A stretch of DNA of 64,000 nucleotides from Hypomesus transpacificus (Eukaryota; Chordata; Actinopteri; Osmeriformes; Osmeridae): assembly GCF_021917145.1 (NCBI RefSeq), contig NC_061075.1, positions 610,215-674,214 on the forward strand. Reading direction: 5' to 3'. Positions 1-64,000 of the stretch are shown here, piece after piece. A program made the translations under genes and the position numbers. Under the pieces are notes generated by a model. That model was not told where the DNA came from and did not search any database. It saw only the letters and a program-made list of their open reading frames with translations. The number at the start of each line of letters is the position of its first letter. The stretch's first letter is position 1.

Positions 1-837
1 ATAATTGTTTTTTGTGTTGACGTTTCTAGCTAGCGTCGGCAGCTGTGAACTTAGCAAGCATTCCAACCAGTACACACGCTCTCATGTCAAACCTTGTATT
101 TCTCTTGCTGAGAAGGCAACGGAAACCAAGTAGTCCTGCTAACATTGTAAACAGTAATGGACGAGGCGCAGGCACACGGAGTAAAGCAACATAGACGCAT
201 GAACACCCGTAAAAGCTAGTCTCGGGGGTATTCTATATGTTATTTTAGATACAGTATAAGTTTAGCCAGCTTTCAAATACAGAGGATAGCCCACCGAAGG
301 AGTTAGCCAATGTCGTTAGCGATGCTAGCTAATTAATTTGCTAGCTGTATAACATTTCACTGGGTCTTGCAGCGCTGCTTGATTTACTGAAATTATTATG
401 AAATGTTATGTTCTATTAGCCATTTGCCTACTTGAGCAAATCACAGTTTTCCAAAGCCCTGATAGTGTAACTGAGACGACACAGTAAATAATTTAATTAA
501 TAAGCCCCCGTTCAAGTGTTGAGCTTTAAATTAGCTGCATGGTCTGTAAAGATCTTGAGACAAAGCCACTTCTTTGTGATTGGCTAATGCAGAATTCGGT
601 CAAATAAAAAGCGTTTGATTTTGTTCGAGTTTTAACTTGTCCAGTGGGGCAGCTACATTTCTCTTCCACTTGCCCTTTCAAAAAAATCCACTTGTCCCGG
701 ACAAGCCTTAATGTCGAGCCCTGCTCATATATTTGGGAAGATATCAGGGCTTGATGTACTCTGAGGGCACTGTACCTTTGATGACATGAGATGTTGAGGG
801 TGCATTTGATCTGAGAGACGGCCCTTCCCTCCTCCAG
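1..837. other. Non-coding left edge, probably a sap130 intron
   Basis: No exon with matching splice sites and coding frame is visible before the acceptor at 837. The first exon to the right enters in mid-codon, so this stretch is most likely intron of sap130. It is AT-rich on the left. Positions 708-723 read as the inverted end of a hAT-type transposon (see that entry). Confidence 0.6.
640..723 (-). mobile_element. hAT-like transposon end (fragment)
   Basis: The stretch ends in TTAATGTCGAGCCCTG (708-723). Its reverse complement, CAGGGCTCGACATTAA, resembles the terminal inverted repeat of non-autonomous hAT elements in fish and other vertebrates. Just inside it is CTTGTCCCGGACAAG, a short palindrome that I also associate with such ends. 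I could not find the partner end or an 8-bp target duplication, so this is a remnant and the left limit is a guess. Confidence 0.35.
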
Positions 838-3800
838 GCCGTCTGTTCCAGTCCAGTTCCAGTACTTCCTGCCGACCTACTCCTCGTCCCCGTACCCTCT
901 GACCCACACCTACACCCCTATCACCAGCTCTGTGTCCACCATCCGCCAGTACCCAGGTACACACACAAACACCCAGTACCCAGATACACACACACATACA
1001 CAGTTTGTGTTTGCTCCCGTCTAATACCCCGCCCCCCCCCCCCTTCCCCAGTGACCCCCCAGGCTCCCAGCTCCGCCCTCCCCACCTCTGGGGGTGTTGG
1101 CATGGCGACCACGGTCCACCTCAACCCCATGCAGCTGATGGGTCTGCAGTCTGCCCAGATCAGCACCCAGGGAATCCAGCCTGGACCAATGGCAGCGCAG
1201 GGAATCCAGCCTGCACCAATGGCAGCCCAGGGTATTCAGCCTGCATCAATCGGGGTGCAAGGCCTGCACACCTCTGCACCTATCAGCACGCAGGGGATTC
1301 AGCAGGCACCAATTACAGCTCAGCAGCAGCAGCAGCCTCAGTCTGATGCCAAACCTCCAGGTAATCATTCAGAAAAATATACATGTACAACCGTGGCCAA
1401 AAGTATTGGGACACTTTGTGTTTGCAAGGCTTGCTGGGCCTTGGCATAAAATGACTGCTAACATAATGTCAGTAAGTCATATCATCAGCACAGGGGAAAG
1501 TGTCAATTAGTTCTAGCCACCTGAAATCACTATCATTCTGATTGGATTTTAAGAGCAGATTGACTGCTGTAAAAGACTATTTGCATATATTGAAAATGTT
1601 CGCCCCCAAAAATATGCAATGTGCCTTATTGTGATTCTAGTATTCTATAGAAACCAGGGAAAACATTATCCTCAAATACTAAACCAGCAAACTTTGCAAA
1701 ACACAACATTTGTCATTGCCAGAACTTAAGGCCACAACTGTATTGGTTTAAACTTCTGCTACCCCGTCATCGGGTATATCTCAGTGGTTGAGCTTTGATC
1801 CAAGAGGTCATAGGTTCGAATCCCCCCCCTTTACTGTCCTGCACTCTCCTGCAGGCGTGGTGCTGACAGACGGCTCCACCTTCGTGGCGGTCACTATCGG
1901 CAACACGTTCAGCGGCACGCAGCCCGTGGCAACCATGGTGCAGACACACCCCCAGGCCGGGGGGGGCGGGGCCCCCACACTAGTCTCCTCCCCTCGGCCC
2001 AGCATCCTCCGCAAGAAACCAGCCAATGAGAGGTGAGAGCGTTGTGGAGAATATCTCCTGGGTGAAACGGGACATTCTATATGTTCCTGGTTGTGATGCT
2101 GTGTGGTTCCTGGTTGTGATGCTGGTTCTGCTGCTGGTTGTGTTGCAGCTGTGTGCGTAAGAGCCTGATAGCAGTGCAGCCAGGTGAGGTTGGCGGGGGA
2201 AGAGTGGAGGCCGGCCTCAGAGGGGCTGGGTCCCCTCGGCCTTCAGGGTGAGGCTCCAACACTGACCACTTTACTGTGCTGGGGATTGTTTTGAAGGATT
2301 TTAGGAAACTGTTATAACTTGTTAACAAATCACAAAGTGAAACGGGATTATATAGTTTGGAGGGAACCTTTTATAGAGATCATAGTAAACTGTCCTGTCT
2401 AACCCCCCCCTCCTTCCTCCTCCTTCAGTGTTAAACCCAAAGCGGAGGTCCACATGACCATGGCCCCTCCCATCATGGCGACGGTGGAGGCCCTCCCCTC
2501 CCAGGGGGCAGAGCAGCAAGCTGTCTCCTCCCCTGCCCAGCACCTGTCCCAGGCCATCCCCACCCTGCTGGCCCCCCAGGGCCCCGCGCTGCCCTCCCAG
2601 CCCAGCTCTGTGCTCTCTGCCCTGCCTGCCGCCCTGGCCGTCACTCCCCCTGCCCCCGCCTCCATGGCCAACACGGTGGCCTCCCCCACCCAGCCCGCGG
2701 CCAGCAGCACGGCCGCCTGCGCCTCCAGCACCGTCCTGCCGGACGTCAAGATCAAGCAGGAGATGGAGCCCATGGACACGGCTCAGCCAGGTACGGACTA
2801 CACCTCCCAGAAACACCTGCTCGTAGATCACAGCCGCAAAGATGGACAGATGCGAAACAACAGAAGCCACGATTGTAGTTTGTTAGCAAAACGGAAGTCA
2901 TGATTGTAGTTCTTTTCTCTCTCCCTCTCCCCAGTGTCCGGCGGGTCCCTGTTGTCGGCTCCCGGCCTGGGCTGCCCACCCTCCTCCCTGGGGGGCCCGC
3001 CCTCCTCCCTGGGCGCCCCTCTCTCGGGGGAGCTGGTCCCCGGGGCGTCGCCCAGGAAGAAGCCCCGCAAGCAGCAACACGTCATCTCCACGGAGGAGAC
3101 GGAGATGGTGGAGGCCACCAGCACGGACGAGGACCGGGCCTCGGGGAGGGGGCTGGGCCGGCCGGACCGCAGGGAGTCTCCCCCCAGGGAGTATGTGGGT
3201 ATGTGTCTGGCAGAGGTCAAAGGTCAAATCACAGTTTGTAGATAGCCAGAGGTCAGTGGGTGTGTTGAAGTGACTGTGTTGCAGCAGTGTTGCTGTGCTG
3301 ACATGGCGTTATGTTGTCTGTGCCCCTCCCAGATGAGGAGGGGGTGCGTTATGTGCCGGTACGCCCGCGCCCCCCCATCACCCTGCTCCGGCACTACCGC
3401 AACCCCTGGAAGGCAGCCTATCACCACTTCCAGAGATACAGCGACATCCGGGTCAAAGGTCAGCACATCTCCACCTGTCTGAAAGACAACCGTGTTTTAC
3501 GTTTTAGCATTGTATTCATTTTGCAGATCCTTTTATCTAATGCGATGGAGAGGGGAGAGGGTGCAGGGGGTTGATGGTGGTGACGGTGATGATGACGGTG
3601 GTGATGATGGTGATGATGACGGTGGTGATGATGGTGATGATGACGGTGGTGATGATGACGGTGGTGATGATGATGGTGATGATGATGGTGATGATGATGG
3701 TGATGATGACGGTGGTGATGACGGTGGTGATGATGATGGTGATGATGATGGTGATGATGACGGTGGTGATGATGGTGATGATGACGGTGGTGATGATGAC

Positions 3801-4921
3801 GGTGGTGATGATGATGGTGATGATGATGGTGATGATGACGGTGGTGATGATGACGGTGGTGATGATGACGGTGGTGATGATGACGGTGGTGATGATGATG
3901 ACGGTGGTGATGATGACGGTGGTGATGATGACGGTGGTGATGATGACGGTGGTGATGATGACGGTGGTGATGATGACGGTGGTGATGATGACGGTGGTGA
4001 TGATGATGACGGTGGTGATGATGACGGTGGTGATGATGATGGTGATGATGATGGTGATGATGATGGTGATGATGACGGTGGTGATGATGACGGTGGTGAT
4101 GATGACGGTGGTGATGATGACGGTGGTGGTGATGATGACGGTGGTGATGATGACGGTGGTGATGATGACGGTGGTGATGATAACGGTGGTGATGATGATG
4201 GTGGTGATGATGTTCTGCTGTTTCAGAGGAGAAGAAGGGCTCCCTGCAGGAGATGGCCAACCAGAGGGGGGTGGTGTGTCGGGCACAGGGCTGGAAGATC
4301 CACCTGTGTGCCGCTCAGCTCAGACAGCTGGTGAGTTCTGGGGTCATGTGGGGTCATGTTGCCCACGTTAGAGTCACAGCTGCTGCCTTGGATTGAAATC
4401 CCAGGTGAAAGGCCAGGTGTGTGTGTTGGGTTAGACCTGTAGTGTCTCTGACCTGTGACCCTGCCCCCTGTGACCCCCCCAGTCCAGTCTGGAGCATGAC
4501 GTGTACACCAGACTGACCACCCTGCAGGAGGGTCTCATCCCAAAGAAGAGGGCCGGGGGAGACGACGACCTGCACCGCATCAACGAACTCATACAGGTGA
4601 CTCCTTCCTGTTCACCACATCACTTCCTGTATCACTTCCTGTATTACTTCCTGCATTACTTTTCCTGTATTACTTCCTCTAAATGTCCTGCCGACCTCAC
4701 CATTGTCTGTACACTGTGTAAGATGTGCTTCTGAAGTGTTTGTGTGTGTGTGTGGTGGCCAGGGTAACATGCAGCGCTGCAAGCTGGTGATGGATCAGGT
4801 GACGGAAGCCCGAGACACCATGATGAAGGTGCTAGACCACAAGGAGACGGTTCTGAAGCTGCTGAATAAGACCACGGCCGTCAAGAAGTCCTCCAAGCTG
4901 AAGCGCAAGGAGCGGGCATAG
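838..4921 (+). CDS. sap130: Sin3A-associated protein 130, C-terminal part (partial gene)
   Basis: Subunit of the nuclear Sin3-HDAC co-repressor complex. Ten coding exons are readable: 838-956, 1052-1360, 1855-2032, 2149-2247, 2429-2790, 2935-3198, 3333-3458, 4227-4330, 4483-4596 and 4763-4921 (TAG at 4919). All have GT-AG borders and consistent phase, giving 611 codons against about 1,050 residues in the human protein; the N-terminal ~40% lies off the left edge. Diagnostic segments are QFQYFLPTY near the start, an IQPAPM-like repeat in the second exon, RPSILRKKPA, SPRKKPRKQQHVISTEE, RPRPPITLLRHYRNPWKAAY, and the conserved C-terminal block that ends SKLKRKERA. The C-terminal part is the region known to bind mSin3A. 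The exon at 2149-2247 matches an exon that I recall as alternatively used in mammals. The 768-bp intron before 4227 is almost wholly a GAT/GAC minisatellite. A tRNA-like SINE relic sits 26 bp upstream of the 1855 exon. Confidence 0.93.
1772..1828 (+). repeat. tRNA-derived SINE head (relic)
   Basis: A-box-like ATATCTCAGTGGTTGAGC is followed by a perfect B box, GGTTCGAATCC (1813-1823). The spacing is shorter than in an intact tRNA and no cloverleaf closes, so this is a SINE relic and not a tRNA gene. It abuts the polypyrimidine tract of the next sap130 exon. Confidence 0.5.
3570..4205 (+). repeat. GAT/GAC-based minisatellite in a sap130 intron
   Basis: About 635 bp of 15-bp (GATGATGACGGTGGT) and 12-bp (GATGATGATGGT) units with higher-order alternation. 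All units are multiples of three, so long open frames exist on both strands (poly-Asp/Gly on +, poly-His on -). These are by-products. The array lies inside the intron between the exons at 3333-3458 and 4227-4330. Confidence 0.95.
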
Positions 4922-4991
4922 TCAAGGAGCGGGCATAGACCAGGAGCCGGGCATAGACCAGGAGCCGGGCATAGACCAGGAGCCGGGCATA
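4907..4991 (+). repeat. Short tandem repeat spanning the sap130 stop codon
   Basis: Four to five copies of a 17-20 bp unit, (C)AGGAGC(C)GGGCATAGAC. The first copy is the end of the coding sequence itself (GAGCGGGCATAG, with TAG as stop); the rest lie in the 3'UTR. Each unit brings another TAG, though not always in frame. Confidence 0.85.
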
Positions 4992-5808
4992 AGTCCCCCC
5001 ACACACCCCTCACCCCACCTTGGGAGGAAGGAGAGAGCTGCTCTGAACTTGGTGCTAAGATTTGCTGCGCACAATCGCCTTCCTTATGTCCCTGCCTGAG
5101 GCTGGGCGGAGAGTATCCAGGGGCTGGCTGGCCGCCGTGTCCCCAGGAAGAGAGGGCATTGCTGGGGATACGGCCATCAGCAGGAGAGCCTCCGCTAACA
5201 CCGGACTGGCTGATTGGCTGATGAACCCCGACAGTTTTGTTTATTTTGTAGTTTTTTTTGGGGGGGGCGGGTTATGTTCCATAAAGACACTTGTTTTGTA
5301 GTTTTGAAAATACGTTTGTTAATGTTGCCTTTTCTTTCTTTCTGTGGAGGGATGGGGGATGGGATGGGGAGAGTGGGTAAGTGACAGTGGGCTGTGTGTC
5401 TCTGGTCAAGCTTCTGTGAGAGGGATGTTTGTGTGTCAGTGAAAAGATCCAGGCAGGCTTTGGTAGGGGTGTAGGACATCCCTGTTCAACACCTCCATGG
5501 CTACCATTCAACATGTAGAGGTTTGGCTCCTCTGTTGCCTCGGTGACACAACGACCTGACCACCCTAGACACAAGCTCTGATGTGATACTGACCCTCACA
5601 CTCACCACACACATACACGCCACACACACCCAAAAGGACACACACATGCCACACACTCATACACGTCAGACACGCAACCTCTGCTTATTTACCTGGTATT
5701 TATTTTAAACCATGTTATTCTTTTCAATTGACATGCCCATCGTAGACAAAATGATGTACCGGTAAGCAGTGCACGGCCAGTGTTCCTGTCAGGGTAGACT
5801 GGGGTTAC

Positions 5809-6310
5809 AGGCCTCTCTCTGTCTGCTGGGGGGACAGCCTCTCAGTCTGCGGGGGGGACAGCCTCTCTGTCTGCGGGGGGGACAGCCTCTCAGTCTGCTG
5901 GGGGGACAGCCTCTCTGTCTGCGGGGGGGACAGCCTCTCTGTCTGCGGGGGGGACAGCCTCTCAGTCTGCTGGGGGGACAGCCTCTCAGTCTGCGGGGGG
6001 GACAGCCTCTCAGTCTGCGGGGGGGACAGCCTCTCAGTCTGCGGGGGGGACAGCCTCTCAGTCTGCGGGGGGGACAGCCTCTCTGTCTGCGGGGGGGACA
6101 GCCTCTCAGTCTGCTGGGGGGACAGCCTCTCTCTGTCTGCGGGGGGGACAGCCTCTGTCTGCTGGGGGGACAGCCTCTCTGTCTGCTGGGGGGACAGCCT
6201 CTCTGTCTGCTGGGGGGACAGCCTCTCAGTCTGCTGGGGGGACAGCCTCTCTGTCTGCTGGGGGGACAGCCTCTCAGTCTGCTGGGGGGACAGCCTCTCA
6301 GTCTGCTGGG
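5809..6310 (+). repeat. 24-bp minisatellite (about 21 copies)
   Basis: Tandem units of the form TCTGCTGGGGGGACAGCCTC plus TCAG, with CTG/GCG and CAG/CTG variants. The unit length is a multiple of three, which gives stop-free frames on both strands with no real coding character. Each unit has a run of six or seven G. It probably lies in the sap130 3'UTR. Confidence 0.95.
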
Positions 6311-6723
6311 AGAGGTCTCCACAGCCTCCGCAGGACTCTGAAAGGCCCTGAGGTGAAGTGATCATCTGTAGGGCCTGTTAGTAGACACTGTCACAGTGTT
6401 GTGTCTGGACAGTGACAGTGACGGGGTGTCTGGATGTGTAAAGAATGGCGAGCAGGGGTTCACTTATAACATAAAGAAAACCTGCTTTGAATTGTCCAGC
6501 CATTGTAATGGGTATCATGGAGTAATTGATCACGAAACACATTTGATTTGGTTTAAAGAAGGCTGACAGTATGAGAGCGCGTGTAATTAGAACGCAAGAC
6601 TGTGTTTCAACGTAAAAGGCTGTACATGTGTGTTTCTTATTGTTTTTGTTGTTGCCATAGGCAACAGTACAGGCCTTTTCAAGTTTTGTACTGTGTGTGT
6701 GTGACGTGGCACTTCATCCCCAG

Positions 6724-6780
6724 GACTGGAAAGACAAGATGAAGATGTTACACAAGATGAATGTGCTGGGAGACATCTAG
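6724..6780 (+). other. Possible terminal exon of unknown origin
   Basis: The acceptor-like CACTTCATCCCCAG ends at 6723. It is followed by an open stretch reading DWKDKMKMLHKMNVLGDI and a TAG at 6778-6780, with AATAAA 31 bp further on (6811). This could be an alternative last exon or a terminal exon of another gene. I do not recognise the peptide, I see no partner exon, and sap130 normally ends at SKLKRKE(R/K). It could simply be 3'UTR. Confidence 0.25.
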
Positions 6781-6810
6781 CTGTTGTGCATTGTTTGTCT
6801 GTGTATATTC

Positions 6811-6816
6811 AATAAA
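6811..6816 (+). promoter_or_regulatory. Poly(A) signal AATAAA, probably sap130
   Basis: Canonical AATAAA in A/T-rich context followed by a GT-rich stretch (CCTTGTGGTC). It is the first such hexamer on the + strand after the sap130 stop. Confidence 0.55.
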
Positions 6817-6972
6817 GCCAATTCATGACTACAACACCTTGAAAATACCTTGTGGTCAATATAATGACTGAAATGATTCTCTTCCCTATGTGTGCAAGCG
6901 CTTTGTGGAGACGCTGTAGCACTGGGATAACTTGACCGTGTTAGCTGCACCAGTCACTGTTCTGCTCAGGAA

Positions 6973-7509
6973 GACCCTGACTCTCCTAGGACCAGCAGGA
7001 TCCACCCTGACTCTCCTAGGACCAGCAGACTCCACCCTGACTCTCCTAGGACCAGCAGACTCCACCCTGACTCTCCTAGGACCAGCAGGATCCACCCTGA
7101 CTCTCCTAGGACCAGCAGGATCCACCCTGACTCTCCTAGGACCAGCAGACTCCACCCTGACTCTCCTAGGACCAGCAGACTCCACCCTGACTCTCCTAGG
7201 ACCAGCAGGCTCCACCCTGACTCTCCTAGGACCAGCAGGCTCCACCCTGACTCTCCTAGGACCAGCAGACTCCACCCTGACTCTCCTAGGACCAGCAGGC
7301 TCCACCCTGACTCTCCTAGGACCAGCAGGATCCACCCTGACTCTCCTAGGACCAGCAGGCTCCACCCTGACTCTCCTAGGACCAGCAGGATCCACCCTGA
7401 CTCTCCTAGGACCAGCAGGCTCCACCCTGACTCTCCTAGGACCAGCAGGATCCACCCTGACTCTCCTAGGACCAGCAGGCTCCACCCTGACTCTCCTAGG
7501 ACCAGCAGG
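6973..7509 (+). repeat. 30-bp minisatellite (about 18 copies)
   Basis: Very homogeneous tandem units (GACTCTCCTAGGACCAGCAG followed by GATCCACCCT). Nearly all variation is at two adjacent positions (GA, AC or GC after CAG). Homogeneity this high suggests recent expansion or ongoing exchange. Each unit holds the palindrome CCTAGG. It lies between sap130 and myo7b. Confidence 0.96.
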
Positions 7510-8715
7510 GTTCTGCTGGACTCTGGAGCTGGGTGGTGGCTGCATCACTATAGTGTGTCTGTAAACAACTATCTGCTCCCTGAGTTAAAGCATAGTCTCA
7601 TGTTACAACCAGGACATTCTTATCCTCTTCTATTCTCAGATATTTACAGCATAATTGCCCTTCCTGTCAGTGTGTCAAGCCTGAGTTTATACCTCCCAGT
7701 GATGTCAGAGTCCAAAGTTTAGGCCGATAGTTTACTAAAACATTGTTCATGTAACGGAAATAAAAAAAAATGGTGGGAAAAGGAATGATCAAATAAAACA
7801 AATTAGAAAGTACATTTTTTCTATTTCGATGTTTTGTTGTGTTCAACAGGTCGACCAAACCCTCCCAGCCTGCTCTGCCCTTCTCCACAAGGCTGTTAGC
7901 AGGAGGAAGTAGGAGACCCTCCCTCCTCCCCCCCTCCTTCCCCCCTTCACCTGGGCGTAACCCCTGACCCCTGAAGGGTAGACCTGGGTGATCCTGCTCT
8001 CAGCAGAACAAGAGCAAAGTCAAACAGCCATAAACGTGTGCTGTGTTGGACTAGCCATCTGCTTCCTCGTTCAGAGCAGCTTTGGTGGATTACGAGTCCA
8101 GGCGCTCGCTGCGGACCGGAGCACAGGTTCTCCACAGCAAGAAACACCACAGGCTTTACACAGCAAGAAACACCACGGGTAATTTTAAGATCTGTATATG
8201 TTTATTGTTTGCACCTTCCTACCACAGTAAAATCTGTGTTTGTGTAAACCTACATGGCGAATAGACCAGATTCTGATTCTTCTAAACACCAAAAGGTGCC
8301 TGCGAAGGTGATGCTTCAAGGAATTCTGTGAAGCAGATGAGATTATCTTAAAACTGTTATAAAATTTCATTTATTATTTGTTTGTGCTCCCTCCATATCC
8401 TGTGAATGCTTATATTTGTGTGAGTTTGAAGTTGTATTTCTATGTTTTGAGGTCTACGTGCTTTTATGCAATAATTCATCTCCAAGGAAATTCCCAAGGC
8501 GAACATGTTTAATGGGGTTAATGATCTGATGAATGATCTTAATGGAACAGGGGTGGTTATGACACCAGAGACTGCTCTGTCTTATCCTTAGTGATTATCA
8601 TGTGGCCCTGGCAGTCAGGTGTCAGAATCAGGTTTACCATAACAGGGAGTGGCCTGGCAGTTTGTCTCTGAGTTATCACCCGCCATACGCTGATACCCTT
8701 GTTCCTGACTTGCAG
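7510..8715. other. sap130-myo7b intergenic region
   Basis: No supported exon. It ends at the acceptor TTGCAG (8710-8715) in front of the first coding exon of myo7b, so part of this stretch is an intron or leader of that gene. A short direct duplication (CAGCAAGAAACACCAC) occurs at about 8135-8176. Confidence 0.55.
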
Positions 8716-8739
8716 GCTGGACACAAGAAGACTTCAGTC

Positions 8740-11700
8740 ATGGTGGTCTTGAGGGAGGTAAGATAATCACAGATTATTATCGTGCCTTGTGAGTTGTGAT
8801 CCGTCGGTAATGTAGAAAGGTGAAACTGTAACGTACAGCCCTGAGTGTCTGCTTCCCTTGTCCAGGGGGCCTCTGTGTGGGTGGACTCTGGAATAGGAGT
8901 GCCCATAGGGGCGGAGGTCAAGCTCACAGACAAGGGACAGCTGCAGCTGATTGATGATGAAGGAAAGGTACAATCTGAAAAGATTTTGTAATAGAACCCT
9001 TTTTTCCATTAAGGAAAGTTCCATTAAGAATCCTCGTGATGTTCCGGAAGGGACCTCACAGAGCTGAAAAGAGTTCTGTCTGGAACCATAGGATTCTGTC
9101 TGTCTGGTTCTGCTTGTCAAAACATTCCTGCTGTTCCCCATGGTCCTCAGTTACACTTCATGTGGATTCTGTACAACTAGAGGCCTTGGGTCAGCATGGG
9201 TTTGACCAGACGGATGCCTGCAGTCCTGTGCTGTACTCAGTGACGGTTATCTTCTCTCCCACCAGGAGCACAAGATCAACAAGAAAAAAGAGGCCAGCCT
9301 GCGACTCATGCACCCCACCTCGGTGAAGGGTGTGGATGACATGATCCGGCTGGGGGACCTCAACGAGGAGGGCCTGCTCCGAAACCTGTTCATCCGCCAC
9401 AAGGACGGAATCATCTACGTAAGTCTCTGCTGCGGGGAAGAGATCTGAAGTCTGGTGATCCACAGACAGGACTGGGGAGGGGATCTGAAGTCTGGTGATC
9501 CACAGGCAGGACTGGGGAGGGGATCTGAAGTCTGGTGATCCACAGGCAGGACTGGGGAGGGGAAGACATACCAGGGTTAGTAGAGGTGTGGCAAACCTGG
9601 AATCACCTAGTCTGGAAAATGGACCATCTGTCTTTAAACATGATTTGTGGGTAAAACAGCTCCATGTTTCTACTACAAATGTTCAGGCATTCTTATTGTG
9701 GGCTTGGTGATTCGAAACCGATATTCCTTTTGATTCAGTGAATGAGTTCACTGTCAGACTTTGCCCTGTGGTTTTATCACTGTGGTTTGTCTCCATGGAG
9801 ACGAATGAGCCGCTGTTTGGAAAGAACATCCCACTGTTTCCATGCCAAGGTTCTAGAACACAAACATTCAAGAACGCAACGAATATGTCTCATACAGTAA
9901 CACCATAACCATACTTTAATTTAATTTTATATAAAGTAAAATAATAAAAAAAAATGTTTAGAGAGTCGGGAGATTTGACACCTCCAAAGCAGAAGTGTTA
10001 CCAGAGAGTGTGGGGTAGAGGTCACAGGGTTGATGCTCTGTTGAATAACGTGATCTCTTGATCTAACACATGCACACACACACACAGTCCCACCTGATGG
10101 CTGTTGTGTGCTCAGACCTACACAGGCTCCATCCTGGTGTCAGTGAACCCCTACCAGGTGCTCCCCATCTACACCACGGAGCAGGTGCACCTGTACACCG
10201 ACCAGCGCCTGGGAGAGCTGCCTCCTCACGTGTTCGCCATCGCAGACAGCTGCTTCTTCAACATGCGCCGCAGCCGCAAGGACCAGTGCTGCGTCATCAG
10301 GTCAGACTGACACAGCCTCTCGGGCCACTAAAAGCTCTACTGTACTGTGTTAGGGTGGAGATGCGTTTGAGGAGGAGTGGTGCAGGTGGTTCTGTGGTGG
10401 AGGTGCAGGTGCAGGTGGTGCTCAGCAGGTGTGTCTCTCCTCCAGCGGGGAGTCGGGGGCTGGGAAGACGGAGAGCACCAAGCTTGTGCTGCAGTTCCTG
10501 GCGGCCGTGAGCGGGCAGCACTCCTGGATCGAGCAGCAGATCCTGGAGGCCAACCCCATCCTGGAGGGTGAGCAGCCAATCATTAATTTAGATACGGACG
10601 CTCTACAGATGAATATGTCCCAGAGTTGTAATTCATGTCTGTGTCTGGATCCCAGTGAGACTCAGACTGTGGTTGTGGGCCTGTACACATCAGTGGGTTA
10701 TTTCATTGGTTCCCTTTCAATCGAGGGTGACATCTCCTGCCATGGTTAAGTACAACCCCTTTCCCTGGTGGCTAAACTGGTATTAATCCAACAGCCTTTG
10801 GCAACGCCAAGACCATACGCAACGACAACTCCAGCCGCTTCGGCAAGTACATCGACATCAGCTTCACCACCTCAGGCGCCATCGAGGGCGCTCGCTTCGA
10901 GCAGTACCTACTGGAGAAGTCTCGCGTCTGTCGTCAGGTGAGCAGACTCACCTTCAGACTGAGACGTTTCACTTCCTGTTCCAGAATTACAGGAGATGAA
11001 GAGTAGGAGTTTAACTTCCTGTTTCAGAACTACAGGAGATGAAGAGTAGAAGTGTTGTGTGTGTTAATGTAGAGGCTGTTAGAGCGAGGGGGTAACAGCT
11101 GTCAACAACAGGATCTATCTGGGGGATAAGGATAGGGCTAGCTCAGAGGTAGAGGAACCCACCAGAGACCAGTCCCAGGTTCAAATTTCCCCGTACGTTC
11201 CGTTGCACTAAATCATCTGCTAAATGAGCACATGTATGAGAACGTGTTTGACTTAATGTACTGGATACAAACAGGTGTGGAGATGAGAAGGAATGTTCTC
11301 TTGCTGTGTGTCTTTGGGCAGGCTGCGGAGGAGAGGAACTACCACATCTTCTACTGCATGCTGATGGGGATGACAGCAGAGCAGAAGAAGATCCTGTCGC
11401 TAGGGAACGCTTCCCAATATCATTACCTGACCATGGTACTATCACAATACTAATTACAAGTATTCGACTGACTCACAAAATGGATCAGTGCAAAAACCTT
11501 GACCTGTGGGACCCCCAAACCCCGCCCCACAAAAAAAACGTCAAAATATCGATCATCGTGATTTTTCCGTTTCGAGAATACTTCTTTTAAACAATTGCGA
11601 ATGTGTTGCCAGGGTAACTGCACCAGCTGTGAGGGGAGGGATGACCTCAAGGAGTACGCCCACTTCCGCTCCGCGATGAAGATCCTCATGTTCTCTGAGA

Positions 11701-14700
11701 ATGACTGGTGGGAGATCTCCAAGCTGCTGGCCGCCATCCTTCACCTCGGCAACATGGCCTTCGAAGGTCTGGCGCTCCTTGTCCTTTACTGTGGGAAAAC
11801 AGCAGCTTGTCTCTGCTGAACTCTACTGTACTCTACTGCAGTGCACTGTACTCTACTGCACTCTACTCTACTCAGCTAACCTCCAACCTTTCTTTCATCC
11901 TTCCAGCCACCATCTCGAATAACATGGAAAGCTGTGAAATCCTCCCCTCCTCTCATTTCACTGTGGCCAGCACTCTACTGGAGGTAAACACATCACTTCA
12001 GATTTCCCTCAGGCTTGTGCATACAGACGGTGGGGTGTTTACATTTACATTTAGTCATTTAGCAGACGCTAAATGACTCTTATCCAGAGCGACTTACAGT
12101 AAGTACAGGGACATTCCCACCGAGGCAAGTAGAGTGAAGTGTGTCCCAAGGACACAATGTCATTTGGCACAGCCGGGAATCAAACTGGCCACCTACTGAT
12201 TACTAGCCCGATTCCCTCACCGCTCAGCCACCTGACTCACCTGCCTGGGTGTTGTAGAGCTGCATCCTATAAACAGCCACTGGGCTGACAGGTGGTGGTG
12301 TGTGTTGTGTGCAGGTGGACCCTAGGGCCCTGGAACAGAGCCTGATCCAGCGCTCCTTCATGACCACCAAGGAGAGTGTCACCAAGCCCCTCACCTCCGC
12401 CCAGGCTCTCGATGGCAGGGACGCCTTCGTCAAAGTAACACTCGGCAGGATGTTACACTGGAAGGACTAGTAGTAATGTTAAGGGATTCTATATCATTGT
12501 GATTCTTTGATGCCTTCCTCCTCGTCCAGGCTATCTATGGGAGGCTGTTTATCTGGGTTGTTGACAAGATCAACAGCGCCATTTACAAGCCCCCACCCGA
12601 TGACGCCAACTACATCCGTCAGTCCATCGGCCTGCTCGACATCTTCGGCTTTGAGAACTTCAAACACAACAGGTCAGCGTTGCTGTCGAGGTCGTAGGTT
12701 TCTTTATACCCACTTAAAAAAATGACAAATCTGCCCCCCCCCCCCCACACACACACACACACACACTTTTTGTTAACAAAATAATATTTAACAAAGCCTC
12801 GGTTATAACTATATCTCAGTGTTTCTCAAAGCCCTGACCTCTCCCCCTCTCTCTCTCCCTGCCCAGCTTCGAGCAGCTCTGCATCAACTTCGCTAACGAG
12901 CAGCTGCAGCAGTTCTTTGTGAAGCACATCTTCAAGCTGGAGCAGGAAGAGTACGCTCGTGAGAACATCGTCTGGGAGCTCATCCAGTTCAAGGACAACC
13001 AGCGCACCCTGGACGTGTTGGCCAACAAGCCCCTCAACATCCTGTGTCTCATCGACGAGGAGAGCCACTTCCCCAAGGTCGCCAGGCAGACGCCATCCTG
13101 CCCCGTCTCATGCGTCCATCTGACTGACTAACTGAGTGGAAAGTTGTTTGTGTGTTTTAATCTTCTTCTTCTTTGGTTCCTTAGGGCACAGACACCACCA
13201 TGTTGCTTAAGATCGGCAGCAACCACGACAAGGGGGACGTGTACTTGCCTCCGAAGAACAACCACGACACGACGTTTGGGATCCAGCATTTTGCCGGCGT
13301 GGTGCATTACGAATCCAAAGGTTTGTTATGAAGATGACTAACATGGCGGGTTTCACTCTCTTTTTTCAATTTATCAAATGTTATCGATCAGCTTGATTCA
13401 TGTATGGATTTTTTATAAAAATTGTGTTAAATATACTTATAGTTTTCCCCAATACCAATACTATTTGCATTCTCTCACCTCCCATCAACATTTCTTCTCC
13501 CCACCTCCCTGTCTGTGGACATCTGTTCCTGCTTCCTGTCCCTGCTTCCTGCTTCCTGCTTCCTGCTTCCTGTTCCTGCTTCCTGCTTCCTGCTTCCTGT
13601 CCCTGCTTCCTGTTCCTGCTTCCTGTCTCAAGGGTTCCTGGAGAAGAACAGGGATGCCCTCAGCGCCGACCTCATCCAGCTGGTGGATACGTCCTCCAAC
13701 AAGCTCCTGAAACAGGCCTTCAAGAACGAGCTGACATCCGGCACCATCATCAACACCACCAACCCCAAGCTGATGATCACACCCAAGAACTCTCTCAGGG
13801 TCAGACAGAGCGTCATCCTCGCTCCAGTCTTGGGGTGTTCAGGGGAATTAGTAACAGGAATATTCATCTAACATACTTCCCTCTTGGTTTTCTCTGCATC
13901 TCATTCCAAACCGTCTCTCTCTCCCTCTTCTCTCTCTCTCTCTCTCTCCCCCTTCCCTCTCTCTCTCTTCTCTCCCTCCAGCAAGCAACAGATAAGAAGC
14001 GTGTTCTTACGTTGAGTGGTCAGTTCCGTCAGTCTCTGGACGCTCTGATGAAGACCCTGACAGCCTGCCAGCCCTACTTCATCCGCTGCATCAAACCCAA
14101 CGACTTCAAGAAACCCATGGTCAGTCAGCACGTTCACACACCATACAGGACTGACTGCTAATGTGGAGAAACTTCTGTACTTTATAGTTACTCTTTGGGC
14201 CCACATATTTGGTCAAACAGTGCTTGTGTGTGTGTGTTAGCTGTTCGACCGGGAGCTGTGTATTCGGCAGCTCCGCTACTCTGGGATGATGGAGACCATC
14301 AGGATCAGGAAGGCAGGCTACCCCATCCGCTACACCTTCGAAGAGTTCATGGAGCGCTACCGCGTCCTGCTCCAAACCTCCGTCTGCGAGCCCAGAACGG
14401 TGAGCAGGGTCTGACCCTCTCCCGTGCCCCTGGAGAACCCTCCACACCTCACACACCTGTCTGAACACGTCTGTGTCTGAACACCATGTGCTCAGTGTGT
14501 TCCCCTGTTCAGAGAGAGTTATGTTTCCCACACAGCAAACCACACAGAGGTGCTGTGAGAGTATCTGTGAGAATATCCTGATGGAGGGAGACTGGAAGAC
14601 TGGCAAGACCAAGATCTTCCTCAAGGTGGGGTTCTCTGTTCACAACCCTGAACACACACACACACACCCCTGAACACACACACACACACCCCTGAACACA

Positions 14701-16597
14701 CACACACACAACCCTGAACACACACACACACACACCCTGAACACACACACACACAACCCTGAACACACACACACCCCTGAACACACACACACCCCTGAAC
14801 ACACACACACCCCTGAACACACACACAACCCTGAACACACACACACACACACCCCTGAACACACACACACACAACCCTGAACACACACACACACACCCCT
14901 GAACACACACACACCCCTGAACACACACACACCCCTGAACACACACACACCCTGAACACACACACACCCTGAACACACACACACCCCCTGAACACACACA
15001 CACACCCCTGAACACACACACACACCCCTGAACACACACACACCCCCCTGAACACACACACACCCCTGAACACACACACACCCTGAACACACACACCCCC
15101 CTGAACACACACACCCCCTGAACACACACACACCCCTGAACACACACACACCCTGAACACACACACACACCCTGAACACACACACACACCCCCTGAACAC
15201 ACACACACACCCCTGAACACACACACACCCCTGAACACACACACACACACCCCTGAACACACACACACCCCTGAACACACATACACCCCTGAACACACAC
15301 ACCTCCCTGAACACACACACCCCCTGAACACACACACACCCCTGAACACACACACACCCTGAACACACACACACCCCTGAACACACCCCCCCCTGAACAC
15401 CCCCCCCCTGAACACTCTCCATCTCTCCAACTCATACCTTGTGTCCTCCCAGGACTTCCATGACACCATGCTGGAGGTGGAGAGAATGAAGGAGTTGAAC
15501 AAGAAAGCTCTCCTGATCCAGAAGGTTCTTCGTGGATACAAGTTCAGGTCTGGCCTGGTCGTTCCAGCTGTGCTGCTCTGGATGATTCATTACTATATCG
15601 TCTGTTCTGTATAGCTTGGAACTGATTCTTACTTTACTATATAGCCCGTTTCTTACTGTATAGAAGTTTGTGTTTAACTGCTTGACTCCAACAGGAAGAA
15701 CTTCCTAAGGAAGAAGGCCTCTGCTTTGGTTATTCAGAAACACTGGAGAGGACACCAGGGCAGGAAGCTATACAGAGTGGTGCGTCCACAAGCCCTGACT
15801 GAGTCTGCAAACAGACACACAGCACGCCGGCCATGACACACTTACCCACTCTATCTAACTCTATATCTACACTACAGACAATGTATATGAGTTTGTTTCA
15901 CTGCACTGTTTAAGCATGGAAACCAATCATTTCATGACCTCATCTCTTGGTCTCTCTGCTGTGTTGGTGTCCTGTCTGTGTCTCTCTCTGTACAGGTCCA
16001 GCTGGGCTTCACACGCCTGCAGGCGCGGGTGCGAGCACGCCAGCTGCGGCACAGGTACGAGCAGCAGAGGGTTGCGGTGGTGGTGCTGCAGGCGCGGGCG
16101 CGAGGCTGCCTGGCCAGGAGGGCGTGGACCTGGCAGAGGCAGGCGGTGGTGCTGCTGCAGGCCCACACCAGAGGCATGCTGGCCCGCAAGACCGTACACA
16201 AGATGAAGAGAGATGTACGGCCTGCTCTTTGTGATAGCTCAATGACTGCGTGTGTGTGTGTCTGTGTGTGTAGGTGCTATATTCAGTATAAAATGATGTA
16301 TAAATCCTGTGTCTAACCCTGTTCCTCAGGTTTGTTTAACAGTTCCTCCCCCTCCTCCCACCAGGCCTTCCTGTCTGCCAAGGAGCGGCGAGATGAGGAG
16401 CTGGCCAAGATGGAGCGACAGAGACGCCTGGAGGAAGTACTCAGGCAGAAACGCCAAGCCTCCAGCCAATCAGAATCCATCACGGACCAGGAAATGGNNN
16501 NNNNNNNNNNNNNNNNNNNNNNNNNNNNNNNNNNNNNNNNNNNNNNNNNNNNNNNNNNNNNNNNNNNNNNNNNNNNNNNNNNNNNNNNNNNNNNNNN

Positions 16598-16673
<76 letters not shown>

Positions 16674-19600
16674 ACACGGAGAGGGAGAGGGAGAGGGAGA
16701 GGGAGAGGGAGAGGGAGAGGGAGAGGGAGAGGGAGAGGGAGAGGGAGAGGGAGAGGGAGAGGGAGAGGGAGTGTGTAGTGGCATGCAGAGGAACAGATAA
16801 TGAACCATTACTCTGGGGGACAATAACAGCTCTGTGATCTTCTCTGAAATCAGTTCAACAGTGAGACAGCTGGTACACACACACACACACATCATTAACG
16901 GTTTGGGAAAAAATCCCCTGTACGGGTGTAAGACCTTGTCTGTTGGAGGGCCTTGTGGGCCTGCTCTGGAGAGGCTGCGCTGCATCAAGGTCTTGTTGTT
17001 CTAGTCTGATAAAGCAGTGCTGAATAGTGATGATCTGTTCCCAGTGGAAGGTGACTCCTTTCCAGCTCTGATAGAGGGGGTTTGTCATTAGAAAAGACGG
17101 AATCTCTCACACTCAGCCCTGTTCTGATGGGTCTAGTGGTGTGTTGACTAACGTGGTGTTGTCATGTTGTATTGTGTCTTAATGTGGTGTCACGTTGCCG
17201 TGGTGTCGCGTTGCCGTGGCGCTTCAGGACGGACCCCAGGAAGCTGCCCCCCCACCAGGTGGAGGTGGACGCCATCGAGCAGAACAGCGCCCAAATCTTC
17301 CACAAGGTCCACTTCCCCAACGACACGGAGGAGGTGAGCTGCACACCTGGAGGAACAGCATACCTGTCAAAGCTCAACGTTCAGGAGCGCAGCAACATTT
17401 AGGAGCTCAGCAAATCGAGCGTTATTTTCATATCCCTTTTGACACTTGCTACCTTTGTATAGCCCTCAACAGAGGGCTTTGTAGATGCACATACAGCTAG
17501 ACCTAGACCAGCCTAGAACAACACTCATCATCATACAGCTAGACCTAGACCAGCCTAGAACCACACTCATCATCATACAGCTAGACCTAGACCAGCCTAG
17601 AACCACACTCATCCTCACACAGGAGTGTGGCAGTATTCAGCAGCTCCTCAGCGCTCAGTAACGATGTGTCTCTGCTGTGCTGGGCAGGTCTTCGAGGTGG
17701 CCACCGGCACCAGGATCAGAGACCTGGTTCAGACCATCTCCTCCAAACTCATGCTGGCCTCCGCAGACGGCTTCAGCATCTTCGTGAAAACACCCGACAA
17801 GGTTGGACTGCCGTAGGACGAAACGTCCTGGTTTCTTGCATTTTTACCAATTCCTGTCAGGTTGTTAGTTTGAATGGCTTTCGAACATTTGTCTGTTGTG
17901 CCTTGTGTGACAACATCCTGTCATGGTTTCTTTTGGCCTCTTGCTCATCCAGGTTCTCAGTCTGAACGAAGCGGACTACTTCTTTGACAGCCTGAGGCAG
18001 ATCACTGACTGGTCCAAGAAGGTCAAGACCACCAGGGAAGGTCAGTGAGCCTCATGCCTATGGAACGCCACTGATACTAACGACCCTGGGAACTGACCCG
18101 CACACAATCCTCTCTGTGTGTGTGTGTGTGTACTGGTGTGTGTGTTCTAATGTGTGTGTGTGTGTGTGTACTAGTGTGTGTGTGCTAATGTGTGTGTGTG
18201 TTCTGCAGGAGGGCTCAACAACATCTCCTACATGGTGTTCTTCATGAGGAAGCTGTGGTTCAACGTGATCCCAGGGAGAGATCTCCAGGCTGATCTGATC
18301 TTCCACTACCCTCAGGTACCACCCTGCAGGCCGGCTGCCTCCCTCACACACGCTGGCTGTTGGGGAACAAGCTCTTTGGTCTAGCGGTAGATGTGGGGTT
18401 CTCCGTGTGCTGCTCCAGCAGTCGAGAAGTGTCATGCAGGGTTTGTCTCTCCAAGCTTGCAAAGCTTGCTTCCAAACTTGGCTCCAAGTCACACATCTGT
18501 TAGCAGTCCATCATTCATCCCAGTGGCTGTTTAGGGGGGCTAAGATCTGACATGAGTAGAACTTCACTTCTCTCCACAATCTGCAAAAAGAGAACAGAAA
18601 AAGGGTTAATTTAAATTAGATATGACCATGCTAGCCTGTTCTGTTAGCACAGCCTGTTCTGTTAGCACAGCCTGTTCTTTTAGCACAGCCTGTTCTGTTA
18701 GCACAGCCTGGTCTGTTAGCACAGACTGTTCTGTTAGCACAGCCTGGTCTGTTAACACAGCTTCTGTTAGCACAGCCTGTTCTGTTAGCACAGCCAGCCT
18801 GTTCTGTTAGCACAGCCTGGTCTGTTAGCACAGCCTGTTCTGTTAGCACAGCCAGCCTGTTCTGTTAGCACAGCCTGGTCTGTTCTGTTAGCACAGCCTG
18901 GTCTGTTAGCACAGCCTGTTCTGTTAGCACAGCCAGCCTGTTCTGTTAGCACAGCCTGGTCTGTTTGCACAGCCAGCCTGTTCTGTTAGCACAGCCAGCC
19001 TGTTCTCTTAGCACAGCCTGTTCTGTTATCACAGCTTGTTCTGTTTGCACAGCCAGCCTGTTCTGTTAGCCGAGCCTGTTCTGTTATCACAGCCTGGTCT
19101 GTTTGCACAGCCAGCCTGTTCTGTTAGCACAGCCTGGTCTGTTAGCACAGCCTGTTCTGTTAGCACTGGGACCTGAAGTGACCCTGCTTCGCCCTTCTCT
19201 CTCCTGCCCTCTCTCCTGCCTCCCTGCCCTCTCTCCTGCATCCCTGCCCTCTCTCCTGCCTCCCTGCCCCCTCTCCTGCCTCCCCGCCCTCTCTCTCTTC
19301 CAGGAGCTACCTAAGTACCTGCGGGGCTACCACCAGGTGTCCAGGGCAGACATGATAAGCATCGGCGCCCTCCTCTTCAGGGTGAAGGCCAGCAACGACC
19401 CGGCCCAGCTCCCCATGATCCCCAAGATGCTGAAGGAGCTGGTGCCCAACGACCAGCTGAAGGCCATGTCTGCAGACGAGTGGAAGAAGGTAGGAGATAC
19501 GGTGCGAGGGTAGGAGACAAGGTGTTAGGGTAGGAGACAAGGTGTTAGGGTAGGAGACAAGGTGTTAGGGTAGGAGACAAGGTGCTAGGGTAGGAGACAA

Positions 19601-20867
19601 GGTGCTAGGGTAGGAGACAAGGTGTTAGGGTAGGAGACAAGGTGCTAGGGTAGGAGACAAGGTGTTAGGGTAGGAGACAAGGTTGCAGGGTAGGAGAGAA
19701 GGTGTTAGGGTAGGAGACAAGGTGTTAGGGTAGGAGACAAGGTGTTAGGGTAGGAGACAAGGTGTTAGGGTAGGAGACAAGGTGTTAGGGTAGGAGACAA
19801 GGTGCTAGGGTAGGAGACAAGGTGTTAGGGTAGGAGACAAGGTTGCAGGGTAGGAGAGAGGGTCTGAATCGCAGAAAAGTTTTGTTAATAAAGGAGAATC
19901 AATGTTTTCCATGTCCACTTCCAGAACATCGTAGCTGCCTTCAACAAGCAGGCAGGCATGTCAGAAGGGGAGACCATGGTGGCCTTCCTGAAGGCAGTGT
20001 GTCGCTGGCCAACGTTTGGATGTGCCTTCTTCGAAGTTAAGGTACTGTCATGTCCAGATGTTACGTTTTACTAAACAGAGAGCTTTATATGAGAGAGTGC
20101 CGCCAGTCTGAAGGAAACCCAGCAGAGCAGGGGAGCTGCTTCTCCATCCAAACATTCAACATCCTGACTCTCCTCTTCTTCACGGTCCAGCAAACATCAG
20201 ATCCTAACTTCCCTGACATCGTGAGAATCGCCATCAGCAAGCAAGGAGTCACTCTCATCAACCCCAAAACCAAGGTAAACAAACTTCCAACAAACATGTG
20301 AAACTTGTGAAGACTGACAGTAGTAGCCTGTGAGGCGGGGATGTTCCAGAGATGTGGGTGGGGTCCGGAGCGCTGCTGGTCACCAACACTCTTATCCTGT
20401 CCTAGGACATTCTCGCTTCTCACCCATTCAACCGCATCGCTAACTGGTGCAGTGGAAGCACCTACTTCCACATGACAGTGGGGAACCTGGTCCAGGGGAA
20501 CAAGGTCCTGTGTGAAACGTCTCTGGTAAGGAAGCACCCACTGTGGTTTCACTTGAACACCAGACTGCATGAACCGCTTGCTCCTTAGTGTTCACATATT
20601 ATTAATAGAATCATGCCGATCATTCACCTATGGTATTTATGTATTTTTTTATCATTATATATCTTTTCATGTATTCATTCATGCACTAGTATTCATGATT
20701 TATACCCTAAATAATGAGGTTTTGTGTCCAAGACTCTTGTTTCTAAGTCGTGTTCTTGTTTTGATTGTCTCCAGGGTTATAAGATTGATGACCTGCTGAC
20801 GTCCTACGTCAACATGTATGTGAATGAGACCAGGGCGATGAAGAGCAGGAACCGGCGCTACAACTGA
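8740..20867 (+). CDS. myo7b: Myosin VIIB, interrupted by an assembly gap
   Basis: Actin motor of epithelial microvillus tips (intermicrovillar adhesion complex in mammals). N-terminal exons: 8740-8757 (ATG; acceptor before it at 8715), 8866-8967, 9266-9418, 10116-10300, 10446-10567, 10795-10937, 11322-11435, 11613-11766, 11907-11983, 12315-12434, 12530-12672, 12867-13077, 13185-13320, 13633-13799, 13982-14119, 14241-14399, 14536-14625, 15453-15547, 15695-15779, 15996-16214 and 16365-16497, which runs into the gap (921 codons). These hold the motor with P-loop GESGAGKT (154-161), switch I NDNSSRFG (203-210) and switch II DIFGFE (433-438), then five IQ motifs and the start of a charged helix. 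C-terminal exons: 17228-17333, 17688-17801, 17953-18040, 18209-18315, 19304-19489, 19925-20041, 20191-20274, 20406-20525 and 20775-20867 (TGA). They encode the end of MyTH4-2 and the second FERM domain, ending [16 protein letters not shown] plus a short tail. MyTH4-1, FERM1, SH3 and most of MyTH4-2 (~860 residues) are absent. I prefer VIIB over VIIA because sap130 and gpr17 flank it. Confidence 0.93.
9441..9560 (+). repeat. 40-bp tandem repeat, three copies
   Basis: Three near-identical units (GATCTGAAGTCTGGTGATCC then ACAGGCAGGACTGGGGAGGG) begin about 20 bp after the donor of myo7b coding exon 3. Confidence 0.85.
11133..11230 (+). repeat. tRNA-derived SINE with fish tail block
   Basis: A-box-like GCTAGCTCAGAGGTAGAGG and B-box-like GGTTCAAATTT are followed by TAAATCATCTGCTAAATGA, a decayed form of the tail shared by teleost SINEs. 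It lies in myo7b intron 6. Confidence 0.55.
12038..12240 (-). repeat. Teleost tRNA-derived SINE, reverse orientation
   Basis: The stretch opens with TTTACATTTACATTTAGTCA, then holds AGCAGACGCT, CTTATCCAGAGCGACTTACA and the 'GGACATTCCC...GAGGCAAGTAG' block, and closes with a tRNA-like head read on the minus strand (CAGGTGGCTGAGCGGTGAGG, then a B-box-like GTTTGATTCC). This is a widespread fish SINE. The same family sits in inpp5d at 38215-38412 in the other orientation. It is in intron 9 of myo7b. Confidence 0.85.
13523..13630 (+). repeat. CTTCCTG-based repeat at a myo7b acceptor
   Basis: Imperfect copies of GCTTCCTGCTTCCTGTCCCT form the whole polypyrimidine tract before the acceptor at 13632 (TCTCAAG). 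The tract of this 3' splice site is therefore itself a tandem repeat. Confidence 0.8.
14645..15400 (+). repeat. CA-rich minisatellite in a myo7b intron
   Basis: Around 40 blocks of (CA)n joined by CCCTGAA or CCCCTGAA, unit 15-24 bp. It starts about 20 bp after the donor of coding exon 17 and ends some 50 bp before the acceptor of the next exon. Long frames on the minus strand (CVCVFRG-type) are by-products. Confidence 0.95.
16498..16597. other. Assembly gap of exactly 100 N
   Basis: One hundred N, the usual placeholder for a gap of unknown length. The left edge cuts a myo7b coding exon (after GAC CAG GAA ATG G). The right edge opens in a GA microsatellite. The coding sequence resumes about 860 residues later in the protein, so the real gap is likely several kilobases. 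Confidence 0.97.
16598..16770 (+). repeat. (GA)n then (GAGAGG)n microsatellite
   Basis: A pure (GA)n run to 16670 is followed, after CACACACG, by about 15 copies of GAGAGG. It flanks the gap and is a plausible cause of the assembly break. Confidence 0.95.
17493..17618 (+). repeat. 42-bp tandem repeat, three copies
   Basis: Copies start at 17493, 17535 and 17577 (ACAGCTAGACCTAGACCAGC, then CTAGAACCACACTCATCATCAT). It lies between the first and second readable FERM exons of myo7b. Confidence 0.9.
18632..19166 (+). repeat. 18-bp minisatellite in a myo7b intron
   Basis: Nearly 30 units of GTTCTGTTAGCACAGCCT with GGTCTGTTAGC and TTTGCACAGCCAGCCT variants. A CT/CCTG-rich tract follows and forms the polypyrimidine stretch of the exon at 19304. 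Confidence 0.93.
19490..19860 (+). repeat. 20-bp minisatellite that begins at a splice donor
   Basis: About 18 units of GTAGGAGACAAGGTGTTAGG with GCTAG and TTGCAG variants. The donor of the exon 19304-19489 (AAG|GTAGGAGATA) is the first unit, so the array repeats donor-like AAGGT and GTAGGAG many times downstream of the true site. Each unit also carries TTAGGG or CTAGGG. Confidence 0.93.
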
Positions 20868-21370
20868 ACACACACACATCACACACACACACAAACATCA
20901 TACACACATCACACACACACTCATACACACACACAAACATCATACACACATCACACACACACTCATACACCCACTCAAACACATACATATACACACACAC
21001 ATACATAGAAACAGATAAAAACAGATACAAAAAGATGGGAACCAAATTATTCTCAGGTTTATGATGAACCTGGACCCATACCATTTCTAACTTAATCCAA
21101 TGAAGAATGTTAAATGTTAAATCCACAAAAATGTTAGGTGATCGTACTCAAACATATTTGACATCAAATCAATCTGAAATAACTAGTTGTATGTACAATC
21201 CTACTGCCATGTGTCTTATCAAACAAGAGTTATTAATGGTCTAAGGCCTTTGTTGAAGAGGTGATTTATGTTTGAGTGATGCTACGATTTGCAAGCCAGA
21301 TAGACCATTAAAAACGTTTTCCCACCTGAAACCTTTCCGTTGTTTAAAAGCATAGTTGATGTGCAGACCT

Positions 21371-21594
21371 CTGCTCAACACAGCCTCACACTCACCCCCC
21401 CCCTCAACACAGCCTCACACTCACCCCCCCTCAACACAGCCTCACACTCACCCCCCCTCAACACAGCCTCACACTCACCCCCCCTCAACATAGCCTCACA
21501 CTCACCCCCCCTCAACACAGCCTCACACTTACCCCCCCTCAACACAGCCTCACACTCACCCCTCCTCAACACAGCCTCACACTCACCATCCCTA
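21371..21594 (+). repeat. 27-bp minisatellite, about eight copies
   Basis: Units of CCTCACACTCACCCCCCCTC followed by AACACAG, with small changes in the last copies. Confidence 0.93.
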
Positions 21595-22569
21595 AACAGT
21601 CTCTGTCTGGGTTCACATGAGAGAGGCCTTCCCCCACAGTTAGGCTTCACCACCCTGTGTTTTCACTGAGCACAGCGACTCACTCTTCCCAGCAGCAGAG
21701 GACCCGGGCAGGGACATGGAGAGTTCTCCACAGTCCTCCAGATAAGGCTCTGATTCAGGCTGACGGGCTCATTAGCATGCACTGCTCCAGGGAGGAGAGA
21801 GAGTGCTGTGTGTCTGACACACAGCTGGGATCTGCATGGATGAAAGAAATATTATCACACACACACACACCCACACACACACACCCACACACACACACAC
21901 CCACACACCCACACACACACACACACACACCCACACACACACACCCACCAGCAGGCCTCTCCTCCACATCTGGTGACACGGTGATCATTCTTTTGGGCGC
22001 CTCAGTGTGTGATGCGCCACTGTGGGATGAAAATTGACAAGGGCCCCTGTCTCCCCCCTCTCTCCCCCCTCTCTTCCCCCTCCCTGTCACCCTCGCTTGT
22101 TTTCCACTGGGTCGCCCTGGCGGGGGTGATAGGGGGCCCTGTCTAGAAACTTCAGACCATCCACAAAGGCTCATCTCTCAGACTCAGTCATAAAGCCCTC
22201 TATCAACCACACAGTTCATCTTCTATCCAGTGATCATAGGGATGGAGGGATGGAGGGAGGGAGGGATACATGGATGGATGGAGGAGTGGATGGGGGAGGG
22301 AGGGATAGAAGGCTACACAAAAAAAGTCATGTGGTGAACCACTAGGTCTGGTTTCCATGGCGCCGTGCCTGACGACTCGTTGCTACTGAGGCACGCCATG
22401 TCTTCTCTCTGCCGCTGCTCATCATTCAGGCTGTTGTCGAGCAACAAGTGGCCCTCAGAGCGGGAGAGAGAGAGGGGTCAGGGGTCAGACCAGAGCCTCC
22501 CTGATGGGACGCGCTTTCTGTTATCAAATTTGTTGAGACACAAAAGGAGCCACAGTCTCCTTCTCAAGA

Positions 22570-22800
22570 ACATGGGGGGTTGAGGAGAGAGGGGGGTGAG
22601 AGAGGTTGAGAAAAGGGGGGAGAGAGAGGTTGAGAAGAGGGATGGGAGAGAGGGGGGTGAGAGAGGTTGAGAAGAGGGGGGAGAGAGAGGGGGATGAGAG
22701 AGGTTGAGAAGAGGGGAGAGAGGGGTGAGGGGGGTGTGAGCGAGGGGTGTGAGGGGGAAGAGTGAGGGGGGAGACGGAGACGGGGGGGAAGGAGGGGGGA
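22570..22800 (+). repeat. GA-rich tandem tract
   Basis: Irregular units of GAGAGAGGTTGAGAAGAGGG with runs of G. It is purine-only over long stretches and lies just upstream of the probable gpr17 leader exon. Confidence 0.8.
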
Positions 22801-22989
22801 GAGAGTCGCAGCATTCCTGCAGCTCCTCCCAGTCTCCCGTCTCTACTCAGAACAGACGTGGCGAGAAGCTGTCCTCACCCTCTCTCTCTCTGCTGTCCTC
22901 ACCCTTTCTCTCTCTGCTATCCTCACCCTCTCTCCTGCGCTCTCCACTCTCTCTCCGCTGCAACACTAGCTGAGTCAGACACACAGCCA

Positions 22990-23078
22990 ACCAGAAAAAC
23001 TGCCAGATAGCCAGCCTCCTCTCTCTCTTCCTGTGGACAAGCCTTGGACAAGCACTGTGAAGAGCTCTGGAGCAGCAG
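22990..23078 (+). other. Possible 5' non-coding exon of gpr17
   Basis: A unique-sequence island (CTTCCTGTGGACAAGCCTTG and on) ends in a good donor, GCAGCAG|GTGAGT at 23078/23079. The gpr17 coding exon begins right after an acceptor (25337), so at least one upstream non-coding exon must exist; this is the best candidate that I see. The left limit is unknown. Confidence 0.35.
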
Positions 23079-24639
23079 GTGAGTGTTGTGTGTCTGGTGT
23101 GGAGGGGTGATGGCACTGCAGAGCAGCAGGTAGGTGTTCTCATGGTCGGGTCGTTTCTGCTGTTCATCTGGGGGGTGCTGGCTGTAGAACTGAAAACGTG
23201 TTGATCATTTCCCCCTGGGTTCACCCATAGCTCATATGAAGTATTCTTAGCCTATGAAGTTGTCAGGACAGGTGTCTGTGTCGTTGGACTGGATGAAGAT
23301 CATTTTATACTCTGAGTGTGTGCATGCACACGTTTCCTCATGTTCACATCTGACCCAGTGTGTGAGAGAGCAGGGTTGGTCTGGGCAGGACAGGGTGGTT
23401 GAGCGGTAGATCTGTTCTGGCTTTGGTGGGGGGGGGGTAGATCTGCTGTCTGAATACGCTGCCTCACGCTGCCTCACCCCCAAAGAAAAGAACAACTTTC
23501 TGCTCTCTGGGATGAACGGAGCTCTTGACTGATTTGCACCTGCATATTTTCTGGAGGGAGACTGTTTGTGGGTTGTGTCGCAAGAAGAGGGCGTTTGATT
23601 CTTTTGAGGATTAAACCTCGGGGGGCGGGGGGGGGGGGGATTAGCGGGCTGCTCGGCGTGCAGCTTCTGTGTCCTCCAGGAGGGACGACAGCTGTGATCA
23701 GGAACGCTAGAAGCTCCATGTCCGTCAGCCTGTTGCCCAACATCTCAGCTGAAAGACGGCTGAACCTGTTGTGTCACCATGCTGTATCACCACAGAGAAA
23801 CCTCATCAATCTTATCAGTCTGCATTGCCTTCGTGTCAATTACCAAAAAATACCCTGCCTCTCTGGGCTAGCTGCTCTATCTGCCCCTCTATCTGACTGA
23901 CCAGGAAGCTGCTTCTCAGAAGGACAAAGAGAGTTCTGAGCGTGCTCTCGTCAGGAATTCTCCCAGAGGTCAGAGGTCGCTGACGAGCCCATGTTCTCGT
24001 AGGGAAAGTGTCTCCTGACTACGCCGCCTGATGACACGTGACGTGGTTCCTGGGTTCTGATCGTCTTTATTAAACTCCCCAGAGAAACACTCCTCTGCTC
24101 AGACATCTGTGCTGTGCCAGGCCCTCCCCTGCCACGCCCTCCCTGTGTTGATCTTGGACGCTCTGAACAGGGAGATGTTTGGTCTCAAAGTTGAGCTAGC
24201 CTTACTCATCTGTCCTGTGGGTCCAGATGTCTGCTTTGATTTAACGCTGCTAATCACAAATGCAGCAGGGCTTGGGCGTTTGTAGTCATACTTTGAGAGC
24301 AAACCAATGTAGTAAACATCATAATGAAATGGTGAGCTTGCTGGTAACAGCAAGGTTGAGTGTGATGCTTGGCAGAGACAGCTGCTGGGGTGTTGCAGAT
24401 CTGGAACCGAGCAGAGAAACTGTATACATGTGGAGTCCATCACAGTAGAAGAAGGCGGACAGAGGCAGTGTGGGCGTGGCTGACTGCAGTGTGGTGGTGC
24501 TTGTATGAACAGAGGGGGGCGGGTGAGGAGAGGAGGGAAGTGTTTTGGGGGGGTGGAGAACAATCAACTACTCTTAAGGGCATCTATACATTCCCTAGAG
24601 ATGCTGTCATCTCCGCCACCTACTCTGCCTGACAAAACA

Positions 24640-24810
24640 CAACTCCTCCTCCTCCCTCCTCCTCCCCCCTTCTTCCTCCTCCTCCTCCTCCTCCCCCCCC
24701 CCTCCCACCTCCCCCCCTCTTCCTCCTCTTCCTCCTCCCTCCTCCTCCCCCCTCACCTCTTCCTCCTCCCTCCTCCTCCCCCCCTCTTCCTCCTCCTCCC
24801 CCTCATCCCC
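24640..24810 (+). repeat. CTCCTC polypyrimidine tract
   Basis: About 170 bp of nearly pure C/T sequence built from CTCCTCCTCC and CTTCCTCC. It lies in the presumed 5' intron of gpr17. Confidence 0.9.
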
Positions 24811-25339
24811 GTCTTGTGACTGGCTGTGCTGGGCTCAGAACTCTGCTGCTCAGTCAGATGAAGATTCAGACAACACATGCACTTCCTTCCAGGGTTCCGC
24901 ATCTGATACGACTGCTGTGAATGTTCCTCTGCTCCATGTCTACTGGTGTCTACCGCTGCAGCTAAGCCTCAGCCTGCATGGGGCACACATGTCCTGTGAG
25001 CTACTGGGGCATCACTATTATTAGTCAAACAGACTAATACAAGAGTGTTTAAGTTTGGTAAATCATCTTCAAATGTGACCTTTCGCATACAGGAAGTAGT
25101 AGATTATTTAAAGAAGCACTTTGCCTTCAGCTCAAAGAGTGTGACAGGTTGTGGTGTAAGTGTGTAACATCTTTCAGCTGTCACATTCTCAATTTCCTTT
25201 AGAAGCACTCAGAGAATTTGAATCAATACAATCTTTACTCCACTCCCCTCCTTTCCTGTTCTCTCGACGCTACTCAGCTTCACTTCTCTACTGTCCTGTA
25301 CTCTCCTCTAAAAGCCTCTCTCGCCTTCTCTTCCCAGTG

Positions 25340-26377
25340 ATGACCGTGGAGTCCAGTACCCTGGGGGTGCCCACCTCCCCCCTCCTGCCCTCCAACCTGT
25401 CGTCCCCAGACTGCCCCCCCACTGAGAGCTCTGTGGAGGACCTGCTGTTCGGAGGCTACTACATCCTGGTGTTCCTCCTGGCGCTAAGCGGGAACAGCCT
25501 GGCTCTCTGGGTCTTCTCCCGGCAAAGGGCCACTTCCTCTCCGGCCAACGTGTTCCTGCTGCACCTGGCGGTAGCTGACCTGTCCTATGTCATCGTGCTT
25601 CCCCTGAGGGCCACGTACCACCTGGCCGGGGGACACTGGCCCTTCGGAGAGGTTCCTTGTCGCCTGGCTGGCTTCCTGTTCTACGTCAACATGTATGCCA
25701 GCCTGTTCTTCCTGGCGTGCGTGGCGGGGGACCGCTACCTGGCCGTGGTGCACGCCGTGCGCTCTCTCAAGGTGCGCCGCGCCCGCACCGCCCACATCAT
25801 CAGCTTCTCCCTCTGGGCGCTGGTGACCGTCTCCATGGCGCCCCTGCTGGTCACCCGGCAGACGGTGGAGGTTGCCGGGGCGACGGTTTGTCTGCAGCTG
25901 TACCGTGAGAAGGCGTCGCGCCGCGCCCTGGTGTCCCTGGCCGTGGCATTCACCCCGCCCTTCCTCGCCACGCTGTCCTGCTACCTGATGCTGGTCCACA
26001 GCCTCCGCAGGGGGTCCCGTCTGGAGCCGTCCCTGCGGTCCCGCGCCCTGTGCACCATCGGCCTGGTCATGCTCATCTATGTGGTCTGTTTCCTGCCCTA
26101 CCACGTCAGCAGGGCCACCTTCATCCTGGGCTACGCACACCCTGACGTCTCCTGCAGCGCCCGGCGAGGCCTGGCACTGGCCAACCGCCTGACCTCCTCC
26201 CTCACCTGTCTGAACGGGGCGCTGGACCCCCTGGTCTACCTGCTCGGGGCAGAGAAGTTCCGTGGCACGCTGACTCGGCTGCTGTGTAGAGAGACGGCGG
26301 CAGCGGCGTCCGGAGGGACCAGCGGAGACCTGAAGGGAACGCATGACAGCTCTCTGAGTGCCAAGTCAGAGTTCTGA
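25340..26377 (+). CDS. gpr17: GPR17-type class A G-protein-coupled receptor
   Basis: Plasma-membrane receptor related to P2Y and cysteinyl-leukotriene receptors; in mammals it marks oligodendrocyte precursors and restrains their maturation. The coding sequence is one exon of 345 aa (short human form about 339). I chose the ATG at 25340 because a strong acceptor, CTTCTCTTCCCAG, ends at 25337, two bases before it; the longer upstream frame is intron. Visible features: an N-glycosylation site at N19 (NLSS), TM1 with GNSLALWVF, TM2 with LAVADLSY, the TM3 end GDRYLAVVH (DRY), the ECL2 block VCLQLYREKASRRALVSLAVAF, TM6 with CFLPYHV and TM7 with NGALDPLVYLL in place of NPxxY. The tail ends DSSLSAKSEF, close to the human SLSAKSEL ending. 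It lies downstream of myo7b on the same strand, as in human 2q14.3. GC content is high and there is no sign of damage. Confidence 0.93.
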   Translation: MTVESSTLGVPTSPLLPSNLSSPDCPPTESSVEDLLFGGYYILVFLLALSGNSLALWVFSRQRATSSPANVFLLHLAVADLSYVIVLPLRATYHLAGGHWPFGEVPCRLAGFLFYVNMYASLFFLACVAGDRYLAVVHAVRSLKVRRARTAHIISFSLWALVTVSMAPLLVTRQTVEVAGATVCLQLYREKASRRALVSLAVAFTPPFLATLSCYLMLVHSLRRGSRLEPSLRSRALCTIGLVMLIYVVCFLPYHVSRATFILGYAHPDVSCSARRGLALANRLTSSLTCLNGALDPLVYLLGAEKFRGTLTRLLCRETAAAASGGTSGDLKGTHDSSLSAKSEF

Positions 26378-26401
26378 GGTTCTGAGGTACTGAGGTACTT
26401 A

Positions 26402-26778
26402 GCCTGTGTTCACACCGAACTCAAAACAAATTTTCCGACCGGCGAGATTACATGTAAAATCGATGCAAACGCATTGACACATTTTCAACTCGAGAGAAAT
26501 ATTCGCGTTACGCTGTGTCGCGAAAGTTGATCAATGTTGAGATGTCACTGACATTTTAGAAGAAATGGAGGGCAAGAGTATTGTAGCTGTTTGTGGGCAT
26601 CCTCTGCTATACGACGCTGCTTCATATTTGTTTATAGTACCGGTAGGACATGGTTGACGACTACAAAAAAAACGGTTAGCTCCTAGCAATTTCGCGCGAC
26701 TAAACACAAAGTAACGCGAAGCGAAAATACTCTTCATTTGCGCCAATAATTTGCTTTGCGTTTAGTGTGAACACAGCA
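26402..26778. mobile_element. Harbinger-type non-autonomous DNA transposon
   Basis: A 377-bp element flanked by TTA on both sides (26399-26401 and 26779-26781), fitting the TWA target duplication of PIF/Harbinger. The terminal inverted repeats are GCCTGTGTTCACACCGAAC on the left and GTTTAGTGTGAACACAGCA on the right (imperfect). Inside, a frame reads MEGKSIVAVCGHPLLYDAA, which looks like the start of the MADF/Myb-like accessory protein of Harbinger elements, so this is a deletion derivative and not a pure MITE. It inserted just after the gpr17 stop. Confidence 0.7.
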
Positions 26779-27282
26779 TTAGGGTCTGATGGGCTGCGGT
26801 TTTGAGCAGAATTACAGAGTTTTTTTTTATATGGGTGTCTCAATCTCTAAAGCTGTATTTAAAATGCATTTTTTATATTGTGAAAACCAGACATGTTGCT
26901 GGTGTAACGATACTGGTGCACAATGTGGTCATGTTTCCTGTGCAAATGTAATTTCCAAACCAACAAATAGTAGCTCTTAATATCCTCTAGGAATATTTAC
27001 AGGATTTTATACTGAAAACTATCATTTTCAGAAATGTAATGTATATGTTTATCTTTCATATGAATTATCAAAGTAACTAACATATTTGCCACAGATTCCA
27101 AATAATAATGTGCAGACCATTTCTTACTAGAACAAGCTGATGTTCAGGAGTCCTGTGTTTCACTGGTGTACTGTACACTGTTCTCAGTCTGTCTCACTTT
27201 AAGAATGAGTTAGTATTTGGTGTGTTCCTCATCCTGCCTGAGGGTTATTCCACCACTGCTACAGCCCTGAACCAGCTTGTAG

Positions 27283-27288
27283 AATAAA
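27283..27288 (+). promoter_or_regulatory. Poly(A) signal AATAAA, probably gpr17
   Basis: Canonical hexamer about 0.9 kb after the stop. A second copy is at 27560-27565. Confidence 0.5.
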
Positions 27289-27621
27289 CACCCTTTTCAT
27301 GCTTTAGACACGTCTCATACTGTTTAAGAAGGCTACGGTATAGCCAGAAGCATTGCCTTCTAATCAGATTTTTTTAACTGTGTTAAACCCTCATTTATCC
27401 TACTGTATTGTTTGGTTTCTGACTGGGAGTCACTAAACAGCCTCATCCACTAACATCCCACCTGCTGCACAGACAGACTGGCTGGACTGGTTTGTGGTGT
27501 AGCTGTGAAGCTTTCTGTGTTTATTGAAATGATGTATATTTATGGGCGGCTGTGCTGTAAATAAACGTGGATGCAAAAACGCCAGCTTTGTTACGGTTTA
27601 ATGAACGCCTGTCTTTTCCCC

Positions 27622-28118
27622 TCAGAGCTCTCTGTACAGGGCCCATATAGCAGCCCTCAGCTCTCTGTCTAGGGCCCATAGAGCAGCCCTCAGCTCTTTG
27701 TACAGGGCCCATATAGCAGCCCTCAGCTCTCTGTCCAGGGCCCATAGAGCAGCCCTCAGCTCTTTGTACAGGGCCCATAGAGCAACCCTCAGCTCTCTGT
27801 ACATGGCCCATAGAGCAGTCCTCAGAGCTCTCTGTACATGGCCCATATAGCAGCCCTCAGCTCTCTGTCCAGGGCCCATAGAGCAGCCCTCAGCTGTTTG
27901 TACAGGGCCCATAGAGCAACCCTCAGCTCTCTGTACATGGCCCATAGAGCAGTCCTCAGAGCTCTCTGTACATGGCCCATATAGCAGCCCTCAGCTCTCT
28001 GTCCAGGGCCCATAGAGCAGCCCTCAGCTGTTTGTACAGGGCCCATAGAGCAGCCCTCAGCTCTCTGTACAGGGCCCATAGAGCAGTCCTCAGCTCTCTG
28101 TACAGGGCCCATAGAGCA
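27622..28118 (+). repeat. 33-bp minisatellite, about 15 copies
   Basis: Units of CAGCCCTCAGCTCTCTGTAC followed by AGGGCCCATAGAG. Variants at several fixed positions form a longer repeating pattern of about three units, for example at 27826-27957 against 27958-28040. Confidence 0.94.
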
Positions 28119-28904
28119 GTGATCATAGCTCTCGGATATAGCAGCAGATTCTGCTAACCTGGGTTGCCTCAGTCCTGTCCTCACCGCTTCAACACTTCTC
28201 TTTTCTCGTCATGTGACTTCTGACTGTGGTGTGCCAGAAGGGCTTTTTCTGCTCACATTTCTTTGCAACATTTCCTGACCACTGTATCAGCATTGCAATA
28301 CTTATTTCTTCTTTCCCCACCCCCTCTCATGAGTGCATATGTTAACAGTGTTTACGCATTTTCTGACACTATCTATACCAAAAATGTGGTTATCTGTATG
28401 TATATATACATATTTGACCTGATAGATTCAAGGACTCATACACAGTAATATCACAAAATCTTGTAATATACTGTAGATATGTCCTTGAATTGTTCGGGTT
28501 AGATATTAAAACAAACTTTAGCAGCATCACACACAACACAAATATTCTGGCTATGATACGATTCACATGAATGTACTACTAAGACAAGATCTCAGGATGT
28601 TGTTTCAGGAGTGGAGTGTCTCCCTGGTCATTCAGCAGAGCTGGTGCAGTGACATAAACCTTACTCTGCATCGAACTTCCTCTTTTCTCATCCTTGCCAT
28701 TCTCCACACCTTCAAACTATCAAAACAATAACAGGTCCTCAAGTATTTCCTCAACCAGGCTTCTCAGACTGACAGTGGCTGAAAGATTATTCTGTTTAGT
28801 CTGTTATAGTTAATTATTGAAAGAGAGAAGAAAGGGGGAGAGGTAGCTGTGTGCTTCTGAGTGCTTCTGGATTCTCAGTGCAGCTGTTAGGCCCTCCTCT
28901 CGCT

Positions 28905-28958
28905 CAAATGAGGAAGTTCTGTCACTTTAGTAGCGGCTTCCTTTTTACAGCTCTTGCC
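28905..28958 (+). promoter_or_regulatory. Two ETS-type motifs upstream of inpp5d
   Basis: AATGAGGAAGTTC (AGGAAGT at 28911-28917) is a good ETS/PU.1 core. A second one, in reverse, is GGCTTCCTTTTT (about 28936-28947). They lie some 200 bp before the inpp5d ATG. Short motifs like these occur by chance, so the promoter role is an inference. Confidence 0.3.
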
Positions 28959-29130
28959 CTGCAAACAGGAAGAGAGAGGGAGAGAGAGAGAGAAGGAAAA
29001 GCACACAGCCACACACAGAAAGATGACCACGGTCAGCTGAAGACACAGTGTTCCACCAAGGAGAGAGGAGTCTGTTTTCGAGGGCAGATGCACCAGCCTG
29101 GACCTCCCGGCTTCTCCTGAGAGAAACAGG

Positions 29131-32100
29131 ATGTGTTCTTATCAACCGTGGCACCATAGCAACATCACTCGCTCCAACGCCGAAGACCTCCTCTCCAAGG
29201 CAGCGCGGGATGGCAGTTTCCTCCTCAGAGACAGTGAATCCATAGTGGGGGCCTACGCTCTCTGTGTGCTGTGAGTAAACCTACCGGCTGTCCTCTTCTG
29301 GGGGGGGGGGGGGGGGGGGGGGGTACGCTGAGCAGGAAGAGTTCAGTTTGTTAAGGATCCTCTTTACGTGTTCGGAGCTCTTAGTGGTTTGGACGCCTTG
29401 GCCCACCTCTGAGTCTTCACATCCAGGAAGGATGGCTTTTCTTTTGACATCATTTACATGCAGCTCCAGTTAACTCCAGTTAACGGTTTGTAGAAGACAA
29501 TGGGGTTGTTAGTCTTTTAAGACTAAATGAGATTAGAAGTTTTTGGAGTTTGCAAACGATTCAAGCTTATGGGCTACTGTGAAAAGAGATTGTAGACATT
29601 TCGGAAAGTGTTCTGTAACCAAATTGCAAACTGTGAGTTTCACGACTCTGTGCTTCAGTTTGTCAGAGCTGCTCCAAAGTGTCTCTGAATGCTTCCTACA
29701 CAGCTAAACTCATGACTGTGTAGCTAGATAGCTTCATTTGAATAACCCACACACACCAAAACACGTTTCAGCTGTGTGAACCTTAGCTGCAAATGCTCGC
29801 TTTTGTATTGAGGCTGTTTGTGTAAACTGGAGGGAATTAAGGGGTTTGTTTTAATCTTGATCGGCTGTATAGCCTGACAGATATGCAGCTCTTGTTCTCG
29901 TCAGCTGAAGAACACTGGTCCAGCACTGAACACTGGTCCAGCACTGAACACTGGTCCAGTACTGAACACTGGTCCAGCACTGAACACTGGTCCAGCACTG
30001 AACACTGGTCCAGTCCAGCTGATGTTTCTTCTGTCCCCAGGTACCAGAACTGTGTGTACACATATAGGATCTTACCAAATGAAGAGAAGAAGCTCTCTGT
30101 TCAGGTGGGTTTGAGAATACTGCAGCTCTGGTCAGGTATTGGCCCCTAGTCTTAGCCCTAGCCCCCAATTTCTGCAGCTCTGGTCAGTCAGGTCTCAACA
30201 ATCTCCACTCTGTGAAGGAATCTATTAGCAGGTGTTCAGGAAGCTGCTTAAAGCTGCATGTTATGCCTCAAGCACCAAACTTCTGCTTTTATTTTTCATT
30301 TCATCAAAAATAAGAAGGCTGTTGCTCAGCCCATACTGCCAATGGTGAGGGTACAGGGTGAGGGTGCAGGGTGAGGGTACAGGGTGAGGGTACAGGGTGA
30401 GGGTACAGGGTGAGGGTACGTGGTGAGGGTACGTGGTGAGGGTACAGGGTGAGGGTACAGGGTGAGGGTACATGGTGAGGGTACAGGGTGAGGGTACAGG
30501 GTGAGGGTACAGGGTGAGGGTAAGTGGTGAGGGTACAGGGTGAGGGTACAGGGTGAGGGTACATGGTGAGGGTACAGGGTGAGGGTACAGGGTGAGGGTG
30601 CAGGGTGAGGGTACAGGGTGAGGGTACGTGGTGAGGGTACAGGGTGAGGGTACAGGGTGAGGGTACATGGTGAGGGTACAGGGTGAGGGTACAGGGTGAG
30701 GGTACAGGGTGAGGGTAAGTGGTGAGGGTACAGGGTGAGGGTACAGGGTGAGGGTACAGGGTGAGGGTACGTGGTGAGGGTACAGGGTGAGGGTACAGGG
30801 TGAGGGTACATGGTGAGGGTGCAGGGTGAGGGTACAGGGTGAGGGTACAGGGTGAGGGTGCAGGGTGAGGGTACAGGGTGAGGGTACAGGGTGAGGGTAC
30901 ATGGTGAGGGTACAGGGTGAGGGTACAGGGTGAGGGTACAGGGTGAGGGTAAGTGGTGAGGGTACAGGGTGAGGGTACAGGGTGAGGGTACAGGGTGAGG
31001 GTACGTGGTGAGGGTACAGGGTGAGGGTACAGGGTGAGGGTACATGGTGAGGGTACAGGGTGAGGGTACAGGGTGAGGGTACAGGGTGAGGGTGCAGGGT
31101 GAGGGTACAGGGTGAGGGTACGTGGTGAGGGTACAGGGTGAGGGTACAGGGTGAGGGTACAGGGTGAGGGTGCAGGGTGAGGGTACAGGGTGAGGGTACG
31201 TGGTGAGGGTACAGGGTGAGGGTACAGGGTGAGGGTACAGGGTGAGGGTACATGGTGAGGGTGCAGGGTGAGGGTACAGGGTGAGGGTACAGGGTGAGGG
31301 TACGTGGTGAGGGTACAGGGTGAGGGTACAGGGTGAGGGTACAGGGTGAGGGTACGTGGTGAGGGTACAGGGTGAGGGTACAGGGTGAGGGTACAGGGTG
31401 AGGGTGCAGGGTGAGGGTACAGGGTGAGGGTACAGGGTGAGGGTGCAGGGTGAGGGTGCAGGGTGAGGGTACAGGGTGAGGGTACAGGGTGAGGGTACAT
31501 GGTGAGGGTACAGGGTGAGGGTGCAGGGTGAGGGTACATGGGGGAGGCAGATTACTGGTAAAGTGTGACACCAACTGTTTATTCTGTTTTTAAGGGGACA
31601 GTGGGAGGACTGATGCGTCCGGTAACAAGTCCTCCATTGTTAGACTGTAAACAATCTGTTTCTGTGTGTTGGTAGTGAAGTCATTATCATAGTGCTACTT
31701 CCTTGTTGGAATTGTTGCCATTCATTTAGGTTATTTGGATAGAAAAACGTAAAGTTTAAACAATCATTTTCTTCAGTTAATCCCCCACAAAAAATTAAAC
31801 ATTTCAGCTGGATGGGATAAGGAAACCAGCTGACGTGTTATTGAAGGAGCTTAACCACAGGGGAATGTCAGAGAACAGCTTATGGGTGGTGTTCTGGGTG
31901 AGGAGGACTAACACACCCAGACTGTCTCTCCCAGAGCACCAGGGAGTCTAACCTGCAGCCGTGTGTCATTGGTTCCTCCAGGCTTCTGAGGGAGTCCCCA
32001 TCCGCTTCTTCTCCATGCTCCCGGAGCTTGTTGAGGCTTACTACAGCCCCAACATGGGCCTGGTGACACACCTCCAATACCCTGTCCCCAAGGAGGAGGA

Positions 32101-35100
32101 GCCAGAGGAGGAGCCAGGTTAGACGCCGCCCCACCCCTTCCTCACTGCTGCTAGCACTCTACGTCACACAGGAAGTCGTTTGCATATCTGTCAGCAACAG
32201 CAGCTTGCACACGTGAGCTGAGCAGCCCAGAGGTGATCCTCGCGGTGAGGCCTGAGCTGAGCAGCCCAGAGGTGATCCTCGCGGTGAGGCCTGAGCTGAG
32301 CAGCCCAGAGGTGATCCTCGCAGTGAGGCCTGAGCTGAGCAGCCCAGAGGTGATCCTCGCGGTGGTTTGTGGTTTCAGAGCCAGTCAGCCTGCCTCCTCA
32401 GCTGCCGAGGAGGAACTTTGGTCTGCCGGCCAGCGAGGGGAAAGACGGATGCTCGACTGGGGACGTCAGGGGGGTGGACGTGACCTCTCTGTCCCTGACA
32501 GACACCTACCTGCAGAGACTGCAGCACATGGACATTAGCCAGTAAGATCACTTTCTCCGTGAAACACACGCACACACACACATATGCACACACACATAAC
32601 ACACACTCATTTTATTAAGCTATTTAGGGAATGTCTGGCGCCATCTTTGTAGAGCAGTGCAGTGCCCCAGTAGTGTTCCTGTGTTGCAGCATTCCAGACG
32701 ACCACCAGAAGGCCATCCAGGACTACTTCAGGAGCGCCCTGAGCCTCGACGCGGAGCTAGTGCACGGGGGGAACCCCAGTCTCCCTCACCTGAAGAAGCT
32801 CACCATGAACATCTGTAAGCACCTGAACAGGTACGCTCTCAGCTGAACAAGTACGCTCTCAGCTGAACAGGTATGCTCTCCCTGTGTTCTCACTAACTGT
32901 TCCTGGAGCTGTCCAGGAGAGTCAGGGACGCACAGTTGCCACAGCAGTGTGTGTGTGTGACAGCCAGGGATGGAGGTTTGTGTTCAAAGTGTCGGAGTGG
33001 GAAGGGGGGGGGGGGGTAGATATCTGCCGTTTTAGTAAAAGTGGTGGTGGGTGTCATGTTCCTCACATGTGTAATGAAACCTGCCCCCCTGGTGACAGTG
33101 AGATCTCTCGCACCCTGCCGACCCTGGAGACCTTTCAGCAGGTCTGGGATCCGCAGCTCTCCCCGGGACCTGGGCGGCTCAGGACTCAGGTACTTCCAAG
33201 CTCCTGTTCAGAAGCTCAATGCTAGTTTTTAGCATGGTGTGTAGATGTTTCGGCATTGTATAACCCTGCAAACTTTGAAGGATGATATTTTTAATTAACT
33301 CTGCCTAGTAAAAAAGTGCAAGCTTGGAGATCTAAGAAGTTTTTAAATGTAACCTAACGAGAGAGTGAAAGGGTGTTTGTCACAATCATGCATTTTTGAG
33401 ACGTGTGACTGAAAGTTTTTGTTATTTTTATTTTCTTCTGCTTTCTGATAGCTTTCTGCTGACTCCAGTCAATCAGTATCCTTCAGACTTGAACAATTGA
33501 CACAACTGCTGTACTCCATAGAAGACAAGGTAATATTGAATCATCTTGTACTCAGAGTTTACCTTTATCACTGACTTATTCATGTGAAATTGAGGAGCGG
33601 TTTTCACCCAACTATTAATAATTTTCTTTAGGAAAATAAATCTCTGTGGATATCCTGTTACATTTTAACCAAACACGCACTGATAAGGAGCAGTGCTGTG
33701 CATGGTCACTGACATGCCTCTGTGCTTGTTACAATTTCAGGCCAAAAATGCTGTGTTTGAATCTGTCGGCTACGAAGGGGGTCACAGAAAGTCTCTCATA
33801 CCACCTGTGACATTTGAGGTAAAAATCTCAACATTTCCTTAGAAGAAGCTTTTATCCATGGTGACGGATTTTAACCTGTGACCTCTGAATCTGCAATTAA
33901 ACGCTCTGTCACTGAGCCATACCCAGTGATGTTCACATGTAGTGTGGAGTAATTAGCTAAACATTTGGGATTCTGGGATGTTTAGACGTGGAAGGGGCAG
34001 GTTCCTGTGACCTCTTGGTTTCCACAGGTGAAGTCGGAGTCTCTTGGCATTTCAACCAAGATGTTCCTCAAGGTGGACATCGAGAGCGGAAAGGTCTACT
34101 TCAAAAAGTCAAAAGACGGCCCCGAAGACAAATTCTTTGTTCACAACAAAAGTGAGTGCTGTTGGTTGATACCAAGACGTGTTTGGTTGTGCGGTGTGTG
34201 CAAGTGTGTGCAGTGTGTGATTGTGGGGTGATGTTGTTTAGTCCTGCAGTTGGTGAAATCCCAGAACGTGCATCCGAAACTGGTCATTGTTGTGGAGACA
34301 GAGAAGGAGAAAGTGCAACGCAAAGAGTTTGTGTTTGATGACTCCAAGGTGAGGTCATAAACATCATCATGCTGAGATACTGAGTGAAGTCATCGTTGTG
34401 ATGTCACCTGTGTGTTGACCTGCTGATGTGTTTGTGTGTTTCGTCAGAAGAGAGAAGGTTTCTGTCAGCTGCTGCAGCAGATGAAGAACAAACATTCTGG
34501 CAAACCTGAACCTGACATGATCACTGTGTTTGTGGGCACCTGGAACATGGGTAAACAAACAATAATACTCTCCTCAATCTTCTCATCAAAATACAAATGA
34601 GGCTTTTCTTTCAAAACCAACTAATTGTTTTGTAAACAAACGATACATTTGTAAACTACGTTTTTTCTTTTTAAATCGATCATCTTAATAAATCAGATCT
34701 AGCTGAGCTGTATTAGCAGGCAGGATCAGAATTTCTCTCTCAAGGATGCGACCTATGACCTCTAACCTCTGGTCCCAGGCAACGCTGGCCCTCCTCAGGA
34801 CATCTCGTCGTGGTTCCAGTGTAAGGGTCAGGGCAAGACGCGCGACGACACGGCCGACCACATCCCCCATGACATCTACGTCATCGGCACCCAGGAGGAC
34901 ACGCTGGGGGAGAAGGACTGGGTCGACACTGTGAAGAACACCTTGAGAAGCATCACCAACATCAGCTTCAAACAAGTCAGTTGCAGCCAGTGGCGGTCCT
35001 AGCATATTTGGCACCCCGGGCCAGGTTTACCTCACCCCACCCCCCCGCAGACCTGGGCCAACCATTTTTTATCAAAACACTTTTTTCGAAGAAAATATAA

Positions 35101-38100
35101 TAATGTAATGTTGTGTGTTTGTCAGATGGCCAGCCAGACCCTGTGGAACATCAGGATCATGGTTCTGGCCAAGCCTGAGCACGAGAACAGAATCTCCCAT
35201 ATCTCCTGTGACAGTGTCAAGACAGGCATCGCCAACACGCTGGGTGAGTCCAACCCTCTCACCGGGGTTCGCTGGGTTACTGTAGGGTGAGGGGGTGAGG
35301 GGGGTGAGGGGTTGCAGCTATCCGTAGGGTTAGGGTCACACCAGGTGTTATTGCGACCATTGTGTGTTTTTCTTGAACAGGAAATAAAGGAGCAGTGGGC
35401 GTGTCGTTCATGTTCAACGGGACGGCGCTTGGGTTTGTCAACAGTCACCTGACCTCAGGCAGCGAGAAGAAGCATCGGTGAGGGACAGTTCTTCCAAACT
35501 TTGTCTATTAGATTTTACATAACATACTATTGTGTCATCAGGGCATGACACAATAGTAGGGAAAGAATAGTAGGGAAAGAATATTCCCTTTTAGGAAGTT
35601 CAGGTTTTCAGAGGAATTATTTGGTCCTGCTCCTTTTGACAGTTTCTTAGCAACCGCTCTAAACCCAGAATATATAAGTCCTGATCCTGTGAGCTAGCCT
35701 AATCTTCTTGTCAACAACATATGTAGGCTAACATTATTCAACTGAAATAATATCTCATTATAATTAACATTAATTAATAGTGTCATGATCAATGTAACGA
35801 CCAAGCGCCCTCACTGACATCATACTATATTATCTTATCAACAGACAGGTGACAGTATGGCTGGTCTAATCTGAGATAAATCAAGTTGAACATTTGATTC
35901 AGGGTTAGCTAACTCAGGCTACAATAACCCTTCCGAGGCCGCTCTCTCCCGTGCTAGCGTTAAAAACTGGTGTTGCAAACTGTCTGGTTGGTTTCCTGAG
36001 TGTCTATTCTTCTTCCTTCTGAAACATGATTAAACTGAATGATGCAACGACAGTGAGACATGAAGCGAAAGGAGAACTGTGTGGTCAGTTTCAACACTTT
36101 CAATAACACAGTTCGGCTTATAAAGTTCGTAAAGTTGTGTGTTTTGGGGGTGGGGGTTGTTGTCAGACGCAACCAGAATTACGTCAGCATCCTACGGTTC
36201 TTGAACCTCGGAGACAAGAAGCTGAACCCGTTTGACATTACCCATCGCTTCACCCACCTGTTCTGGCTGGGGGACCTGAATTACAGACTTGAGATGCAGT
36301 CCTCGGTAAGTATCAGCAAAGCCTCAGATCTGTAGAAGGTAACGATATCAAGCCCATGTATAAATCACATTGGTACAGTCTTATCTCTTCATGAGGCTAA
36401 GGGGAACTTTGTGTTTAAAATAGTCCCAAACTTTTTTTTCTTCTACTTTATGGAGAGATTGCTGTTTTATTTGTTGCCTGCACGTCTTGTTTCTTCTCGA
36501 GAGTTTCTTATGAGAAGCGTGGGCAGTGTGGAGGACAGGGTTTGGGTGAGCCTCTAAACAGCAGCAGTCCTGTCTGCTAGCGCTGCTGCACTGCCACTGC
36601 TGACATCATCTAACAGGAAGAACCACTACTTTGCATTGTCTGCCTTCACAGGAAGCAGAGAGCATTGTGACAAAGATCAAACAGCAACAGTATCAAGAAC
36701 TGCTCGCCAAAGACCAGCTCAGCATGGAGAGAGCTGAGGGGAAAGTCTTCCTACACTATGGTATTTCCTCCATGGTATCTCACTGTAAACCACAAATGCA
36801 AATGACAATCACACAAACTAACATACGAATGTGGTATTACTGAAGTAATACAGTAGTCACCTTCCGGGCAAAATGTGAAAAGACTGGGTTTTTTTAAGAC
36901 GCAGAGTGCAGTACAAACTCAATGTGCACACACGGGACATTAGGAGGGTGTGATGAGTAACAGAGAAACCACTCAAAAACTCTTGTTCTTCACGTGTTCT
37001 AACACAGAGGACGAGACACGTGAAACAGCTCCTGTGATACGTTCTGGAACGTTCTTCTTCTTCTCGTTCTTTCACAGACGAGGAGGAGCTCACGTTCGCG
37101 CCCACCTATCGCTTCGAGAGAGACACGAGGGAGAAGTATGCCTACACTAAGGCTAAAGCCACGGGGGTAGGACACTGTTTATTCAGATGTGTTTTCCTCC
37201 TCTGGAAAAAACGAACCCTTCCACGACATAGCAACACACAAACACCAGGGTGAGGAAGTCAGCAGCACTGTTTATTGATCTGGGGGTCGTCCAGGCAGGA
37301 GAACCTGCTCTTTGGTGAACCCTGGTTCACGGGAAAAATGTAGGCTGGGTTCACTGCCACAGGATGAGTTGTAAGCAATCTTTAGGCCTGCATCCTTCCA
37401 CTTGTGAACATGGAGTCTCCTGTGAATCTGTCAAAGTGTTTTTGCTGTTCTCCTTTTGCAGACAAAGTACAACCTGCCCTCGTGGTGTGATCGTGTTCTG
37501 CGTAAATCCTACCCCCTGGTGCACATGGCCTGCCAGACGTATGGTGAGACTGGGAGCACGTGTTGCCATGCCAACAGACGTAGGGCGCTGGGATGTTTCA
37601 ATTCAATTCAAATTATGAAAACACTTGTTTTCAGGGTGCACCAATGACATCATGACAAGCGACCACTCACCTGTGTTTGCAACGTTTGAGGTTGGAGTGG
37701 CCTCACAGTTTGTGTCTAAAAATGGTAATTCATTAATTTATATTTTACAATGGACAAGGATGTGTTGCACTACCTTATGAGATGTATCAAACTAAACTTA
37801 AGACTTTATGTGAGAAACGTTTTCCAGGATGATCCAGTATTGTGGTCGGAATTTTCTGAATTTTTATTTTAAATGTTTAGATCCTAATACCACATCAGAG
37901 GGTGCTATAAAGTTCATGAACTGCGTCGCCAAACTCACAACAAAGTCCAAGACCAAGTTCTTCATCGAGTACCACTCCAGCTGCCTGGAGAGTAAGGCCT
38001 CATTCTGTTACATTTCTATAATATTTACATTTATTTAAAATCGTATTTCATCACAAAATGGGCCTGATGGGTGTCATGGACCAACCCAGAACATCAGTCT

Positions 38101-40382
38101 AACAACTCAAACATCCACAGAGTTTGTCAAGAGCCCAGAGGGAGAGAACCAAGAATCCTCAAATGGATCCATCAAAGTTCGTTTTGGAAACCAAGTTGAG
38201 GTAATCTAATTTAAGGGGTCAGGTGGCTTAGTGGTTAGGGAATCGGGCTATTAATCAGAAGGTTGCCGGTTTGATTCCCGACCTTGAGAAAAATGACGTT
38301 GTGTCCTTGGGCCAGGCACGTCACCCAACTTGCCTAGGGGGAATGTCCCTGTCCTTACTGTAAGTCGCTCTGGATAAGAGCGTCTGCTAAATGACTAAAT
38401 GCAAATGTAATCTGAAAGAGTCTCGGTTTGTTCTTTGAGTAGGCTGATGATGTTTGGTTGCAGTCTGGTTTTTCAAAGTCGATGATCTGTTGTGTTTGAA
38501 GCTCACCCCCATCATCTCCGACCCGGAGTATCTTCTAGACCAACACATCCTTATCTGCATCAAGTCCACAGACTGTGACGAATCCTACGGTAAACAGGAT
38601 TTTTTTAAACAGGATTTTAAAGTGGCACAGCTATGCACAGCCTTACAGACTCTGATGTCTCTGTGGTGCCGTGACTCCAGGCGAGGGCTGCGTGGCACTG
38701 AGAGCTGCAGAGTCCTCGTATACGGAGTTCCAGATCACACTGACTCACCACGGAGAGCAGACGGGGTACCTGACGGGGGGGATCCAGCTGCGGACTTCTG
38801 AGGGCAAACAGACTGAGAAGCTGTACGGTGAGTCAGCATCACGGCTATCCTGAGAGACAGCTGAGTGGTTTGAGCACCTGGCTGCCGACCAAGAGGTCAC
38901 AGGTTCGAATCCGTACATTGATACTGAATGACTCAACTGGGATTTCACTAAACTTGTTTTGACCTTTTTTTTGTTTTAGATTTCATCAAGGTGGGAGATG
39001 ATTCTAGCGGCCACAAAGGCAGAGGAGGCGACCCCACCAGCAAGTGAGAAGTCTCTCCTAACAGATCCCTGTCTCTCCTGACACATCCTGTCTCTCCTGA
39101 CACATCCTGTCTCTCCTGACACATCCCTGTCTCTCCTGACACATCCTGTCTCTCCTGACACATCCCTGTCTCTCCTGACACATCCCTGTCTCCCACCTGA
39201 CACATCGCTGTCTCTCCTGACACATCCCTGTCTCTCCTGACACATCCCTGTCTCTCCTGACACATCCTGTCTCTCCTGACACATCCCTGTCTCTACTGAC
39301 GCATCGCTGTTTTGAAAGCAACATCCTGCAGGTGATCTAGATAATGATGTCACTTTCTCTCTCTTAATCTTCATCAGATTGTCATCAGCCTTTCCCGCTC
39401 CAATTGACATCACAAACCCCAACTACATGGGAGTGGGTCTGAAGTGTGGTTCTGCAGGAAAGGGCTGGAGCTACAGCAAACCTCACAAAGCAAGTCCAGG
39501 AGGCGGGCCCATGGGCAAGGATGGGAACCATGGCAACCTTTCTCCCAAAAAATCGTACGACTCCACACGAAGCCCCCCAGGAAAGCCAGCGTGAGTCCGC
39601 CTTAGCTGACAACTTTTTTTTTTCACTACGGTATGTTGTAGACTTGTTTCTTTGTGTATTCAACAACAAAAAGGACACAGTCCAATGCTACAGCCATGTT
39701 GTCACTGCTGAGTTTGGTGTCGTCTACCCTGCTGTGTGAACTCTGCACGCCCCACCTGTGTTCCCTCAGAGCTGAGGATGAGTACCCGGCTGAGATGTTT
39801 GACAACCCCCTCTACGGCTCCATGGGGAAGGCAGGGACACGAAGCAAAGACCCGGAGCCTCAACGTAAGGACCAGCTGGTGCCACCAGATGCCGTCTTCC
39901 CCTTCCCCAAGCCCCCCGACTCCGTGGAGCCTGACCGACCCCCGGTGCCAACCCCTCGGAACCGCTCCTATACCTGCTCAGAGACCAAGCCCTCAGCCAC
40001 GGCCCCCGGCGCCTCGCAGCTCCATCTGACCAAGAAACCGGTGATGCCATCTCGTTCTGACGGGGGAATGGCCGCCAGCCGCCCCCCCCTGCCGTTGAAG
40101 TCCCGGGCAGGCCCGGTTCCAGAGCTGCAGCCGTCCCGGCCCAGAGACTACAGAGAGACCTCGGAGATCCACACCAGGCAGCGCCACTCCCCCCGGTCTG
40201 GGCAGCCGCTGCCCAAAGATGGTAGGACCAAACTGTCCCTCTTGCATTTTCTGTGCTTCATAAACTTTGCTACATTTCCCCCCCCCCCTTCTTCTTAATG
40301 TGAGACTTATCTTTCTCATGTTTCCTCCCCAGTGCATCCTGAGGCAGCCCAGCCCCCGAAAATCGGTCGTTCTGTGAGATGA
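29131..40382 (+). CDS. inpp5d: SHIP1 inositol polyphosphate 5-phosphatase
   Basis: Removes the 5-phosphate of PtdIns(3,4,5)P3 at the plasma membrane and restrains PI3K signals in blood cells. Exons: 29131-29270, 30041-30104, 31982-32117, 32379-32541, 32690-32830, 33099-33189, 33452-33529, 33741-33818, 34028-34151, 34242-34348, 34448-34550, 34779-34975, 35126-35243, 35381-35477, 36167-36305, 36652-36760, 37078-37166, 37462-37543, 37635-37724, 37881-37991, 38121-38200, 38502-38589, 38681-38827, 38980-39043, 39378-39590, 39770-40221 and 40333-40382 (TGA). Phases agree throughout: 1,116 aa (human 1,189). Domains: SH2 (about 6-105; phosphotyrosine-binding Arg33 in FLLR), 5-phosphatase (about 400-715; GDLNYR 581-586, PSWCDR 664-669, TSDHSPVF 693-700), a C2-like region (about 725-865), then NPNY (892-895) and NPLY (962-965) motifs for PTB/SH2 partners and proline-rich stretches. 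No C-terminal SAM domain is present, which fits SHIP1 and not SHIP2. The ATG at 29131 sits right before the SH2 domain, as in mammals. The gene looks intact. Confidence 0.96.
29300..29323 (+). repeat. Run of 24 G
   Basis: An uninterrupted G run some 30 bp after the donor of inpp5d coding exon 1. Its length is likely to vary between individuals and to be error-prone in reads. Confidence 0.9.
29911..30016 (+). repeat. 18-bp tandem repeat, six copies
   Basis: Units of AACACTGGTCCAGCACTG, about 25 bp before the acceptor of inpp5d coding exon 2 (30040). Confidence 0.93.
30344..31541 (+). repeat. 13-bp minisatellite of splice-donor-like units
   Basis: About 92 units of GTGAGGGTACAGG fill inpp5d intron 2. 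Variants are GTGAGGGTGCAGG, GTGAGGGTACGTG, GTGAGGGTACATG and GTGAGGGTAAGTG. The last contains GGTAAGT, a near-consensus donor, at 30521, 30716 and 30950; these are spaced by 195 and 234 bp, exact multiples of 13, so blocks of 15-18 units have been copied. A 13-bp unit shifts frame at each copy, hence stop-free frames on the minus strand in all three phases; they are not genes. The G-rich strand could form G-quadruplexes. Confidence 0.96.
32215..32365 (+). repeat. 39-bp tandem repeat, four copies
   Basis: Units of GAGCTGAGCAGCCCAGAGGT then GATCCTCGCGGTGAGGCCT. The array ends 13 bp before the acceptor of the inpp5d exon at 32379. Confidence 0.93.
34988..35002 (+). mobile_element. Possible hAT transposon end in an inpp5d intron
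   Basis: CAGTGGCGGTCCTAG resembles the terminal repeat of a large hAT group. The host intron is only 150 bp (34976-35125), so at most a fragment is present. No partner end was found. Confidence 0.3.
38215..38412 (+). repeat. Teleost tRNA-derived SINE
   Basis: The tRNA-like head has GTGGCTTAGTGGTTAGGG as A box and GGTTTGATTCC as B box. A body with GGGGGAATGTCCCTGTCC follows, then the tail GTCGCTCTGGATAAGAGCGT and CTGCTAAATGACTAAATG. It is the same family as 12038-12240. It lies in inpp5d intron 21, about 90 bp before the next exon. Confidence 0.88.
38853..38916 (+). repeat. tRNA-derived SINE head (relic)
   Basis: A-box-like CAGCTGAGTGGTTTGAGC and a perfect B box GGTTCGAATCC (38902-38912), in inpp5d intron 23. 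No tail block is recognisable. Confidence 0.5.
39053..39305 (+). repeat. 19/20-bp minisatellite, about 12 copies
   Basis: Units of TCTCTCCTGACACATCCCTG and a 19-bp form with one C fewer. It lies in inpp5d intron 24, starting some 10 bp after the donor. Confidence 0.93.
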
Positions 40383-40803
40383 CTTCCTGTTTGGGCCCCT
40401 GGCTACCACTTCCTGCTCTGCGAGTTATAACTGTGATTGGCTGATGAATAGGGGCTACAGTGGAGAGAATTGCCCAAAATGAACTCAAAGCGTGCTACTG
40501 TTGGTCTTCCTGATCCTCCATGTTGTTTAAATCAAACAGATCTTTACTTTTGATAGGCATTACAGAATTCCACCTATGGTATTGGTAACACAGAAGCCAT
40601 ATGTGAGTTCAGAATTGATCTTTTTTCCCCATGTCTCCTGTCCTGCCAATAACAGGACTACTGCATGTGTGTAACACATCTTCCGGCCATGGTGGATGAC
40701 ATTTTGCACACTCTCTTCACAAATATCGTCTACTATGAATCATTTAAATTGTTACATCAGAATATGTCTGCCTTGCTTATGTGTGTTATGTGACTTAGAT
40801 TAC

Positions 40804-40809
40804 AATAAA
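40804..40809 (+). promoter_or_regulatory. Poly(A) signal AATAAA of inpp5d
   Basis: Canonical hexamer about 420 bp after the stop, on the gene's strand, and some 235 bp before the lsm2 start codon. The two genes are therefore closely packed. Confidence 0.65.
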
Positions 40810-41043
40810 CTAAAGGGAATATGACATATTTGCATAATAAGTTGATATATGGCTTGCCGCACGATTGTCCTTAGTGAATGCTGACACCTGCTGTAACTCT
40901 ACAGTACTGCGAGTGTTTCCTTCAAAGTTCACGAATCTGGACACTACTGTCGCTGAAATATGACGTATAAAACTTCCCCCCAATGGGTTTTCAACTATAA
41001 TTGTATACGTCATCAACCCCAGACAGAAAATACAACGCCGACA

Positions 41044-42457
41044 ATGGTGAGAATATTTTGTTCCTTTAGAAGGTTTAAACATTTTTGTGTCTCGTACATG
41101 TGAACCGACGCAATTTTGTAAGCATCCCGCAGTGGGATAACAATTAAGCTAATACATTAGTTGATCAATGAATCAATCATTTTATTGCCAAATGCCCATA
41201 CAATTAGATCGCGTCGTTAGCTAGCTGGCTAGCCTGATGAGCATCACTTGAATTTCCTGGCGCAATCTATCAGACTTTTACTATACATAGAAACATTTAT
41301 CATCATGGATACATTCGCTGCTCGCTTTTTAATGAATCATGCGTTTTGCATTACAGCTTTTCTACTCGTTTTTCAAATCTTTGGTGGGTAAGGACGTGGT
41401 AGTGGAGCTCAAAAATGACTTGAGGTATGTGTTGCTTTATTGGTATATTGCAGAGCTGTCAACGAATAGCCTAATACGAATAACAAAAAACTACCTTGTT
41501 TGCGATGAGCAAGGATTTGTGAAAAGTGTACAAAATCAGATCCTTTTAAGACCATCACAACCCAAACAGGGTGTTAAAACAAGTGTACTGTACTACAGTC
41601 TTACTACTCGCCACTGTTCCTGCTACTTTGCAATTTGTCTTTTAGCGCATCACTAGTACTACTAGCAGTAGTATTACTATTTCCATAAATAGTTACTGAT
41701 ACGCCGTAAACATCTGTTTTGCAAGATTTTCATGTTTTGGAATTACTAGTAAACGATACAACAACGTACGTTTGTATGACGTCTGCGTTCCTTTTCAGCA
41801 TCTGCGGAACTCTTCACTCAGTTGATCAGGTAACCAGGCAGCTTCTGGCTCTTTCTATTTAACCTTACAAATACCACTCCTTCAGTGACACTTTATCTAA
41901 CCAATTTCCACGCTTTTTTTTTCCTCAGTATTTGAACATCAAACTCACAGACATCAGCGTGACAGACCCGGAGAAATACCCACACATGGTGAGTAGTAAT
42001 GCGTTGCTGCAAACAGCATCTCTCACATGTCTGACAAGGAATAATCAGACAAGATTTGCCTGTCTAATGCTGTCTTAGAGTACATCATGGGGAGGAGGGG
42101 TTGAGGGAAACAGGACTCCTCAGAACAAGATGGCGTCACCCGTTTCTTGATGCATCAAAGCAACTGAGTCTTTTTGGTGGAACCTCGGGTTCAAGTGTCA
42201 CGTTGTCACACGTTGTCACTTGTCGCCATTTGTAACAAGGAACAGGCAGAACTCTTTGGTCCTGCTCCTCTCGACGGTCTCCTAGCGGCGTGTCGACCTG
42301 CAGTAGATAATCAATCCCTTGTGTCCTCCAGCTGTCTGTGAAGAACTGTTTCATCCGGGGCTCCGTGGTGCGCTATGTGCAGCTGCCGGCGGACGAGGTG
42401 GACACTCAGCTGCTTCAGGACGCTGCCCGCAAGGAGGCCATGCAGCAGAAGCAGTGA
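41044..42457 (+). CDS. lsm2: LSM2, U6 snRNA-associated Sm-like protein
   Basis: Subunit of the LSM2-8 ring that binds the 3' U-tract of U6 snRNA in the nucleus, and of the LSM1-7 ring in cytoplasmic mRNA decay. Exons: 41044-41046 (ATG only), 41357-41424, 41799-41829, 41929-41988 and 42332-42457 (TGA 42455-42457). The product is 95 aa, exactly the family length. It reads MLFYSFFKSLVGKDVVVELK at the start, then Sm1 with SICGTLHSVDQYLNIKLTDI and Sm2 with CFIRGSVVRYVQLP, and ends ARKEAMQQKQ, almost identical to the human protein. The first coding exon contributes only the start codon. The 5' flank has a CRE-like TGACGTA at about 40962. The likely poly(A) signal is AATAAA at 42975-42980. Confidence 0.97.
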
Positions 42458-42974
42458 TGTCATCACAACTGGCTTGACTGGGGAGAGGGGGGGGGGGGTT
42501 GGGGGGTCTTTTGACACATCTAATGTCTGTTATTTAGAATCATGTTATTGCCGTTGGTCCCTTTGTGAAGGTTTGGGTTAGTAGAGATATGAATTCCTCT
42601 GGGAAATTATTTCTCATCTCTCTATTGGAACCTTTTTGGGTTCCATCTAACTTTGAATTTGTTCTTTGACTGAAGTCACTGTCTAGGTTACACACTCCAA
42701 AGTGAGGCGATAGCCGTGGTTTTAAATAACGTACGTTTATGTTTAGATGTGACCAACGACATTAATTGAAACAGTCTTTCTTTACATTGTACAAATTAAA
42801 TATGTTGATGTTTTGTGTTTTTTTTTATAGAATAACTTTAGTTCTACGCTAAGGTTTATACACGCTCTTTGGAATCTGCCAGTCATGAATTCTGTTTTTG
42901 TTCTTCAGTTTGATGATTTTCTGTTTCTAACCTCCAAGGAAAAACCTTTGTGATTCATTTTGTTATTGTGTGAA

Positions 42975-42980
42975 AATAAA
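42975..42980 (+). promoter_or_regulatory. Poly(A) signal AATAAA of lsm2
   Basis: Canonical hexamer about 520 bp after the lsm2 stop, followed by a TG-rich stretch. Confidence 0.65.
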
Positions 42981-43258
42981 ACTTGGTTTGAATCTTGCTA
43001 CCTGTGTCTGACAGTTGATGTTGTAGGGTGCTTATTGTGAGGGCTAATTTATGGATACTTGTCTTTTTACATCTGACTTATGGAGTATCTGAGAAGCTAT
43101 CAGATAGGCTAGTGAAACTCACAGGATATGAGGTCACAAGTGCACAGGTGTACGTTATTTAAGTGGATGGTAATTGCTTACATGCAACATCTATCTTGTC
43201 GGTTCTATCCTCCCCGTTCCCGCCTGTTCCCAGAAAGGACAAGTCCAGCACTGACACC

Positions 43259-44003
43259 ATGGTAAGACTACCTGCAAATATGTTTGTCCGATATTGAGTA
43301 ATTAGCATATAGAGGCAGATATTGACCCATATGTGACGTAACAAGTGTCTATATTATTGATGCGGCCACACTGTGTAAAGGTTAAGCTTAATTGGTTGTG
43401 TTCTGGTCCACAGGAGCCTCGCGCTACCGAAGGTGAACGGACAGAGAAGCGTAGACATGACACCGACACGGCAGCTGTAGGTGATGAGGTGAGGACCTTC
43501 TACTTTAGCAAGCCCTGAACTAGTGTTGCCACCCGTCCCCGTTTTACCGGTATAGTTTTCTTTTTGAACGACTTTACCGGTTTTTTTCTTTACCGGGAAA
43601 CGAATTGTCCCGTTTGTGAATTTCTCAACTTGAATTCCATTAGTTTGAAATTAAACGTATACATTACTACAACTAATACACTACCGCCGTTTCTTAGATG
43701 GGTGAGCATTGCGGGGATTCTCCACCTAGATCTACATCAGGAGAGTTTTCAGATGAAGAGGTATTCGTCTCTCGCTCATATAATGATAGAGGTGAAGTCT
43801 TTGACAGCGTTGCTTTTCTACAGATATCGACCAAAAGAGAGCAGCACTTGAGACTCGGACCAGCGAACCTCGATGACACGTTGCCATTCGATTCTCTAGA
43901 CTCAGACCGCACCCAGATGGAGGTAGAGGAATCTATCGAGGTCTTTCACCCAGAATCTCTCTTGCTCAAGTATTGTAATGTTGTCAGACCGTCTGTCGGT
44001 TAA
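43259..44003 (+). CDS. Unrecognised small acidic protein gene
   Basis: Three exons fit one frame: 43259-43261 (ATG only; donor GTAAGA), 43414-43488 (acceptor CACAG, donor GTGAGG) and 43698-44003 (acceptor TTCTTAG, TAA stop). They give 127 aa. The protein is rich in Asp, Glu and Ser, with stretches such as SPPRSTSGEFSDEEVFVSRS, DDTLPFDSLDSD and TQMEVEESIEVFHPESLLLK. No membrane segment, signal peptide or known fold is visible; much of it is probably disordered. GT at 43761 and AG at 43822-43823 (pyrimidine-rich TTGCTTTTCTACAG) bound a 63-nt stretch that could be removed in frame, leaving 106 aa. Poly(A) signals AATAAA follow at 44042 and 44306. Position between lsm2 and bcl6, good splice sites and sound 3' signals argue for a real gene; I cannot name it. 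Confidence 0.6.
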
Positions 44004-44305
44004 AAATATGTTTTTAAAGTCAATGGCTCCGTTGTCATGAGAATAAAATTTATTATTTCCTCTGGACCTTGCGGTAACATCATGAGACCTTGAGAACACG
44101 TTTTGGGGGTTTGGCTAATAAGCATGATTGAGATGTCACAGTAAATGCATTTATCATAGTTACGCATCTACTTTAACTAGGATTAGTCTCTTCCTGAGGG
44201 CGTTCACATTGGTGGAATACAAGTTACTACCCTGAGCCACGATAGAGAAGACAAATTATTTTCTCAAGTTTGGGGAGATTAAAACTGTCAACATGGATGG
44301 TTGCA

Positions 44306-44311
44306 AATAAA
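44306..44311 (+). promoter_or_regulatory. Poly(A) signal AATAAA of the small + strand gene
   Basis: Another candidate is 44042-44047, closer to the stop. It is 46 bp from the bcl6 signal on the opposite strand. Confidence 0.5.
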
Positions 44312-44339
44312 TGTTTGATCGGAATGAAAAGCGGGCGCT

Positions 44340-45770
44340 TGTTTTTCATGAATTACTTTATTTTCACAGAGTAAAAAAACAAAACAGGGAGACATTACAG
44401 AGGTGAGCAGAAGAGGTTAGGTAAACCAACATGACCACTTTGAAAATATCCCTTTTTATATGAAACCGCTACAGCTTTAGCTTGACTGATAGTACCGTGC
44501 CAGTTAAGTCCATGTTAAATGTTTATAAATCCTAACCTCTTCAGTCTGTTTAGGGAGTTGTACTACAGTTGCATTTCCTTGATCTGAACTTCTTTACCCA
44601 AGAAACACTCAAATTAATACATAGAAATCCATTACCTTTTATTTTACATTCATACATCTAAGATTGTACAGTTTAATGCAGTAGAAAAAGCCTAATCCAA
44701 AACTAAATCCAGAAGATTTGAGGTTGAGCGATTATGATTTGCACGGTTTAAGGTTGGAGACAAGCATTTTAAAAAATATACACCCAAACACACACACCCC
44801 CAAAGAAACCTTGGACACGTAACGTCATGAAGCTGTACCTTAACAGGAAGCCTGAACATAAAGGTATCCAGCCACCTGATAGAAAGGCACATTAAGTACA
44901 CAGTGTATGTACAAACACAATTTTGGACATTTATACAACTTCACTTTAGCTTCTAGAACGACAAACTGTAAACCTTCACTTACCAAAAAAGGAAACTAAA
45001 ACAAAACCACATCTATACAAATACGTTTGAAGTCAAATATCTTCTTGGTCATACCAAAGCAGAAATGCATATTTCAACATTTAATCATAGATTGGCTCTG
45101 CCAGCAGAGAGCAACCTAATAGATATTACACATTGTCACGATATTTATGCAGTTGCCCGGTTCATGAACGTTAACTATTGGCAACAGTAGTAATGAATCA
45201 TGCATTTCTTCCACTTCAAAGAGCAGCAGTCATTCTCTTCATTTCAGCCACTTAATTTACCAATTAAGTTGTCAAATTTTTGCTCAGTTTTTTCCTCACT
45301 TCGAAAGTGGCAACTCGACATGGTATCACATGTAGACAGAAAATGTCTTAAATTCTATATACAGCCAAATCTTCCGTTACCTTAAAATATAGTACCACCC
45401 TTCAATCAAAATTTTCAAATACTTTCAGAAAAAGTTAGTTCTTTTATATAAAATACTTCATCCTCAAAAACTGGATTTTTCCTCTTTACATTCCATCCTT
45501 TAGTCAACAAAATAAAGCTTTATATTACGTACCTTCAAAGCTTCAAAACACTGCCGGCATAATTATATATTTATATCTATATAGAAACAATAAAGTGACT
45601 AAGATACCAGATGTGGTTCTATGTTCACATGTTGAGGAAACCCGTGTACTTAGCGCATACTGCCCATGTATCCCATCAAATCAACACAGTGTGGCACTAC
45701 AGTTTTGGATGATTGTACGCAGTGGGGGTCTTTGAATGCCGTGGTCAATATGGCTGCCCTCCTTTGCCAC
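44340..45770 (-). other. bcl6 3'UTR
   Basis: AT-rich, non-coding sequence between the bcl6 stop (45771) and its poly(A) signal. It has several ATTTA motifs on the minus strand, typical of unstable mRNAs. Confidence 0.55.
44357..44362 (-). promoter_or_regulatory. Poly(A) signal AATAAA of bcl6
   Basis: TTTATT on the + strand, so AATAAA on the bcl6 strand. It gives a 3'UTR of about 1.4 kb (45770 down to about 44340), AT-rich and free of coding sequence, as is usual for BCL6. Confidence 0.6.
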
Positions 45771-51234
<5,464 letters not shown>

Positions 51235-51360
51235 CTGGTAGCGCTTTCCTAGAAACTTCTTGCATCACCACTTCTAAGAACCCCAGTTCTAAGAATCAGA
51301 CGAGCTCAATTCTCGGAATTTGAGCCTGCGACCATACCATTTTCCGAGGGCTGGGTTGAG
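51235..51360 (-). other. bcl6: bcl6 5' non-coding exon, highly conserved
   Basis: Read on the minus strand, the segment 51325-51240 closely matches the human BCL6 5'UTR as I recall it, including CTCAAATTCCGAGAATTGAG, GATTCTTAGAACTGGGGTTC, TTAGAAGTGGTGATGCAAGA and AGTTTCTAGGAAAG. The exon ends ACCAG with donor GTGATT at 51234. Near-identity in a non-coding exon between fish and mammals is exceptional. The start of transcription (high-coordinate end) is not determined. Confidence 0.75.
51246..51318 (-). promoter_or_regulatory. Four TTCNNNGAA (BCL6/STAT) sites in the bcl6 leader
   Basis: TTCCTAGAA at 51246-51254, TTCTAAGAA at 51272-51280 and at 51287-51295, and TTCTCGGAA at 51310-51318 (+ strand spelling). 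TTCCTAGAA is the BCL6 consensus; all four fit the STAT (GAS) palindrome. Human BCL6 represses itself through such sites in its first exon, so this is a probable autoregulatory module. Confidence 0.7.
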
Positions 51361-53092
51361 CAGGGTTTTTCAAAAAGTTAACATTCCAGCTCTCTCGAAT
51401 TTAAATTTCAATCTATAGTATACATTACACGTTTATAAACACTTGTGAAGAAAGTGAAATGTTGAATACATTTTAAAAACACATTATTTTCCACGATTAT
51501 GGGAGAAATATACTGTGGTGGGAATAGATTCACCCTCTTTTTGGAACCGTCCATTCTAGACAATCACGTGGGCAGACGAGCTGGCTTAACAACCAATACC
51601 CTGAGCCGAGGATCCGAGATTCTCAGAACTAATTTACTATTCAATGACATAAGCAACGTATCCATTCGTTGTGTTTCCCCTGTAATAAACTCACTGGCAA
51701 AGCCTGCCCACAACACATTACTGGAGCAGACTCGGACACGGTTATCCTAGACCTATGTGAAATTATGAATTTTTGTTTCTCCTGCAGAGAAGGGCTCAAA
51801 TACGCTATTCCTGTTTTGTATCTTCATTTCTGTGGATTGCTGGTAAATCATCGTGGGTTTGTTTTTGGAAAGGCTCTCTCATCCAAGACTCGATTGGAAA
51901 CGCAGTAATTCGGCTATAGTGCCTTTTGAAAAGTTGTCAGTTTTATGTGATAAAATATGTTTCTGGCAGGCTGGACGCCCGCCGTGTGTAGTCTAGCATC
52001 TTGACTATGTGAATGCAGTTCAAGAACATGATGCCATTCGCGGTATTGCATTTCTCGAGGCAACTTTACTAAATGAATTAACTCGTCTTAAACCTCTGTG
52101 TTTTCGGTGTTCCATCTTGATCAAAATCGGAATAGGCTATTGCAACCTATGAGGTTACAAAATACAGCTATTGTAGTATGCTATAAAGTAACCTAAAGTA
52201 ACCTATAAAGTAACCGATTTATAGCGAATTGTCGTGGGCCAAAACGTACTGCCTGGAGAAGGCTGCTTAAATAAATAAAGGTGAACTTAACCTTTAGGCT
52301 AACCTCGTCTTGTATTTCCCGTTCTATAGGTTAGTTCAGTTTTGGGACAACAAGCAGAGGCCTGTGCCGTGGCAGACTTCCACTGCCCAAAGTAGGCTAC
52401 CGTTTTGAATTCTGACATGTTTTATGTAGCTGTTTCATATGTCAGGTGTCAAGGCCAAGTCCCGGAGCAGCTGTTTGTCACTGGTCCGACACGAGGCCCT
52501 CGCACAACGTCGCACATAATCGGACTGTCCCTTTGAGTGAACGAGAAAATGAAAGTTAATGTCTATTTTAATTTCAGTCACTGATTAAGATTACATTAAC
52601 CGCTCCTCAGCATTGGTAGCCTACGCTACACTGTCTAACCGGATGGGTAGGTTACTCAACATGAACGTAATTTCCCATAGGCTATTGTAGGCACAATTTC
52701 TTTAATACAGTTTGAGCCAATTAACTGACTTTAAACAGTAGCCAGCGTAGGCCTATTTAAGATACAGTGCTTGTTTGTGCGGTTTGGCCTATTACATTGT
52801 AAACGGCTTTTCTTGGTGGCGAATTAAATTTTTGCGTTATAAACAAACCCAACATGGGCAATAAACAGCCGATCTTGAAAAGGTTTAAAGCACACACGCC
52901 AACGTCCTAAATTCTGAGCAATGCTAAGCGCACGATCTTTCCACAAACATAATACCCTTCCAAGTTGGGTTACTTTGGGCAGCTCATTTAGTTATAACAT
53001 TTCCTCCTTAGACACATTTCGTTTGGGGAAGCCTGTGCTTCTGAGTCTGTGAAACTGAGGTGTTATTTCTAAACGAACACCTATTAAAAGTG

Positions 53093-53130
53093 ATATATAT
53101 ATATATATATATATCATATATATATATATG
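53093..53130. repeat. (TA)n palindromic microsatellite
   Basis: Two (TA)n runs separated by TC, giving a self-complementary stretch that could extrude as a cruciform. Confidence 0.9.
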
Positions 53131-53601
53131 ACTGAATATTTCTATAAATATTTACGTTGATTGACACTAACGCATAGCTCTCATTTCCAGTTAGCAAATT
53201 CCAACAGTAGATGAATACGGTATTAAATGGCAGATGGTTTATTTAGGATACTTCAGTACCTAATAAACACAAGCTTCTTTAAGTGAGTGTTCAAGGATTC
53301 TGATCATGACTTGAAGCTGTAGGTGTGAAGGAGTTCATCGTGCTACTTGTCGAGTTTAAATGTTGTCTTTCCAGACTAACTGGCTTTAGTAGTAAAAAAA
53401 ACGGAGCTCTTTTAATTATAACTTCACCTCAGGTTTCTTGATGTCAGTTGTAAATTGACATTTCTTTTTTTCTTTTTCTTATTTTCTTCACTGGCCGCTT
53501 GGCACAGTTCTCATTGAATTAAGAGATTAAGAGCAGGAGGAGATGGATGTAATGTTTGTGTTCCTCCAGTTAACAGTTATGCTGCCACAAGGCCCGTCAT
53601 A

Positions 53602-53696
53602 CTAACCCAGGGGTTGTTTGTGCTGGTTCCAGACCAGGGCCTGGCTGTCCTCTCGCATCCGATTCGCTCCCTGGTACAGGAGGAGCATGTGCTGGG
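53602..53696 (-). other. Possible terminal exon upstream of bcl6
   Basis: On the minus strand the acceptor CATTTGTCTCCTCAG is followed by an open stretch that includes QHMLLLYQGANRMREDSQAL, with a TAG at 53604-53602. Base composition is richer in G+C than the surroundings. No partner exon or known family was recognised; it could be a non-coding RNA exon or chance. Confidence 0.2.
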
Positions 53697-54264
53697 CTGA
53701 GGAGACAAATGTGGAGACATGAATCTTGGTTGAGAGTTCACCCAAAGCAAAGTGCAGGCCTAGCATTGATCTGGTGTGACACATCAATTTGATGAACCTG
53801 GACTTATTAGTCCTTAATTAGTTTTGATGTCTGCAGTATGCGTGAACTATTTTTTTATTTAAAGCTGCACTATCTATTGATTACATATATTCTGGATTCA
53901 AGTGTTTCAAAATATCAATAAAACGGTCTTCAGAATTTAAATAAGTTGTTGTTAGTTTTCTTGATCGTATGTATTTTTGGGGGACATAAAGGGTAATCTA
54001 GCAAACTCAGTAACGTGTTGTGTGTTAATTACAGTGGTGTGCCTTAAACTGTGTAACAGTCTTGTTCTGCAGGTGAATTACAATGTTGTACTTTTTCCTG
54101 TCAGACACACAAGCACGACTCCCAAAGGTAGTGATGTCACTCAAGTCTTTGTGAGCTTCTGTACCCAAAACAGATTTTTTTTGTGTTCTTGCTGTTTGAA
54201 ACAGCTATACCCAATTCTGAGGTAAACGCAGAGGTGAACACCAGTGAAGACAGGAAGGCCTGTT

Positions 54265-54274
54265 CTATAAATAG
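54265..54274 (+). promoter_or_regulatory. CTATAAATAG, MEF2 or TATA-type motif
   Basis: Perfect YTAWWWWTAR match in a locally G+C-richer island, some 2.9 kb upstream of the bcl6 leader exon. A second MEF2-type match, TTATTTTTAG, is at 57051-57060. Confidence 0.3.
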
Positions 54275-55579
54275 TCCGCCTGTGCTCCGCCTCACTCACG
54301 ATGTGTGGGCTCATCTTTGAGAGCAGAGGTTACACAGGATGTCAGGTGATTAAGAGTGTCTGCTTTTTTCCATCTCTGAAAAACGTGTACAGGCAAGATT
54401 TACCAGTACCTGTGGGAATTTCGCTTTGCATTGTCTTTAGCCTACTGTCAAGTGTGTTTCATTACCAAAGCATTGAGGCAGTGAAGGGCTCAGTCTGATT
54501 CTACTGCGCTCACAAGTGAATGACCTACATACTTTGAAAGCCTTTGGGGAAGATCGTATCAACCCCTGCTCTGACTGACAAGTTTTTACTGTTCCCATTA
54601 TTTAAATTATCATAGAAAGTGAATGTGGGTTAACAATAGACGACCAGGAAAGGAATATTTTAGGTACACACATCTGAGAAGCATTAACTCAGATGTGTGT
54701 ATGAGAGTAACTTTGGTTAAAATTTGTTTTGTAGAAACATTTTAACTTTTGAAATACTTTCACCTAAGGTCAATCAGTTTTGACAGATGTTTCTCGTGGA
54801 AAATCATTGGCTTCAATTATTGTTTCAATTACAATTTATGCACATTTTATGGTCAGAAATTAACCTGGGCCTTGACTTAGATTACCATTTTGAACTGTGG
54901 ACATATTCCTAATCTTATTCATTTGGGATAATTATTCACCTTTGACTCCTAAACTTGCAACCCCAACTGATGCAGGATGTTATCTAAATAAGTTATGTTG
55001 AAAGAAAGAAGTATGTTTGTAAAGTTTAAAAGTTTGAATAGTTTGCTTGAATCAATGTTAGCCATCATTTCAGAAGGAGTTACTGTTTACCTTCCCCACC
55101 TCTGTTGAAGAGGCATGTGATTATGTTATAATGTAAACGATTTCTCCCTCCGGAAGCTGTGCGCTTTCCTCCCGTCTTCAATGATGTCCCAACACCGCGC
55201 CCCAGGTGTTCACAAACCAAGGGGGAAGAACGTCTCCAAAATAATTAAAACGCACGCTTTTACAACAAGCTTCAATTCAGCCAAAGAAAGACTATGTTGG
55301 GCTCCAAACAAAGAGCAACGTCAACTTTATTTCAATCCACTTGGGGGATGTTTTAGGCGCTCCAGAACTGTTATGCATAATGCACAGCCATAAACCCATC
55401 CAGGAGTTTGGAGAGAGATGTGTAATTTACTCAGGCCCCATGCTGGGCCAGGCTACACAAGGATGAGATAATTACTGCAAAACCTTGGCAAACTTTTACT
55501 AAACCAATTCCCAACAAAAATAAATGACCCACTTACGGAGGCTGGAGAGTGTGGATCCAACGGAGACCAGCTGATCAAT

Positions 55580-55738
55580 ACCCAGCCCCAGCCTCCCATA
55601 TCCAGCCCCAGCCTCCCATATCCAGCCCCAGCCTCCCATATCCAGCCCCAGCCTCCCATATCCAGCCCCAGCCTCCCATATCCAGCCCCAGCCTCCCATA
55701 TCCAGCCCCAGCCTCCCATATCCAGCCCCAGCCTCCCA
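55580..55738 (+). repeat. 20-bp minisatellite, eight copies
   Basis: Near-perfect copies of CAGCCCCAGCCTCCCATATC. It gives repetitive frames on both strands, none of them a gene. Confidence 0.96.
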
Positions 55739-56508
55739 TCTTGCGAGGAGGGATTAACATTTCCCTAAAACCCTGACCGCCCATGGCTGTTCTATCAACA
55801 GTGGGTCAGGTTGATCCTAGTAATATGACCTGTAAAAAAAAAAAAGACGTATCTATGATATCTTCCTCCCATGCCCACTCCCCCCCAAACTCATCTGGAC
55901 CTTGCGCTCCTCCTTGGAGGTATTGCTGTATATATGCTGATTGTATAACAGAGACTCTTAGTGGCTCTGACCACATATAACGTAGAACCAGAAACATGAA
56001 GCATTCCTCCTCTTACAGAGTTGAGCTTTTCCCTCTTTAAGATGCTGGATGTTTCAGCCTTCACCAGTCAAAGTTGGGGTTGTGATCAAAACCGACAAGT
56101 ATCAGCAACACGGATTCAGGTGGGAAAACAGAGGGGAAAAAACACTGTACATTTTTCACATACTGTGGTAAGATCTGACAGAGTGAAAAACTACCACAGG
56201 ATCTCATCCCAGACCCAGTGTGGGTCACTGGATAGAAATGCCCACTGACAAAAGCCTGAGGGCCAGAAGTTGCCTCACTACTTTTTTCTTAATCTGTACA
56301 CTTTTCTCTTGTTTCTGCCCGTTTCACAGCAAATTTCTGCCAACTTCAGTGTTCACTGTCAGCAAAGAAGTGAACGCAAAGCAGCTCTGGTCTATTGGGC
56401 ATGATGCAACCAGGCTGTAACCCAAACAGATATGCTGTTAGCTACAACACAGCCAGGACTTCTCAGTTCCTTTCTTTGAAAAAAGAATGGCTTTTGTTGT
56501 TAACAAGT

Positions 56509-56868
<360 letters not shown>

Positions 56869-57299
56869 CTAAACTCATTCTGTCCCGGCAGAATAGTCAC
56901 ATGCACACCACACTCTCTGGTTTAGGGGAATTTGATCACCTATAGGCTTAGCGGATGCAGTTCTGAGATCATCTTTGAACCTGTTTACTACAGATGCCAT
57001 TACTTTTGTTGCTAAGCAGTAGTAATTGCTTAGAAATTTCAGTCATTAAGTTATTTTTAGGAGACAGTTCAGAGTTAGATTCAGCCATGAACAAATTACC
57101 ATCTAACAACATGTTAAGATGATGTTTTAACTGGGACTGGAGTCACCTAGCGTGTGTAGACACTGTCTGTGCTCGAGGGGGACTTTAGCGCAAATCCTTG
57201 GTGTGGTTTGTCGGGTTTTGTTTAATATCACACATCATTAATTAGATGTGTATTCTACCATCACAGCCCTGGCTTTCTACCACTCTCCTTGAGAAAACA

Positions 57300-57454
57300 A
57301 CCTCTCTTTCTGTTTCTCGCCCTCTCTCTGTCTCTCTCTCTGTCTCTTTCTTTCTGTATCTTTTTATGTCTCTTTCTCTCTTTCACTCCCCCCTCTCTCA
57401 TTCCTTCTCTCTCCCCGTCTCCCCCTCTCTCTCTCCCCCCTCTCTCTGTCTCAG
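57300..57454 (+). repeat. CT-rich tract leading to an acceptor-like site
   Basis: Imperfect CT/CTTT sequence that ends TCTCTGTCTCAG at 57454. It could act as the polypyrimidine tract of the exon-like segment that follows. Confidence 0.8.
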
Positions 57455-57534
57455 ACTCTCAGCCCTCGACACTGCCAGAAGGCAGTGCATGCAGCCAGCC
57501 TTGCAGCTTACACTGCTTCCACTCAGCCAGGAAG
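57455..57534 (+). other. Exon-like segment, possibly a non-coding exon
   Basis: Eighty bases between a strong acceptor (CTCTCTGTCTCAG) and a strong donor (GGAAG|GTGAGA). In vertebrates LPP lies next to BCL6 in divergent orientation and has 5' non-coding exons, so a leader exon of lpp or of a long non-coding RNA is conceivable. There is no independent support. Confidence 0.25.
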
Positions 57535-59357
57535 GTGAGAAGGCCTGTATGCTGACGTTCTTCACCTCTGTGAAGACGCGCCGAGCGCTGGTCTCCATTT
57601 AGAAACGTCTAGTTTCGTCATTTCTTTTCTCACTTCACCCATCACTGTGACTGTCGGGTCAACAAGTATCTCCTTTCAGAACTGACTGGTGTTCTACTCC
57701 AGCATGGACAGCCGAAACATGAGCCCCTTTGACCTGGTGAACTTTTTAACTTGAGGAATTTTCCATCAGGGCTGTCGGTTACTGCTGTGGAAGAGTAGAG
57801 CAAACACAGGGAAGGTGTCTATCTGGGGGATCTCAAGCAGCCGTCCTGTACTACTGTTGCCTCTGGGGAACCTGGTGTTGCCTCTGGGGAACCTGGCGTT
57901 GTTGAGGGGGAGACAACGACTTGGCCCTGACAGTGACAGCACCAGGGGAGGCATTTGTGAGGCATGTGAGTTATGAAACAACCGCCAATGTTTTTCAAAA
58001 CAGAGAAGGAAGTTTGACACACTAAATCAAATTTAACAGATTTTTGTTGTTGTTTATACATTAGTATTCACATAATGATGAGGGACACGGGTGCTCTCAT
58101 AAGCCTTCAAGTGATTCAGAAAAGTATGTTGATGTTTAAATTCCCTGTTGAGGCCAGTTCATAATGTTCCTGGCACACTGCTAGCTTGACGCTCCCAAAT
58201 TCCAGTGTTCAACGTGCTCGTGCTCCGTCGCGACCTTAGCAAAGAGAGCAAAGGAATGAAAACCAGTTCAGTCGAATCGAGCCGTGTGGATACACTCACA
58301 CTGGCAAAGCTAAGGGAGGCGCTGCGAGGTGGAATGCAGGCAAGCACAGTCAAAAACTACATGGAATTTTCCACGCTTCTCACCAGAGGCCCCTTGTCAG
58401 TATGCCATCTGGTGGATGATTATTCAGTTACAAAAGGTGCACATGACGGTGAAACGTTCATGATGTGCTCTCTCTGAAGCCTTCGCGGGCCATAGAGGCC
58501 ATAGAAACAGCATTTTGCGCAGGGTGAAAAAACGAGCGGTTCAAAGTCTCGAGAGCTAAGCTGCTCTTGTGCTGCTCACGTGCTCAAAGATAATCAGCTG
58601 GACTGGCAGAGGATCAGCTGCAGATAAACGTATAATTAATACCACGTACAATAGCCTAGATAAGTGTTTTAAACAAACAAGACATTGTACTCGATGTTTG
58701 TTTTGTTTTTTCAAACACTTGACCGGGGTTTCGGGCTAAATGTTCTTCTGAGGTGTGAGTCAGAAACAGTGTAAACAAACAGCTCCAGTTACCCTACTGC
58801 TATCCTCTCTCTCGTCCAATCAGAGCGCTCTCCATAGTTAGTCCCCCTTTCTGTAGTACTGCCCGGCCAACAGATTCATGTTGCTCTCAGAGCTGTAAAC
58901 GCTTGACGATCACGGTTCCAGGGTAACGTAGATTTTATTTCGACTTAGGGAGGAAAAGCTCTAGTTTGGCAACTGCAGATTGGGTGCACTTCACTTTTAT
59001 TAATCGTGTCGCATGAGGTGTTTTAAAATACAAAATAAAAACTCATAAGGCATAGCTTTCATACTCGAATACATTTTAAATCACTTCAACTTCATTCTAC
59101 CTCAATCATCAAAGGGGAGGTCAACCTGTATAATCAAATGTGACAGATATATATCATCACATATATATATATTATATACACAGAATACACAATTTCCTAG
59201 TTGTTGTATTGGCATACTGTACGGGTGATAAATCTGAAATTGCAAACACAATATTTTGTAATACCACTTTCCTAAAATGTTTGCATTTCATATTCCACTA
59301 CTCTGTATTCATTTTTTTGTAAAGGTATACTTTTGGCCAGAGACGGATGCATAGGAG

Positions 59358-59447
59358 AGAGAGAGACAGAGAGAGACAGAGAGAGACAGAGAGAGACAGA
59401 GAGAGACAGAGAGAGACAGAGAGAGACAGAGAGAGACAGAGAGAGAC
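59358..59447 (+). repeat. (GAGAGACA)n microsatellite
   Basis: About ten copies of an 8-bp unit, directly next to the tRNA-like relic at 59456-59519; it may be the simple-repeat tail of that SINE. Confidence 0.92.
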
Positions 59448-59455
59448 GATGGCAT

Positions 59456-59519
59456 GGGGCGGACTTGAACCTCAGCTTCAGGGCCTTGGCCCGTATGGTA
59501 CGCGCTACCACTGAGCCCC
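59456..59519 (-). repeat. tRNA-derived SINE head (relic)
   Basis: On the minus strand GGGGCTCAGTGGTAGCGCG (A box) is followed by a perfect B box GGTTCAAGTCC and CGCCCC. The 5' and 3' acceptor-stem positions do not pair, so it is not a functional tRNA gene. Confidence 0.5.
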
Positions 59520-62115
59520 TATGACTTGCCAACCCAGGCCAACATTACTGTCCAAACAATGAAACAGCTTCAGGTATGACCTTCCACACCCTCGCCCATT
59601 CCTCTGTGGTCTTGTACTTTTCCTATAATCTGCACTAGATAAACATTGTGAAATAGGGATCAAATGGATAAATACGATGGATGTACAAAAGGTCAAAAGT
59701 TTTGAATGGATTGATAGTAATAATAAAAATAAAAAAACATTATTGGTACACAATCTGAGACTAATCTTTCTTTCATTCTCTCGCTCTCTCTCTCTCTCTC
59801 TCTTTACGCTCGCTAGATCATCTTTCCTGCTTTATCCACCTGTTGTACCTGAAACAGCTGTTCAGCAACACCGTTCCAGAGCTGCATTAGTGTCTGATAC
59901 CACCACAACACACACTGGGTTAGTGGCCAGGTCACCCCATCGGAGGGATCTATCCTCTAAATTTCAAAAAAGGCCACATGTGCAACACCATTTAGACTTT
60001 GATATCTGGAAAGAAGGACTTCTGTATCACATGCCTGTCCAGTGGCCATTAGTATACTTGTGGTGCGATTTGAAGCAAGTGTGTTGGTGTGCTTCATCCC
60101 AGGCAGTGGATGCAGGGAGTTTGGCCAGGATGAAAGCACTCCCTCAAAGCCCCAGAAAACAACCTCTTTCTCTCTCTCTCTCACTCACTCACTCACTCAC
60201 TCACTCACACTCTCTCTCTCATTCTCTCTCTTTACCCTCTCTCTCTGAAAAAAAACCTGAAATCATTTGGAAGTACTCCAGCTCTGTTTCCATGGACTCA
60301 ACTATGAGAGAAAAGTATGTTTTATAACATATCAAATTGACATGAGTAGTTGGAATTAAGAAGTTTCATTTGTATATTTTGGGGGAGGATTCCAAAAAGA
60401 TTGGCGATATAAAATAGGGGCCATCATGCATTGCCATCTGCTTGCATATTTCTGAAAGATATGGTGTTTATTTATTTTGATTAAGCAATGAAAAATCAAT
60501 ATTGTATTTCATCAAATTAAATCATGATCACACTCGTGGAAAAATTGTATAAAGTGAAAAGAGAACAATAAATTATATTTCTTTTTTGCAGAGAGAACGA
60601 TATCTTGTAAGAAATCCCTGTGAGAACATGGCATGTTTATATTCACAGACATCAGTATCGACTAGGACTGAATGGATTTTCAAACCAACTTCCACAACTT
60701 TTAACATCGTTATCAGAGAACTGACCCTGACAAATATTATTGTAATAACAGTCTTTCTTAGAATCTGGTCATTTTTTAACCAAGAGTCTCTTATTATTTT
60801 TTCAATATTGTACAAATTAGCTGCTGCCAGCATCAACTGCAGGTCCTGATAAGGTTCTAATTACAGCTACTCTCCATGTTGAAGAGTCAATAACAAGGGT
60901 TCTCACTCACTGGTTAACAAACCTACCCTTCAGTAGAGAACAAACTAAACAGAACTGTTGAGAGGGTTTTTCTAAAAGCACAGACCCCTGAGATGGCCTC
61001 ATCAGAGACTAGGTGAAGTATTGTTGATAATGACATGGATAGATGCTTGTCCTAGAAATCAACAAACACTGTCAAAAATATGGAAAGTTCAGCAAGTCTA
61101 GATGATTCAGATACTGGCAGGGACCCATGCTTCTTTGTGGCAGTGAATTATTTGGGAGTTATTAGTTTGACTTGAGCAAATAACAACAAAACAATAATCG
61201 TGGTTTAGAAAACACCAAGATGAAGACTTACACTTTATAAATCTTCAAACCTTTCTACTGATGCTCATTTAAGAAGGAATTGTGATAAATAAAAATAAAA
61301 AATATATTTTGAATTATTTGTATTATTCAAGAGACTGATTTTTGACTGTGCAATGAGTCTTGGATGCAGTGTCTGCTGCACAAACAGTGACTTGGTGTTT
61401 CTGTGTCTGTCCATAGTACACACTCCCTGTTTCTAAAGACAGATCAAGTTCTTGTCTCAGAGGAGCCCTCCAACGCTTAATGTTTTTCACAATTAATTTA
61501 CTACATTAAAATTAATTATATGATACTGTTAATTTAATTTAACAATTCAGCAAACTTTTCTTAGTCTAATAATGCTGTAACACTTACACAGTCTCCACAT
61601 GTCAAGAGAATGTATCAAGCTACACGTTGCAAGAAACATCATTCTTTTTTTTATCACAAAGATTCACTCTGTTCACACACTTGAATGAGCAGAGAAATTG
61701 TATTTAATTTAAAAATATATATATATATTTAGTAGATCTGTTAGAATTACTCAGTGGTGTAGTTTCACAACATATCTTTGAGCTGTTTAACACACACAAT
61801 TTTTGTCTTCGGATCACTGCAGATTTCTGGTGTTCCTGTCATGATAAATGTCACTCATTATCTCCTTATAGAAACACAGACTGTAACATCTACATGTGTG
61901 ATGCAATCTTTATCAGAGGTCATTCTCCACACACCAAAGCTTATCTTCAAACACAGCGAAGGATAAAGATCTATATTTAATTTTCTTTTGAATATATTTA
62001 TTTCACATGAAGTGCGTGACTGAAACTCACAAGATGAGAACCCATTCTTTCACTTACAGTTAGTCTGAGAGGTGTGCAGTGGAATTCTCACCTTGTTTCT
62101 GCTGGAAGGAGTTGG

Positions 62116-62134
62116 GCATCATGGGATTTGTAGT
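62116..62134 (-). promoter_or_regulatory. ZNF143-like motif
   Basis: On the minus strand it reads ACTACAAATCCCATGATGC, close to the ZNF143/THAP11 element ACTACAATTCCCAGCATGC. That element is typical of promoters, but no promoter or transcript is evident here. Confidence 0.4.
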
Positions 62135-64000
62135 CATCCCCAGGTAGCAGAGCAGAATCTGGACTTCAGAGCACTGAGCAGAGTTCTGGAGGTCTGGTCT
62201 GAGTCCAAAATGCCTTTGTTGGGGGGTCAGTTATCAGCAGTGATCAGTTATCACCCTGAGGAAGAGAAGAAATCCTGGGTTCAGCGAAGAAAGACGCAAG
62301 CTTACGTCTAACAGCGTGGCAAAGCTGGATCATGCAGAACTGGATGTCAGGGGGCTCAAACCTTGCGGAGAGACATCCAGAGTAAGCTTGGCAAACGCAG
62401 CTGTCCTCGAGGCTGAAGTGTGTCGTGTTTCTGTGTTGCTGGTGAAGAGGGCTTGGAGGAACCTTCTTCCTGGCAGTGATGGCAACGCTTCTAGAAAAGC
62501 TGGGCAACGGCAGCAGAGGGTTGAAGTGAGTCAAGTCGACTGAGCGCGCTCCACGCTAGTGAAACGGTCCACAGGGCATCACTGGCGCTCTAAGCTGATA
62601 GGCCGACTGCACTCTAGCGTTCATTGATTGTAGCGTTTGGTCGCTCCACTTTCCATGAATGCTAAAACCATGGGGGCAGCTCAGTTTTGCAACAAAAAAG
62701 AGGGGAGATTAAACAGCCTGTGAAATAATCCCATTTTTTTTTTTTTTTTTATAATACGTTTGAATAAGGAGGAATCTAAAATCCCATTGAGTCACATAAA
62801 CTCTGAACCTTGGACTACCAGCGCCTTTAATATGCCGCAGCCCAGGGACCTGGGACCCATCTGTCAGATTACAGCCTTTCATATACGGCAATGACACATT
62901 GTTTTATAAACAGAGCTTTTATACAACAAACATTTCAGTGTCCTAGAGCATTAATCTACGTAAACTGGTCTCAATCCATGGAACTAGATATTGCTCTTTA
63001 TAACTTGTCTAGTTAGGGGGTGGAGGGTATGGGAGAGGGTGGCATTACATCACTCCAGATGTCCCCACAGTCTGGAACAACCAATGGGCAGTTTGGGCAG
63101 AATTTGGGGAGCAAATCCTGAAAAGGAGGAAGAGAGAAAAATAAGCAAAGATCCAAGTTTGTAGTTTTTCATGTTTAACCTTAAACTTGGGTGGAAGCAC
63201 ATTTTATCATCTAATAAACTCATACATTTCTGGTAACTAGTATTTTGGGGGATGGGGGGGATGCTTATAAGGCATAGTAGGCAAGACTGTCAACGCTACA
63301 CCTTATTGTGATTTATTTACTTTGTATAAATTAATATCTAGGTTAACATAGACTTCTGAGAGGTCACACAGTGCACCAACAAGAGTCAGACGAGAAAGGG
63401 TACGATTTAAGTATACAATGTCAAAATACCCAGAGTTTTCAAAGTTCTCACGTCATCTAACATTAAGGCACATTTAAGAGAGAAGTGTTGTGCTGGACAG
63501 TAGTTGTCCCAATCGTTATACATCCAATCGTAGTACATAAAAATCCTCAGTCAACGTAAATGCTTTTATATACCGATGGCAAATGACCGATGAGATGCTT
63601 GTTGATCCCATCATCCAGGGTCAGGGATCAACCTTAACATGGATCAGCTTAATCTCTGAATTGACATAATCAAAAGCCAACATGGGGTCACTTCCTGTGT
63701 AATATATACACTACTGCCACAGTAGCTACCAATTGTTCAGCCTGTTTCTGACTTCTGGTGGATGTTTAACTGGCTGAGATGACCAGTAGTATCAGAGAAC
63801 ACCTTGGTTATTGGATGCCTGGCTGTTTCCTGGCTCCCTAAGTGTACATTGTCTCACTCAAAACACACGTAACCCTCGTGCATAGTGAAGCTTTCAGATT
63901 TGTTTGTGAGGTTTTATGACAGTTCTGACTATATACAATTTTTATTTTAGGTAAATATTCAGAATGCAGACAGAGTGATATGTGATGTATAGTTCAGTTT

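Follow-up and report, generated by a model that had tools for sequence, protein, structure and literature searches.

The 64,000-nt stretch of the Hypomesus transpacificus genome analysed here (GCF_021917145.1, NC_061075.1, positions 610,215-674,214 of the forward strand; hereafter the window) carries a bcl6 gene on its minus strand. The BTB part encoded by the first two coding exons of this gene scores 220 bits (E 3e-65) against plain chains of human BCL6, which is also the closest solved structure for this part of the product. On the same strand as the coding exons, 2.2 kb upstream of the first of them and just before a splice donor, lies an array of four short palindromes (Table 1).

Table 1. 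Features at the 5' end of the window bcl6 gene, in gene order; positions are those of the window and sequences are given for the gene strand (-) unless marked +. C10 is the contig that carries the second bcl6 gene.
Feature	Position	Strand	Remarks
Conserved block (3' part of leader exon and first intron bases)	51225..51349	-	78% identical to the C10 copy
Conserved stretch CCTCGGAAAATGGTATGG, 5' of the array	51332..51349	-	17/18 columns same in C10
Site A	51310..51318	-	TTCCGAGAA (TTCTCGGAA on +); same in C10
Site B	51287..51295	-	TTCTTAGAA (TTCTAAGAA on +); same in C10 and in printed human oligonucleotide
Site C	51272..51280	-	TTCTTAGAA (TTCTAAGAA on +); TTCTCAGAA in C10; same in printed human and mouse oligonucleotides
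ATG in C-D spacer, within TGGTGATG	51263..51265	-	in frame with main BCL6 start, given a direct splice from leader to coding exon
GAAGTTTC inverted pair, overlapping site D	51252..51259	-	same in both copies
Site D	51246..51254	-	TTCTAGGAA (TTCCTAGAA on +); TTCCAGGAA in C10; same in printed mouse oligonucleotide
Putative 3' end of leader exon (last base 51235; GT donor 51234-51233)	51233..51235	-	context CAG/GTGATT (slash at the junction), same in mouse oligonucleotide (PMC4667269)
bcl6 first coding exon	48831..49002	-	acceptor AG at 49004-49003, main ATG at 48991; splice sites by inspection

Elsewhere, the window contains an exon of a SAP130-like gene (2454-2903, +), a myosin head exon (13400-14161, +), and an open single-exon frame of 405 amino acids encoding a rhodopsin-family receptor (25160-26377, +; Pfam 7tm_1). 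Long arrays of short repeats (3460-4371, 5769-6365, 6886-7564, 14509-15541 and 30261-31574) are open in several frames and give rise to spurious ORFs, and a run of N within 16309-16988, representing an assembly gap or a withheld stretch, lies beside a GA-rich simple repeat.

A leader exon ending at 51235 would be used in the bcl6 mRNA of this species, to judge from the donor and from the exon layout in zebrafish. Non-coding exon(s) have been reported in the proximal promoter region of zebrafish bcl6 (PMC9650189), and the oligonucleotides printed there, decoded here, make the GLFY-starting exon that follows the first coding exon exon 3, a numbering that leaves room for just one leader exon, spliced straight to the coding exon. 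Human and mouse oligonucleotides lying in the leader serve for RT-PCR, so the segment is present in mature mRNA in mammals. The preliminary description had taken it for a bcl6 leader exon with four BCL6/STAT sites, an identification borne out by the minus-strand bcl6 orthologue, the position of the array before the donor, and the link to the human locus provided by PMC3759668 and PMC7288929.

A second bcl6 gene, whose coding exons were located on contig C10, scores 188 bits against human BCL6 over its BTB part; judging from this lower similarity, the window gene is probably bcl6aa and the C10 gene bcl6ab, both of which are present in zebrafish and torafugu (PMC9650189). On C25 lies a further relative, regarded as bcl6b because it is less similar (60% and 46% in two pieces). 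Approximately 101 kb past the end of the window, a LIM domain is encoded at C16:775637-775801 (+). It has the orientation of LPP beside BCL6 and is at most a candidate for that gene.

The four-site array

The array consists of four exact matches to TTCNNNGAA within 73 bp (51246-51318), designated A to D in gene order and separated by 14, 6 and 17 bp in the window and by 14, 5 and 17 bp in the C10 copy. All eight sites of the two copies have the form TTCYNRGAA, the STAT5 form of the palindrome; of the remaining 14 TTCNNNGAA matches in the window, 4 do. Site D also has the exact BCL6 consensus, TTCCTAGAA. Upstream of site A by 310 bp, at 51620..51628 (-), is a fifth palindrome of STAT5 type, which reads TTCTGAGAA on the gene strand. 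It has no counterpart in C10, where no TTCNNNGAA match occurs in the 3 kb before the array. Between the array and this fifth site, the CCTCGGAAAATGGTATGG stretch includes a strong-context ATG, from which a uORF runs for 14 codons (51340-51296), or for 24 codons in C10, and represents unexplained conservation lying beyond the four sites.

The overall number of TTCNNNGAA matches in the window is at chance level (18, against a chance mean of 18.5), but their clustering is not. When the window, stripped of N, was dinucleotide-shuffled 1000 times, the densest 73 bp held at most one site in 730 cases and at most two in 270. Three sites were reached once, and four never, when the local 2 kb were shuffled 20000 times; the four palindromes noted in the preliminary description are therefore unmatched in either set. 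The genome (437 Mb) was scanned for a pattern of three sites separated by 8-20 and 4-8 bp, the only gaps considered; this gave 13 matches, compared with 10 in a backward control, and such a near-control count means that the pattern by itself is not diagnostic. Once the matches at C1 and C26 are set aside as short tandem repeats (a judgement by eye), the pattern occurs on both strands solely at the two bcl6 loci, which amounts to four sites.

Conservation between duplicates and with mammals

The leader block of the C10 gene (C10:3118247-3118369) is identical to that of the window in 98 of 125 columns, and the differences are unevenly placed. All 24 half-site columns are the same in both copies, as are 10 of the 12 palindrome-centre columns, where both changes still fit TTCYNRGAA; the spacers agree in 26 of 37 columns. 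Of the flanking parts of the block, the one 5' of site A agrees in 24 of 32 columns and the one 3' of site D in 16 of 21. Half-sites are thus better conserved than spacers (Fisher p = 0.002, for columns that are not independent), and palindromes kept while spacers drifted in two fish duplicates point to the bases that matter. The C-D spacer and the 5' stretch nevertheless show conservation beyond what bare sites need.

Outside the block, the best local alignments scored 27 over 1.5 kb of upstream sequence and 25 over 1.4 kb of intron, which lies within what 50 shuffles gave (maxima 30 and 28). The outcome that the preliminary description named as speaking against it, identity no better than in the flanking intron, is thus not what the two copies in this genome show. 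The C10 array retains its four TTCYNRGAA palindromes while containing no site with the exact BCL6 consensus, TTCCT(A/C)GAA. At bcl6b, no significant match to the block was obtained in the 20 kb searched on C25 (best E 1.8), of which 16.6 kb lie upstream of the first coding exon; these 16.6 kb contain four TTCNNNGAA matches, two of them 253 bp apart, and no cluster. An exact 25-base core of the element had no match in either viral or prokaryote collections.

Identity with mammals was measured on oligonucleotides printed in papers, those from mouse being assigned to that species from the context of the paper. Human oligonucleotides are identical to the window at 21/21, 18/18 and 22/25 positions, the first and last of these jointly covering 43 positions, 40 of them identical. 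Among the mouse oligonucleotides, one matches at 22/22 positions, a second at 15/20 (the first 14 are the same, followed by divergence), a primer running from the donor into the intron at 15/22 (the first nine bases, CAGGTGATT, are the same), and a cDNA oligonucleotide across the exon end at 11/20, ungapped. The C10 copy matches the same oligonucleotides less well (human, 16/21, 15/18 and 19/25; mouse, 18/22, 13/20, 13/22 and 10/20). Mammalian identity is therefore high up to approximately 51244, after which a differing stretch (5 bases in the fish and 8 in mouse, by eye) leads to a CCAG shared at the exon end. The exon had been described as near-identical to the human one, which is accurate on the printed oligonucleotides up to this point, and not for the exon end. 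Together, the oligonucleotides span sites B, C and D, with site A and four bases between C and D lying outside them; the segment with site A presumably resembles mammalian exon 1 as well.

A putative docking element and its alternatives

We regard the array as probably (with a probability of roughly 0.8) orthologous to the regulatory element in exon 1 of human BCL6, that is, a switch at which STATs and BCL6 would dock. Four palindromes in transcribed DNA just past the promoter would offer docking common to phosphorylated STAT dimers and BCL6, and the B-C and C-D spacings would suit STAT5 tetramers. Once bound, STAT5 or STAT6, or BCL6 with corepressors, would lower bcl6 transcription; BCL6 output would be set jointly by cytokine signalling and BCL6 level, and STAT3 could compete and activate. 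What the sequences show directly is that the sites exist and are clustered, that both duplicates have kept them, and that printed mammalian oligonucleotides and the mammalian donor match. For H. transpacificus, binding by STATs and BCL6 and the ensuing repression would follow by extension from the mammalian literature.

In that literature, STAT6 binds GAS sites at the BCL6 promoter/exon 1 in human lymphoma cells and represses BCL6 (PMC3759668), and STAT5 both represses BCL6 and displaces STAT3, an activator, from a site that the two share (PMC6087715). What STAT5A and STAT5B do at BCL6 has been called controversial, activation having also been reported (PMC6087715; likewise PMC3759668). STAT5 tetramer sites are described with a main peak at gaps of 11-12 bp and secondary peaks at 6-7 and 16-17 bp (PMC4990345). 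Measured against these, the B-C and C-D gaps of the window fall on peaks, the C-D gap of C10 falls on a peak while its B-C gap is off by one, and the A-B gap is off-peak in both copies.

The alternative that fares best holds that negative autoregulation by BCL6 is the main cause of conservation, the STAT sites being incidental through motif overlap. It is a possibility to be taken seriously, although we consider it the less probable account: site D agrees exactly with the BCL6 consensus, in the window and in the printed mouse oligonucleotide alike, but a single clean BCL6 site leaves the retention of four unaccounted for, and the C10 copy keeps four STAT palindromes with no exact BCL6 consensus among them. 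STAT binding is consequently no worse an explanation of the constraint than autoregulation, and as to which of the two sets it, the C10 sequence favours the STATs. Autoregulation through exon 1 has been reported for human BCL6, together with BCL6 ChIP using a primer that lies inside the block conserved here (PMC7288929). The ancient BCL6 feedback loop envisaged in the preliminary description thus stands in part, the element being old and site D matching the consensus, whereas feedback is neither the sole nor, on the evidence of C10, the best-marked constraint.

Less likely is a composite element in which a heat-shock factor, acting at GAAGTTTC beside site D, would render bcl6 stress-inducible. 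We take GAAGTTTC to be heat-shock-element-like, and it is the same in both copies; it comprises just one inverted pair of GAA units, and its overlap with site D partly explains its conservation. Induction of BCL6 through an HSF-1 stress response is noted in a review (PMC11507070), but no paper joining BCL6, HSF1 and heat shock elements emerged from a literature search.

Slightly less likely again is conservation of the segment for translation, in which case the array ATG would start a uORF or else, in fish, a Bcl6 with an N-terminal extension. The ATG is in frame 0 with no intervening stop in both copies when the acceptor judged best by eye is used, the predicted extension in C10 reading MNEVSRKVLQDSDS-MASTAEGC, and its surroundings, TGGTGATG, are unchanged in both copies and in the printed mouse oligonucleotide. 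Direct splicing would agree with the single leader exon implied by the exon 3 numbering in zebrafish (PMC9650189 oligonucleotides; the paper itself speaks of 'non-coding exon(s)'). The frame is nevertheless open to the main ATG from only one of five AG acceptors tried in the window and two of six in C10, and the seven mismatches in 31 nt, albeit only seven changes, are distributed 2/2/3 over codon positions 1/2/3, with no coding signature. We rate a protein role for the array ATG low, since these changes show no codon bias. In human, an additional leader exon presumably closes the frame from this ATG.

More doubtful still is a dual reading, in which the DNA would act as STAT/BCL6 switch and the mRNA would encode a Bcl6 extended by 14 N-terminal residues, the frame having been maintained in the two duplicates from the teleost genome duplication onwards. 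If this were so, the leader exon inserted in mammals would have made the same ATG a uORF, and changes in site D would alter transcription and the protein N terminus together.

A conserved RNA structure in the 5'UTR is very improbable: the palindromes are able to pair, as in a hairpin at site A of the window copy, but the two copies fold into different structures, their fold z-scores are +0.65 (window) and -0.21 (C10), with 146 and 80 of 200 shuffles folding as well or better, and positions 45000-55000 contain no Rfam match at gathering scores, so the suggestion of an RNA-level function finds no support from structure. Finally, a chance cluster, which the window-wide number of palindromes would allow, is for practical purposes refuted by the shuffles and by the presence of the same array upstream of the coding exons of the C10 duplicate.

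Relation to known elements

The human BCL6 promoter/exon 1 region has four known STAT sites and one described as new (PMC3759668), and its GAS sites alpha, beta/gamma, delta and epsilon likewise form a TTCNNNGAA cluster at an untranslated first exon; they are likened here to fish sites A to D as a cluster, and not site by site. As in the fish, a fifth GAS site lies upstream in human (PMC3759668), a likeness of position that does not imply homology. Where printed oligonucleotides cover the sites (B and C in human, C and D in mouse), these are the same as in the fish; human differs from it at 3 of 43 compared positions, and mouse differs at the exon end. Among teleosts, a review mentions, with no sequence given there, a zebrafish bcl6 promoter with almost identical tandem tetrameric STAT5 sites (PMC11507070), which very probably represent the same element. 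Among the matches listed in searches on fish conservation, made largely in papers outside subscription journals, and in PMC11507070 and PMC9650189, nothing appeared on bcl6ab beyond the existence of the gene. The titles listed in a search on BCL6 and upstream ORFs showed no BCL6 uORF, and the in-frame ATG was not among the matches listed for either subject.

The element governs a lymphoma oncogene, and B-cell malignancies commonly carry mutations in this non-coding exon of BCL6 (PMC11507070). The two fish copies suggest that STAT docking, besides BCL6 feedback, holds this exon in place. The fish array occupies the same place as the exon 1 element through which BCL6 negatively regulates itself (PMC7288929); unlike that element, the C10 copy lacks an exact BCL6 consensus and retains the STAT palindromes. 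The array is thus a known control element, and a very old one: its novelty is limited to the retention of the array in C10 and to the in-frame ATG, and the remainder confirms what is known from mammals and the remark on zebrafish.
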